Source of the DNA: Peronospora farinosa
Taxonomy: Eukaryota; Oomycota; Peronosporomycetes; Peronosporales; Peronosporaceae
Assembly (NCBI GenBank): GCA_947646735.1
Contig: CANTFK010000800.1
Location: 124,001 to 188,000, forward strand
Direction of reading: 5' to 3'
DNA: 64,000 nucleotides
A program made the position numbers and the translations under genes. How positions within the stretch are numbered: the stretch's first letter is position 1; each line of letters starts with the position of its first letter. The notes under the pieces were generated by a model. That model was not told where the DNA came from and made no database searches. It worked only from the letters and a program-made list of their open reading frames with translations. Shown here piece by piece: positions 1 through 64,000 of the stretch.

Positions 1-470
1 GAGGAAAAATGCAGTCCAAACTCGTCCAGTAAAGATTATATATCGGCACGCGTAGCCGAGGTCGGTATTTCCCGTTTACGCCTCCATCGCAACCACATCT
101 TGCACATCTCTTCATCACCACTCGAACGTTCAATCTCGCGGCAAGCGTACTGGCCCCAGACGCGAGAAATCTTCGAATGTGTTCGCGGATGGTTAGGCAC
201 CGCCACGTTGGACGGTGCCAGGAGTTGCTCCCCTTCGTACCTCGTTTTACTTAAGGGAGTTGGTCCGCGGGTGATGTTCGTGGCCATGTTTGTCTACGAG
301 CACCCAGCTACAGGTAATGATGCCGTGATTTAATTGAATCGTATTATTTCTTGTATTTTGTCGCACTCAAGAGTGTGTGCTAATTTGTAAAGGAGTGATT
401 TAAAGGGGTGTACCGTTACACAAGTAGCCATACTTATCATCACATTCCATAAGTAATTATATGCTTCAAC
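1..470. other. Unassigned left flank
   Basis: No recognisable domain. A short open frame lies on the + strand at 100-333 (77 codons) and one on the - strand at 36-287 (83 codons), overlapping each other; neither resembles a family I know. From about 334 to 470 the sequence is AT-rich and non-coding. It may be the remains of an older repeat or a host fragment into which TE-A inserted. Confidence 0.3.
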
Positions 471-791
471 TGTAACGGGGAAACCTATAACATAATTAGT
501 TATAGGAATAATACATAATTACATATGAAGGCATAGGGTCGTATCCGATTAGCGGATACTGCGCGTCATTATATCATTAGTATATTCTTGGGCTTGCTGG
601 ACCCAACAATCAGCTAATAATGAATTGACTTTCATTTTTGAGTGGTTCCCATGAGCTAGGGAACATATTCGCACTTACTGCGAATTAAAACTAAAACAAA
701 AATAAAACAGAGTTATATTTACGAGTTAATTAAGAGCGCTTCCTCAACGCCCTTTTAGTGTAAGACGGTAACGGGTCCTTAGCCCGCTACA
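471..791 (+). repeat. TE-A 5' LTR
   Basis: A 321-bp direct repeat, starting TGTAACGGGG and ending CCCGCTACA, matched by 6735-7053. The extended inverted ends (TGTAACGGGG / CCGCTACA) resemble those of TE-B, TE-C and TE-F LTRs. Two bases later, at 794, comes TGGTAGCACTT, a primer binding site of the kind that pairs with a tRNA ending ...GCUACCA, as in initiator-Met-type tRNAs (the tRNA identity is inferred). Confidence 0.9.
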
Positions 792-793
792 CC

Positions 794-806
794 TGGTAGC
801 ACTTCG
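794..806 (+). other. TE-A primer binding site
   Basis: TGGTAGCACTTCG begins two bases after the LTR end. The same TGGTAGCACT word follows the 5' LTRs of TE-B1, TE-B2, TE-C1 and TE-C2, so these families share one tRNA primer type. Confidence 0.75.
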
Positions 807-817
807 TAGTCCTTCCA

Positions 818-1664
818 ATGGCCAGATTCGAGATGAACATGGGCGAGTCTTCGGTGGCTCCAGCGGTCTCGCTGGAGCATTCTGATTTCCCACATCTCAC
901 CTCGGTGGAGTGGCAGCCACCGCGGCGGTGTCTGGCGAAACTATCGTGACGTCGCTGCTGAGCACAGCGACGTCCGATGATCAACGTGCCCCCATCCAAG
1001 ACTTTATGGTGCGCGAGCTCGACGAAGCGAATCGACGAGTATTGAATCCCTCGTGCACTTCGCACCATGACGATATCAAGATGGATACGTCTACTCCGGC
1101 GATGGTACGGATAGTCTCCCTCTTAATCGCTGGTTTCGCGAGGCTGATATTGCGATAGCGTCAAGATTGGCTTCTCGTTCCGACAGGCGAGATTACGTGC
1201 AGAAGACACGACACCTATCTTCGTGTGTTACCACGCAGCCAATTGACGTGGCCTCACAAGTCCATGTCTTCGTCTTTGGTATGCAGGAGTGCATGACGCA
1301 TTACTGCCTTACACGTGCTAAGCCAAAGTCCCTCGAGGAGGCATTTGCCCTCGCGCTTCGTGAGGATTACACTGTCGCGTCATCGTACTTGCACGCAGCG
1401 TCGCAACATCCCCGGACATCTAGCCAAGAACCAACGAAACTCGACACAATCGAGTGTTCTCATGGTGGCGGCAAATCATTAGGCCGCGACATTCTCAATC
1501 CTAACACGATGAAGTGTTTTCGCTGTGGCAAGACACGCCATCTTGCGGCTGTCTGTCGAGCAACAGCGCCGGTGACCATGAACACAGCTGTCTTACGAGG
1601 AGATGCTGTGTCGTCGGTGGTCCCGCCAGAAATTGAGCGGTCCATTAGGTGCGTGGCGACCTAA
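818..1664 (+). pseudogene. gag: TE-A gag remnant
   Basis: Structural capsid-nucleocapsid protein of a Ty3/Gypsy element. The ATG at 818 opens a frame that aligns with the TE-B gag N-terminus (SLEHSDFPHLTSVEW against [15 protein letters not shown]). The frame breaks near 910 and again near 1158. After DIAIASR (about 1150-1165) the sequence jumps to RRDYVQKTRHL, so a block of roughly 60 or more codons present in TE-B gag is missing. The C-terminal part (1167-1664) ends in a zinc knuckle, CFRCGKTRHLAAVC (CX2CX4HX4C), near 1517-1558. The frame closes at 1664. The gene is clearly non-functional. Confidence 0.8.
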
Positions 1665-1699
1665 TACCAAGAATGGACCCGAGTACTCAGATGGCAGCT

Positions 1700-2295
1700 C
1701 GGGCTCCTAGCCCCAAAATGATTCATACTCACTTCAATGCCACCACCATGCGCGATGATTCTAGACTAGTCTCATCTTTGCTGGAGTGAAGCGACCACTC
1801 CGAGCGTTGTTGGGTTCAAATGCATTCAGCAACTTCTTCTGTGAATCCTTTTTGTCCCTTCTCCCGTCGACTGTCACGGTTCGAGAAGGTCCAGGTGAAA
1901 TCGATGTCAAACTTACTGATGGACAACCAAAACGTGTTCCGCGTAAAACAGTGGTTTTACCGTACACCTTCGACGAATTCCAGAGTAATGGAGAATTATT
2001 GGTGTACGAGATGAATTGTGCATTTGATTACATACTTGGGATACCGTGGCTGTCACGGTATCAGCCGAAGATAGATTGGCTATCTCGTTCCGTCAAACGA
2101 CGAAGCGATTATGACGTCAGTGAAGTGTTCGCGGATTTGCTGGTCGCGTCATCCGATTGGTCTCACGTCAGGGTCGTGAACGAACTCGCCACAACTATTA
2201 GTCAACACAGAGAGAGCGATGGCCCTCTGTGCGCAGTATGCTCCGTTACACTGATGAAGCCACAGAACGGGGCCGCATACACAGACATCTACTGA
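1700..2295 (+). pseudogene. TE-A aspartic protease remnant
   Basis: Retroviral-type aspartic protease domain that would mature Gag-Pol. The stretch RPLRALLGSNAF (about 1789-1824) aligns with RPLRALLDSGATYN in TE-B2, so the catalytic Asp-Ser-Gly is replaced by Gly-Ser-Asn and the enzyme is dead. Downstream, VREGPGEIDVKLTDG and ILGIPWLSRYQPKIDWL match the flap and the ILGxPWL hydrophobic motif of the family. The open frame 1786-2295 runs on into the protease-RT linker. Confidence 0.75.
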
Positions 2296-2600
2296 ACAGG
2301 GGTTCCCGATCAATTTCGAGGCGGTCGAGCAGGGGTTCCCTCGTACAAACACATCGGACGAGCAGAGGCTCCCAAATTTCAACGAGGCGGTCGATCAGGG
2401 TCTATCGCGTACAAGCACATCGGTTGAGCAGAGGCTCCCGCAAACAAGTAAGGTGGTCGAAGACGAGCTCCCGCCTCTGATTTACGAGAATGGGCGACCT
2501 ATGGATCCGCATGAGACCGACGTGGTGGAGACAGAGCTCCCACGTCTAGCGGTGGTACATCCTCACCCTGTGATATCTACGTGCCAGTCTCGAGCAGGGG
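2292..2600 (+). repeat. Coding minisatellite in the TE-A protease-RT linker
   Basis: Imperfect tandem units of about 36-39 bp containing CAGGGGTTCCC or CAGAGGCTCCC, with the consensus VEQG(F/L)P in the frame that continues the protease. The same repeat type occurs in the same place in TE-B1 and TE-B2, with different copy numbers. Confidence 0.7.
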
Positions 2601-2705
2601 CTCGAGACGCAAGATAATGTGCAAGAAAGGAGCACGCCGATCAGTGAGGCGACGACATTAACGTCAAAAGCTTATGCAGATGATCACGTAGTGACGGAAT
2701 CCGTA

Positions 2706-4345
2706 TATGCGCTTGAATATGTGGAGGGATCTCCACGTCGTGGCCGCTAACATTGAGGTAGCGAGCACATCGTGCACTGCTGCAGAGACCACATCTCTGC
2801 CAGACCTTACATGGAAAGACTTCCTTCATGACCTCAATGCCGGCGACATCGAGCAAGTGTGCATCGTTTCAGCCACCAAAGCAGCCAGTGAAGAAGTTCT
2901 GGAGGCTCGCCCAAAGAGCGCCGAGCCTAAATCAGCGCGCGAAGAACGCTTCGCGGCACAGTCTTGGGATGCTCTTCGTGCTTCGAACAACCCTGTATAC
3001 GATATCGCCCGTGAGTACGCCGATATTTTCCCGGAGAAAATTTCAGCTGAGCGTCCGGCGGATCGTGGTGTGCGGCACGAGATAGATCTCGTGCCAGGAT
3101 CGAAATACTGCGTGACAAGGCAGTGGACGCTACCGCGCGACCAAGTCATCGCTATTGATGAATTTTTCGAGGGTCACGGCAAGGCTGGCCATGTCCGCGA
3201 GACATTCAAGTCCGACTTTCTGTGTACAGAAATCCACCGGCGGTTGGCGCATTGTGCACGCCTTCAACAAGCCGAATGACGCCACTATCCCGGCTCAAGC
3301 GCCTATCCCTCGAAAAGACATGGTATTGAATACCATGTCCGGGAGAGCGCCATAGATCTGACAGACGGTTTCTATCAGATCCTGATGAGGGACAGTGACA
3401 TTCCGTTCACTGCGGCCGTCATCCCAAGTGGGATGCTTTGGGAGTGGTTAGTCATGCCACAAGGTCTTAAGAACGCTCCAGCTACGTTCAATCAGATGGT
3501 GACACAAGTTCTTTGTCCGTTTCGCGATTTCGCACCGAGCTACTTTGACGACATTTTTTGTTCACAGCCGCGCTGACCAAAATCTAAGCGCTACGTAGGT
3601 ACACCTTCGACACTTGAAGCAGGTGTTTCAAGTTATGCGCGAGAATAAATTGTATGAGAATTTATAGAAATGTGTCTTCTGCGCTCCCGAGATTCCAGTA
3701 TTCGGATGCTACATCAGCAAGGAAGGTGTCCGCGCTGATCCTGAGAAGATCACATCGATTTGTTCCTGGCCAACGCACAGGAACCAAACTGAATTACGTC
3801 AATGGCTCGGTCTGGCGAATTACTTGCATAAGTATACAAAGAACTATGCTGAGCTAATTCAGCCATTATCGACTTTGCTCAAGAAAGATGCAGTCTGGTT
3901 ATGGACGGCAGAACATTAATCTGCCTTCGACTCCGTGAAGAATAGCTTGTCCGAGTTGATGCTACCTGACAATTCCAAGCCATTCCACGTCGTATGTGAC
4001 GCGAGCAATTTCGCTATAGGATGTGCCCTCATGCAATTTGGTGACGAGGGTCGTGAGCGCGTCGTGAGTTTTCAATCACGACAGATGAAACCTGCCGAGA
4101 AAAATTATCCGGTACACGACAAGGAACTTTTGGCTATGCGTTACGCGCTAATCAAGTTTAGAGTATATTTGCTCGGCGAAAAGATATTTCCAATCTACAA
4201 AGATCACGCATCATTGCGTACCGCCATCAAGAGTCCTCACTTGTCCCAGCGTATGGCACGGTGGTTGTCATTTTTCGCCGAGTATAATTTTGCGGTACAT
4301 TACAAGCCTGGCAAGAATAATATTCTCGCTGACGCGCTTTTACGA
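2706..4345 (+). pseudogene. pol: TE-A reverse transcriptase and RNase H remnant
   Basis: RT copies element RNA into DNA and RNase H removes the RNA. The N-terminal part (2707-3190) ends with GVRHEIDLVPGSKYCVTRQ, the conserved entry to the Gypsy RT. A frameshift near 3200 leads to GGWRIVHAFNK. Another break near 3350 leads to WLVMPQGLKNAPATFN (motif B) and SYFDDIF (catalytic motif C, about 3538-3558). The thumb and connection follow (SICSWPT, LANYLHKYTKNYA), with a stop near 3917. RNase H (3935-4345) keeps its acidic positions: VVCDASNFAIG, KELLAMRYAL, YKDHASLR and ILADALLR. At least three frameshifts and one stop inactivate it. Confidence 0.85.
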
Positions 4346-5580
4346 CATTCCAGCTCGCGGATACCTGGGTCGCGAAATGACGTTTGCGGCTATTTTCCTC
4401 GTGTTTTTCTAAACACGAATGTATAAGTACATCCAGAAATGGGTGCGCTTCTGTGAAACCTGCGCCATCTTCACAAGCCCCATTGCGTCTGCTTCCGATT
4501 GCTACGGGAACCTGGCGTTCGGTCAGCATATATTTTAACTTTGGACTTCCACCGGATGCACAGAAACGCACGGTCGTTAAGGTATTAGTGGATCGATTCA
4601 GCATACTGGTATGGTACATTTATCTACGGTCTTCATTCATGTACGTGGGCAAAGACGACAGCGAAGATCTTCAATGATCTTATCTCCAGGCATCACGGCT
4701 TGCCAAAGTGTATTGTTTCAGACCGTGACCCGCGTTACACTTCGGCTTTCAAAGCCGAATTATTTCAGCTATTAGGCACACAGTTGATTATGTCTACGGC
4801 GGCCCATCCAGAGACGCATTGGCAAACGGAGCGCGTGAACAGAGTGCTCGAAGATGTCTTGCGCAGTTATGCAACATCGTTCTCATCATGGAGTTCATTT
4901 CTTCCACTTGCAGAGTTTGCAATCAACAATGCTGTCCATGCGTCAACCGCATTGACTCCCTTTTCGTTATCAACGCGAGGCATCCTCGCGTTCCGGCGCT
5001 GCTTGCTCTCTCAGCTTCAGAACACTCTGTCTCCAAGCTTGTTGGGGGAGTATCTACGGATGGAATTGCGCCGAAACTATTGATGATTGATTACGATGAA
5101 GTTATAGTTGCTGTATATGCACCTAAAACTGGTAACTTCGTGGCCAACGGCATATCGACTCCTAACGCGATGCTTTCCATCGCGTCTCCCGTTGCCAATT
5201 TTGCTCCAAAAGAGGTTTTGTCGCTTGTAAGCTCGGCTGCAGTAACCGAATTTCTACTATTACGACAAAGAATTACGCGTTTTGTGCGTGATGCATTACA
5301 AGAGGCAGTCGACAAGCAAAAGGAGAATGCAGACAGAAGAGGTCGAAAGAATATGTTGATATTTCGAGAAGGTGACAGAGTATTGTTATCAACAAGTGGA
5401 TTACTGAACACCTCAGTGACGAATTTAGGCGCTGATAAGTTATCGCCAAGATATATCGGCCCATTTCGTGTTGTTAACGTGAATGGTGACGCTTACACGC
5501 TAGACATACCTACATCTATGCGTTTGCACTCGACGTTTTACGTCGGGCGCCTCAAGGCTTACCTGCCGGCGGATCTCCCT
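4346..5580 (+). pseudogene. TE-A integrase remnant
   Basis: DDE integrase. The region between RNase H and the zinc-binding HHCC segment is deleted; only WVRFCETC (about 4440-4465) remains of the zinc finger. The first catalytic Asp is lost (YFNFGLPPD where MDFxFGLPxD is expected, about 4532). The second survives in SDRDPRYTSAF (about 4720) and the Glu in QTERVNRVLED (about 4822). There is a frame change near 4950, and the frame continues through HPRVPALLAL, the KQKENADRRGRKN segment (about 5316) and the SH3-like C-terminal domain (SPRYIGPFRVVNVNGDAYTLDI, LHSTFYVGRLKAYLP, about 5450-5570). Broken by frameshifts, so non-functional. Confidence 0.82.
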
Positions 5581-6226
5581 TCGAATCTTCCCCGCTCTTC
5601 TGTGCCGGCTAGAAAGACATCCCTTGACGACGACGTTGACGACGACTGGGACCAAGTCCTGCCCGAACGCGTGCAGACTCGATCTGCTGGGGTCCTCCGA
5701 ACGCAGTCGTCTCAAGTTGACGTAGGCGCTCAACCAGTAGCTGCTCACGTCGAGTCCGCTCAGCAGCCTCAGTCGCAGCATCCGCACGATCTTGAGCTCT
5801 ATCAACCATCTCGCGAGCATCAAGTAGAGCATTCTTCGATTCCTCGGCTTCAGCGCGGAGTAGGCGCAGCTCATCATTCGACTGTACAGGCGTCCGATTG
5901 CGAGAATCGACGCTCATCGCCAGAGGTCTTCCGTAGTGATGCTCCTCCTCCCTTAGTAGATGCATCGGGTGCGCGACGCTGGATTGTCGACCAAATTGTC
6001 GATCACGAGGATCATAAGTCCCAGGCGCCGAGTAACAACTCGGCGCCCATGAAGAAGCGTGTCGAGAAACATTACAGGGTTCGCTGATTGGGATATTTTC
6101 CGGCGGACGACAATACATGGGGACCTCCAATTATACTGGCTCAGGATGTTCCAGACGTAGTCGAGTATTATGAGTCTCGTAGGGAGACGGCGATCACGAG
6201 AGATGCTGCCGATTCCGACCATTAAT
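5581..6226 (+). pseudogene. TE-A integrase tail with chromodomain
   Basis: A 120-residue Ser/Gln/Asp-rich linker (5581-5960) leads into a chromodomain: RRWIVDQIVDHED (about 5970-6008), then EKHYRVR, an in-frame TGA at 6085-6087 where the conserved Trp of the xxVxWxGY motif is expected, then LGYFPADDNTWGP and a final helix ending YYESRRETA near 6190. Chromodomains on Gypsy integrases bind histone marks and steer insertion. The linker region carries a long open frame on the opposite strand (see 5609-6130). Confidence 0.8.
5609..6130 (-). CDS. TE-A antisense coiled-coil ORF (possible remnant of an accessory gene)
   Basis: A 173-codon open frame antisense to the linker and chromodomain. The first 55 residues are read opposite the well-conserved chromodomain and may be a shadow. 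Residues about 80-155 have strong coiled-coil character (NDELRLLRAEAEESKNALL, REQLLVERLRQLETTAF), and the protein ends in a basic tail (RRQRRRQG). TE-C has an antisense coiled coil at exactly the same place, which is the main reason to take this frame seriously. No homology is claimed; codon-bias artefacts of reading a Gln/Ser-rich linker backwards are possible. Confidence 0.4.
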   Translation of the reverse strand: MEVPMYCRPPENIPISEPCNVSRHASSWAPSCYSAPGTYDPRDRQFGRQSSVAHPMHLLREEEHHYGRPLAMSVDSRNRTPVQSNDELRLLRAEAEESKNALLDAREMVDRAQDRADAATEAAERTRREQLLVERLRQLETTAFGGPQQIESARVRAGLGPSRRQRRRQGMSF

Positions 6227-6720
6227 TCGTGAGCCTTGATGCTCGCGAGCAACAGAGCTACGACGAAGAGTCTCGAGCGATTCCGTAAATTATTACGAGG
6301 CTCGCGAAAACATGGATAGTATCACAGTTGTTTGTGATTACGTGAAATGCCATAGCGAATCGATTTTGACGCACTTGATATCGAAATAGTGACATAACTA
6401 TTAAGAAATTAGTGCTAAACCACTGCATCAACTGAATGATAGCGAATGAAATACTTCGTTATTTTTATAGATTTTTTTGGATGATTAAAGCCGATTAAGA
6501 CGTATAGCGACCACGTAATCAAGTAAGCGTCCGTGAACTATGTTGTCTGCCCCCTGCAGACCGTACGGTTGCTGTCGTCAGGGAATTTTTTTTGCGCGCG
6601 CGGCCAGGGCCCATGCTGATCTGTTGTGAGTCACTGAGCAATTCCGAGGTTGTGTCGTTGCATTTTTGGTGAAAAGGATCCTTTTCATGTTATGTGCTTG
6701 CGTTTAAGTAATCACAATTT
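6227..6720. other. TE-A 3' non-coding segment
   Basis: About 490 bp between the chromodomain and the polypurine tract. I see no open frame of note on either strand, and no repeat. Confidence 0.5.
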
Positions 6721-6734
6721 AAAGAGAAGGGTAA
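6721..6734 (+). other. TE-A polypurine tract
   Basis: AAAGAGAAGGGTAA lies directly before the 3' LTR. Its purine run and position fit the plus-strand primer site. Confidence 0.7.
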
Positions 6735-7053
6735 TGTAATGGGGCAACCTATAACATAAGTAGTTATAGGAATAATACATAATTACATATGAAGGCATAG
6801 GGTCGTATCCGATTAGCGGATACTGCGCGTCATTATATCATTAGTATATTCTTGGGCTTGCCAGACCCAATAATCAGCCAATAATGAATTGACTTTCATT
6901 TTTGAGTGGTTCCCATGAGCTAGAGAACATATTCGCACTTACTGCGAATTAAAACTAAAACAAAAATAAAACAGAGTTATATTTACGAGTTAATTAAGAG
7001 CGTCCTTAACGAACTTTTAGTGTAAGGCGGTAACGAGCCCTTTTTTCGTTATA
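6735..7053 (+). repeat. TE-A 3' LTR
   Basis: Matches 471-791 almost base for base (starts TGTAATGGGG), but the last 30 bp have drifted and the expected TACA end reads TATA. The five bases flanking the two LTRs (tcaac and ttgga) do not match, so no target duplication is seen and one border has probably been rearranged. Confidence 0.88.
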
Positions 7054-7278
7054 TTGGAGTATAAACCCCGACACAACCATGTCATCAATTGTTCTCGCCA
7101 AATTAATCAGCACGTAGTTGGCAGTAGGTGACTGCTTACCTGAAGACGGGTCAATACGTCCATCGAGCTTACGTGGACTATACGTCACGTGGCGTCAAAG
7201 TAGCAGTCCTTGCCTTCGATCGGGTTACTACATTCACGCTCAAATACCGTGAGCTGCACTCGATACTTTTGTATCACC
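7054..7278. other. Unassigned segment between TE-A and TE-B1
   Basis: Follows the TE-A 3' LTR and precedes the last recognisable TE-B1 integrase codons. On the minus strand an open stretch (about 7054-7188) contains CTTCAGGTAAGC, which looks like a splice donor, but nothing else supports a host exon. It could be decayed TE-B1 integrase. Confidence 0.3.
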
Positions 7279-8300
7279 TTAATTCCTCCCCAGCGTGGAG
7301 CCACTAGGAACCCCGTGGGTCGCCCTAACGGCAGGAAGAGTAGGAACTCGAGGGTGAAGAGGCGAATTTTCAAAATGGCGTTAACCCTTTTAATGCGTGT
7401 AAGGCGTTGTTAGGTGCTAACTCAGCGAGTAAAAAAAGGCACTCCAACTTGTAAATGCCGTAGAGTAACTTGGAATAACGTCTTCGAGTACCCGGTTCAC
7501 GCTCTTGGTTTGCCCATCCAATTCCGGATGAGCCGCAGTCGACATCAGCTGTTTAGTACCGAGAAGCTCTAACAGTGACGTCCAAAAATGCGGATGTGAA
7601 TCGCGGATCACGGTCCGAAACAATATTTTCTGGCAGGCTATGATGACGGAACACCGCGTCAGTAAAGTGCGCCGCGGTCTCGGCCGCGGTGATCTAAGCG
7701 TGAACAGGCACTGGATGTGTCATCTTGCTGAATCTGTCAACAAAATCCAGGATGCCCGTTCGTGCTTGAATATCGGGCGCAAGCCCGAAGATGAAGGTCA
7801 TCAAAACTGATCGCCAGGCCTCAGCCGCAATCGGCAACAATCGCAAGGGAGCCTGCGACGATGGAGATGGCTTCACACGCTGGCATATTTCGCACGTTCG
7901 GATCCAGTTGCGTACCCACTTCTACATGTGGGGCCAAAAGAAGTCTCTAGACACAGCCGCGAAAGTCCTTTCGCGGCCTGAATGGCCGCCAGCAGGGGTG
8001 TTGTGATACTCGTGGATGACTTTTACAAGAAAATCCATGTCATTGGCAATCACCGTGCGAGGAGAATCGAATTGGTCGATGCTATACAGAAGCAAATCGC
8101 CATCTAAACTGTATCGATGAATATGGTCGCGCTTGGTACGGGATAATGCTCCCAGTGCAGCATCGCTGGGAGCACGTAGATACTCGATAATGTCTGCATA
8201 ATCTGAGTCACCCTTGTACGCTACGACGATCTCATCAAATAAACACGGCTCGGGTGTACCCGAGTTAAGTTCAGCGATACACACATTGCACATCGGTCAT
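7279..8300 (-). pseudogene. TE-B1 integrase remnant
   Basis: Read on the minus strand: HEYHNTPAGGHSGRERT and CEICQRVKPS (zinc-binding HHCC, about 7845-8030), then VLMTFIFGLAPD (about 7790), in which the first catalytic Asp is replaced. [11 protein letters not shown] survives near 7590-7660 with a frame break. In the segment GQTKSVNRVLED (about 7500) the catalytic Glu has become Lys. Beyond this LLLAELAPNNALHA and HPRVPTLPAV are still readable with frameshifts, to a stop at 7279-7281. The C-terminal domain, chromodomain, polypurine tract and 3' LTR are missing, so the element is 3'-truncated. Confidence 0.8.
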
Positions 8301-9870
8301 CATCATCCTCGTCATCAGTAGCCTGGCGACTCAGAGCAATCCGAGGATCGTAGTCGGGACGTCGTGACAAGGCGTCAGCGAGAATATTGGTCTTGCCTGG
8401 CTTGTAATGCACGACGAAGTTGTACTCAGAGAATAATGAGAGCATCGTGCCATACGTTGGGACAGGTGTGGGCTCTTCATCGATGTGCGCGATGCATGTT
8501 CAGTATACAAAGCAAATGTACGTTGACCAAGAAGATGCACGCGGAACTTGATGAGTGCATAGCGCATCGCTAATAACTCCTTGTCGTGAACCGGATAGTT
8601 CTTCTCAGCTGGCTTCATCTGTCGCGACTGATAGCTCACGACTCGTTCACGGCCCTCATCATCAAATTGCATGAGGGCACAACCGATTGCAAAATCACTG
8701 GCGTCGCAAACCACGTGGAACGGCTTGGAATCGTCTGGTAGGACCAGGACTGGCGCTGACGCCAAGATCTTCTTCACTGCTTCGAAGGCTGCTTCATGCT
8801 TGGGACGCCACAACCACGTGGCGTCTTTCTTCAAGAGTGACGACAAAGGCTGGATAGAACCAGCATAATCCTTCGTATACTTATGCAATAAATTGACCAA
8901 GCCGATCCACCGGCGCAGGCTCCGTAGGGTTCTTGGGTGTGGGCCAAGAACAGATAGACGACACCTTCTCTGGATCAGCTCTAACTCCCGATTTACTCAC
9001 ATAGCAACCCAGCATCGGAATCTCCGGTGCACAAAAGACACACTTTTTGAGATTCGCATACAACTTGTTGTCTTACATAACTTGAACACCTGTTTTCAAA
9101 TGTTGAAGGTGAATTTGGACATCGTTGAGGTTTCCCTCAGCGCTACTGTGGACGAAAATGTCGTCAAAATAAGTTGAAGAAAAGTTCCGAAGGGGTCTCA
9201 ACACTTGAGACACCATACGATGAAAAGTGGCAGGAGCGTTCTTCAATCCTTGTGGCATAATCAGCCACTCCCATCATATACCACTCGGGTTTCTCACCGC
9301 TGTGTGTGGGATATCGTTCGGTCGCAACAGAATCTAATTAAGCCATCGATTAAGTCGATGGCACTGAAGATGACACTTTCTGACATGAAGTTTAGCATTA
9401 TGTCTATCCGGGGAATAGGCATTTGCACAGGAATAGTGGCATCAATTAGCTTATATAACGCATGCACTATCCGCAAGTATCCCGTATTCCTTCTTCACGT
9501 AGAAAGTGGACTCGAATGCGGTGAGATACTCTTACGCACATGACCTGCCTTGCGGCAGCCTTCGAAGAATACGTCAATACCTTCTACTTGACCTCGAGTC
9601 GACGGCCCCTGCCTTGTCACACAATACTTCGACCCTGGCACGAGATAAATCTCGTGCCAAACACCACTGTCAGCAGAAAGTTCAGCCGGGATCTTGTCCG
9701 GGAACACGTCTGCATACTCACGAGCAATGTCGTAGAGACTCTAGCAAAGCCTCCCATGACTGTGACGCAAACCTTTCTTCACGTGTGCTGGATTTGATTC
9801 AGCGCACCGAAGACGCGCCATATGATCTTCGTTCGCCACAGTAATCACCTCGCTGGTGATCAGACCCACA
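8301..9870 (-). pseudogene. pol: TE-B1 reverse transcriptase and RNase H remnant
   Basis: Minus-strand pol core. From the start: FPDKIPAELSADSGVWHEIYLVPGSKYC (about 9600-9707), GLKNAPATFHRMVSQ and TYFDDIF (motifs B and C, 9150-9258), the connection (CVFCAPEIPMLGCYVSKSGV, about 9000-9060), then RNase H in the frame 8331-8900 with VVCDASDFAIGCAL and KELLAMRYALIKF. The third acidic residue of RNase H is altered (YTEHAS, not YTDHAS). Frameshifts occur near 9480, 9280, 9070 and 8460. The order and motifs match TE-A closely. Confidence 0.85.
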
Positions 9871-10622
9871 TGTTCATCTGTGCCTTCCTTAAGGTCACGT
9901 AGGAAATGCTTCCTGGAAATCCCTGGAAGGCTTGTAATGGAAGCCGCATCGCGAGGAGGACTCTCGACTTCAATGTATTGGCGTCTTTGTGACCTCTTTT
10001 CCGCGTACACGAAAAGAGTGGACACATTATAACGCAAAATTCTCTATGCTGTCGTCTTCATCGTGCTTCGAGTCACTGCTAGAAGCTAACGAACCGCAGC
10101 CAGGTGATAAATCATCACCCCTCCTCTAGGCCTGGATGTAATGTTGTAAACACAGGACGGTAGTAAATCATACTTAAACGTCAACACTTGATGCGTGAGC
10201 TCCTGCTCGGCCGCCGTAATCCCGTGTGGGAGCCCCTGCTCAGCCACAAATTGCGCATGTGGGAACTTCAGTTGGGTGATGATGAAAAATGCGGTTTGAC
10301 CATCATGCTCACAAGTTGGGTCTCCTGTCCATCCATGTCACACTCATTGGCGAGCTCCTGCTTGTCGTCACATTTCTCTTGTGGGAGCCCCTGCTCTATC
10401 AAAATGGGTGCAGTTGGGAACCCCGGTTCAACCACTTCATTCACGTACGAAAACCCCTGTTTGACCTCGTCATCCTCATAGTTCTCCTCGCTGTGGAGCG
10501 AGGAGTCACTGTAACTTTTGTCTCGAAAAAGAACAGCACAAGCAGTGCAGAGAGGGACATCGCTCGGTCTGTGCACCGCCAGCGTCGTAGAATCACGATC
10601 CACAACTGTGACGTTCGGCCAG
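9871..10622 (-). pseudogene. TE-B1 protease-RT linker with minisatellite
   Basis: Continues the pol frame upstream of RT (9741-10037) and then, after a disturbed stretch at 10040-10180, contains tandem units with GGGAGCCCCTGCTC or GGGAACCCCGG that encode VEQGLP / VEPGFP repeats (about 10190-10480). It has fewer units than TE-B2, so copy number has changed between the two otherwise near-identical elements. Confidence 0.65.
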
Positions 10623-11000
10623 TCACTTGGAGACACCAAGATATGGGTAAAACACTTCACTGACATCGAACTTGCGTCGACGTCTCACTGATCTGGCTAA
10701 CCAGTCGATCTGGGGCTTATAACGTGCCAACCATGGCATGCCCAGTATGCAATCGAATGCATAATTCATTGCGATCACCAAAAAATTTATCATTACTGCG
10801 AAAACCATCAAACGTATACGGCAACGACACTTTGCGCCGCGATACGCGGTGTGGTTTCCCGTCAGCCAACTTGACGACGACTTGGTCAGGTCCCTCTCGG
10901 ACATGAATGCTGGTAGTCAGAATCGATAAACAAGATTCACGAAAATATTGTATGTTGCTACTGAGTCAAGAAGTGCTCGTAGAGGTCGCCGGACGCCGGC
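10623..11000 (-). pseudogene. TE-B1 aspartic protease remnant
   Basis: Minus strand. Contains the downstream half of the protease (YAFDCILGMPWLARYKPQIDWL) and, upstream, the active-site region, where the TE-B2 DSGA motif reads with Val for Gly (LLDSVATYN). The same frameshifts as in TE-B2 (a T6 run near 10785, and just after the active site) are present, so both copies descend from one already-defective sequence. Confidence 0.72.
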
Positions 11001-11129
11001 GACATGTAAACTGACAATAATTAGACGTGAATCACCATGGCATTTAACCGTGCGCGTAGCGCAAAAGGACTGGAAGGTTGTTCTGCCACCGGGGGGGGGG
11101 CCCGGACCTTCGTTCCAACCAATAAGGCG

Positions 11130-12175
<1,046 letters not shown>

Positions 12176-12187
12176 AGGAACGACTAC

Positions 12188-12199
12188 TAAGTGCTACCA
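12188..12199 (-). other. TE-B1 primer binding site
   Basis: On the minus strand TGGTAGCACTTA, two bases from the LTR end; identical in start to those of TE-A and TE-C. Confidence 0.75.
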
Positions 12200-12201
12200 G
12201 G

Positions 12202-12547
12202 TGTAACGGGGCTAGAACGTACCGTCACTAGCTTACACGCGCGCTTGAGGAAGACTCAAGCCCAAGTATTAGGTATTAAGTAAATTTAACTCTGATTTTT
12301 ATTTTGGTTTTAATTCGTACTGATTACGAAGATTTTAGTCGTAATAAATACGACCGTGCTCCCGCCTTCCGGGAAACACACATTTTCAGGTTGATTTATC
12401 ATTGGTCCATATTGGGGACTTTAGACCCAATAATAAACCAAACCAAACACAAATTGCCACGCTGTGCCCGCTATTCGGTACAGCACCTGCCAACACATGT
12501 AATTGTTTATTGCGGTTACTGTTATAAATGCAATGTGGCCCATTACA
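12202..12547 (-). repeat. TE-B1 5' LTR
   Basis: 346 bp, matching the TE-B2 5' LTR (60919-61260) in reverse complement. On the plus strand it starts TGTAACGGGG and ends CCCATTACA. Its partner LTR on the left is missing. Confidence 0.88.
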
Positions 12548-12559
12548 CTTTAGGTTCCG

Positions 12560-12668
12560 TTATGCACCAATGATAAACTGACACACTTTGCCCGCTATTC
12601 AAGCACAGCACCTGCCTACACGTGTAATTGGTTATATATGCTTGTGTTATATATGTAATGTAACCCTT
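12560..12668 (-). repeat. Truncated B-type LTR fragment
   Basis: About 110 bp resembling the outer (U3) end of the TE-B LTR, including GCACAGCACCTGCCTACACG and GTGTAATTGG, in the same orientation as and directly beside the TE-B1 LTR. It is a diverged remnant of an earlier insertion. Confidence 0.6.
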
Positions 12669-13618
12669 TTGCAGCATAGGGTAGCAAGCTAAGGACTCAA
12701 TTATAATACTTCACATGTTTACTTCGCCTGCGCACATCGTATCAACGGAATCATGAAGGAATTATTCCGGCTTTAAAAGAGGTACTTGGTATACAGCTAG
12801 TCACGACGCCATTTCCCGGTAACTGTATAGTGATGACATTAACGCAGGTGGTTGCGCATCATGACCTAGCAGTCCATAATGGCAGCTGGAGGCCATCACT
12901 ACAAGTATATAACGTAACACCCGGTTAAAGATTTATTCTGACTAATTTGAGTAGTTCGACCGCTACATCCGGACAGCAACTCTGATCAACGTGTAGAAGG
13001 GGTTGAATGGCATCAAATTAGTGAGTTTAGCAAACAACTCAGATTGAAACCTAACAACTAATCGATCAATACGCGGCAAAAACCCTTGATCGACAAGATG
13101 TCATTTCGTGTTAGAATTTTATAAGCATTATTCTCATGTTGATAGCAGCTAGCTTTTTCCAATGGTGCATTTTTGTACTAGCATACAATACGGATGGGCA
13201 GAAGATTTGACATTTCCGACCAAGCACCACCACGTGTAAAAATACAAATTTACGACACCGTCCGGAAGTACCAATGCAGATAATTCAATGCATTGCAGCA
13301 ATAAAACAGGCATTAGAATAGGGATCGCAAAGACCGCTTCCTCTTAGATTCTAGGGAAACTCTTCTCGGCATTCATACACACGTGACCGTCGCTAATCCG
13401 CTTAGACGGGGAGGAAGAGAAGAAGCAGGAGGATTTTATTGTATTGATGACTCCATAGTAGATAAGAACTGAAGATCAGCGCCATGATGGTATGTATATC
13501 AGAAGCTCGCTATAGTAAATCAGTCTAAATTGCTGAACTGTTAGCATTCTTGGTCGATTAGGCATATCTGCTTTCACACGAGTAAACATACCATGTACTT
13601 TAAGGTAAACATACGTGA
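12669..13618. other. Non-coding intergenic stretch
   Basis: About 950 bp with stops in all frames, no long ORF and no similarity to the other repeats in the window that I can see. This is the only long stretch here that is not obviously part of a transposable element. Confidence 0.45.
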
Positions 13619-14315
13619 TGTGAAGCAGATCTTCAGAGCTCTTAAGCCAGAGGAAGACGTTAGACTGAAAGCCTCTTAGATCTAGGGAACTAATTAAATT
13701 AACGGCTTAGAGCCACTTAGATATAAGGAACTAATTAAAAGACTGAAAGTCACTCTGTTCTAAGGAACTAGGTAGAGACTTTTAGTCTGCAGGCAATACG
13801 TTCAAGGTTCAGAGAACCAACGCACAGAGTGCAAGAACAAGCTGAAAGCTTAAAGGTTCAGAGAACCAACGCACAGAGTGCAAGAACAAGCTGAAAGCTT
13901 AAAGTTTCAGAGAACCAACGCACGAAGTGCACAAGAGAATAAGTCAAAACGGTTTGCGATCTTAAACTCAAAAGGAGAACTGATTTTATCTATGCATTAA
14001 GATTTTAGGAATAGTCCTACTCTAGGTACCCTCCACTAGATTAATTACTATAATAGCAAGTAAAATATGCAGACTTTGCTATTGGACGACGTATCGTCAA
14101 AACATCTTTGTATAATGTACTTAGTACAGTGTTATCGATTATCGAATCCTAATCGAATCCTAATCGATAGGATACGGTATCACCGAAAACCGTATCTTAA
14201 ACGCTCATACTTAATACATCTCTAAAGAGAAGCATCAAAATGCATGTATGCAATAAAGGGAAACTTCAAACGCAAACTTCCGGAATGTATATAAGCGTCG
14301 TGTAACCCCGTTACA
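13619..14315 (-). repeat. TE-C array LTR1 (left)
   Basis: 697 bp. The right end reads CCCCGTTACA. The left 140 bp (TGTGAAGCAGATC...) differ clearly from LTR2 and LTR3, while the right end equals LTR2. It carries an extra copy of a 49-bp internal unit (GGTTCAGAGAACCAACGCAC..., units starting near 13806, 13855 and 13904). Confidence 0.85.
13804..13950. repeat. 49-bp tandem repeat inside LTR1
   Basis: Two perfect units and one partial unit containing CAGAGAACCAACGCACAGAG. LTR2 and LTR3 have one fewer unit, accounting for most of the length difference between the LTRs. Confidence 0.85.
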
Positions 14316-14327
14316 CTCTCCCCCAAC
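14316..14327 (-). other. TE-C1 polypurine tract
   Basis: GTTGGGGGAGAG on the minus strand directly before the LTR start TGTAACGGGG. The same sequence follows LTR2 at 22539. Confidence 0.8.
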
Positions 14328-14424
14328 ATACTGACGTTCCCATAGATGTCATTCGACATCTTCCCTCTTTGAGGTAGTGCTTTAGCGAACGCTTAAATAT
14401 CACAGTTTGCTCACGGCACATAAC

Positions 14425-15629
14425 ATGACGCCTCCTGACAATGAGTCACAGACTCTACGGGACCTCATTGAAGGCGACCTTGACGAAGCGGTTAATTACG
14501 AAAGTGACACCGTCTATGTGGGACCCGATGGGTCCCTTTAACCACCCTTACGGGTGAAGATGACAGTAGTCATGCACCGAATCCGTTCCCTGAACGTAAT
14601 GCTTCAGATGCGCTGACCATCGACCAAGAGAAAGGCTCCAAGCGCCGGACGAAGAATACGGAGAGGCTTCAGGGCCACCGACAGTATAGGCTCAAGCCAC
14701 CTACAGTGGAAGTACGACTTAAGGAGGCATCTGGTCATTCCCTCTCTGGTTGGGCCATTTGGCCTGAGGCCATTTCACCCGAGAATATTGCTACACGAAC
14801 GGCCCTTCGACAACGCTATCTGGAGTCCCACATTACTACGCAATGCCAATACTGGGCACGACTCAACAGGCAAGTGCGCGGTGCACCAGTCCCTCCTATA
14901 AAGGGCGTTCCCATCCTTCTGTTCGCGAGGGAAACCGAGGATGAAGAAGACACGGCTTTAAGCCGCTGGACGCATTATGCGCGACGTTTAAGCAGCATGT
15001 GGGCGCTACGGGCAACTGCCGATTTGACAGATGTTCGTCTCAAACGGAAAGTGCGCTACGATTACGCTAAGCTGAAGGCCCGAGGAAAATTGAAGTCTCA
15101 ACGAACGCATTATGCTGCTACCCAGCACCCCAATGTTTCGGCTACACCTGTAGCCGCGAGTGCACGACAGGCCGAGGCCGCTAACCCGACTTCCCCACTA
15201 CTAATGGTGAGAAGCGTCACCGCCAAAAGGCTGACCCTGCGCACGACGCTCAAAAACGTCCACGGCGTGCGGGCAATTCTGCCGAAGGGGAACCTCGAAC
15301 TCCCATAAATTTCTCGACTCGGGATATACTCCGCCACTTCACCAGATACTAAATTTGACCGTGGCAGCGACGTTTCTGCAGTAGACGCTCCACATGGAAC
15401 TGAAGGTCCCCCTGCCCATCAAGCAAAGCCGGAGGAGGCCGGTGTATCGGCACAAGCTCATGCCGAGCTGCGTCAAGAGGTGCGGTCTCTCCGTGAGATT
15501 GTGCAGTCGATGAATTCCCTCCTCGAGTCGCTGGAAGAGAGCCGAACCCGAGTGCAGGGTCAGCTTGACCTGTTGATGCAGATGATTCGTCCCGCGGCAA
15601 TGCCGATGAACTCAGCGCGAGCGCCTTAG
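14425..15629 (+). pseudogene. TE-C1 antisense accessory gene with C-terminal coiled coil
   Basis: Plus-strand gene running against gag-pol, starting 110 bp inside the 3' LTR. The ATG at 14425 opens TPPDNESQTLRDLIEGDLDE. A one-base shift near 14537 joins it to the long frame that includes 14706-15308 (VEVRLKEASGHSLSGWAIWP, SRWTHYARRLSSMWALRA, basic KLKARGKLKSQR). Further shifts near 15195 and 15345 lead to the last part, which ends at 15629 and has clear coiled-coil character (AELRQEVRSLREIVQSMNSL, LESLEESRTRVQGQLDLL). Total about 400 codons. No known family recognised, and no signal peptide or membrane segment, so it is not an env gene. The first 770 bp do not overlap pol; the rest lies opposite the chromodomain and linker. 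Sense-strand constraint explains only that part. Confidence 0.6.
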
Positions 15630-15990
15630 CGTCTATTTGGGACGGATGTCGGTAAGGTTTCAGCATGCCGACGTAGAACACAGGATGTGTACGCAATTTG
15701 CGCGGCAAGTTAAGCGTATACGCTAGGCCTTTCTTGGCCACGACCGTAGGTTCCGATAAAGCGTGGACGAAACTTTGTCTTTAAATACAACAGATGCTAC
15801 ATTGGTAGGTAGGTAGGTTTATAGCATTTAGTAAGACTTGGTCTCTGACCTCATGATACTTAATACAACTACTGCCTTCAGCATCCGTATATTCTTTTGT
15901 TTGTCTTGGCTATCAGCCATTGCGTCTTGCCCATGTCGTAAGACATTTAATCGCGTTGCAAGAAACGAATTCACCTGTTTCTTAACAGTA
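15190..15990 (-). pseudogene. TE-C1 integrase C-terminal domain and chromodomain
   Basis: Minus strand. SH3-like domain: AYTLNLPRKLRTHPVFYVGM then LKPYRHPSQ (about 15640-15730), a Ser/Ala/Pro-rich linker, and a chromodomain starting DLQFHVERLLQKRRCHGQI (about 15345-15400), a stop, YLVKWR, a one-base shift, then PESRNLWEFEVP (about 15270-15310). Upstream, KKQVNSFLATRLNVLRH (about 15910-15985) is the connecting helix. The stop and frameshift are shared with copy C2. The chromodomain and linker are overlapped on the other strand by the accessory gene. Confidence 0.8.
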
Positions 15991-16940
15991 CTAGGGCTGA
16001 CATCAGCAAGCCGATCGGCAACCTCTCCCCCACCAAGCCCTTAACCACTCGGTGGTAGCGTTAACGGAACGCGTGGGTGTGTGAGGCCAATGACATAGAA
16101 CGGAGTGTAGCCGGTAGAGGCGTGCACGGAGTTATTGAGTGCAAACTCAACTACCGGAAGCATAGAGCTCCAACGATTAGGCGTTTCAGCACAAACGCTG
16201 TGACGGATATCTTCCACAACGCGATTTACGCGTTCGGCTTGACCATCGGTCTGCGGATGATCCACTGTGGACATGTCCAAACGGGTGCCCAGCACCTGGA
16301 AGACGGACTTCCAAAATTTACTCGTAAAACGAGGATCACGATCAGAAACAATTGCCACTGGCAAGCCATGTTGGCGAAACACTCAATCAATATACAGCTC
16401 CGCTGTACCCACACCATCGATCGAGTCTGGCACAGCTGCTAAGTGAGCCATCTTGCTCAAGCGGTCAACAAAGACCACAATACCTGTATTGCCATGCGAA
16501 TCTTTCGGTAGGCCAAATACAAAGTCCATACTAATGGACTCCCAGCACCCAGTGGGAATAGGCAAGCTAGCCAGCGGCGCTGCCGAATGGGGCGAGGGTT
16601 TCACCCGTTGACACGTTTCACACGTACGAACATATGTGCTCACCCATTTATATAATTTGGACCACCAATAACGTTGGCATACTGCCCCGTAGGTCTTTTC
16701 GCGACCCAAATGACCACCGATGGCGGTGTCATGTACCTCATAGAGGATACGATACTTCAGGTCCTCGTCATGAGGAACTACAATACGCGGAGGATTCGCT
16801 ACATCTGTACGATAGTACAACAGCCCCTGATCGATAGAATATCGATGGAGGCTCGCACGTAATCGTGCCGACAATTTAATGTCCGAGTCTTTAAACTCCT
16901 CACTGCCAAGAGCATGTAGCAACGCTATACAGTGATCATC
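15991..16940 (-). pseudogene. TE-C1 integrase core
   Basis: Minus strand. HHCC zinc-binding region (YEVHDTAIGGHLGREKTYG, CETCQRVKPSPHS; about 16590-16750), catalytic Asp in SMDFVFGLPKDSHG (about 16530), second Asp in [12 protein letters not shown] (about 16340) and Glu in GQAERVNRVVED (about 16225): all three catalytic acids are retained. One in-frame TGA at 16383-16385 separates the two open frames, so the polyprotein is interrupted but otherwise well preserved. Confidence 0.85.
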
Positions 16941-18430
16941 TTTAGCATACGCCGTACGAATGAGATCTGTGATAGAAGACGACAGCGTCGTCACATTAGC
17001 AAGCTCATAATCAGGTCTGCGTGACAACGCATCAGCCAAAGCATTTTGCTTGCCCGGCTTATATTTCACCTCAAAATTATATTCGGCAAAGAATGACAGC
17101 CATCTGGCCATTCTCTGCGAGAGATGCGGCGACTGATTCGCAATTCGTAAAGACGCATGATCGGTATAGATCACAAAAGGCTTTGAGCCCAGCAGATGAG
17201 CTCTGAATTTGACTAGAGCATACTTCATCGCAAGTAGCTCTTTGTCATGAACTAGATAGTTCTTTTTAGCAGCTTTCAGCTGGAGAGGTTCGAAGGCGAT
17301 CACACGCTCACGACCTTCATCATCTGTTTGTAACAGAGCACTGCCAATGGAAAATCCAACGCGTCACAGACGACGCTAAACGGTCGGTCAGGGTCTGGCA
17401 AAGCCAAAATGGGAGCATGAAGAAGGCTAGCATTCACCGCTTGAAAAGCGTCCTCGTGTTCGGCATGCCAACACCATTCCACATCCTTTTTGAGGAGATT
17501 AGATAATGGCCGAGCCATATCAGCGTAATTCTCGCTGTACTTGTGTAAGTAATTGGCAAGGACAAGCCATTTACGCAAGTCCTACTGAGACTGTGGATCA
17601 GGCCAATCGACTATGGCTTTGACCTTAGCGGGGTCCGCTCGGAGGCCTCGCTTCCCAATGAAGCATCCTAGAAAGGAAGTCTCTCCGGCACCGAAGATTC
17701 ACTTATATGCATTAGCATATAGCTTGTTAGTGCGCATGCACTCGATCACAGCTCTTAAATGAATAATATGGTTCTCAATGTCTGACCGCCCATTTTCAGC
17801 TCGACTATGGACAAAAATGTCATCAAAGTACGTCTGTGCATAACTTCGATGAGGCCGAAACAATGGTGTCATCAACCGGTTAACCGTAGCGGAGCATTCG
17901 ATAGCCCTGGGGCATCACCAATCACTCCTAGAGCATACCAATCGGAGTACAAACAGCAGCGAGCGGAATATCGCTAGCTCGCATAAGCAATTGGTAATAA
18001 CCATTGACTAAGTCGAGCGCACTGTACATGGTACAACCGACCATATTGTTCTGAAGAACATCCTTTCTAGGTATTGGCGTCTGTGCAGGTATAGTGGCTG
18101 CATTGAGCTTAGTATAAGCATGAATGATACGCCAATTGCCATTCGGTTTCTTGACACAAGAAGTGGGTGTAGAGTGCAGAGCTTGCTCTCGCGCACCATG
18201 CCCACCGCGTGCTTTGCACGAAAGAACTCGTCAATGACATCACACTATTTTTTGGGTAAAGGCCACTGTCGTGTTACACAGTATTTGGTTCCGGGAACCA
18301 AGTCAATTTCATGACATACACCCCCATCAGGAGGTAAAACAGACGGTAGATCGTAGCACACCACGTCCTGAAGTTCCTTGACTAAAGGGTAGTAGTAATC
18401 CAAAATATTTATAAGATAGTAGCTCCACCA
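16941..18430 (-). pseudogene. pol: TE-C1 reverse transcriptase and RNase H
   Basis: Minus strand. RT begins about 18345 with GVCHEIDLVPGTKYCVTRQ and has a frame change near 18205. TYFDDIF (motif C) is at 17815-17832. The connection frame 17300-17578 has LANYLHKYSENYADMARPLS. RNase H follows with PFSVVCDALDF, a frameshift near 17345, then HDKELLAMKYALVKF, YTDHASLRIA and ALADALSRRPDY (to about 17010). All RNase H acidic residues are visible. Several frameshifts are identical in C2. Confidence 0.85.
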
Positions 18431-19155
18431 CGTACACTAAGTGCCGCCTTTGTATCTTCAAGGACTGCCTCATCCACGAGCGAGGATGAGTTCAACTCGA
18501 GGTCAGGTCGAATGACCACCATACTGGATAGATCACCTACCTTCAAGGCTGGATGAAATCAACCACGGCTCCTCCCATCATTACATGATGGGAGGATCAT
18601 TAGGTCGACCTCACCATCTACACCACCTTTCACTCCGTTGACCAGGGTGTACAGCTGTTCACTGGCATCACTACGTGATAAAACATACGCCTTGCGTCTC
18701 GCAGCCGCCATCTAGCAACGCTGCCGTATCATTGACGAAATGTACCTTTTGAAGTACTCGGGATGTCATCATTCCCAAGGTCGATAGATTCCTTGACCTT
18801 AAACTGATCTATACGAGAGCCGATGTCATACTGACATCCAGAGAGTCGCTATCACAGGTGACACCACTAACAAGTTCATAGATCTTTACTTGCTCTTTAC
18901 AAGAGCCGATGTCATTACCGATATCCAGTGTCTCAATATTACTATGAGTATCACTCAACGGAGTACGTGCCGTTCCACTAAGTGCCACTGATCTCTGCTC
19001 GACACTATTATTGCTAACGTTGGAGTTTATCAACTCAGACACTCCAATGTCCAGCACACTAACTGAATCAGTTAATGGATCGCGCCGATAGCGCTTCTGT
19101 TTCTTAGCGAAGGTGGGTTCATGACTCTCCTAAGCTTCGCTAGAAACATTGCGCG
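18431..19155 (-). pseudogene. TE-C1 protease-RT linker
   Basis: Low-complexity, acidic Ser/Asp-rich linker on the minus strand; the open part (18809-19057) contains a repeated TLDIGNDIGS / VLDIGVSELI motif of about 25 residues. The frame runs up to the solo LTR and resumes on its other side (SKTLGATR before, NVSSEA after), which fixes the exact insertion point. Confidence 0.6.
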
Positions 19156-20364
19156 TATGGCGAAGTCGATCAAGAAAAGTTTGATCAACGATATCGAAAG
19201 TGATTATAATGTGGACCACTTACACGGCGGGAATCGTATTCTATGGATTATACTTGGCTATTGTATTGGAGCGATCAAGATTTATCGATGAATGATCGCA
19301 TAGTTTATACTTGGCTATTGTATTGGAATGACAGTTTATCTGGATCGATCATGTGATGGCCACGGTTGGCCGAGGATTACGCGGCTGTGATGACGATCAG
19401 GGTGGGAGATCGCTCGATCGCAATCTTACTATGCGATCCACATGTTCGTGATGGACATGGGATCACCGATCGTGATCAACAAGTGTGATCGACGATCGTG
19501 ATCAACAAGTGTGATCGTCGATCGTGTTTAACAACCGTGATCGACGATCGTGATCAACAAGTGTGATCGTCGATCGTGATCGTCGATCCAAGAAAGCCGG
19601 TCGCGAGATGTAACCAGTTACAGATCGATCGTAACCTTGATCCAGAAAGCCGATCGCGAGATGTAACCAGTTACAGATCGATCATAACCTCGATCGACGG
19701 ATCAAGATCATCCGAAGTGGACCACATACCGAGGTCTGATTTTCCTGAAAAGACGACACGCGGCAGTAGGTACTGTCATACAGATAGGCATAATCGTAGA
19801 ATTTGGTATTTCATTGGTTAACATTAAACAGAGTTTCTTTTACTTCTAAGCACGCACGCAGACTTCTCTTTCGGGCGGATAACTTTGGCCCCCGACGATC
19901 AAGTAGTGATATCCCTGGATTGTTTGGCCAAGGATTACAAGAACTCTCAACCCAAGCAAACAACCCCTGCGATCAGACGCAGTATACAACGTAAAGGACA
20001 AGGCACAAGATCGAGACGGCTCAAGTGGTCAGAAGATCAAGTGAAATCAAGTGGATCAAGTATCTACATTTGGATAAGGCAGTCTCAAGGCAGACCAGGG
20101 TGACTCATAGAGCACCATCCATACAACTTTCGATCGCGTGAGGATTTTCCACGTGATCGACCCCCCGACCAATCCCCAACCACGATCAAGCTCAGCATCG
20201 ACTCAAGTCCACCGAGAAGAGTGCATCCCGCCCTACCGACGGGTACACAAGGTGAGGAAGTAAAGTGACACGGATACGGAGTACCCCCTCCGTTAGTCGG
20301 TCGTCTGGGCGCCAGTGAAGAGTCGGGATCGCATCAGAAATTTTGTGATTGCCACTCCACCACA
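19156..20364 (+). repeat. Solo D-type LTR inside TE-C1, 4-bp TSD CGCG
   Basis: 1209 bp related to the TE-D LTRs: it starts TATGGCGAAG (family start TGTGGCGAAG), contains GGATTGTTTGGCCAAGGATTACAAGAA-type sequence, and ends GCCACTCCACCACA. CGCG lies on both sides (19152-19155 and 20365-20368). No internal element sequence remains, so it is a solo LTR from intra-element recombination. GATC-rich short repeats fill 19440-19600. Confidence 0.85.
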
Positions 20365-20800
20365 CGCGTGGCGCCTAAGGTTTTAGATCTCCTATCGATC
20401 CAGGGCTAATGGCGTTCCAGCCAGGCCATACCGAGAATGAGATTATATCTCGAGTCCAAATCTAGGACAAGACAGCGTTCAACGCTATTGAAGTCTAAGA
20501 ACTTCACACCTAAGTTCAACGGAGCTTTAGGAACGATGACACGTACACCTGTCGCGAGACGCACGGTTATACTGTCACCCTACTACGCTTCTAGCGCCTC
20601 AGCATACATCTGACTCCCTCTAAGAGAACGACGTCAACATAATTATCCGACGCCCCTGAGTCAATTAGAATTGACCATATTTTATCAAAATTCTTAATGG
20701 TTGCCGACAAAACCAACAAGCCTGGCTTGTAATCGTGTTCCATGGAAGCATCCACAGAACCACCTGGGGATGAGCCCTGATTACCTTTACCTCCTAGAAA
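20365..20800 (-). pseudogene. TE-C1 aspartic protease
   Basis: Minus strand. LIDSGASDNYVDVVLLRG (active-site Asp-Ser-Gly at about 20651-20668), then VRLATGVRVIVPKAPLNLG, and YNLILGMAWLERH with a stop just before PWIDRRSKTLGATR. The catalytic triad is intact but nonsense codons interrupt the frame. The solo LTR sits just downstream. Confidence 0.78.
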
Positions 20801-21844
20801 TTCAACAGAGCTTATTTCTTTTCCAGTAGGGCGCCCCGCGCCTACTGTAGGCTGACGTTTTCCCCTGCCGTGCTCCCCTTTTGGCTAGGAGCAAAGAAAC
20901 GACTCTGCCTATTCTGACGTTGCTTTCGCAACGAACAGAGAGGACGGAGGTGCCTAGTGCTTCCGCACATGTAACATCTCCGGATGTTACCTTGCTGTTC
21001 TGCAGCTTGAAGCTCAGCTTCTTCCCCTTCAACATGGCTATGATCCGTGGGTTACGCCCTATCAGAGGCATTTAAATTATACCACGGCACACCATAGCGC
21101 GCAGATTTGAAATTAAATTTAGCGTTTAACGCTATGCTCACTTTCTCTTCGAAAGTCGAAGGCTGGACACGGAAAACCTCTTTCCTGGCGACCCCAGTAC
21201 GAAGTCCTTCCATAAAAAGGGTTGCTCGGACTTCTTCTGCCAGAGGGTCCTGCTGCATAGCAGCAATGAGATTTCTCAACTCTTGGACATAGCCCGACAA
21301 TACTTTCTTACCCTGTCGGGTAGCTAAGAAGCGTGAGCGCACACGATAAGCCTGATATGCGGTGCAAACACGCAGGTTAATTCCTTTTTAAGCATCTCCC
21401 ATGTGGGTAATGCGGCATTTACGGAGATATCGCTCGTTAGAGCCCACTCTCTACTCTACCACCGAGCTTCGAATTGGCCAAGCCAACTCGTTGCTTATCT
21501 GAAACAACATAGCGACATCCATTGCCATTTCAACTTCTCGGATCCACAGGAGAAGATTTTCTCCCTCCTTCCCCTCAAAGTTTTAACGTTTAACACGAGT
21601 GGACGATATTTTGGTTTTGCATTGGCCCAGGTACCGGAATGTATTGCGTTAGCGCAGCTGACGCTGCCTGGTCGTGGACATGCCCGAGTAGCGTTGCATT
21701 ATAACGCATGAAGACCTCAAGGCGAGCATTGAGGACCTCCGGGCCTTGGGCCAAAAGGGCCTCGATTTGATCGGGCCCAACGAACGCATATAATTTATCT
21801 AGCGTTAGTCGTTGCGCCTCAGAGAGGTGATATTGACTCTCCAT
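20801..21844 (-). pseudogene. gag: TE-C1 gag
   Basis: Minus strand from ATG at 21844: matrix-like start ESQYHLSEAQRLTLDKLYAF (21590-21844), a disturbed middle part (21343-21590), capsid core RSRFLATRQGKKVLSGYVQE and ATLFMEGLRTGVARKEVFRV (21052-21342), then in another frame the zinc knuckle CYMCGSTRHLRPLC (20935-20976). At least two frameshifts, shared with C2. This is the Ty3-type gag typical of chromodomain elements. Confidence 0.82.
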
Positions 21845-21878
21845 CCTTACAGCGGGTCAGTCTTTTAGACTCAGGTGT

Positions 21879-21890
21879 AGAGTGCTACCA
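21879..21890 (-). other. TE-C1 primer binding site
   Basis: TGGTAGCACTCT on the minus strand, two bases from LTR2; the same primer type as TE-A and TE-B. Confidence 0.75.
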
Positions 21891-21892
21891 AG

Positions 21893-22538
21893 TGTAGCGG
21901 AGCTGCACAGCTCTTTAGACGGAATAAGACTTTAGTCTGTAAGCCTCTTAGTCCTAGAGAACTAAATAGAGTTAAGGCTAAAAGCCACTTAGTTCTAAGT
22001 AACTAATTAAAAGACTGAAAGTCACTCTGTTCTAAGGAACTAGGTAGAGACTTTTAGTCTGCAAGCAATACGTTCAAGGTTCAGAGAACCAACGCACAGA
22101 GTGCAAGAACAAGCTGAAAGCTTAAAGTTTCAGAGAACCAACGCACGAAGTGCACAAGAGAATAAGTCAAAACGATTTGCGATCTTAAACTCAAAAGGAG
22201 AACTGATTTTATCTATGCATTAAGATTTTAGGAATAGTCCTACTCTAGGTACCCTCCACTAGATTAATTACTATAATAGCAAGTAAAATATGCAGACTTT
22301 GCTATTGGACGACGTATCGTCAAAACATCTTTGTATGATGTACTTAGTACAGTGTTATCGATTATCGAATCCTAATCGAATCCTAATCGATAGGATACGG
22401 TATCACCGAAAACCGTATCTTAAACGCTCATACTTAATACATCTCTAAAGAGAAGCATCAAAATGCATGTATGCAATAAAGGGAAACTTCAAACGCAAAC
22501 TTCCGGAATGTATATAAGCGTCGTGTAACCCCGTTACA
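21893..22538 (-). repeat. TE-C array LTR2 (middle, hybrid)
   Basis: 646 bp, serving as 5' LTR of C1 and 3' LTR of C2. From 21893 to at least 22337 it matches LTR3; from 22391 to the end it matches LTR1. It starts TGTAGCGGAG and ends CCCCGTTACA. Confidence 0.92.
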
Positions 22539-22550
22539 CTCTCCCCCAAC
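22539..22550 (-). other. TE-C2 polypurine tract
   Basis: GTTGGGGGAGAG on the minus strand directly beside LTR2, identical to that of C1. Confidence 0.8.
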
Positions 22551-22647
22551 ATACTGACGTTCCCATAGATGTCATTCGACATCTTCCCTCTTTGAGGTAG
22601 TGCTTTAGCGAACGCTTAAATATCACAGTTTGCTCACGGCACATAAC

Positions 22648-23852
22648 ATGACGCCTCCTGACAACGAGTCACAGACTCTACGGGACCTCATTGAAGGCGA
22701 CCTTGACGAAGCGGTTAATTACGAAAGTGACACCGTCTATGTGGGACCCGATGGGTCCCTTTAACCACCCTTACGGGTGAAGATGACAGTAGTCATGCAC
22801 CGAATCCGTTCCCTGAACGTAATGCTTCAGATGCGCTGACCATCGACCAAGAGAAAGGCTCCAAGCGCCGGACGAAGAATACGGAGAGGCTTCAGGGCCA
22901 CCGACAGTATAGGCTCAAGCCACCTACAGTGGAAGTACGACTTAAGGAGGCATCTGGTCATTCCCTCTCTGGTTGGGCCATTTGGCCTGAGGCCATTTCA
23001 CCCGAGAATATTGCTACACGAACGGCCCTTCGACAACGCTATCTGGAGTCCCACATTACTACGCAATGCCAATACTGGGCACGACTCAACAGGCAAGTGC
23101 GCGGTGCACCAGTCCCTCCTATAAAGGGCGTTCCCATCCTTCTGTTCGCGAGGGAAACCGAGGATGAAGAAGACACGGCTTTAAGCCGCTGGACGCATTA
23201 TGCGCGACGTTTAAGCAGCATGTGGGCGCTACGGGCAACTGTCGATGTGACAGATGTTCGTCTCAAACGGAAAGTGCGCTACGATTACGCTAAGCTGAAG
23301 GCCCGATGAAAATTGAAGTCTCAACGAACGCATTATGCTGCTACCCAGCACCCCAATGTTTCGGCTACACCTGTAGCCGCGAGTGCACGACAGGCCGAGG
23401 CCGCTAACTCGACTTCCCCACTACTAATGGTGAGAAGCGTCACCGCCAAAAGGCTGACCCTGCGCACGACGCTCAAAAACGTCCACGGCGTGCGGGCAAT
23501 TCTGCCGAAGGGGAACCTCGAACTCCCATAAATTTCTCGACTCGGGATATACTCCGCCACTTCACCAGATACTAAATTTGACCGTGGCAGCGACGTTTCT
23601 GCAGTAGACGCTCCACATGGAACTGAAGGTCCCCCTGCCCATCAAGCAAAGCCGGAGGAGGCCGGTGTATCGGCACAAGCTCATGCCGAGCTACGTCAAG
23701 AGGTGCGGTCTCTCCGTGAGATTGTGCAGTCGATGAATTCCCTCCTCGAGTCGCTGGAAGAGAGCCGAACCCGAGTGCAGGGTCAGCTTGACCTGTTGAT
23801 GCAGATGATTCGTCCCGCGGCAATGCCGATGAACTCAGAGCGAGCGCCTTAG
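22648..23852 (+). pseudogene. TE-C2 antisense accessory gene with coiled coil
   Basis: Second copy of the gene at 14425-15629, 8223 bp further on. It has the same early one-base shift and the same later shifts. An additional in-frame TGA at 23307-23309 (GGA in C1) splits the central frame. Few other differences are seen (for example CGTCAA context at 23692 and GAG for GCG near 23839). The coiled-coil end is preserved. The shared lesions show that the gene was already broken when the array formed. Confidence 0.6.
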
Positions 23853-25160
23853 CGTCTATTTGGGACGGATGTCGGTAAGGTTTCAGCATGCCGACGTAGA
23901 ACACAGGATGTGTACGCAATTTGCGCGGCAAGTTGAGCGTATACGCTAGGCCTTTCTTGGCCACGACCGTAGGTTCCGATAAAGCGTGGACGAAACTTTG
24001 TCTTTAAATACAACAGATGCTACATTGGTAGGTAGGTTTATAGCATTTAGTAAGACTTGGTCTCTGACCTCATGATACTTAATACAACTACTGCCTTCAG
24101 CATCCGTATATTCTTTTGTTTGTCTTGGCTATCAGCCATTGCGTCTTGCCCATGTCGTAAGACATTTAATCGCGTTGCAAGAAACGAATTCACCTGTTTC
24201 TTAACAGTACTAGGGCTGACATCAGCAAGCCGATCGGCAACCTCTCCCCCACCAAGCCCTTAACCACTCGGTGGTAGCGTTAACGGAACGCGTGGGTGTG
24301 TGAGGCCAATGACATAGAACGGAGTGAAGCCGGTAGAGGCGTGCACGGAGTTATTGAGTGCAAACTCAACTACCGGAAGCATAGAGCTCCAACGATTAGG
24401 CGTTTCAGCACAAACGCTGTGACGGATATCTTCCACAACGCGATTTACGCGTTCGGCTTGACCATCGGTCTGCGGATGATCCACTGTGGACATGTCCAAA
24501 CGGGTGCCCAGCACCTGGAAGACGGACTTCCAAAATTTACTCGTAAAACGAGGATCACGATCAGAAACAATTGCCACTGGCAAGCCATGTTGGCGAAACA
24601 CTCAATCAATATACAGCTCCGCTGTACCCACACCATCGATCGAGTCTGGCACAGCTGCTAAGTGAGCCATCTTGCTAAAGCGGTCAACAAAGACCACAAT
24701 ACCTGTATTGCCATGCGAATCTTTCGGTAGGCCAAATACAAAGTCCATACTAATGGACTCCCAGCACCCAGTGGGAATAGGCAAGCTAGCCAGCGGCGCT
24801 GCCGAATGGGGCGAGGGTTTCACCCGTTGACACGTTTCACACGTACGCACATATGTGCTCACCCATTTATATAATTTGGACCACCAATAACGTTGGCATA
24901 CTGCCCCGTAGGTCTTTTCGCGACCCAAATGACCACCGATGGCGGTGTCATGTACCTCATAGAGGATACGATACTTCAGGTCCTCGTCATGAGGAACTAC
25001 AATACGCGGAGGATTCGCTACATCTGTACGATAGTACAACAGCCCCTGATCGATAGAATATCGATGGAGGCTCGCACGTAATCGTGCCGAAAATTTAATG
25101 TCCGAGTCTTTAAACTCCTCACTGCCAAGAGCATGTAGCAACGCTATACAGTGATCATCT
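23413..25160 (-). pseudogene. TE-C2 integrase with chromodomain
   Basis: Copy of C1 15190-16940. Catalytic Asp, Asp and Glu are all present (SMDFVFGLPKD near 24750, [11 protein letters not shown] near 24560, GQAERVNRVVED near 24445), as are the HHCC zinc region and the chromodomain with the same stop and one-base shift near 23560. The in-frame TGA at 24602-24604 is the same as in C1. A TAGGTAGG tetranucleotide repeat just outside the C-terminal domain (about 24028) is one unit shorter than in C1, which changes the copy offset from 8223 to 8219. Confidence 0.83.
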
Positions 25161-26650
25161 TTAGCATACGCCGTACGAATGAGATCTGTGATAGAAGACG
25201 ACAGCGTCGTCACATTAGCAAGCTCATAATCAGGTCTGCGTGACAACGCATCAGCCAAAGCATTTTGCTTGCCCGGCTTATATTTCACCTCAAAATTATA
25301 TTCGGCAAAGAATGACAGCCATCTGGCCATTCTCTGCGAGAGATGCGGCGACTGATTCGCAATTCGTAAAGACGCATGATCGGTATAGATCACAAAAGGC
25401 TTTGAGCCCAGCAGATGAGCTCTGAATTTGACTAGAGCATACTTCATCGCAAGTAGCTCGTTGTCATGAACTAGATAGTTCTTTTTAGCAGCTTTCAGCT
25501 GGAGAGGTTCGAAGGCGATCACACGCTCACGACCTTCATCATCTGTTTGTAACAGAGCACTGCCAATGGAAAATCCAACGCGTCACAGACGACGCTAAAC
25601 GGTCGGTCAGGGTCTGGCAAAGCCAAAATGGGAGCATGAAGAAGGCTAGCATTCACCGCTTGAAAAGCGTCCTCGTGTTCGGCATGCCAACACCATTCCA
25701 CATCCTTTTTGAGGAGATTAGATAATGGCCGAGCCATATCAGCGTAATTCTCGCTGTACTTGTGTAAGTAATTGGCAAGGACAAGCCATTTACGCAAGTC
25801 CTACTGAGACTGTGGATCAGGCCAATCGACTATGGCTTTGACCTTAGCGGGGTCCGCTCGGAGGCCTCGCTTCCCAATGAAGCATCCTAGAAAGGAAGTC
25901 TCTCCGGCACCGAAGATTCACTTATATGCATTAGCATATAGCTTGTTAGTGCGCATGCACTCGATCACAGCTCTTAAATGAATAATATGGTTCTCAATGT
26001 CTGACCGCCCATTTTCAGCTCGACTATGGACAAAAATGTCATCAAAGTACGTCTGTGCATAACTTCGATGAGGCCGAAACAATGGTGTCATCAACCGGTT
26101 AACCGTAGCGGAGCATTCGATAGCCCTGGGGCATCACCAATCACTCCTAGAGCATACTAATCGGAGTACAAACAGCAGCGAGCGGAATATCGCTAGCTTG
26201 CATAAGCAATTGGTAATAACCATTGACTAAGTCGAGCGAACTGTACATGGTACAACCGACCATATTGTTCTGAAGAACATCCTTTCTAGGTATTGGCGTC
26301 TGTGCAGGTATAGTGGCTGCATTGAGCTTAGTATAAGCATGAATGATACGCCAATTGCCATTCGGTTTCTTGACACAAGAAGTGGGTGTAGAGTGCAGAG
26401 CTTGCTCTCGCGCACCATGCCCACCGCGTGCTTTGCACGAAAGAACTCGTCAATGACATCACACTATTTTTTGGGTAAAGGCCACTGTCGTGTTACACAG
26501 TATTTGGTTCCGGGAACCAAGTCAATTTCATGACATACACCCCCATCAGGAGGTAAAACAGACGGTAGATCGTAGCACACCACGTCCTGAAGTTCCTTGA
26601 CTAAAGGGTAGTAGTAATCCAAAATATTTATAAGATAGTAGCTCCACCAC
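25161..26650 (-). pseudogene. pol: TE-C2 reverse transcriptase and RNase H
   Basis: Copy of C1 16941-18430 with the same frameshifts. YFDDIF lies near 26034-26051, the connection frame at 25519-25797, and RNase H residues are retained; one substitution changes HDKELLA to HDNELLA next to the catalytic Glu (about 25463). Confidence 0.83.
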
Positions 26651-27374
26651 GTACACTAAGTGCCGCCTTTGTATCTTCAAGGACTGCCTCATCCACGAGC
26701 GAGGATGAGTTCAACTCGAGGTCAGGTCGAATGACCACCATACTGGATAGATCACCTACCTTCAAGGCTGGATGAAATCAACCACGGCTCCTCCCATCAT
26801 TACATGATGGGAGGATCATTAGGTCGACCTCACCATCTACACCACCTTTCACTCCGTTGACCAGGGTGTACAGCTGTTCACTGGCATCACTACGTGATAA
26901 AACATACGCCTTGCGTCTCGCAGCCGCCATCTAGCAACGCTGCCGTATCATTGACGAAATGTACCTTTTGAAGTACTCGGGATGTCATCATTCCCAAGGT
27001 CGATAGATTCCTTGACCTTAAACTGATCTATACGAGAGCCGATGTCATACTGACATCCAGAGAGTCGCTATCACAGGTGACACCACTAACAAGTTCATAG
27101 ATCTTTACTTACTCTTTACAAGAGCCGATGTCATTACCGATATCCAGTGTCTCAATATTACTATGAGTATCACTCAACGGAGTACGTGCCGTTCCACTAA
27201 GTGCCACTGATCTCTGCTCGACACTATTATTGCTAACGTTGGAGTTTATCAACTCAGACACTCCAATGTCCAGCACACTAACTGAATCAGTTAATGGATC
27301 GCGCCGATAGCGCTTCTGTTTCTTAGCGAAGGTGGGTTCATGACTCTCCTAAGCTTCGCTAGAAACATTGCGCG
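26651..27374 (-). pseudogene. TE-C2 protease-RT linker
   Basis: Copy of C1 18431-19155, with the same acidic LDIGND-type repeats and interrupted at the same base by the solo LTR. Confidence 0.55.
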
Positions 27375-28583
27375 TATGGCGAAGTCGATCAAGAAAAGTT
27401 TGATCAACGATATCGAAAGTGATTATAATGTGGACCACTTACACGGCGGGAATCGTATTCTATGGATTATACTTGGCTATTGTATTGGAGCGATCAAGAT
27501 TTATCGATGAATGATCGCATAGTTTATACTTGGCTATTGTATTGGAATGACAGTTTATCTGGATCGATCATGTGATGGCCACGGTTGGCCGAGGATTACG
27601 CGGCTGTGATGACGATCAGGGTGGGAGATCGCTCGATCGCAATCTTACTATGCGATCCACATGTTCGTGATGGACATGGGATCACCGATCGTGATCAACA
27701 AGTGTGATCGACGATCGTGATCAACAAGTGTGATCGTCGATCGTGTTTAACAACCGTGATCGACGATCGTGATCAACAAGTGTGATCGTCGATCGTGATC
27801 GTCGATCCAAGAAAGCCGGTCGCGAGATGTAACCAGTTACAGATCGATCGTAACCTTGATCCAGAAAGCCGATCGCGAGATGTAACCAGTTACAGATCGA
27901 TCATAACCTCGATCGACGGATCAAGATCATCCGAAGTGGACCACATACCGAGGTCTGATTTTCCTGAAAAGACGACACGCGGCAGTAGGTACTGTCATAC
28001 AGATAGGCATAATCGTAGAATTTGGTATTTCATTGGTTAACATTAAACAGAGTTTCTTTTACTTCTAAGCACGCACGCAGACTTCTCTTTCGGGCGGATA
28101 ACTTTGGCCCCCGACGATCAAGTAGTGATATCCCTGGATTGTTTGGCCAAGGATTACAAGAACTCTCAACCCAAGCAAACAACCCCTGCGATCAGACGCA
28201 GTATACAACGTAAAGGACAAGGCACAAGATCGAGACGGCTCAAGTGGTCAGAAGATCAAGTGAAATCAAGTGGATCAAGTATCTACATTTGGATAAGGCA
28301 GTCTCAAGGCAGACCAGGGTGACTCATAGAGCACCATCCATACAACTTTCGATCGCGTGAGGATTTTCCACGTGATCGACCCCCCGACCAATCCCCAACC
28401 ACGATCAAGCTCAGCATCGACTCAAGTCCACCGAGAAGAGTGCATCCCGCCCTACCGACGGGTACACAAGGTGAGGAAGTAAAGTGACACGGATACGGAG
28501 TACCCCCTCCGTTAGTCGGTCGTCTGGGCGCCAGTGAAGAGTCGGGATCGCATCAGAAATTTTGTGATTGCCACTCCACCACA
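27375..28583 (+). repeat. Solo D-type LTR inside TE-C2, 4-bp TSD CGCG
   Basis: Exact positional copy (offset 8219) of the LTR at 19156-20364, with CGCG at 27371-27374 and 28584-28587. Two independent insertions at one base are very unlikely, so it was duplicated along with its host element. Confidence 0.88.
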
Positions 28584-29019
28584 CGCGTGGCGCCTAAGGT
28601 TTTAGATCTCCTATCGATCCAGGGCTAATGGCGTTCCAGCCAGGCCATACCGAGAATGAGATTATATCTCGAGTCCAAATCTAGGACAAGACAGCGTTCA
28701 ACGCTATTGAAGTCTAAGAACTTCACACCTAAGTTCAACGGAGCTTTAGGAACGATGACACGTACACCTGTCGCGAGACGCACGGTTATACTGTCACCCT
28801 ACTACGCTTCTAGCGCCTCAGCATACATCTGACTCCCTCTAAGAGAACGACGTCAACATAATTATCCGACGCCCCTGAGTCAATTAGAATTGACCATATT
28901 TTATCAAAATTCTTAATGGTTGCCGACACAACCAACAAGCCTGGCTTGTAATCGTGTTCCATGGAAGCATCCACAGAACCACCTGGGGATGAGCCCTGAT
29001 TACCTTTACCTCCTAGAAA
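28584..29019 (-). pseudogene. TE-C2 aspartic protease
   Basis: Copy of C1 20365-20800; LIDSGASDNYVDV active site near 28870-28887, same nonsense codons. Confidence 0.75.
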
Positions 29020-30063
29020 TTCAACAGAGCTTATTTCTTTTCCAGTAGGGCGCCCCGCGCCTACTGTAGGCTGACGTTTTCCCCTGCCGTGCTCCCCTTT
29101 TGGCTAGGAGCAAAGAAACGACTCTGCCTATTCTGACGTTGCTTTCGCAACGAACAGAGAGGACGGAGGTGCCTAGTGCTTCCGCACATGTAACATCTCC
29201 GGATGTTACCTTGCTGTTCTGCAGCTTGAAGCTCAGCTTCTTCCCCTTCAACATGGCTATGATCCGTGGGTTACGCCCTATCAGAGGCATTTAAATTATA
29301 CCACGGCACACCATAGCGCGCAGATTTGAAATTAAATTTAGCGTTTAACGCTATGCTCACTTTCTCTTCGAAAGTCGAAGGCTGGACACGGAAAACCTCT
29401 TTCCTGGCGACCCCAGTACGAAGTCCTTCCATAAAAAGGGTTGCTCGGACTTCTTCTGCCAGAGGGTCCTGCTGCATAGCAGCAATGAGATTTCTCAACT
29501 CTTGGACATAGCCCGACAATACTTTCTTACCCTGTCGGGTAGCTAAGAAGCGTGAGCGCACACGATAAGCCTGATATGCGGTGCAAACACGCAGGTTAAT
29601 TCCTTTTTAAGCATCTCCCATGTGGGTAATGCGGCATTTACGGAGATATCGCTCGTTAGAGCCCACTCTCTACTCTACCACCGAGCTTCGAATTGGCCAA
29701 GCCAACTCGTTGCTTATCTGAAACAACATAGCGACATCCATTGCCATTTCAACTTCTCGGATCCACAGGAGAAGATTTTCTCCCTCCTTCCCCTCAAAGT
29801 TTTAACGTTTAACACGAGTGGACGATATTTTGGTTTTGCATTGGCCCAGGTACCGGAATGTATTGCGTTAGCGCAGCTGACGCTGCCTGGTCGTGGACAT
29901 GCCCGAGTAGCGTTGCATTATAACGCATGAAGACCTCAAGGCGAGCATTGAGGACCTCCGGGCCTTGGGCCAAAAGGGCCTCGATTTGATCGGGCCCAAC
30001 GAACGCATATAATTTATCTAGCGTTAGTCGTTGCGCCTCAGAGAGGTGATATTGACTCTCCAT
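29020..30063 (-). pseudogene. gag: TE-C2 gag
   Basis: Copy of C1 20801-21844 starting at ATG 30063. Matrix start, capsid core (29271-29561) and zinc knuckle CYMCGSTRHLRPLC (about 29154-29195) are all in place, with the same frame breaks as C1. Confidence 0.8.
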
Positions 30064-30111
30064 CCTTACAGCGGGTCAGTCTTTTAGACTCAGGTGTAGA
30101 GTGCTACCAAG

Positions 30112-30751
30112 TGTAGCGGAGCTGCACAGCTCTTTAGACGGAATAAGACTTTAGTCTGTAAGCCTCTTAGTCCTAGAGAACTAAATAGAGTTAAGGCTAA
30201 AAGCCACTTAGTTCTAAGTAACTAATTAAAAGACTGAAAGTCACTCTGTTCTAAGGAACTAGGTAGAGACTTTTAGTCTGCAAGCAATACGTTCAAGGTT
30301 CAGAGAACCAACGCACAGAGTGCAAGAACAAGCTGAAAGCTTAAAGTTTCAGAGAACCAACGCACGAAGTGCACAAGAGAATAAGTCAAAACGATTTGCG
30401 ATCTTAAACTCAAAAGGAGAACTGATTTTATCTATGCATTAAGATTTTAGGAATAGTCCTACTCTAGGTACCCTCCACTAGATTAATTACTATAATAGCA
30501 AGTAAAATATGCAGACTTTGCTATTGGACGACGTATCGTCAAAACATCTTTGTATGATGTACTTAGTACAGTGTTATCGATTATCGAATCCTAATCGAAT
30601 CCTAATCGACAGGATGAAAACCGTATCTTAAACGCTCATACTTAATACATCTCTAAAGAGAAGTATCAAAATGCATTGTATGCAATAAAGGGAAACTTCA
30701 AGCGTAAATTTTAAAAAAATGATGTTACAACCGTCGTGTAACCCCGTTACA
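30112..30751 (-). repeat. TE-C array LTR3 (right)
   Basis: 640 bp. The left part equals LTR2; the right 150 bp differ from LTR1 and LTR2 (a short deletion after CCTAATCGAC near 30600, and a changed AAATTTTAAAAAAATGATG stretch near 30707). The flanking bases (cgtga left of LTR1, ggaac right of LTR3) do not match, so no target duplication is seen for the array. Confidence 0.9.
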
Positions 30752-32271
30752 GGAACTCTCTCTCCGCATTTGACTTGGCCGTTGGTAATTCTGAACAATC
30801 TTCTCGTCTCTTTCCAGGTTTCTGCTTCAGCTAAGCTGAAACCGAAAATATCTTTGGTTAAAACACCGACAGGGCTTTTCAAGGATCCTCACGTTTTTAG
30901 GCCACGCATCGTGGTTTCTGGGGGAAGCTTTTCTAATCCGATTTCCGAGATCTCTCAGTGGAACCTCTCCTATTTGACCTTACCAAACCCAAGTCAATTT
31001 TGAACCACAGCGTCCGGAAGCTGACATTGTCCCACTCTGCCATGCATGATGCCCCTTTGACTGCCAATGACTGCTGCTACGCCATCAAACACACTGCTCG
31101 TGGGAAATCGCCGGGTCCCGATGGCTTGCCGGCTGAGTATTACGACCTCTTTCCCAGCCAGTGGGCTTTGGTAATGGAACTTGTTTATGCTTCCCAATAC
31201 CGGAAGGGATGTATGTCGAAGTTTTAACGCCGTACCTACCTCTCGCTTTTGTTTAATAAAGATTATCGATCAGATTTCAAAAGTTATCGTCCGTTAGCTT
31301 TACTAAACCAAGACGCCAAGCTTGGACCCAAGGCTTTAGATTATCTCCTCAATCATGTTTACCTTACCTACTCGGTGTAAACCAATTTCTTTTTGTGCCT
31401 GGGCGGGATAATCGCCACGCTCTTCGATACTTCTTAGAATTACAGGATCTCTGCAAACGTACACCCTCTCGTGATCCTGCCGATGCCATTAGCCTTGATT
31501 TTGCTAAGGCATTTAACAGTGTTAAGTGTTAGGCACTTGACAAAGTTCTCATACATTGGGGTTTTGGGGCGAATATTCGGCATTGGGTTTACACCTTTTT
31601 CAAGGAAACCCTGGTGCAAGTTTTAATTAAAAAATCTCGGTCGGACTTCTTTAGTTTGGGAGCTGGGGTTCGGCAAGGTGATCCTATTTCTCCTGGTATT
31701 TTTGTGCTCTTCATAGAACCGCTATTGTGCGATCTTCGCTCAGTTAATGACGATTTTGCTATTAAATTTTGGGAGATGTCACACCATCTGCTTAGTTTTG
31801 CTGATGATGTCACTGGCTTGGTCGACATTTTTTACCAAACTCCGGCTTTTCCCGCTCGTGTCCACGATTTCTGCGCCACTACGGTCATGCGGCTTAATGT
31901 TGCCAAGACGGTAATCATTCCATTTTGCTCCTGGACTGCTGCTGACGACCAACTTCGTTTACGCCTTTCGACGTGTGGCGTACGAATGTTAAACAACTCC
32001 GAACATACTACACTTCTAAGTCTCACGGGCGTCCCGACTTGTATCCCCTCTTCTCAACTCCACCACCTGCTTGTACGTTTCCAAAAACTTTGTGTTGTTT
32101 GGAGCTGGCCGGCACGGACTTTACGCGGCCGCGTTTTGCTGTTAAAAACTATGGTACTTTCGATACTATGGTATTTTCCGGGTACTCAAGCTGTGTCACG
32201 TCTGGACTTACTTAAATTTTACCCCTTAATCCGGAACTTATAAACAACACTCCGTCGTATCACGTCGAAGG
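30752..32271 (+). pseudogene. LINE reverse transcriptase, left part
   Basis: Non-LTR retrotransposon ORF2. Readable motifs in order: GKSPGPDGLPAEYYDLF (31104-31150), FKSYRPLALLNQDAK (about 31277-31320), VPGRDNRHALRYFLELQDL (about 31398-31450), AISLDFAKAFNSVK (catalytic Asp, about 31489-31530), GVRQGDPISP (about 31668-31697) and LLSFADDVTGLVD (catalytic Asp-Asp, about 31790-31828). Several frameshifts and stops. The endonuclease half is missing: the sequence starts immediately after LTR3 of the TE-C array. The right end stops at the TE-D insertion and resumes at 44164. Confidence 0.85.
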
Positions 32272-33622
32272 TGTGGTGAAGCGAAGGAGTGAATTTGGCG
32301 AAGTGTGATCGCATATTTTCGGTTAAGTCCGAAATGGCCAATATTGATGAATCGCGATCTCGTAGAAAAGTTTCAAGATGATGTCAAATGGGATGGAAAA
32401 CAGTGAATGGTGGAGTTTGCAGTTCTATGTGGGTTAAATATGGCCTAGAACTATGCAATTGCGATCTCCAGTTTTTTTCGATGGCGATCCGCGTGAGCGT
32501 GATCGCTAAGAAGGAGGATTGGTACATCCAAGTATGTGAAAGACGGTCTGGTGTGGATCACGTTGCTATGAAATACTGGAATGAGCTGGACATGACGCGT
32601 CATATAGATGGACCATCTCACATGACCCGAGAAACGGTGAAGAGGACAAGTCGTGATCCGGCGGATCGGTATCCGATACTATTTATTAGTACCGCGATCT
32701 GGTACTAATTATTTAGTACCGCGATCCGATACTAATTATTTAGTACCGCGATCCGATACTAATTATTAGTACCGCGATCCGATACTAATTATTAGTACCG
32801 CGATCCGATACTAATTATTAGTACCGCGATCCGATACTAATTATTAGTATTGCGATCCGATACTAATTATTAGTACCGCGATCCGATACTAAAATGGTAT
32901 TAGACCCAAGCGAGGTAGCGATCCAGATCGCGGCGATATTGGAGTGGACCACATTACAAGATCTGATTTTTCCGAAAGGGCGATACGTGGCAATAGATCC
33001 TGAGCTACAGATAGTCAAGATCATAGGTTTTGGCATTTGATTGGTTAACATTAACAGAGTTCGATTTTACTTCTAAGACACGCAAGCTTCTCTTCCGGGT
33101 GGGATAACTTTGGCCCCCCGACGACTCAAGAGCATCTGCTACGCCTAGACACAAGTGATATCCCTGGATTGTTTGGCCAGGGATTACAAGAATTCTCAAA
33201 ACAAACAACTCCCCCTGCGATTGGACGCAGCACAACAAGAAAAGGACAAGGTACAAGATCGCGAGACGGCTCAAGTGGTCAGAAGATCAAGTATATCAAG
33301 TATATCAAGTGGATCAAGTATCTACATTTTTGGACAAGGCGATCTCAAGAGAGATCAGGGTTACTTGGATAGAGCACCTACAAGAACCCCTCGACCGCGT
33401 GAAGATTTCCGCACGGTCGACCCCCAACCTATCCCAAACACGGTTAAGTTCAGCATCGACTTAAGTCTACCGAGAAGAGTGCTACCCGCCCTACCAACGG
33501 GTACAAAAGGTGAGGAAGGAAAGTTGCACGAAAACGGAGTACTCCCTCCTATAGTCGGTTGTCTGGGCGTCAGTGGAGAGTCGGGATCACATCAGACAAT
33601 TTGTGAACCCCGCTCCACCACA
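32272..33622 (+). repeat. TE-D 5' LTR
   Basis: 1351 bp, TGTGGTGAAG...CTCCACCACA (7-bp inverted ends TGTGGTG/CACCACA). Flanked on the left by AAGG (32268-32271). Compared with the 3' LTR it is almost identical for the first about 1 kb, apart from repeat-unit number, and strongly diverged over the last about 265 bp. Confidence 0.92.
32664..32890. repeat. 26-28-bp tandem repeat in TE-D 5' LTR
   Basis: Eight units of the type TAGTACCGCGATCCGATAC + TAATTAT. The 3' LTR has six units (about 43270-43420). Confidence 0.9.
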
Positions 33623-35908
33623 ATGGTGCCCGGATCTTCTGGTGACTCGGGATTTCGCCGTGAGTCCCTTAAAGAAGATGCAAAGGTCAAAACTGAACCT
33701 GGTATTGAAGCGTCAGAGGCTGAGGGATCGACACAGACGCGTGAAGAAAAAGTGTCCCCAGATCATCAGCATTTTGGAAGGGGCGCAGATGAAAAGAAAA
33801 CCAAAGAGGAAGATCAAGAAATTGATCTAGAAGGAAATCCTCTATCCCCTCCCCAGGTCCTTTCGAGGACCCCTGCGGATCGCGTTTCAAAACGCGATCC
33901 GCTGGATAAAAATCCTACGGTTAAAACCGAAGGAAATTTATCCAAAACCACTCCGAAATCGAAGAAGAAGAAGAATTCGAAGCCATCTCGAGTGAAGATG
34001 AAGGCGCCTGAATCGGATCATGATGATACCGACATGAATCTGGCGCATGAGGAAGACAAGGCGAAAGGATGGCAACTGGATCATCTGGAATGGTGTTTTC
34101 ATTGGAAGGCGCTTAAAAGATCTGTTGTCAAGCGACCCGTTCTAAAGATTTTTGAAACTGAAGTTAATTGGATCGCTGCGAGGACCAAGTTCAGCTCCCA
34201 TTCCGACACCGAACCAGTTGGAAGCGATCCGTCGGCTTATGGAGTTTCTCCAGAACGCTGGATTCACCGCTGGAGCTTTTGACGCGCAGGTGCTGTTGGA
34301 ATGCGATCATGATCGTGTGATCCAAGCAGAGCGATCTTTTTTCGAAGCTAGTTCCTCTAACTGGAGAGCGCGATCCGGTAAATCAGACGATCCAGCCGAT
34401 TGCAGATATACCAAAAGGATATCATACTGGATCGTCGCAGTATATGTCAGCGGAATTCGAAGGGGCGTCGGACGACTCGATTGATATGCAGAAAATGTCA
34501 CTTGGACCGGCTGGTGCAGCGCATATCCGCGAACGACTGGCATTGATTCAGGCCGGAGGACAATCGACGACGGCACTCACAGTTGAAGATATGAATGTGG
34601 CTGGATCAGGTCAATTGTAATCCTATTTTGAAGCTGCTATGAGAAAGTACGAGCAGGATCAAGCTCGCATGATCGCCAGTCGATCCGCGATCCCCACAAA
34701 CACCTCAAAAGTTTGCATTTCGGATGTGGATATGGAATCGGCCGGATCGCGTCAATCGCGATCCAATAATTACGATCCAGACGATTTGGGGTTGGAGGAT
34801 CTAAGACGGTCACAAGTCGCAAGTGCAGGCGCTGTACCTAATGGTGGACTTGTCACGCAGCGGATTCGAACGTCTGCGATCGCAGATTTAAAAGAATTTA
34901 CAGGACGGGACAAGGATGAAGATCGAGCGAGAAGCTGGGTTAACAAGGCCAAGTCGGCAATCTTACGCGACCAAGCTCCGGACGATGAAAAATGCCTAGT
35001 ATTTGGTGATCTATTCACGAGGCCGGCACGAAATTGGTATAGCCAGTTAAGTCGATCCACTCGGAACTCTTGGAAGTCGTTGTTGGAAACCTTCATGATC
35101 CAGTATTGTGGATATGGTATGTCTGTCGGGAGACAATACTATCATGCGAAGAAGCGATCCGATGAAACGCCATTGGAATATTTGTATCGGCTGAATGTAG
35201 CCGCGATCCGAGCAAAAAATCCCATTCGGGAGGGATCGCCCTCAATTTGCCGAGAGCATGTGGAACATTTCATTGGTATACTTGATGATCGCAATCTTGC
35301 TAAGCAGTTGACGTTGTTACGCCTTGGAGACGCCGATGATATGGAAGAAACTCTGCGAACATATCAACGCATGGAGGGAAGACAGTATCCGAGTGCAATG
35401 GGGTCACAGCAAATTTCGTCAGCGATCTGCGTCGGCCTCCACTCCGGCACCCTCGAAACCAACTCGTGCCGTGAGAGCGATTCGTCTGGAGGGCAGTAGC
35501 AGTGAGTCAGACTCGGATATTAGTGGATCAGACGCCGAAACAGATCGACGCAACCTATTTGTGGCCACAGTACCAGATCGCGTGAAGAAATATAGTGATC
35601 AACGCGCGAGATCGGACAATTTGGATCAAGATCGCGGTCCAGATCGCGTGGTGAATCAGAAGGCTTGTACCCATTGTGGGTCGAAGAAACACGATGATCG
35701 TGGATGCTGGAAGAGACTAACGTGTCAAAAGTGTGGTCGTAAGGGACATCCTTCGGACAAGTGTTTTTACACCTGTGGTGCCTGCGGAGATATCCATGAG
35801 CATGGAAAATGTCGAATGGAAGAATTCTACAACATGATACGCAAGTGGTATGTCCCAACCAAGCATGCTGGAATGCTTCCGCCGAAGGCTGAAGAAATGT
35901 TAAACTAG
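33623..35908 (+). pseudogene. gag: TE-D gag
   Basis: Structural protein. The ATG at 33623 directly follows the LTR, and VPGSSGDSGFRRESLKED aligns with the start of TE-E gag. A long charged N-terminal part is followed by a frameshift near 34170, others near 34350, and a TAA at about 34618 in GQL*SYFEAAM, where TE-E has Gln. The capsid domain (34860-35400: LKEFTGRDKDEDRARSW, FTRPARNWYSQLSRS, GRQYYHAKKRSDETPLEYLY) is well kept. The C-terminus has three zinc knuckles: CTHCGSKKHDDRGC (35666-35707), CQKCGRKGHPSDKC (35722-35763) and CGACGDIHEHGKC (about 35774-35812). It ends PPKAEEMLN at the TAG 35906-35908, within a probable frameshift signal. Confidence 0.85.
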
Positions 35909-35939
35909 GACGCTCGCCAGGTTGGAATCTGGTACGAGC
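35899..35939 (+). promoter_or_regulatory. Probable -1 ribosomal frameshift signal, TE-D gag/pol
   Basis: Heptamer G_TTA_AAC (35899-35905) ends at the gag stop TAG. After 6 nt comes a stem GCTCGCCAG / CTGG-TA-CGAGC (35912-35920 with 35929-35939), 9 bp with a 2-nt bulge and an 8-nt loop. A -1 slip gives CTA GGA CGC TCG CCA, an open frame (RSPGWNLVRA) shared with TE-E. Confidence 0.65.
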
Positions 35940-36904
35940 CAAGCGTTCTAGGCTCTGCATTTATGCATTTGTGGAAAGAAGATCGACAGATCAGGGCGTT
36001 AACACTCGAATCGACCCTACTAATACATGTGAAGATTCAAAATTTCTGCGTTCAATATCAAGCGTCGTAAGAGTTGATGAATATGCCCGATCGCCTGCGA
36101 AAATGGAGCTAGACTTAGCACCAGGATGAATCACGGGGATATTGGAAATATCATACCCCAGTAAAATGGTTCAAGCAAGCCAAGGCAACGGGCAAGATCA
36201 ACAATGAAAAGGCGATTATGTTATTTGATTCTGGAGCCGAAGTCTCAATCGTCGACACCACCTTTGCTCGTAAGGTAGGATGTGTCATTGACGAGAGTCA
36301 GAAGCAAGAATGCGTTGGGATTGGTGAGAACATATACATGACGGACGGTCGTACAAGAATCAAGATCACGCTGAATGGATCGCTAGTCTATTATTTCGAT
36401 GCTTGGGTAGGAGATCAAGTAGGTCAAGACGCGATCCTAGGAATGGATTTTATGGTCCCAGCTGGAATACGCCTGGATTTAGCAGATGGAACACTTTGTT
36501 TGCCTGATGAGGTCAGGATACTTCTGAATGGACGAAGACCCCCTTACCGGGCGACCATACAAGCGATCACAATTCCAGATCAATATGTGGTGATTCCCGT
36601 GGGCAAATCGACCGAAGTGAAGATCGGAGTTAGTCCTCCTAAAGCCAAGATCTGGGTGAGGCGCGATCCGAAGTGGGTACCTACAGTAACTACGGGACCA
36701 GGTCAGATCAAGTATCTACAGCTGACTAATATCGGCGATCAAGAAGTGACTTTAAGTCATGGATCGCCATTAGGTTGGTGGATGGTTGCTGATATGATAC
36801 CTCGGTCCCCAGGATATGTCTCGGTGGGATCGCGTCGGTATAACGAATGGCAGACATTAGCGTTCGAAGCGACAACGGATCGAGAAGAAGAACTACTGGA
36901 GTAA
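35909..36904 (+). pseudogene. TE-D aspartic protease
   Basis: Pol N-terminus. In the -1 frame RSPGWNLVRAKRS and IYAFVERR match TE-E. A one-base break near 36127 moves it to the frame 36218-36904. Protease motifs: MLFDSGAEVSIVDTTFARK (catalytic Asp at 36227), ILGMDFMVPAGIRLDLADG (about 36439-36495). The C-terminal part (VTTGPGQIKYLQLTNIGDQE, VGSRRYNEW) is shared with TE-E. A TAA at 36902 interrupts the frame, which continues directly into RT. Confidence 0.83.
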
Positions 36905-38720
36905 TATACCGGACCGCTAGTGGACCATCCTTCGTACCCTACGCCGAAGAGGATCTTAACACGCTCAAAAAAGGAAGCAGAAGAAAGGACTACGGAAACA
37001 GTGAAACCCACGACACGATCCAATGATGAATGCGATGCGATAAGAGGAATCGGTGGCAACAATGTAGAAGATCTGGTGATCGAAGATGAAAGTCAACAAG
37101 TAGCGCAATCTCCATGGGTAATAAATGCGATCAGAGGGATGTCAAATGTCGATCACGTGCAAGGGTCGTGGGGTGAAGAAAATCACAGTCACAATAACTA
37201 CACAAAGGAATGTATGGAGCGCGATCCGACAATTAATGACCGCGATCTGGCTGATCTGGAAATCAATGACCCCGATCCGACAATTAATGACTGCGATCTG
37301 GCCGATCCGGTAATTAATGACCGCGATCTGGCCGATCTGGATCGCTATGACCGCGATCTGGTCGATCCGATAGTTTATGACCGCGATCTGGCCGATCTGG
37401 ATCGCGATCTGCGAGAACAAGAGCAAGCTAGTGATACTACGACTATCAACGACGAATGCATTCTAGCCGGAGGAAGTATAAAGATGAAGCCTGAAGACTC
37501 GATGTATTATCACGAGAGTGGTGAATTGTATGCCGAAGACGTGGATCAGCATATGGCTGTCTTGCCTGAGATTGTGTCATCCACCGAAGAAGTTACGATT
37601 GATGATATCCAAGTGGGCGATCCGGGAGTTCCTCTAACCAAGGACCAAGAAGGTCTACGGCAATTGATTTGGGCGAACCTACACTTACTCATCGGCAAAG
37701 GAAACGCGCTTCCTCCTGCAGCTCGAGGAGCAGTATGTGATATCGATGTTAGTGGAGCACACCCGATCGCACAACGAGTACGACCGGTCGCTCCCAAATT
37801 TCGCGAGAAGTTAGCTGACTTAATTAAAGGATTACTATCAGCCAGGATTATCCAGCCGTCGACATCACCATGGGCTTCGCCGATTGTGGTAATCATAAAA
37901 AAGAATGGTGTCGACATTCGGTTATGTATTGACTATCGGCGGGCGAATCAACTCACGAGATTGATGGTGTATCCTATGCCGCTGATTAGCGAATTATTGC
38001 AAGATATGGATAAGGCTATGTGGTATTGTTCGTTGGATATGGCCAGTGGATTTTAAGTCGTGGATATGACCGAGCGAGCAAGGATGATTTCTGCTTTTAT
38101 CACGCCGTCAGGCCTGTTCGAGTGGTTACGAATGCCGTTTGGGCTAAAAAACGCTCCACAGATTTACTAACGTCTAATTGATAATGCACTGTATGGATAC
38201 CTCAAGATCGGTACGGATCCAAACGCAATTGCCACAGGATCACTCGACTCCGCTGATACGGTAACGGGATCGCCAAAGCTGGTTGATGTATTCACTGAAG
38301 GCGAACCGGATACTAGCCAGAAGCCATCGGTGCTCGGCCGAAGGTCATATATTGATGACATACTAATTCCAGCAACATCGTGGGCCTCCTTATATGATAA
38401 GGTAAAGCGATTGTTAGAAGTATGCAATGAATGGAATTTGTCGATCAGTCTCGCTAAAAGTTTTTGGGGACGACGTAAGGTGGACTACCTGGGTCATCAA
38501 GTCTCACTTGCAGGAATAGAAGCTCATCCAAAGGATTTGGAATCGCTGGTGAACATTCCGTTCCCAAAAACGTTACGATCGATGCAATCGTTTCTAGGAA
38601 GTTTGAATTACTATAGTCGATTTGTCGAAGACTTTGCGATTTATGCGTCAGTGTTATATGAATTACGGGAAGCAGATTTCTACGAAATCCGCTGTTCTGA
38701 CAAGATGAATGCATTGGATT
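36905..38720 (+). pseudogene. pol: TE-D reverse transcriptase
   Basis: Same frame as the protease. An acidic spacer (36905-37500) contains tandem DRDLADL / DPTIND repeats (37215-37410). RT: VCDIDVSGAHPIAQRVRPVA (about 37735), IRLCIDYRRANQLTRLMVYPMP (about 37915), WYCSLDMASGF (motif A, about 38023), a TAA at 38054 (Trp in TE-E), FGLKNAPQIY and a TAA near 38168 (Gln in TE-E), then an insertion of about 40 residues before GRRSYIDDILIP (motif C, about 38340-38375). Thumb and connection follow (YLGHQVSLAGIEAHPKDLES, FLGSLNYYSRFVEDFAIYAS). Apart from the nonsense codons the frame is unbroken. Confidence 0.87.
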
Positions 38721-39240
38721 CGAATATCGCCACCAGGAATGATTCGGATCAAAATTCCGACATTGGGGACGACCTAGATCGAGAAGGTCGGACTCGATGG
38801 GAAAAAGCGATGATTGCATTTACCATGTTGAAAGCCAAGATCGCTAATACCCCTATCCTCAAACACTTCGATCCAGATCGGCCTCCGGTAATTGTCGTAT
38901 ATGCGAGTAAATGGGCGGTTTCAGAAGCTTTCTTGCAGGAGTATGATGGCACATATTGGCCAGTTACGTTTACAAGCCGAACGCTGAAGCCTAATGAGAT
39001 CAATTACGGAATGGTCAAAGAAGGAGATACTAGCTTTACTTCGGATTTTGGATTTATGTTATTGCATGCTAGTCTCGCGAGAGATTAAAGTTTTTACGCG
39101 TTTCTCGACGATGGCCTGGTTGGTGCAATCCTTCGGTCTCAATGGCAGGCTAGGTAGGTGGGCCGCATTATTATCGACCTGGACTTTGGAGATCAAGAAA
39201 TGTGAAAAGGGCGAAGATGAAACACTTGGTGCCCTGGCTG
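38721..39240 (+). pseudogene. TE-D first, degenerate RNase H
   Basis: RNase H adjoining RT. VIVVYASKWAVSEAFLQEYD (about 38889-38950) has Tyr where the first catalytic Asp belongs, KKEILALLRILDL keeps a Glu, and FTRFSTMAWL has Arg where the third acidic residue (usually YTDHxSL) belongs. A one-base shift near 39015. TE-E shows the same Tyr and lacks the same Asp, so loss of catalysis is a family trait and not decay. Likely a structural tether, as in retroviruses with a connection domain. Confidence 0.75.
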
Positions 39241-39800
39241 CAATTGTGACTCCCCGTGAAGAAGTCGATGAAGTGTTGATCGCGATCGCTCCCCGGAAAC
39301 AGCCAAGGCAAACTCTAAGTATGCCACCGCCTACGGTGGAAGAAGATGAAAGTCTCTTGGTCGTCAGTTTCGATGGATCGGCACGAACCAAGCGAAAGGG
39401 TGGATCATACAGTGCGATAATATGGAAACTTCCTGAGTGGACTATTGTGGCTGCTGCATCGGAATATGCAACGGACTTAACAGTGAACGAAGCTGAATAT
39501 CGGGGTTTACTATTAGGCTTTGATCTGTTGGAGAATCAAACTAGGGGACGCGTTATTATTTGTGGCGACTCCAACCTAGTGATTCGACAGATGCGGGGTG
39601 AAATCGATTGCAAGGCTCCTGGACTGCAGTTGTTGCGACAGAAAGCAATGGAGAAGCTTCGATCATGGCCGATCCATGAGTTCTTACACATGAAGCGCGA
39701 CTGGAACCAAAGTGCAGATCGACTGGCGAGTACTGCTCTACAGAAGGAAGAAGGTGTGGTCATCACTTCGAGGAGATCGCCAAGATCTCATTACCCTTAA
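39241..39800 (+). pseudogene. TE-D second RNase H
   Basis: A second, complete type I RNase H: VVSFDGSARTKRKGGSYSAI (Asp, about 39360-39418), LTVNEAEYRGLLLGFDLL (Glu, about 39478-39530), IICGDSNLVIRQMRG (Asp, about 39556-39600), HMKRDWNQSADRLASTAL (final Asp, about 39690-39740). The fold and the GDSNLV pattern resemble the bacterial/archaeal-type RNase H found as a second copy in some retroelements. This part is intact. Confidence 0.8.
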
Positions 39801-39984
39801 TAGACAGGATGAGTTGTTGAAGTCGAAGCAGACCGAATCGGTGGTTAAAGTTGCTGCGATTACCAGATCAACCCGGGGAAGACGTCAACCACCTGAGATT
39901 TTGCAAGAATTTGAGCGCGAACAAGTTCGCCGTAATCGTTTCGAAGTTATGCAGTCTCATGAAGAGATAAAAGCTGAAGATTAG
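39801..39984 (+). pseudogene. TE-D pol tail: integrase deleted, chromodomain end only
   Basis: The frame reads VVKVAAITRSTRGRRQPPEI, equivalent to the start of the TE-E region at about 54735-54790, and then at once FEREQVRRNRFEVMQSHEE, equivalent to the last residues of the TE-E chromodomain (about 56365-56426). The whole integrase (about 1.6 kb in TE-E) is missing. The stop is at 39982-39984. Confidence 0.8.
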
Positions 39985-40236
39985 TGAATTGTTTATTTCG
40001 CTTACGGAGAGTGGAAATGGCTGTACAAGATGGTTGTCTAGCTGGGGGAACTAGGATATATGTGAATTTGAGTGTCGATCGAAGGTCTGAAAGAGCAGAT
40101 CGCGGCTGAAAAGCCCAAGAAACTAGACAATTGCAAGAAAGACCAAAAGGATGAAACGAAAACAGTGAAATTGTATTGAATGCTGAAGAAATTAAATCGG
40201 GTCGCGAAGTGCTACTCCAGATCGGATCGCGAGAAG
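39985..40236. other. TE-D spacer between convergent genes
   Basis: About 250 bp between the pol stop and the antisense gene stop. No open frame; it would hold overlapping 3' ends of the two convergent transcripts. Confidence 0.5.
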
Positions 40237-42740
40237 TCACTTTGGAAAAAACTTACCGGCCAGACGAGGGATCAGCGATCCCGGGTGATCTACAATCGAA
40301 GTTCGATACTGATTTCTCCACGGCTTGGCAGAGTCCAATATTGAGAGCGCGGTAGCCAGGTTAGGGATATTCTTCTTCTTACACTCCAGACCAGGATACC
40401 ATGGTCGCACTTCTGCGTACACTGGAAAGTGAAGGAAGTATGAATCCAACAAAATGTCCAGATCGCAGTGTCCTTTGACCATCCCTTGGAGAATAACGCG
40501 AAGAATTGTCTTCCAGCGGGGTCCAGATCTCGACCGACGCTGCTTGCGTTGCTGACAAAATTGCGCCAGCTCTGGATACTCCTTCCGAAGTTCGCGGGAG
40601 ATATACAGGAAGTGGGTTGCCTCCCACAAGGCTTGCCTATGGCGATCTTTATATTCGAGGTAAATGTCTGCCATATCTTTGAGCCAACCGGTCAGAGGGA
40701 AAGAGATGGGAGTAATCGGCCGACGAGTGACGTTCCACGGTTTCTGATCGTAAAGCGCAGTAACTTGTGCCGGGGTAATCATTCGTGGGATCCACTCAGA
40801 ATCAAGAAGAGATTTGGGATTGGCTTGAGGGGTGAAGATATACCCTTTCGGTCGGGACAAGTGTCGATAGAAGAACTCCACTCCCAATTCGGCAACACTG
40901 GTCAGACTGACCCGTCGGGCGGACCATGGAGCAACCTGAGTCGACGATCGGGGCTTTCGCTCACGATATCCAGGGATCCATGCATCACGTGATTTTTGGA
41001 GATCCGGCAGATCGGCGTATTGAGCGGGAGCGAGCAACGGGTTTATATCTTCACGAATGTCACTGGAAACGCTAATCTTCCCGTCCGAGTCGCTAGAAGG
41101 TTCGCCAAAAAGGTCGACCTTAGAAATCTTGGTCGTAAGGCTAGGGGGCGTATTAGGACTCGAGACTGGTGATTTTTTGGAGGGTGGGCTACCATTGTGA
41201 ATTATGATAGGGGACTGAGACGATCCGGTGTTGCCAGAGAGTTTCGTCGTGGTGGTGCGACGCCTCGCGGTTGAACGCGATCCGGATAGAGCAGCAAGTG
41301 TAGCGTCTCCGGGATCGGAAGACCATCCGTCATACTCAGAGTCAGGCGAAGGCGAGAGACACGTTTTGCGTTTCCCTTTAGCTTTCGACGGAACATTGGG
41401 TCGCGTTGTAATAATGGATCGCACCGACTTGGCAGATCGTTTTGGGGTACCAGATCGCGACGGAGTACCAGATCGCGCCAAAGTATTAGACTGTGTCGAG
41501 GTACCAAATCGCGCCGGAATTTCAGATCGCGCCGTAGTACCAGATCGCGCCAAAGTATTAGACTGTCCGAGTAACCTGATCGCGCCGGAATTTCAGATCG
41601 CGTCGAAGATCCAGATCGCGCCGGAGTACCAGATCGCGGTGGAGTACCAGATCGCGCTGAAGTACCAGATCCTTCTGAAGTATCAGATCGCGTCAGAATA
41701 CCAGATCGCGCTGGAATGCCAGATCTCTCCGAGGTCACAGATTGAGCAGAAGTACCGGAAGCGCTGCGGGGACATTTACAGGGGACGTCCAGAGTCGGTG
41801 AAGATGACGCACGTTTGCGATTGGGTGACGAGGGATTGGACAGCGCGAGAAGGCTAGTCGGAGAAGGAAGTAAGCCCATAGCCAATTCTGCCAGATGCGA
41901 ACGAAGTAAGTCTCGATCCTTGATGGCCAGATCGCGCTCCGCCTCTCGATCTGCAACTTCGGTACGAAGTCGACCCAAAGCTGCGTCGTTCCGAATACTC
42001 GCACTCAGGAGGCGATCATGATCAAGCTCAAGCGCGTTCAGCGTCTCTTGCAGTTGTTTTGCGGCTTGCTGAGCCTGATAGAGAGCTTTCTAGTACTTGG
42101 ACGCCTTGCTTTTCATGCGTCGAAAGTCAGCGGCCAAAGCACTGTCTGCCGTATTACGCTATGCGAGGATGGAGTCCAGTTGCTGTTGGAGGGACGCGAT
42201 CTGCTGACGGAATTTTCCTTCCAGAGTTCGCTAACGTTTGGCCGCCTCACGGCGGAATTTATCCTGCAGGCGATATTTCTCTGTATTGGCCCGAAAAAAG
42301 GCATTCTTCAGATCTGCGATCTCCTGAGACTGATCCGTTAGCTGATTCAGTTCTTCGTCGAGACCTTCGGCCATGTGGAGAGCGGCATCAAGTTGTTGAC
42401 GCAACTCTTCATCTCGACGCAAGAAGAATGTGCACACTCGAGACCACAACTCGTGATACGAATTCAGTTCCGTCTCCAGCTAATTTCCACGAAATTCCTG
42501 CTCCCGTAAGGCATTTTCCATGGAGTGATAACTTTCCACGATGGTATCTTGGGCTTCCAGGCGGTCATATAGTGAAGAAACCAACGAGATCGCGTTTTGA
42601 CGATCTGTGACGGGAGGAAGGATTATTCGGGTAGACGGGAGCAAGATACGCGATCCGGTAGAGGAACCCATCGTTGGATCGCGCGTAACGAGCACACCAG
42701 TTTGGGGGTGGCGATCGTTTTCGGGTGTAGATCTGGCCAT
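40237..42740 (-). pseudogene. TE-D antisense accessory gene (coiled coil, repeats, conserved C-terminal domain)
   Basis: Minus-strand gene from ATG 42740 to a stop at 40237-40239, about 830 codons, running against gag-pol and starting 86 bp from the 3' LTR. N-terminal half (42740-41880): coiled coil (DEELRQQLDAALHMAEGLDE, ALYQAQQAAKQLQETLNALE) in one frame with four TAG codons (42480, 42231, 42159, 42090). Middle (41447-41760): about 16 units of 18 bp encoding Arg-Ser-Gly-Thr-Pro-type repeats, with a frame change near 41575. C-terminal half (40237-41100): a domain shared with TE-E, including TPISFPLTGWLKDMADIYLE, RHRQALWEATHFL, GMVKGHCDLDILLDSYF and IPRLAGKFF. No known family recognised; no membrane segments. 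Basic stretches (KAKGKRK) could be nuclear signals. Confidence 0.75.
41447..41760. repeat. 18-bp coding minisatellite in the TE-D antisense gene
   Basis: About 16 units of GTACCAGATCGCGCCGGA and variants; most contain GATCGCG. In the antisense gene each unit adds six residues of the type S-G-T-P-A-R. Confidence 0.85.
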
Positions 42741-42825
42741 AAGGGACGAAGTGACGAGAAGAGTGAAGCGAGACAGTGCACAGTTAGGCCAACACTGTAT
42801 GTGGGCTATCGGTGCAGGGGACGAT

Positions 42826-44159
42826 TGTGGCGAAGTGAAAGAGTGAATTTCGCCAAGTGTGATCGCATATTTTCGGTTAAGTCCGAAATGGCCAATATAA
42901 ATGAGTCGCGATCTCGTGGCCAATATTGATGAGTCGCGATCTCGCAGAAAAGTTTCAAGATGATGTCAAATGAGATGGAAAACAGTGAATGGTGGAGTTT
43001 GCAGTTCTATGTGGGTTAAATATGGCCTAGAACTATGCAATTGCGATCTCCAGTTTTTTTTCGATGGCGATCCGCGTGAGCGTGATCGCTAAGAAGGAGG
43101 ATTGGTACATCCAAGTATGTGAAAGACGGTCTGGTGTGGATCACGTTGCTATGAAATACTGGAATGAGCTGGAAATGACGCGTCATATAGATGGACCATC
43201 TCACATGACCCGAGAAACGGTGAAGAGGACAAGTCGTGATCCGGCGGATCGGTATCCGATACTATTTATTAGTACCGCGATCTGGTACTAATTATTTAGT
43301 ACCGCGATCCGATACTAATTATTTAGTACCGCGATCCGATACTAATTATTAGTACCGCGATCCGATACTAATTATTAGTACCGCGATCCGATACTAATTA
43401 TTAGTACCGCGATCCGATACTAAAATGGTATTAGACCCAAGCGAGGTAGCGATCCAGATCGCGGCGATATTGGAGTGGACCACATTACAAGATCTGATTT
43501 TTCCGAAAGGGCGATACGTGGCAATAGATCCTGAGCTACAGATAGTCAAGATCATAGGTTTTGGTATTTGATTGGTTAACATTAACAGAGTTCGATTTTA
43601 CTTCTAAGACACGCAAGCTTCTCTTCCGGGTGGGATAACTTTGGCCCCCCGACGACTCAAGAGCATCTGCTACGCCTAGACACAAGTGATATCCCTGGAT
43701 TGTTTGGCCAGGGATTACAAGAATTCTCAAAACAAACAACTCCCCCTGCGATTGGACGCAGCACAACAAGAAAAGGACAAGGTACAAGATCGCGAGACGG
43801 CTCAAGTGGTCAGAAGATCAAGTATATCAAGTATATCAAGTGGACCAAGTATCTACATTTTTGGACAAGGCGATCTCAAGAGAGATCAGGACGACTCAAA
43901 TAGAGCACCCCAAGAACAAATGCGATCGTGTGGGGAATTCCACTCGATCGCCCCCCCCCCCCCACCTATCCCTAACACAATCAAGTTCAACATCGACTCA
44001 AGTCTACCGAGAAGAGAGCAACCCGCCCTACCGACGGGTACACAAGGTGAGGAAGGCTATACACACGGAATCGGGGTACCCCCTCCGTTAGTCGGTCGTC
44101 TGGGCGCCAGTGGAGAGTTGGGATCGCATCAGCAATTTTGCGAATCCCACTCCACCACA
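42826..44159 (+). repeat. TE-D 3' LTR
   Basis: 1334 bp, TGTGGCGAAG...CTCCACCACA, followed by AAGG (44160-44163), matching the left flank: 4-bp target duplication. It has six 26-bp units against eight in the 5' LTR and a short duplicated GGCCAATAT...GAGTCGCGATCTC block near 42888-42945. The last about 265 bp, from 43889, differ strongly from the 5' LTR. GCAGGGGACGAT just before the LTR may be the polypurine tract. Confidence 0.92.
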
Positions 44160-44163
44160 AAGG

Positions 44164-45740
44164 TTCGCCGGTCCGTGGCACCTTTCTCAGCATTTGGCAT
44201 GCGGTTGCTTTCGATTCTGAATGGTTAAATTTGAATTTGGTTGCCGCCTCCGTAGAGTTATTACACGTCAACTTGATACGGCAATTAATTCGCCATTTTT
44301 GCTCAGATTTTTCATCGCCCTTTGAGTGGTTTATTCCTGCTTTAGTCTGTTTTAACGTGGCTTTTCGAGGTCAAGATTTTGGTCTTGACTTACTTTACGT
44401 ATACTTATCGCTTGAAGCACACTCTTCACGTTGGGATCGTTTCCCTCTTTATTGGCGAGCTTCTTTGGCTACTTGGCAATTAGATTCTTCCCCGCCTGCT
44501 GAATATCAATCCACTATTTGCGAAGCTGACATGGCCCATATAGATTAATACGCTTTTACGGTTCATCGGTGGAAAACGACCTCTTGCCACACTTCATCGT
44601 AAGGCATGTAATTTTCTGAGTCATCAAGGGGATGTCCGAATTTAGACTTTTTGCTGCTGTTTCGGATCTCTCCCAGATGAACACACACTTTGTGAGGCGC
44701 TTACTGGGTCCTCAATTAAGACTGGAAGTTCCATGACTTCGGTTGTTCGCTCTTTGGCTCCCCGATTGGCGATTCCGGCCCACTAAGGTATTTCGCTATT
44801 TACCCTCTTCCCCCTGACGATATTATTGCTGCGCTTCATATCTAGTTTGACGGGGTTGATATCTGTGATGTTCCTAACTCAATTATTCGTGGCTTACTTG
44901 AATCTTCGGCTCCCCCAGATTTACCACTGTCGCGTCTAGACGCTGATGGAGTGACATTACCGGACTCATTTTGGCGTACGGAACGCGCCTTCCAACATGA
45001 CACTCTTCCAGCTTCTAACGATCTTCTTTTTCGTCTCCAACATAATGAATTGGGCTTTCGCTGTAAAAATGGCTGGCTTACTCCGGATATTCACTGTGTC
45101 CATGGGTGTAATGCCCCTGAAATGGCTTACCATCTCTTCAGCGGATGTTTTCTGGCTAGTCGTCTTTGGCAATTATTTCTGCCACCTTTTCGCCGGATTT
45201 TTCAGACTTCGATTCTATTGGTTCATATTATTTTTCTTATAAGGGCTCTCTGTTTCGTCATCTTAATGCCATACTTATGGGGCGTTGCTACCTCTTCGGC
45301 TCATTCACATTGTTCAATGCTGAGTTTTTTGGACGCTTTGGGCTAATTGCAACGATGCCATTTACACTCCTCCCTCTCCTCCGTTCATGGGACTTTACCT
45401 TCGCTGTGTGTTATTAATCCGTCTACATTTTAAACGGTTATTCAAGACTCTGACCCACCCTCGCACAGCTGCGATTGCTCGCAACAAGTCTCAGCTTCTC
45501 GCTTTTCGTCTTGAATGGCACCTGGACTTCTTTGAAGATCCATTCACATTTTTCGCGGACGTTTTCTGACTAGTTCTTGATTTTTGTCACATGGTCGCCT
45601 TGGTAAATTTTATCCGACTTATTTGCTTGCGCCACTAAGTCAAATTTGTTTACTGGCTTTGTCACATGACTTCTACCTTCTTAAGGCCATCCTAGCGTAT
45701 CATAACGACGCCCGTACTCGCACAGACAATTGAACATCAT
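44164..45740 (+). pseudogene. LINE ORF2, right part
   Basis: Continues the LINE interrupted at 32271: VEG before the insertion joins SPVRGTFLSIWHAVAFDSEW after it. The C-terminal part contains LPDSFWRTERAFQHDTLPAS and the zinc-binding segment CVHGCNAPEMAYHLFSGC with SRLWQLF (about 45096-45180), the RVT-associated zinc domain found near the end of many LINE ORF2 proteins. Later readable pieces end at ARNKSQLLAFRLEWHLDFFE (about 45480-45540). Many stops; decayed. Confidence 0.8.
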
Positions 45741-45999
45741 CCCTTCATTTCCCACATCGCTAGCCATTGTAATTTTGCGGATGCACTAATGTCAGTCACT
45801 CGTGAATTATTTTCGGCTGTTACTCTATGATAGATTTTTTGCTTCGGATATCCTTTCAACTTTACGTTCCCGTTTCTTTATTATCCATAATTTAGCTTCT
45901 AGTTCTCTCCAGGTTGCATAATTAACAGTATAATGAACGTATTCAACCAAAAGTACATTGTAGTTAAAATTTCTATATTGCATATAATCTATTCTTAAT
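45741..45999. other. LINE tail or unassigned AT-rich stretch
   Basis: AT-rich, no open frames; may hold the LINE 3' end. No poly-A tail or flanking duplication is visible. Confidence 0.35.
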
Positions 46000-46572
46000 A
46001 CCGATCCTTTACATAAGGGGTATAATATATGAGTGATATCATAAAAAATTAGTAATACCCTATACTATCGGTTTTTTATGATATCATATACTATCAGTAT
46101 CGGCTCCATAACTGATATCAGTAGTACTAAGTACAGCATCAACTGATGATGGGATGGTTCCATATCCAGATATATACTATAATTATTTTAATTGTAATTA
46201 ATCTAGTGTATGTTACTTTAAGTAGGACTATTTACATAATCTTGATGCATCTATGAAATCAGTTGTCATTTTACGTTATAGAGGTATCGGCTTGTTTTTT
46301 TTCGCTTGTGCACTTCGTGCATTGGTTCCTCGAGCCTTTAAGCTCCTAGCTTGTTCTTGCACTCTGTGCATTGGCTCTCATAGCCCTTGAGCCTATTGCT
46401 TGTAGACTATAAGTCCCTTCTAGTTTCGTAGAACGGATAGACTTCGTAGTCGTTTATGGTTTCCTTAGAGCTGGGTGGATATTAACCGTAACTTTTATTT
46501 GTTCTACTACACTTAGAGGCATTCAGCCTTACAGGTCTTCCTCTGACTTGAAAGCTGTGTAGCTCCGTTACA
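46000..46572 (+). repeat. Diverged solo C-type LTR
   Basis: Plus-orientation relative of the TE-C LTRs: TTGTAATTAATCTAGTG, TAAGTAGGACTATTTACATA, CTTGTTCTTGCACTCTGTGC and the end GTAGCTCCGTTACA line up with the reverse complement of LTR2. The start is uncertain. No PBS follows. Confidence 0.65.
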
Positions 46573-47002
46573 CTTCGCGTATAATCGACCTTCACTGATG
46601 ACAATGAAAGCAGGTGCCTCAAAACTTCACGTACACACGTGCACAGAGGAAGCTAATTACTAGACAAACGCTTAGTTATAAGGAAAAGAGAAGTACATGA
46701 TATCGTTAAGCTATCTAATAAATGTAAAGCTGTTTTTATCTTGTCTTAACTATATTCAATGTACATGTATGTATGTTACCTCTGTGCCCTCCATTCAATG
46801 CGCGCGTTCATCCGTCATTGGTCAGCGCGTTGAATGATATAATGGCCTATATCAACCAATTAGAGGACATCTCTGTCTTTTTGTGGATGCAAGAACAATA
46901 TTTTAAGTAGATATAATGTTGAGATATATCGTAAGTTATAGTAATATTCTTATTGACACTTCATAGAAGTGTTAATATATGTAACGGACTCACCCCGTTA
47001 CA
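46573..47002 (-). repeat. TE-F LTR remnant
   Basis: On the minus strand it begins TGTAACGGGGTGAGTCCGTT (at 47002), preceded by a strong polypurine tract GGTGGAGGGGGGGA (47003-47016). This identifies the 3' LTR of a further Gypsy element. The other end lies near 46573, beside the solo LTR. Contains ATG-TACATGTATG direct repeats and a GCGCGTT...GCGCGTTGAATG pair near 46800-46835. Confidence 0.6.
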
Positions 47003-47740
47003 TCCCCCCCTCCACCAAGAGAACTATTAGTGGCTCTTTAGTGACTATGGGAAGGGAGCACTTATTGTATTTCTTTTATTTCCACAAGCCTTCGAACATG
47101 ACAAAGGCACTACGCGTCACTGCCAAGGCAGCCAAGAACTCGGCTGCACGCCTCTGTGCAGCCGCTGTTGAGGCTTCACAGCCTCAATCTACATACACTA
47201 TGTAAGTCAACATCAGCCTGCAACGTCTGTTACATGTTCACGTGGCGAAGTGCCACGTAAAGATGCTGACACAAAGCTAATCGTTGAATGATCTGGTGAG
47301 TTGGATGATGCATCCGACTCAAAGCCATCTATTTCACTCCCGGCTTGCCCCGGGGTGATGCCTCACCTTTGGTCCCTACCAAAAGGGATCTTAATACATT
47401 GAGTAAATTCGTGTAACGTGAATTGTACGGGTCGTCTGATGAACCAGACGACTCGCCATCGAGACGAGTAAATCTTATTCGAATGTGGAAATATGACTCG
47501 ACTGGTTGTTGTTCGTGATGTCGGTGCTTCTACTGACATCACTGTACGTGGTGTCGGTATTTTGTCGAAACCACGCAGAAGTCTCTCGATTACAATGTAT
47601 TGCGTCCTGCTCCTGACCGGAAATTTTGTATTCTATCCACTCGTCTGATAGATCGTTGGTCTGGAATAACCAACGAACGATTTACGGTTGCGTTATTCCA
47701 TCCGTCATAGCTTCACGACCTTGACGCCAATGCGAAGAAC
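47003..47740 (+). pseudogene. TE-F internal end with antisense ORF start
   Basis: After the polypurine tract, the plus strand has an ATG at 47098, 95 bp from the LTR, opening a 35-codon frame (TKALRVTAKAAKNSAARLCA...) that ends at 47205. This mirrors the position of the TE-C antisense ATG (110 bp from the LTR). Beyond it no frame is long; the sequence has stops throughout. It is cut at 47740 by TE-E and resumes at 60125. Confidence 0.4.
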
Positions 47741-48713
47741 TGTGGTGAAGTGCCAAGGAAAATTGGAGTTTTAGGGAAATGGAACAGAGAGCAAAAGAAT
47801 TTCTGGTCACTTCCCCGAGGGAGTGACCACGACCCGGCCTCGCGGATTTACAACCACACACCAGGCCCGCCGTATTAAGAATATAAGTACCCAGACGTGC
47901 GGAGTCAGCACAGGCCCCAGGTCCCGGAAACAGGTTCCAGGGTCCCAGGGGTACAGGGGTACAGGGGCCCAGGGACCCAGGGACCCAGGGGCCCAATGTC
48001 CGAGGGTGCAGAATCGGTACACAGAATATCGAAGATTACAGAAAGTACAGGGTACCAAGGAGCCAGTCCTTCCTCCAAGAGTCGGCACGTGGCACTTTCC
48101 AGATCAAAGGGTTAGGGTTAGGCAAGAAAAGCATACAGAGAATAAGGTAAATAAACACACTCGAATTTGCATTACACGTGGCAGCTTTAAGCGCCCCTCC
48201 TAAGCTTCTCCGTCGCTTTACCTCTTCCTGGCGGGATACCCTTTGGCCCCCCGACGTCCAGCAGGTGTTAGGCAACTCAAGCAACGCAAGTTGAACCTCA
48301 GGATAGTTGGCCTGAGGTGTCAAGTAAGTGTCAACACTCTACGACCCGCTACAGGAAGCGGTTTCCCTACGGGGAAGAACACAAAGGGGTCCAAGGACCA
48401 AGAACAGTCAGCCACCAAAGGGGTACGCAGTACCAGGTGCATCGCTCTCGAATAAGTCGATTGAGCCCAGGAAACCCGGTCCCAAGTGAAGTATATCCAC
48501 TCAGGGACCACCAAGTCCAAGTCCTATACAAATACCAAGTCTTTAAGTCTTCTGCGTCTAACGAGGAGCAAGACCAGCCAAGCCAACGGGTACACAAGGT
48601 GAGACCCAAGGTTGACGCGACACGGTATCGGGGTACCCCCTCCGTAAGTCGGCAGTCCGGCGCTGTGTGTGTTTGTGGTTCTCTCACGTTGTTTGAGAAT
48701 CCACTCCACCACA
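47741..48713 (+). repeat. TE-E 5' LTR
   Basis: 973 bp, TGTGGTGAAG...CTCCACCACA, same length as the 3' LTR (59152-60124) with about 11 differences by eye (about 1%), so a fairly recent insertion. Flanked by GAAC (47737-47740). A G-rich tract lies at 47938-47992. Confidence 0.95.
47938..47992 (+). other. G-rich tract in TE-E LTR (potential G-quadruplex)
   Basis: GGGTCCCAGGGGTACAGGGG followed by more GGGG and GGG runs spaced by TACA or CCCA; at least six runs of three or more Gs. It is repeated in the 3' LTR near 59350-59404. Confidence 0.7.
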
Positions 48714-51192
48714 ATGGTGCGCGTGCCCAAATCTTTGGGAGACGCGGGATTTCACCGTGAGTCCCACGAAGAAGAAAAGACATCGGTCAAGATAGACCAA
48801 GGGGCGACCAAGACACTGGAAACCGTATCGCCAGTGATCAAGAAGGAAGAAGGATTGGAGGACCTGCAGAGCCCGGGGAGGAGCTCTGCTATTGAGGTCA
48901 AGGTGGAATATGAAGAAAAACCACCAAATCCTCCCCCTTATGTCTTCGTTGAAGAAGACAATATGGGCCATAATAAATATTATGGTCCAGGGGTCCCAAG
49001 TTTGACAGTGAAAGCTAAAAAGCAAGGGACTCCGAAGCAAGTCTCAACCTACCACGCAAGAGCCAAAGGTGCCCAAGAACAAGCAAAAGAAGCAGAAGGA
49101 TACCAAGTTGAAGACACCGAGAGGCGGAGACACGACGGACGAGTCGGGATAGAGCCAAGGCGTGGCTAGTAAGGACTGGACGGAAGAAGATTTGGAAGAA
49201 ACCTACCATCGAAAAAATTGAAGAAGTTTCTCCGAAAGGACCCGGTGATGAAGGCGCTCAAGGTCAAGCTTATGGACCAGGTCCACGGTCTGATAACGGC
49301 TCTTCCCACCACGACCACAGACCTGGAGGTCCTCAAGGCCGTAATGAATCTGCTACATGAAGCTGGGATGGATGCTGGGAACTTCACCGCTGAGACCCTC
49401 TTTGATTTCGGGTTCGAGACCTTGAAGAGGACCTTAGTGACCCTGCATGGTCACCTCAAAACGTTAGTGGGGGAGTTTCCCCCAAAGGAAGTACCCCGTC
49501 AAGATGGAGGAGTAGTGGATCCTGGTGTGGGCTCTCCTGCTGGGTCACTCGGTGAATCGTCACCAAGGTCTCAATACGAATCAGCCACCTCATCTATGAT
49601 GTCGGCCCTGATGGATACGGTGGACCGAATGCAACTGGGTCCATCTGGTGCAGCGCTATTAGAAGCACGAATTCGCGAAGCTGGCCATGTGGACACAGCA
49701 ACCCCATGGGTCCAGCGCCAAACACAGGAGGAGACGGAAGCCCGGTGCAAAGTGGAGCCAAGGTTGATGGGGACAAAAACGGATCAGGAAACAAAGACCG
49801 AGTCAGTTTCCCCTAGCGCACTCCAGTCGTACTTTGATAAGGCGATGACCAAGTTCCTTGGAGAGCAAGGCTCCACAAAAGTTGCTGTGGACAGGGGACA
49901 CACCACCAAGGGTCAAGGACCGGTTCCTCCCAGGTCCTCCCAGCGAATTGAACGCCTAGGACCACTAGGTGATATCCCTGATGTAGACATGGAATCTGTG
50001 GGATCAACCCATGATGAATACGACCCAGATGACTTGGCGTTCCCGATGACCTCAGCGCGAGCGACTGTGGCCGCGGCTACGGCAGGAGGACCCCCTACTG
50101 TTGCTGCACACATTAAGGTATCGGCCTCGTCAGATCTGAAGGAATTTAGCGGAAGGGACCACGATGAAGATCGTGCTAGAAGCTGGAGCACTAAGGTCTA
50201 GACGGCTTTCCTCCGAGACCAGGCACCAGACAGCGAGAAGTGTCTCATTTTTTGGGTCCCTGCTCACAGGTCCAGCTCAGAATTGGTATCGACAGCTAGG
50301 TCGAACGGTACGCGTCGATTGGAAACTGCTTCTGCGAGAGTTCCAAGCACAATTTTTCGGCTTGGGGGTGTCGGTGGCCCGACAATATTATCACGCCAGA
50401 AAGAGAACCGATGAGTCACCTTTGGAATATCCGTACCGTTTGAACGTGGCAGGGCTCAGGGCCAAGCTAGATATTAAGGGTTGGCCCCCCAGTGTAAAGC
50501 GAACACGTGGACCATTACGTGGAAACCTTGGATGATCAAGAATTAGCGGACCAGCTTACATTGCTCAGACATTCTGATGCAGACGACCTGGAGGAAGTCC
50601 TGCTGGCTCGTCAGAGAGCGAAGACGCGTCAAGGAAGGGTCTTGTTCGGGTCCAGCAAGTTTCGCCAGAAGGCCCCAACCACCCCAGACCACACCAAGAG
50701 TCAGCTGAGAAGACCCGTCCAAGTCATCCGAGCCACTTCTGAAAGTGAAAATGACCAAGGGTCCAGCTCCAGTGGGTCTGAGGGAGAAGGTGACCTCAGA
50801 AGAATTTATGCGGCGGCGAGTAAGCCTTACACTGGCAGGGCGAGGAACGCAGATGACCCCCGGGATCATCAGGACCCAGACCCAGACCGAAGTCGACGCA
50901 TGGCAGAGAGACCTGGACAAAAGGTGGTTCCAGGGACACCCGCGACAAAGTGTACCCATTTTGGGTCTAGGAAGCATGGGGATCTGACTGTTGGAAGCGA
51001 CTCATTTGCGAGTGCTGTGGAAGGAAAGGTCACCCAGCCGACCACTGCCTGTTTGTGTGTCGCGGTTGTGGCAAGGTTCATGACGTCGGCAAGTGCCCGA
51101 TGGAAGAGTTCTATAATCTGATTAGCCAGTGGTACAACCCGACCAAGCACGCGGGGCAACTGCCCGAGGCGGCGGAGAAGATGTTAAATTAA
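48714..51192 (+). pseudogene. gag: TE-E gag
   Basis: ATG at 48714 directly after the LTR (VRVPKSLGDAGFHRESHEEE). Charged N-terminus to a TAG/TAA pair at 49167-49172, then the same frame goes on (49218-50201: PVMKALKVKLMDQVHGLITA, VDRMQLGPSGAALLEARIRE). A TAG at 50199 stands where TE-D has Lys, and a shift leads to the capsid core (LTGPAQNWYRQLGRTVRVDW, RQYYHARKRTDESPLEYPYR). A further shift near 50505. In the zinc knuckles the first has lost a Cys (CTHFGSRKH), while CECCGRKGHPADHC and CRGCGKVHDVGKC read in another frame (about 51005-51105). Ends EAAEKMLN at 51192. Confidence 0.83.
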
Positions 51193-51223
51193 AACGCTCG
51201 CCAGGTTGGAATCTGGTACGAGC
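51183..51223 (+). promoter_or_regulatory. Probable -1 ribosomal frameshift signal, TE-E gag/pol
   Basis: Heptamer G_TTA_AAT (51183-51189) then the stop TAA; 6 nt later the stem GCTCGCCAG / CTGG-TA-CGAGC (51196-51204 with 51213-51223), identical to TE-D. The -1 frame continues LKRSPGWNLVRAERS into protease. Confidence 0.65.
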
Positions 51224-52131
51224 CGAGCGTTCTAATTGTTGCATTTATGCATTTGTGGAGAAACACCCCGTGGAGAAGGTCAATAAGTTGGATGAATTGA
51301 TTGGAAATACATCGGGCTTTTGCATTAATTCTGTTAATGCTGTGGCCAATGCGTGTGTACCTCATGTTAATTCCCGAGAAGAGACTATGATGACATTGGA
51401 CTTATTGCCGGGAGAGTCAAGAGGATACTGGAAACACCATGCCCCAGGAAAGTGGTTTAAGCAAGCCAAGGCCTCGGGGAAAATTAACAATATTCGTGCG
51501 AATCTACTGTTTGATTCTGGTGCCGAGATATCTATTTTGGATATCGCCTTTGCTCGTAAGGCAGGCTGCCAGATTAACACAAGCGAAAAACAAGAGTGCG
51601 TGGGCATTGGAGAAGCAGTTTACACCACGGAAGGGCGAACGAAGATCAAGATAACACTGAATAGTGTATTAGTATACTTGTTCAATGTGTGGGTCGGGTC
51701 CATGGCCGGCCAGGATGTGCTACTAGGAATGGACTTTATGCTGCCAGCTGGAATTCGTTTGGACATGGCGGATGGAACTATTTGCTTGCCAGACGAAGTT
51801 CGAATCCAGCTGACAGGTCGCAAGACCTTGTATAGTGGCCATATGTCTGAGGTCAAATTGGGCCAGTACGTGAATTTACCGGCAAAAAAATATGTCGAGG
51901 TTCCGCTGAAGAGGGTTACGTTGGACCAGTGGAAATTATGGATGACCCGTGGAGACAGATGATAACTACGATGACCCAAGGACATGGACATCGCCAATTC
52001 TTGAGGGTCACTAATGTGAGTGACAAGGACCTGATCCTACACGAGGATACCAAGCTGGGCATTTGGTTGGCTAAGGACCGGGGTACCCGGGCCCAAAGAT
52101 TCGTGTCAGTAGGTTCTAGGAGGTACGCTGA
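51193..52131 (+). pseudogene. TE-E aspartic protease
   Basis: Pol N-terminus in the -1 frame (51129-51962): IYAFVEKHPVEKVNKLDELI, LPGESRGYWKHHAPGKWFKQ, then LLFDSGAEISILDIAFARKA (catalytic Asp near 51511) and LLGMDFMLPAGIRLDMADG. A break near 51950 shifts to the frame 51929-52300 (GHGHRQFLRVTNVSDKDL, VGSRRYAEWKNLAYQATTDE), and another near 52200 to the RT frame. Confidence 0.83.
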
Positions 52132-53640
52132 ATGGAAAAATCTAGCCTACCAAGCAACCACCGACGAGGAGGATGCAGAGACCACTCAAGAAGAAGTGTA
52201 CCAAGGTCCGATAAACCTCAGTACACGACTCCACAGAAGATGTTGCTACGGACGAAGACCCAAGTGCCAGTGGCTAACTTGGTGCACGAGTCTGTTATGA
52301 GGGACCCTGAGTCATTACCATCAGATCAGGAGTCTGGAGGAGATTCCCTCGATAGAGGTCAACCAGCTGGAGCTAGCGTGGACACGGAAGTCTCATCTAA
52401 GGATAGGACCGATATGGAGAGGGTCCACCTAGAGGGGGGTCCACCGGTTATCAAGGCTGAAGTAGATACTTCCGATGACCAGGTCTGTGTTCACGAGAGT
52501 GGAAACTTATGTGCCGAGGATATCGACAAAAAATGGTCTGTTATCCGTGAGGTCACCCCATCCACGGACGAAGTTATGTTGGAAGACATCCAGATTCCAG
52601 ACCCCGGTGATACCCCAAAAGAGGAGGTAGACCGCCTCCGTCAGATTATATGGAGAAAACGACATTTGCTGATGGGAAAAGTTAACGCATTACCCCCGGC
52701 GGCTCGAGGAGCAGTGTGCGACATTGATGTTGGGAACGCACGGCCAATCGCCCAACGGGTACGGAAGGTGGCCCCTCAATTTAGGGAGAAGCTGGCAGAC
52801 CTGATAAAAGGCCTCTTGTCATCCAGGATAATCCAGCATTCCACCTCCCCATGGGCCAGTCCAATTGTAATCATTGTAAAGAATAATGGGGTGGATATAA
52901 GGCTGTGCATTGACTACCGGATGGTGAATGATTTACCGCGGCTTATGGTGTATCCTATGCCTCTCGTGAATGAGTTGCTGGAAGACCTAGATAAGGCTCT
53001 GTGGTACTGCTCACTGGATATGGCTAGCGGCTTTTGGGTGGTCAGTATGACCGAACGAGCCCGTTTAATCTCGGCTTTTGTAACCCCGATCGGACTTTTT
53101 GAGTGGAGACGAATGCCGTTTGGACTGAACAATGCGCCGCAGATCTATCAGCGGCTGTTGGATAATGCTTTATATGGGTTTCTTACGATTTCCTCCGAGC
53201 CGGGCTCTGACTAACCAGAGGACCTGTTCGAGGTGGGCCATCCAGAGGGAGACCTCAAGAAGTCTATATTAGGACGTAGGTCCTATATCGACGACATTTT
53301 GGTGACCTCGGAGTCATGGGATGACTCATGCGTGAAAGTGGAACGACTTTTGGAGGTGTGTGACAAGTGAAACTTATCGATCAGCGCGGTTAAGAGCTCA
53401 TGGGGCTGTCAAAAGGTAGATTACCTTGGCCACCAAGTGTCAGCGGAAGGGCTGGAGGCCCACCCTAAAGACCTTCAGTCCTTGGTGGACTTACCGTTAC
53501 CCACTACCCTGAAAGCTATGCAGTCGTTTCTCTGGAGTCTCAACTATTACAGTCGGTTCCTGGAGGACTACGCCATTTATGCATCCATCCTGTACGAACT
53601 AAGGGAAGTGTATTACCACGTATTACGAAATCGGATAAGC
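52132..53640 (+). pseudogene. pol: TE-E reverse transcriptase
   Basis: Acidic spacer, then RT: VCDIDVGNARPIAQRVRKVA (about 52718), IRLCIDYRMVNDLPRLMVYP (about 52900), WYCSLDMASGFWVV (motif A, about 53000), MPFGLNNAPQIYQRLLDNAL (motif B, about 53114), then an inserted stretch with a TAA at 53212 before GRRSYIDDILVT (motif C, about 53275-53310). A TGA at 53368 replaces an expected Trp. Connection: YLGHQVSAEGLEAHPKDLQS (about 53420). The same insertion before YIDD occurs in TE-D, so it is a family feature. Confidence 0.87.
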
Positions 53641-54080
53641 AGGACTGGGGACATACAGGAAGATGACCAGGAGGAGGACCGATGGGCCCGGGTGCAGGTG
53701 GCATTTGCTATGTTAAATAATAAGATCGCCACTGCCCCAATCCTCCGCCATTTTGATCCTGACCGGGAAGCTGTCATTATCGTCTATGCTAGCGAGTGGG
53801 CCATCTCGGCATCCCTGGTGCAGGAATATGAAGGGGTGTATATGCCGGTAACTTTCACGAGTCGGACTTTGAAGCCAAACGAGATCAACTATGGGCTGGT
53901 GGACAAGAAAGTGCTGGCGCTATTGCGAATACTAGACCTTTGCTACACGTCACTGGTCACCCGACCTATCAAGGTCTTGACCTGACACTCAACGCTGGCG
54001 TGGATAGTCCGGTCACCGGGTCTACAAGGTCGCCTGGGAAACTGGGCTGCACTCCTGTCTCAATGGACGTTAGAAGTGGT
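53641..54080 (+). pseudogene. TE-E first, degenerate RNase H
   Basis: VIIVYASEWAISASLVQEYE (about 53774-53833) has Tyr for the first catalytic Asp, DKKVLALLRILDL lacks the Glu, and after IKVLT a TGA at 53983 precedes HSTLAWIV where the third acid would lie. So none of the three acids is present. Same position and fold context as in TE-D. Confidence 0.75.
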
Positions 54081-54660
54081 TAAGTGCAAGAGGGGCGAAG
54101 ATGAAATACTGGGGACATTAGCGGCAAGCATTACGCCTCGCGAAAATGTGGACTCTATTCTATCTTCAATCGCCCCCAAGAGACATCCGCGCCAAGCTGT
54201 CTCGGTGGTTCCTCCCACAGTCGAACACGAGGAAGTCTTGTACGTGGTCAGTTTCGATGGGTCTGCACGAGTTAAGCGTGGGGGAGGAGCCTGCAGTGCT
54301 ATTGTGTGGCAACTCCCGGAATGGACGGTATTCGCCGCTGCTTCCCGGTATTTGACTGAAGCGACAGTTAATGAGGCAGAGTATGAAGGCCTATTGTTGG
54401 GCTTCTTTCTACTGAAGAACCTGAAGCGTAGACGTCTGGTAGTGTGTGGAGATTCTAACCTGGTCGTGCGACAGATGCGAGGAGAATTCGAGTGTAAGGC
54501 GCAGGGCCTGACAGTACGACGGGCGAAGGCCCTGGAAAAACTCAGGTCCTGGCCCGTTCACGAGTTTTTACACATGAAGCGCGAATGGAACCAAAGTGCA
54601 GACCGACTTGCTAACGTGGCGTTGCACCAGCAACAGGGTGTCGATATAGTGCCGGAAGAA
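54081..54660 (+). CDS. TE-E second RNase H
   Basis: Complete RNase H within the open frame 54076-55149: VVSFDGSARVKRGGGACSAI (Asp near 54255), ATVNEAEYEGLLLGFFLL (Glu near 54375), VVCGDSNLVVRQMRGEFECK (Asp near 54450), HMKREWNQSADRLANVAL (Asp near 54600). All catalytic positions are retained, making this the best preserved enzyme domain in the element; it is part of the polyprotein, not a separate gene. Confidence 0.8.
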
Positions 54661-56214
54661 GAGTTCAAGGACCTCGAAGCAATTAACCGTCTACCTGAGC
54701 GTTTAATACCCAAGGACCAGAGCCATGCATTGCGAGTTACAACTGTTACAAGATCCCGGGCCCTATCCAGAATACCGACGGAAGTCGTGCAAGAGGAAGT
54801 GGTGCAACGGATAAGGATCGAACGAATTGCAGCAGCCCAAGATGAAGAGATGTGGATACGTGATTTGAAGATTTACCTACGGGGAAACTGGAGTATTCTA
54901 TCGGCCGAGGTGGCATTTACGTGTAGAAAAATTGAGATGAACTACGCTTTGGATGATAACGATCTTCTTCTGTACTGCCCTTACCAGGGAACAGTAGACG
55001 AGGACCGTGATGGGTTGATTAGGCTAGTTATACCCGAAAGTCTACAACAAGATTTTCTACACCACTACCATACGAGTCTAGAAGGGGGACACCAGGGAAT
55101 TGGCCGCACATACCAACGGATTTGGAAACATTCTCATTGGAAAGGCTAATTCCGGAGTTTTCAGCGCTATGTTGGCACTTGCGTAGACTGCGAGACTGGC
55201 AAAGGTGGCCCCACCTTACGAGGGAGAAGTCAAGGGAACATTCAAGCTACCCATCCGTTCCAAGTTATCGCGATGGACCATATCCCATCTTTGCCCAAAT
55301 CGTTCAAGGGTAATACCGAGCTGTTGATTTGGGTGGACCTGTTTACGGGATATGTGATTGCCAAGTCTAGTTTGTCGAGGTCGGCCCAAACTGTGGCAGA
55401 AGGTTACGAAGAGTGCGTATTCTGTCGGTTTGGGGCCAGTGAGGCGATCCGTCACGACAGAGAACCCAGTTTCATGTCAGATTTCTTTCGCGCTTTCAAC
55501 CGCATAATTGGGCAGAAACAGCGGGCGACTATGGCGTATCGACAACAGGCCAATGGCACAGCAGAGAGAATGGTACAGACCATTACACGGTCCATCAAAA
55601 TGTATGTGTCAGAGGTAGATCAGAAGGACTGGGATGCCTATGCAGAAAGGCTCACTTTCGCGTTGAATACGGCCCAGGACCGGATCCGAAAGGAAACGCC
55701 ATTTTTCTTGGTACATGGCTGGGATGCCTGAAGTACTCTAGAAGCCAACATACCGTTAGGCAGCACGAAGCGGCGTGAATGTGAGCTCCGTCGATGGCGA
55801 TATAGCGTACAACGTCAGTATCGCAGAGCGAGAGAACAAGCCAACGAATTATTACGAGCTGCGATGGAAAGTCGGGCCCAGGCCCACAATGGGGAGGTGG
55901 TTGATGGTCATATTGAGGTGGATTCCCAAGTCTGGTTATACTTGGACCGGGTCAAGGAGGGGTATGCTCGAAAGCTGGCACATCTATGGCATGGGCCATT
56001 CCGAGTGAGAGAACTGGTGGGTGACTATGCTGTTCGTTTAGATATCAGTGGAACAGACTACCGTATATACCCGTTGGTACACGTTTCAAAATTGAAGCTG
56101 GTCCGGCAATATCCGGATAGACCAGATACGGTGTCGATGGTAGACGAAGCGAACCGGGTGGATTTTGATGAAGCTCTATTGCCAGAAGACAGTTGGGTCC
56201 CGGAACTGGAAGAG
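54661..56214 (+). pseudogene. TE-E integrase
   Basis: Same frame. Zinc region HHYHTSLEGGHQGIGRTYQR (about 55060-55120), a TAA at 55147, then RYVGTCVDCETGKGG. Catalytic Asp in VIAMDHIPSLPKSF (about 55267-55300), second Asp in AIRHDREPSFMSDFF (about 55447) and Glu in NGTAERMVQTI (about 55554); the spacing between the last two is exactly 35 residues (D,D-35-E). A TGA at 55729 (likely Arg CGA originally) precedes the C-terminal part: VDSQVWLYLDRVKEGYARKL, LWHGPFRVRELVGDYAVRLD, YPLVHVSKLKLVRQY. Inactive only through two stops. Confidence 0.87.
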
Positions 56215-56429
56215 GACGAATACGAAGTGGAAAAAATCTAGACAGACGTATGGGAAGGAAAACGCGGTACGGACGGATCCAGCGTGAATACCTGGTACAA
56301 TGGAAAGGATATCCTGACCCGTCATGGGTGGATGAGGTGGACCTCAACTGCGGGGGATTACTTAGGGACTATGAGCGCAGGCAGGCTACTCGGAACCGAT
56401 TCGAGGCAATGCAGAGTCATGAAGAGTAG
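56215..56429 (+). pseudogene. TE-E chromodomain
   Basis: YEVEKI ends the integrase frame at 56241; with a one-base shift the chromodomain continues: LDRRMGRKTRYGRIQREYLV, QWKGYPDPSWVDEVDLNCGG, LLRDYERRQATRNRFEAMQS, stop at 56427-56429. The EYLVQWKGYPDPSW core is the canonical chromodomain strand-turn. Likely targets integration to modified chromatin. Confidence 0.75.
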
Positions 56430-56712
56430 TGGGAAGAGTTCATCTTGGGAAGGCCAAGATGATGCAAGAAGGAGGCGGTATTTGTCATACATTTACAAGG
56501 GGGTCAAGTTATTATATTCGAGAGTGCGACAGCACAAAAGAGATTGCGAAGTATTGTGAAAGGCCCAAAGTACCAGGGCACCGGGGTGCCGAGGACCAGG
56601 GGCCCGGGGGTACAGGGGCCCGGGGGTACAGGGGCCCAGGGATACAGGCCAAAGAGAAGGAACGTGAAGTTAGGGAAAAGCGTTGGAGCATAAAGCTAGC
56701 TGACTAAACATT
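56430..56712. other. TE-E spacer between convergent genes, G-rich
   Basis: Contains 56575-56660, where GGGGTGCC, GGGGCCCGGGGGTACAGGGG and GGGGTACAGGGG-type units recur, very similar to the G-rich tract of the LTR. No credible ORF. It lies at the meeting point of pol and the antisense gene. Confidence 0.6.
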
Positions 56713-59053
56713 TTATGCATCGGTGGCCTGGCAAAATTTGCCAGAGAAACGAGGGATCTGGAAGGCGGGGTGTTCCTGAATGTTCTTGCGATAGAACACG
56801 CGCCAGGGGGCAGTGTCGTCTGCGGTCTGCAAAGCCCTCAACAAGTCCAACTGGGGATCCTCCGTGGTGACGATTGGGTACCAGACGGTCAGCTGACGGG
56901 TCGGAATCATGGGCTGGAAGTAGGGGTCAAGAAGAATATCGAGGTCACAGTGACCGGCCTTCATCCCTTCCAGGACCTTCTCAAGTACGTCCATCCAAGC
57001 CCTCACCGCCTTGGCTCGCCGTTTCTTCCTCGCATTGGACAGTCGAGAGGCGTAGTGGCTCTTTGTACGGAGTTCGGAGAAAAGAGGAAGTCGGTGTCGG
57101 TCTTCCCATAGACTCTGGCGTGACGCCTCGACGTACGTATCATGATGCTTCACGAGGTCACTGAACCAGCCGAGCACTGGAAAAGAAATAGGGGTCACGG
57201 TCACGACCCCCTGGGCCCAAGGACATGAGTCCATCAGAAGCTGAAGTTGAGAGTCCTTCATGAGGGCTTCGCTCCAGATTGGGGGGCTTCGGGTCTTCTG
57301 GTCTTCAGAAGCACCCACCCAAGACAGTGGAAGCGATACCTTGGACCAAAGATCCTCTGGCGTCAGCTGGGTGATAACGAGGGCCCCTACCTGGGAAATC
57401 GACCAGGGGGCAACATCTTCCGCGGCGAACGTGCTGGGTGTCGCATTACCAGGAAGGGAAGAGCCGTGGATGTTACGGTCGGGGAAATCATCATGGGTGG
57501 GAATCTGGCTGGCCGGACCCTCAGGTGTTGGTACCGGATCCTCGCGGCTGGGACCCTCAGATGTGGGTGCAGGATCCTCGCTGCTGAGACTCCTGCCACC
57601 GGGACCCTCAGATGCGGGTGCAGGATCCTCGCTGCTGGAATCCTTGGAGGGGGGTGCTGGACCCTTGCCGCTGGAACCGTTGGGTGGTGGTGCGGGACCC
57701 TTGCGGCTCGAACCCTTGGATGGTGGTGCGGGCCCCTTGCCGCGGGAACCCTTGGAGGATGGTGCTGGACCTTTGCCGCTGGAACCCTTGGATGGTGGTG
57801 CGGAACCCTTGCCGCTGGAACCCTTGGGTGGTACTGGTCCCTTGCCGCTGGAACCCTTGGGTGGTGGTGCGGTACCCTTGCTGGCGGGGCCCTTGCGGCG
57901 GGAGCTTTTGGCTGGTGGCTTACGCTTAGCATGTCTAGACTCGTCACTCTCAGTTTCAGAGTCTGGTCCAAACATCCAAGAACTCGTCGGAGTACGTCGT
58001 TCGAGCCTTCTTGTTCCTTGACGCTCGAGACGCTGCGTGGGAGGTGCGAGGGGATGGGGACCTTGGAGGTGGAGTGGGAACCTTGGACTTGGCCTTAGTT
58101 GATAGGTCTATGACCTCGGGGCCGACCTCTGAAGTAGAGGGTACAGGGCCGGAGCGACGACTGGAAGCCCGCGACCTGGCCATGGCGGCGAACATCGAGT
58201 CGTCACTACTGCTATCCTCGGCATCAGACGACCCCGGGGCACGATTGGCTTTCCGCTTCTTCGGCTTAAGGGGCGACCGAGCCTTGGATGAAGGCGAACG
58301 TGACCTTTTTGTCGTTCTGAAACTTCGGCCCTTGGACGTGGCTGGAGTCGATTTTGCCGCCGTGCCCCGAGCAACCGTTAGCTGCTTCTGCAGCTGGTTT
58401 TGTTCCCGTAGGAGGGCCTTTACGCGGCTCTTGTAGTTGGTCATCTCCTTCTGGAGTACCAGCACTTGTTTGGACAGTTCTTGAGGACTGTGAAGTGCGT
58501 CCAACTTGGACTCCAGCGACCAAATCTCAGCCGAAGAATTTTCGACAGCCTCGTTGTACTGGTCCTTCCAGTACTTGATCTGGGATCGGGATTCTTCCAC
58601 TTCCCGAAAATTGTCCACCCGTTGGGCGAGTGCATCCCGGTACTCGGCGATGGCCAACTGGTCCACTTCATGCTCGTGGACCAGATTCCGGACCCAAGAC
58701 TGTATCCGGGGCGCATGGGTCACCTCGAATTCCGTGAGGTCGTCTACGCGACGCTGTAATTCCGTGGTCCGGCGATGGTCCATCTGGTAGGCCCGTTGGA
58801 GGACCCTGTGTTCCTCAGCGAGGGTCTCCATGGATTGGGCCCGTTCCACCGCGACACGTAAAACTTCCCAAGCTTGAGAGACCTCCAGATGATTGGGGGA
58901 CTCCCCAATAAGGTCCACGGTCGGGGCGACCTCGTCAGGGTCAGGTCCAGGAAGTGCGGGAAAAGACCAACGGTCAGGAGCTTGGGACCCGGTGGGAAGA
59001 TTACGAGAAGTCACTAACGGATACAAGACGTGTGAGTTGGTGAACGCAACCAC
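56713..59053 (-). CDS. TE-E antisense accessory gene (coiled coil, repeats, conserved C-terminal domain)
   Basis: Minus strand, starting about 100 bp from the 3' LTR. The first frame (57956-59053, 365 codons; it opens without an obvious ATG, so the start is uncertain) has a coiled coil (LAEEHRVLQRAYQMDHRRTT, KEMTNYKSRVKALLREQNQL) and then basic, Ser-rich sequence (KPKKRKANR). The second (56713-57975, 420 codons, own ATG at 57975, overlapping by 20 bp) begins FGPDSETESDESRHAKRKPP, runs through about nine 12-residue GSSGKGPAPPSK repeats (57600-57900) and ends in the domain shared with TE-D: TPISFPVLGWFSDLVKHHDT, SRQSLWEDRHRLP, GMKAGHCDLDILLDPYF, IPRFSGKFC. Either one gene with a frameshift or two overlapping genes. 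No nonsense codon in 2.3 kb. Function unknown; no membrane or signal sequence. Confidence 0.78.
57600..57900. repeat. 36-bp coding minisatellite in the TE-E antisense gene
   Basis: About nine units of the type CCGCTGGAACCCTTGG + (A/G)TGGTGGTGCGG; each encodes 12 residues (GSSGKGPAPPSK consensus) on the minus strand. Confidence 0.85.
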
Positions 59054-59151
59054 CCAAACGACGTAGGGTCACTTATTGTTAATTCGAAGAGTTTCGACAA
59101 GGGTGCACGTGGTCTTACCGCAGTTCGAAAGACCAGCGCGCAGGGGACAGC

Positions 59152-60124
59152 TGTGGTGAAGTGCCAGGGAAAGCTGGAGTTTTAGGGAAATGGAACAGAG
59201 AGCAAAAGAATTTCTGGTCACTTCCCCGAGGGAGTGACCACGACCCGGCCTCGCGGATTTACAACCACACACCAGGCCCGCCGTATTAAGAATATAAGTA
59301 CCCAGACGTGCGGAGTCAGCACAGGCCCCAGGTCCCGGAAACAGGTTCCAGGGTCCCAGGGGTACAGGGGTACAGGGGCCCAGGGACCCAGGGACCCAGG
59401 GGCCCAATGTCCGAGGGTGCAGAATCGGTACACAGAATATCGAAGATTACAGAAAGTACAGGGTACCAAGGAGCCAGTCCTTCCTCCAAGAGTCGGCACG
59501 TGGCACTATCTAGATCAAAGGGTTAAGGTTAGGCAAGAAAAGCATACAGAGAATAAGGTAAATAAACACACTCGAATTTGCATTACACGTGGCAGCTTTA
59601 AGCGCCCCTCCTAAGCTTCTCCGTCGCTTTACCTCTTCCTGGCGGGATACCCTTTGGCCCCCCGACGTCCAGCAGGTGTTAGACGGCTCAAGCAACGCAA
59701 GTTGAACCTCAGGATAGTTGGCCTGAGGTGTCAAGTAAGTGTCAACACTCTACGACCCGCTACAGGAAGCGGTTTCCCTACGGGGAAGAACACAAAGGGG
59801 TCCAAGGACCAAGAACAGTCAGCCACCAAAGGGGTACGCAGTACCAGGTGCATCGCTCTCGACTAAGTCGATTGAGCCCAGGAAACCCGGTCCCAAGTGA
59901 AGTATATCCACTCGGGGACCACCAAGTCCAAGTCCTATACAAATACCAAGTCTTTAAGTCTTCTGCGTCTAACGAGGAGCAAGACCAGCCAAGCCAACGG
60001 GTACACAAGGTGAGACCCAAGGTTGACGCGACACGGTATCGGGGTACCCCCTCCGTAAGTCGGCAGTCCGGCGCTGTGTGTGTTTGTGGTTCTCTCACGT
60101 TGTTTGAGAATCCACTCCACCACA
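59152..60124 (+). repeat. TE-E 3' LTR
   Basis: 973 bp, followed by GAAC (60125-60128), matching 47737-47740: 4-bp target duplication. GCGCAGGGGACAGC just before it is a probable polypurine tract, similar to that of TE-D. Confidence 0.95.
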
Positions 60125-60523
60125 GAACTTTCGCACTAAAAATGATTTCTTTATCGATGCATTCCTTCAGCATTGATGGTACAGCCCACAACACCAGTGT
60201 GAAGATGATGCGTTCCTTCAAGCTTAAAAAACGCATCTAATCTCAACGTTTATAACGTTGGGCGTGATACTTGGTTTCAAAACTTACTGCTAATTTTAAA
60301 AGGTTTGAGAAGCGAAGTATCGCCAGTGCAAGCTATTGCTTTCATCGATTGCCAAAATGATCCTCGACTGATGTGACTATCTTGGGGCGACCCTTGTCTG
60401 GGGTGCGTGAGCACCTTATCAAGAGCGCCTAAGGAGGCGTACTTCCTTAGTGAGCCCTGGTGGAGTGCTCGCATCTATTCTAAGATGCGCGAGGAAATTG
60501 CTGCTTTGCAATCCTTTTACCAG
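60125..60523 (+). pseudogene. TE-F remnant, right of TE-E
   Basis: Continuation of the sequence interrupted at 47740. Near 60390-60520 the plus strand reads GDPCLGCVSTLSRAPKEAYF then LSEPWWSARIYSKMREEIAA, LQSFYQ, which looks like decayed coding sequence with helical, coiled-coil-like character on the strand opposite to TE-F. The domain is not recognised. Confidence 0.4.
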
Positions 60524-60900
60524 TGTGGTGGAGTGGGATTTGCAAAATTGCTGATGCGACGCTAACTCTCCACTGGCGCCCGGACGACCGACTAACGGAG
60601 GGGGTACCCCATTTTCGTGTATATAGCCTTCCTCACCTTGTGTACCCGTCGGTAGGACGGGTTGCTCTCTTCTCGGTGGACTTGAGTCGATGTTGATCCT
60701 AAATGGGTTAGGGATAGGGGGTTTGGTTATCTTGTGGAAATCTTCACAAGATAAACCGAGTACTTGGTGTGATCTTCCCAATCGATCACGGTTATCGAAT
60801 AAAGCGAAGCTTGAATCTTCTTGCCACTTGAGCAGAACCTTCTGACCACTTGAGCAGAACCTTCTGACCACTTGATCCGTCCTGCACTTGCTTCGCTTTG
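60524..60900 (-). repeat. Truncated D-type LTR
   Basis: Begins TGTGGTGGAGTGGGATTTGC, the reverse complement of the D-type LTR end, and follows that family through GGGTACCC and GTGTACCCGTCGG to about 60900, where similarity fades before TE-B2. A duplicated CTTGAGCAGAACCTTCTGAC unit lies at 60827-60870. Confidence 0.75.
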
Positions 60901-60918
60901 CCCTACGTGTTTTATTTG

Positions 60919-61260
60919 TGTAATGGGCTACATTACACATATAGTATTAACAAAAATAAACAATTACATATGTAGGCAGGTGCTGGGCCCGAATAGCGGG
61001 CACAGCGTGGTAATTTATTATTGGTTTATTATTGGGCCTAAAGTCCCCAATATGGACCAATGATAAATCAACCTGAAATTGTGCGGTTCCCGAAAGGCGG
61101 GAACACTGTCGTATTTATTACGACTAAAATCTTCGTAATTAGTACGAATTAAAACCAAAATAAAAATCAGAGTTAAATTTACTTAATACCTAATACTTGG
61201 GCTTGAGTCTTCCTCAAGCGCGCGTGTAAGCTAGTGACGGTACGTTCTAGCCCCGTTACA
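60919..61260 (+). repeat. TE-B2 5' LTR
   Basis: 342 bp, TGTAATGGGC...CCCCGTTACA; matches 12202-12547 in reverse complement. PBS TGGTAGCACTTAG begins at 61263. Confidence 0.9.
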
Positions 61261-61262
61261 CC

Positions 61263-61275
61263 TGGTAGCACTTAG
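61263..61275 (+). other. TE-B2 primer binding site
   Basis: TGGTAGCACTTAG, two bases after the LTR; as in TE-A, TE-B1 and TE-C. Confidence 0.75.
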
Positions 61276-61286
61276 TAGTCGTTCCT

Positions 61287-62332
<1,046 letters not shown>

Positions 62333-62409
62333 GTGCAGGGCGCCCTATTGGTTGGAACGGAGGTCCGGGTCCCCCGGTGGCAGCCCGACCTTCCAGTCCT
62401 CCTGCGCTA

Positions 62410-62853
62410 CGCGCACGGTTAAATGCCACCACTACGAGTGGTGATTCACGTCTGATTTTTGTCAGTTTACATGTCGCCGGCGTCCGGCGACCTCTGCGAG
62501 CACTCCTGGACTCAGGAGCAACATACAATATTTTCGTGAATCTTGTTTATCGATTCTGACTACCAGCATTCATGTCCGAGAGGGACCTGACCAAGTCGTC
62601 GTCAAGTTGGCTGACGGGAAACCACACCGCGTATCGCGGCGCAAAGTGTCGTTGCCGTATACGTTTGATGGTTTTCGCAGTAATGATAAATTTTTTGGTG
62701 ATCGCAATGAATTATGCATTCGATTGCATACTGGGCATGCCATGGTTGGCACGTTATAAGCCCCAGATCGACTGGTTAGCCAGATCAGTGAGACGTCGAC
62801 GCAAGTTCGATGTCAGTGAAGTGTTTTACCCATATCTTGGTGTCTCCAAGTGA
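62410..62853 (+). pseudogene. TE-B2 aspartic protease
   Basis: RRPLRALLDSGATYNIFVNL (catalytic Asp-Ser-Gly near 62507-62518) is intact. A stop at 62557 and a frame change follow; HVREGPDQVVVKLADGKPHR and LPYTFDGFRSNDKF read in one frame, and past a T6 run near 62690 LVIAMNYAFDCILGMPWLAR and YKPQIDWLARSV read in another. The same breaks occur in TE-B1. Confidence 0.75.
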
Positions 62854-62989
62854 CTGGCCGAACGTCACAATTGTGGATCGTGATTCTACGACGCTGGCGG
62901 TGCACAGACCGAGCGATGTCCCTCTCTGCACTGCTTGTGCTGTTCTTTTTCGAGACAAAAGTTACAGTGACTCCTCGCTCCACAGCGAG

Positions 62990-63480
62990 GAGAACTATGA
63001 GGACGACGAGGTCAACAGGGGTTCCCGCGCGTCATTAATGCGGTCGAACAGGGGTTCCCGCACGTGAATGCAGTGGTTGAACCGGGGTTCCCATCTGCAC
63101 CTATTGTGCTTGAGCAGGGGCTCCCACAAAGGCATTGTGACGACGAGCAAGATCTCGCCAGCGAGTGTGACGTGGACGGACAGGAGTCCCCACGCGAGAG
63201 CATGATGGTCGAACCGGGGTTCCCATCATCACCCACTGTGGTCGAACCGAGGTTCCACATGGGCATATTGTGGTCGAGCAGGGGCTCCCACACGAGTACA
63301 ACGTGGACGGACAGGAGTCCCCACGCGAGAGCATGATGGTCGAACCGGGGTTCCCATCATCACCCACTGTGGTCGAACCGAGGTTCCCACATGGGCATAC
63401 TGTGGTTGAGCAGGGGCTCCCACACGGGTTTACGGCGGCCGAGCAGGAGCTCCCGCATCAAGTGTCGACGGTCGAGTTTG
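62990..63480 (+). repeat. Coding minisatellite in the TE-B2 protease-RT linker
   Basis: Units with GAGCAGGGGCTCCCACA or GAACCGGGGTTCCCATC encode VEQGLP / VEPGFP. A 131-bp higher-order unit is duplicated (63171-63301 and 63302-63432); the first copy lacks one C in GGTTCCCACA, causing a frameshift. Confidence 0.82.
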
Positions 63481-64000
63481 GGGTACTCCCGTCCAGTGTT
63501 TCCGGCATCTTAAATGACGACATCCAGTGCCTAGAGGGGGGTGATGGTTTATCACCTGACTGCGGTTCGCCAGCTTCGAGTAGTGACTCGAAGCACGATG
63601 GGGACAACAGCACCGAGAATTTAGCGTTGGAATGTGTCCACGCTATCGTGTACGTGGAAGGAAGTCCACAAAGGCGCCAATATGTCGAGGTCGAGAGTCC
63701 TCCTCGTCATGCGTCGTCCATTAAAAGTCTTCCAGGGCTTTCCTGGAAGCATTTCCTACGTGACCTTAAGGGAGGCACTGTGGAACAAGTGTGTCTAATC
63801 ACCAACGAGGTGGTTATCGTAGCAAACGAGGAGCATATGGCGCGTCCTCGAAGCGCTGAGCCGAAGTCTGCGCATGAAGAAAGGTTTGCATCACAGTCAT
63901 GGGAGGCCCTGCGAGATTCTGGTAACCCCGTCTACGACATTGCTCGTGAATATGCAGACGTGTTCCCGGACAAGATCCCGGCTGAACTTCCTGCGGACCG
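63481..64000 (+). pseudogene. pol: TE-B2 pol, start of reverse transcriptase region (cut by window end)
   Basis: LECVHAIVYVEGSPQRRQYV, SLPGLSWKHFLRDLKGGTVE, QVCLITNEVVIVANEEHM, EERFASQSWEALRDSGNPVY and IAREYADVFPDKIPAELPAD match the RT entry of TE-A and TE-B1. The frame appears open to the window end. RT catalytic motifs lie beyond 64000. Confidence 0.8.

Follow-up and report, generated by a model that had tools for sequence, protein, structure and literature searches.

A protein-coding antisense gene behind pol in Chronos-like Gypsy elements of the oomycete Peronospora farinosa

Two elements and their antisense genes

The window analysed here, a stretch of 64,000 nucleotides from a Peronospora farinosa contig, holds two Gypsy elements, TE-E and TE-D, whose LTRs were mapped. 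TE-E is bounded by a 5′ LTR at nt 47741–48713 and a 3′ LTR at nt 59152–60124, both in plus orientation. The 3′ LTR starts with TGTGG (its repeat match covers nt 59151–60124), and the two LTRs are 98.9% identical across 974 bp (nt 47740–48713 against 59151–60124). Between them the plus strand encodes an aspartic protease (nt 51126–51962), RT (nt 52132–53214), RNase H (nt 53371–53985), a second RNase H (RVT_3) with the integrase zinc domain (nt 53986–55149), integrase (nt 55150–56241) and a chromodomain (nt 56193–56429; PF00385, 27.8 bits against a cut-off of 25.1). Despite the high LTR identity, gag-pol of TE-E is fragmented across many frames.

In TE-D, pieces of protease, RT, RNase H and second RNase H lie at nt 36119–39800 of the plus strand, and integrase and chromodomain are missing. 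The 3′ LTR region, nt 42826–44164 (plus), is bounded by its repeat with nt 32272–33627 (88.6%). In both elements a PF17919/PF17917 RNase H is followed by PF13456 (RVT_3), the second RNase H being typed by the RVT_3 profile only. Relatives 98–99% identical to TE-D in RNase H, for example on C63, C13 and C132, have the integrase adjoining it. Because these relatives still carry integrase, TE-D is a deletion copy that lost the domain, and a D family without integrase by design is ruled out. By domain content, dual RNase H in both and a chromodomain in TE-E, the two elements are classed as Ty3/Gypsy elements of the Chronos kind. Chronos, according to passages of its description, has dual RNase H, the second of archaeal type, plus a chromodomain and occurs in Peronosporales and Pythiales (Ustyantsev 2017, PMC5348765). 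The named relatives of the antisense protein also come from Peronosporales. The middle of the window is flanked by a large inverted pair of segments (nt 9784–12441 and 61021–63874; 81–99% identity by stretch), which gives weak, below-cut-off matches to the Ty3 capsid.

The sequence-only reading had placed a gene opposite gag-pol in both elements, and minus-strand frames were indeed found in the slot between pol and the 3′ LTR of each. In TE-E the gene occupies two stop-to-stop frames. The first (nt 57956–59068, minus, 370 residues) encodes the N-terminus, a coiled coil and the onset of a basic and repetitive region; the second (nt 56713–58107, minus, 464 residues, stop at nt 56713) encodes the repeat region and the C-terminal domain. 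Compared with the stop-free relative L007, with 89.6% and 77.2% identity, the two frames are halves of one gene, containing no stop and a single frame break at about nt 57968–58053. The earlier statement that the TE-E gene has no nonsense codon thus holds to the letter, yet the frame break means that it is not one intact gene. The predicted coiled coil corresponds to nt 58397–58891 (minus), the 36-bp coding repeats of 12 residues in the disordered region to nt 57594–57895 (minus), and the conserved C-terminal domain, delimited by alignment, to nt 56716–57444 (minus).

The TE-D gene runs from an ATG at nt 42740 to a stop at nt 40237 on the minus strand, in frames comprising nt 40237–41592 and further pieces up to the ATG. 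It is interrupted by at least four stops, one at nt 42480 and three more within nt 41568–42452, and by a frame break near nt 41566. Its C-terminal domain covers nt 40240–41043 (minus, 268 residues). As the earlier reading had noted, the C-terminal domains of both elements contain TPISFP..GW, GHCDLDILLD.YF, PWR and IPR..GKF.

The two types differ in their start. The ATG of TE-D is ordinary and is found again in the D-type relatives L040 and L041, whereas the E-type copies read have no in-frame ATG before that at nt 58831. The 3′ LTR of TE-E begins about 320 bp from this ATG and about 100 bp from nt 59053, where the earlier reading had put the 5′ end of the gene. For the 71 codons that precede the E-type ATG, dN/dS is 0.47–0.57, with upper limits below 1 in six of six pairs, which suggests that E-type translation starts upstream of nt 58831. 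The interval from nt 58832 to about 59045 (minus), some 70 codons, looks selected, and an intron, or a start codon other than AUG, may lie there.

Distribution in the genome and selection on the protein

The P. farinosa assembly was searched with three queries, the C-terminal parts of TE-E, TE-D and a third subfamily, L022. The antisense protein is encoded at no fewer than 269 merged places. Among the matches listed, 103 places have an integrase within 4 kb, and in all 103 the gene is convergent (tail to tail) with pol; for the other 166 no integrase within that distance is among those matches. Seen from the side of pol, 103 of the 150 integrases among the matches listed are accompanied by an antisense gene and 47 are without one among those matches. 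Of the 22 integrases (among the matches listed) embedded in open frames of 1600 residues or longer, 19 are accompanied by the gene. As to the remaining three, one no longer has the C-terminal domain, one retains only a 5′ piece, and for one none was found. Because these three long-pol copies lack a complete antisense gene, it appears that not every copy needs the gene in cis. L039 (G000:C253:139820-143600) has a long pol frame and a tandem-repeat stretch in place of the antisense gene.

The second RNase H gave the same orientation: for the first 214 places, 87 are convergent, one is not and 126 have none among the matches listed. The single non-convergent place is probably due to a neighbouring element. 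Twenty loci of 9.5–10 kb, taken in list order from 88 without selection for quality and matching the TE-E query in frame, all carry the gene beyond the 3′ end of integrase, on the strand opposite to pol.

More than 40 places in the host genome encode the protein in stop-free frames of 600–973 residues, which exceeds what chance would leave open. Measured from stop to stop, these frames are 742–754 residues in the E type, 752–798 in a type 50% identical to it, 761–771 in the L022 type and 905–973 in the D type, all among the matches listed. At least 13 D-type copies, nearly identical to one another, have both a pol frame of 1200 residues or more and an antisense frame of no less than 905. The gene is common to subfamilies with 33–57% identity. 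Across 15 loci, with L001 and L029 left out as repeats of the window copies, the distances of antisense protein and integrase rise together (Spearman 0.92, 0 of 2000 permutations), a correlation inflated by near-identical rows. The presence of the gene in other family members, which the earlier reading had asked to be checked, is borne out by these counts, and the antisense gene is element-borne and inherited with pol.

Selection was measured on the C-terminal domain by the Nei-Gojobori method, with codons containing stops skipped in all counts. The comparison of TE-E with TE-D proposed earlier is not computable because synonymous sites are saturated, but among closer relatives the antisense frame stays below 1, which does not refute the gene. 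The deeper comparisons give 0.13–0.20. TE-D against L033, L036 and L030 yields 0.136, 0.136 and 0.130 (95% limits about 0.07–0.23), L022 against L027 yields 0.128, and L004 against L014, L020 and L015 yields 0.192, 0.174 and 0.201. Shallow comparisons lie at 0.36–0.63. The values for TE-E against L004, L007, L008, L003, L024 and L012 are 0.40, 0.42, 0.37, 0.48, 0.36 and 0.63, with upper limits of 0.79–0.92. Two pairs have limits that include neutrality, TE-D with L031 (0.463, 0.22–1.12) and L014 with L020 (0.529, 0.26–1.11). In both pairs for which all six frames were compared, TE-D/L033 and L004/L014, the antisense frame has the lowest dN/dS. The coil is also constrained, at 0.28–0.36 in six pairs. 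These ratios show purifying selection on the gene as a protein.

Integrase at like depth has dN/dS of 0.031 (TE-E against L014) and 0.026 (TE-E against L020). By this measure the antisense protein is constrained, yet evolves several times faster than integrase. A shallow integrase pair gives 0.43 (0.19–1.11), similar to the shallow antisense pairs. We regard it as nearly certain that the antisense frame is a selected, element-encoded protein gene.

Predicted protein, its expression and possible roles

The predicted protein consists of a long coiled coil, a disordered basic and serine-proline region and a conserved, all-helical C-terminal domain. An AlphaFold2 model of 220 residues of the coil region contains helices at residues 55–188 and 190–219; together with the heptad signal in the coil of relatives, it indicates a nearly continuous helix of about 165 residues in TE-E. 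The structure of the C-terminal domain was modelled from TE-D, where it is confidently predicted as a helical fold (mean pLDDT 91.1, pTM 0.88). Neither a Pfam match nor a PDB match by sequence was obtained for this domain, and a search by fold, which covered solved and viral models, yielded nothing beyond unrelated chains with low scores (AcrA, ferritin, ABC transporters), so no function is claimed from the fold. Searches of viral and prokaryote contigs produced pattern matches, none of which was confirmed as a relative. Three relatives examined have a pI of 8.0–10.1 and basic clusters, and their highest 19-residue Kyte-Doolittle mean is 1.22, in agreement with the earlier view that the protein has no membrane segment. 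This, with the position on the strand opposite pol, rules out an env or env-like ORF, and the earlier denial of an env gene was right.

In TE-E about 100 bp separate the 3′ LTR from the start of the conserved coding stretch; in TE-D the LTR region and the ATG are 86 bp apart. Because coding starts so close to the LTR, the antisense promoter would lie in the LTR, unless it sits within the short gap. An oomycete initiator motif was rejected as promoter evidence; 8 occurrences were found in the window against 11.25 expected, no excess over chance.

The best explanation of the whole, with a probability of about one half, is that the gene encodes an accessory regulator that acts in trans, is probably nuclear and is expressed from the 3′ LTR. 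An antisense promoter inside the 3′ LTR would produce the mRNA of the accessory gene. The protein would oligomerise via its coiled coil and enter the nucleus via its basic clusters, and the helical domain may bind nucleic acid, or integrase or chromatin, and so act in trans on the element. The outcome might be control or protection of element expression, as has been proposed for the TRP28 proteins of plant Retand and is known for HBZ among retroviral antisense proteins. The regulatory role is the weakest step, one for which we would give somewhat less than even odds. HTLV HBZ and its kin are retroviral antisense proteins acting in trans. Their gene likewise lies near the 3′ end and is read from the 3′ LTR side, a likeness in layout for which no homology is claimed. 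A trans-acting nuclear protein of this type may serve as a working model for the oomycete gene; HBZ is also cited in PMC11963269.

Repeat arrays in the LTRs bear on a narrower role, in which the protein would bind the LTR and gap arrays of its own family and counter RNAi or heterochromatin, much as VANC acts against silencing in plants. A G-rich motif of 8 bp is arrayed in both LTRs of TE-E (nt 47937–47995 and 59348–59406) and again behind the antisense gene, in the gap towards pol (nt 56597–56648). Within 47.5–61 kb of the window the motif is dense (at least 4 per 250 bp) solely in the two LTR bins and this gap. D-type LTRs contain near-palindromic arrays of 26–27 bp units in variable copy number, in TE-D at nt 32671–32892 and 43254–43423 (26 bp) and in relatives at L040:1192-1288 and L041:860-1010. 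Such arrays are candidate targets of the protein. Small RNAs of both orientations on Gypsy elements of Phytophthora infestans, described in a portion of PMC3522703, would also suit an anti-silencing factor, and the fast divergence of the protein beside a slow integrase fits family-specific targets. On the other side, in a profile of 13 other loci, not every one of which spans an LTR, seven have a dense bin and six have none, while the gap bin occurs only in L024 and L016; moreover, LTR arrays may serve host factors. We consider this role unlikely. The basic clusters, the coil and the co-inheritance with integrase can alternatively be read as those of a protein taken up into the virus-like particle or pre-integration complex, where it would assist entry into the nucleus or, together with the chromodomain integrase, the choice of target. 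Antisense coding uncouples its dosage from that of Gag-Pol, however, no fold match that would point to such a function was obtained, and copies with a long pol frame but without the gene exist, so that a particle or import factor seems distinctly unlikely.

Selection can favour a moderate copy number, and some retrotransposons are limited by their antisense products. An element-encoded brake on copies of its own family is nonetheless improbable, as the 13 or more nearly identical D-type copies with long pol and antisense frames indicate that carriers of the gene have multiplied. The antisense orientation and the lack of likeness to known Gypsy proteins might instead betray a captured host gene, or a nested foreign element, travelling as a passenger. 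The identical position and orientation at all 103 places with integrase (among the matches listed), the sharing of the gene by diverged subfamilies and the outcome of three protein searches, in which no match, judged as a protein alone, is plainly a host gene, make a passenger very improbable; an ancient capture may still be the origin of the gene. Finally, a transcript of the gene would be able to base-pair with the genomic RNA, and the both-strand small RNAs of oomycete Gypsy elements (PMC3522703, same portion) would fit dsRNA formation, with the open frame incidental. A purely non-coding role is contradicted by the selection on amino acids (dN/dS 0.13–0.20) and by stop-free frames of up to 973 residues, and we give it almost no credence, although an RNA effect may exist in addition to the protein.

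A second antisense gene and comparison with known systems

The window also contains a second Gypsy family. Its pol is read from the minus strand and includes RNase H and the integrase zinc domain. The 8.2-kb units of this family form a head-to-tail tandem at nt 13620–30591 with three LTR-like copies, nt 14200–21800 and 22423–30019 being 99.7% identical. An antisense frame lies at nt 14508–15308 (plus), between pol and the LTR-like repeat. A less damaged relative, L042:314-1645 (plus), has a frame of 443 codons whose end overlaps the 3′ end of pol; by eye, a chromodomain-like end is seen in L042. With small secondary match pieces left out (including 3 of 126 rows in one listing), this second gene was found at no fewer than 144 places, convergent at all 82 with a pol match within 4 kb, while 62 are without pol among the matches listed. 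Compared with L042 it has dN/dS of 0.256 (0.16–0.40), the lowest of the six frames. It has no Pfam match, and hhalign gives a probability of 0.1% against the Chronos antisense protein, no relation being shown. Because the second gene is convergent and selected and scores so low against the Chronos protein, one genome appears, from sequence comparison, to have this slot occupied in two of its Gypsy families by antisense genes without relation to each other.

Plants are where antisense genes of Gypsy elements have mainly been described, with roles that are putative. Tat/Retand elements have an antisense gene in the slot between pol and the 3′ LTR (passages of PMC11963269 and PMC7264820), and Tat shares dual RNase H with Chronos (passages of PMC5348765 and PMC10508981). 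As excerpted from PMC11963269, TRP28, with predicted DNA binding, is present in 97% of clusters of Retand antisense ORFs, and about half have tandem repeats in the region; SMC-like stretches occur in some (also PMC7264820, in part). The Grande GENE23 protein is nuclear and antisense-transcribed, and fungal Boty has an antisense additional ORF in a non-plant element, a likeness by description only (both in sections of PMC7264820). The oomycete protein is set apart from the Retand one, since no match to PF04195 (TRP28) was seen in the TE-E frames at E 1 or, for 21 relatives at E 0.1, in the 25 families listed out of 43. Identity with TRP28 was rejected on these searches, and the caution of the sequence-only reading, which had claimed no homology to plant antisense ORFs, was well placed. 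Unlike plant TRP28, the conserved domain of the oomycete protein is C-terminal, with a helical model for which no fold match was obtained.

The dual RNase H of Tat and Chronos is ascribed to independent evolution in the text available from PMC10508981, while passages of PMC5348765 favour convergence but leave some room for a common origin. Beside dual RNase H, the antisense gene would add another likeness between Tat and Chronos. No antisense, reverse-strand or additional ORF is mentioned in the main text of PMC5348765 or listed in its Figure 1 legend. Nor was an antisense gene in oomycete elements reported in the open-licence PMC full text searched; the earlier remark that no function had been described stands. 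New here is the oomycete Chronos antisense gene, with a domain whose fold found no match in these searches; the antisense slot of plant elements was already known.

Two unrelated selected genes in one genome, one of them in a family that has dual RNase H in common with plant Tat, make the slot a recurrent design open to testing, and raise the question of what the elements bearing it share. One may go further and suppose that selected antisense protein genes arose in this slot independently several times: TRP28 in plant Tat, the gene for a coiled coil and helical domain in Chronos, and a third, unrelated one in the second Gypsy family. Together they would make up a general class of trans-acting factors driven by LTRs, and the helical domain, new in this case, would recognise the LTR arrays of its own family. 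We put this forward tentatively, as a proposal that may well be wrong.

Named homologs in the three protein searches are from Phytophthora and Peronospora only. The results suggest that a set of "hypothetical proteins" in genomes of these two genera may be retrotransposon accessory proteins, which matters for gene counts there. One of the searches gave 41 database proteins, three of which, P0011, P0012 and P0031, were left out of the alignment as fusions or for want of a C-terminal end. P0011, of 586 residues, joins RT/RNase H and the antisense C-terminal domain in one frame, and may be a chimera, a gene-model error or a real rearrangement.
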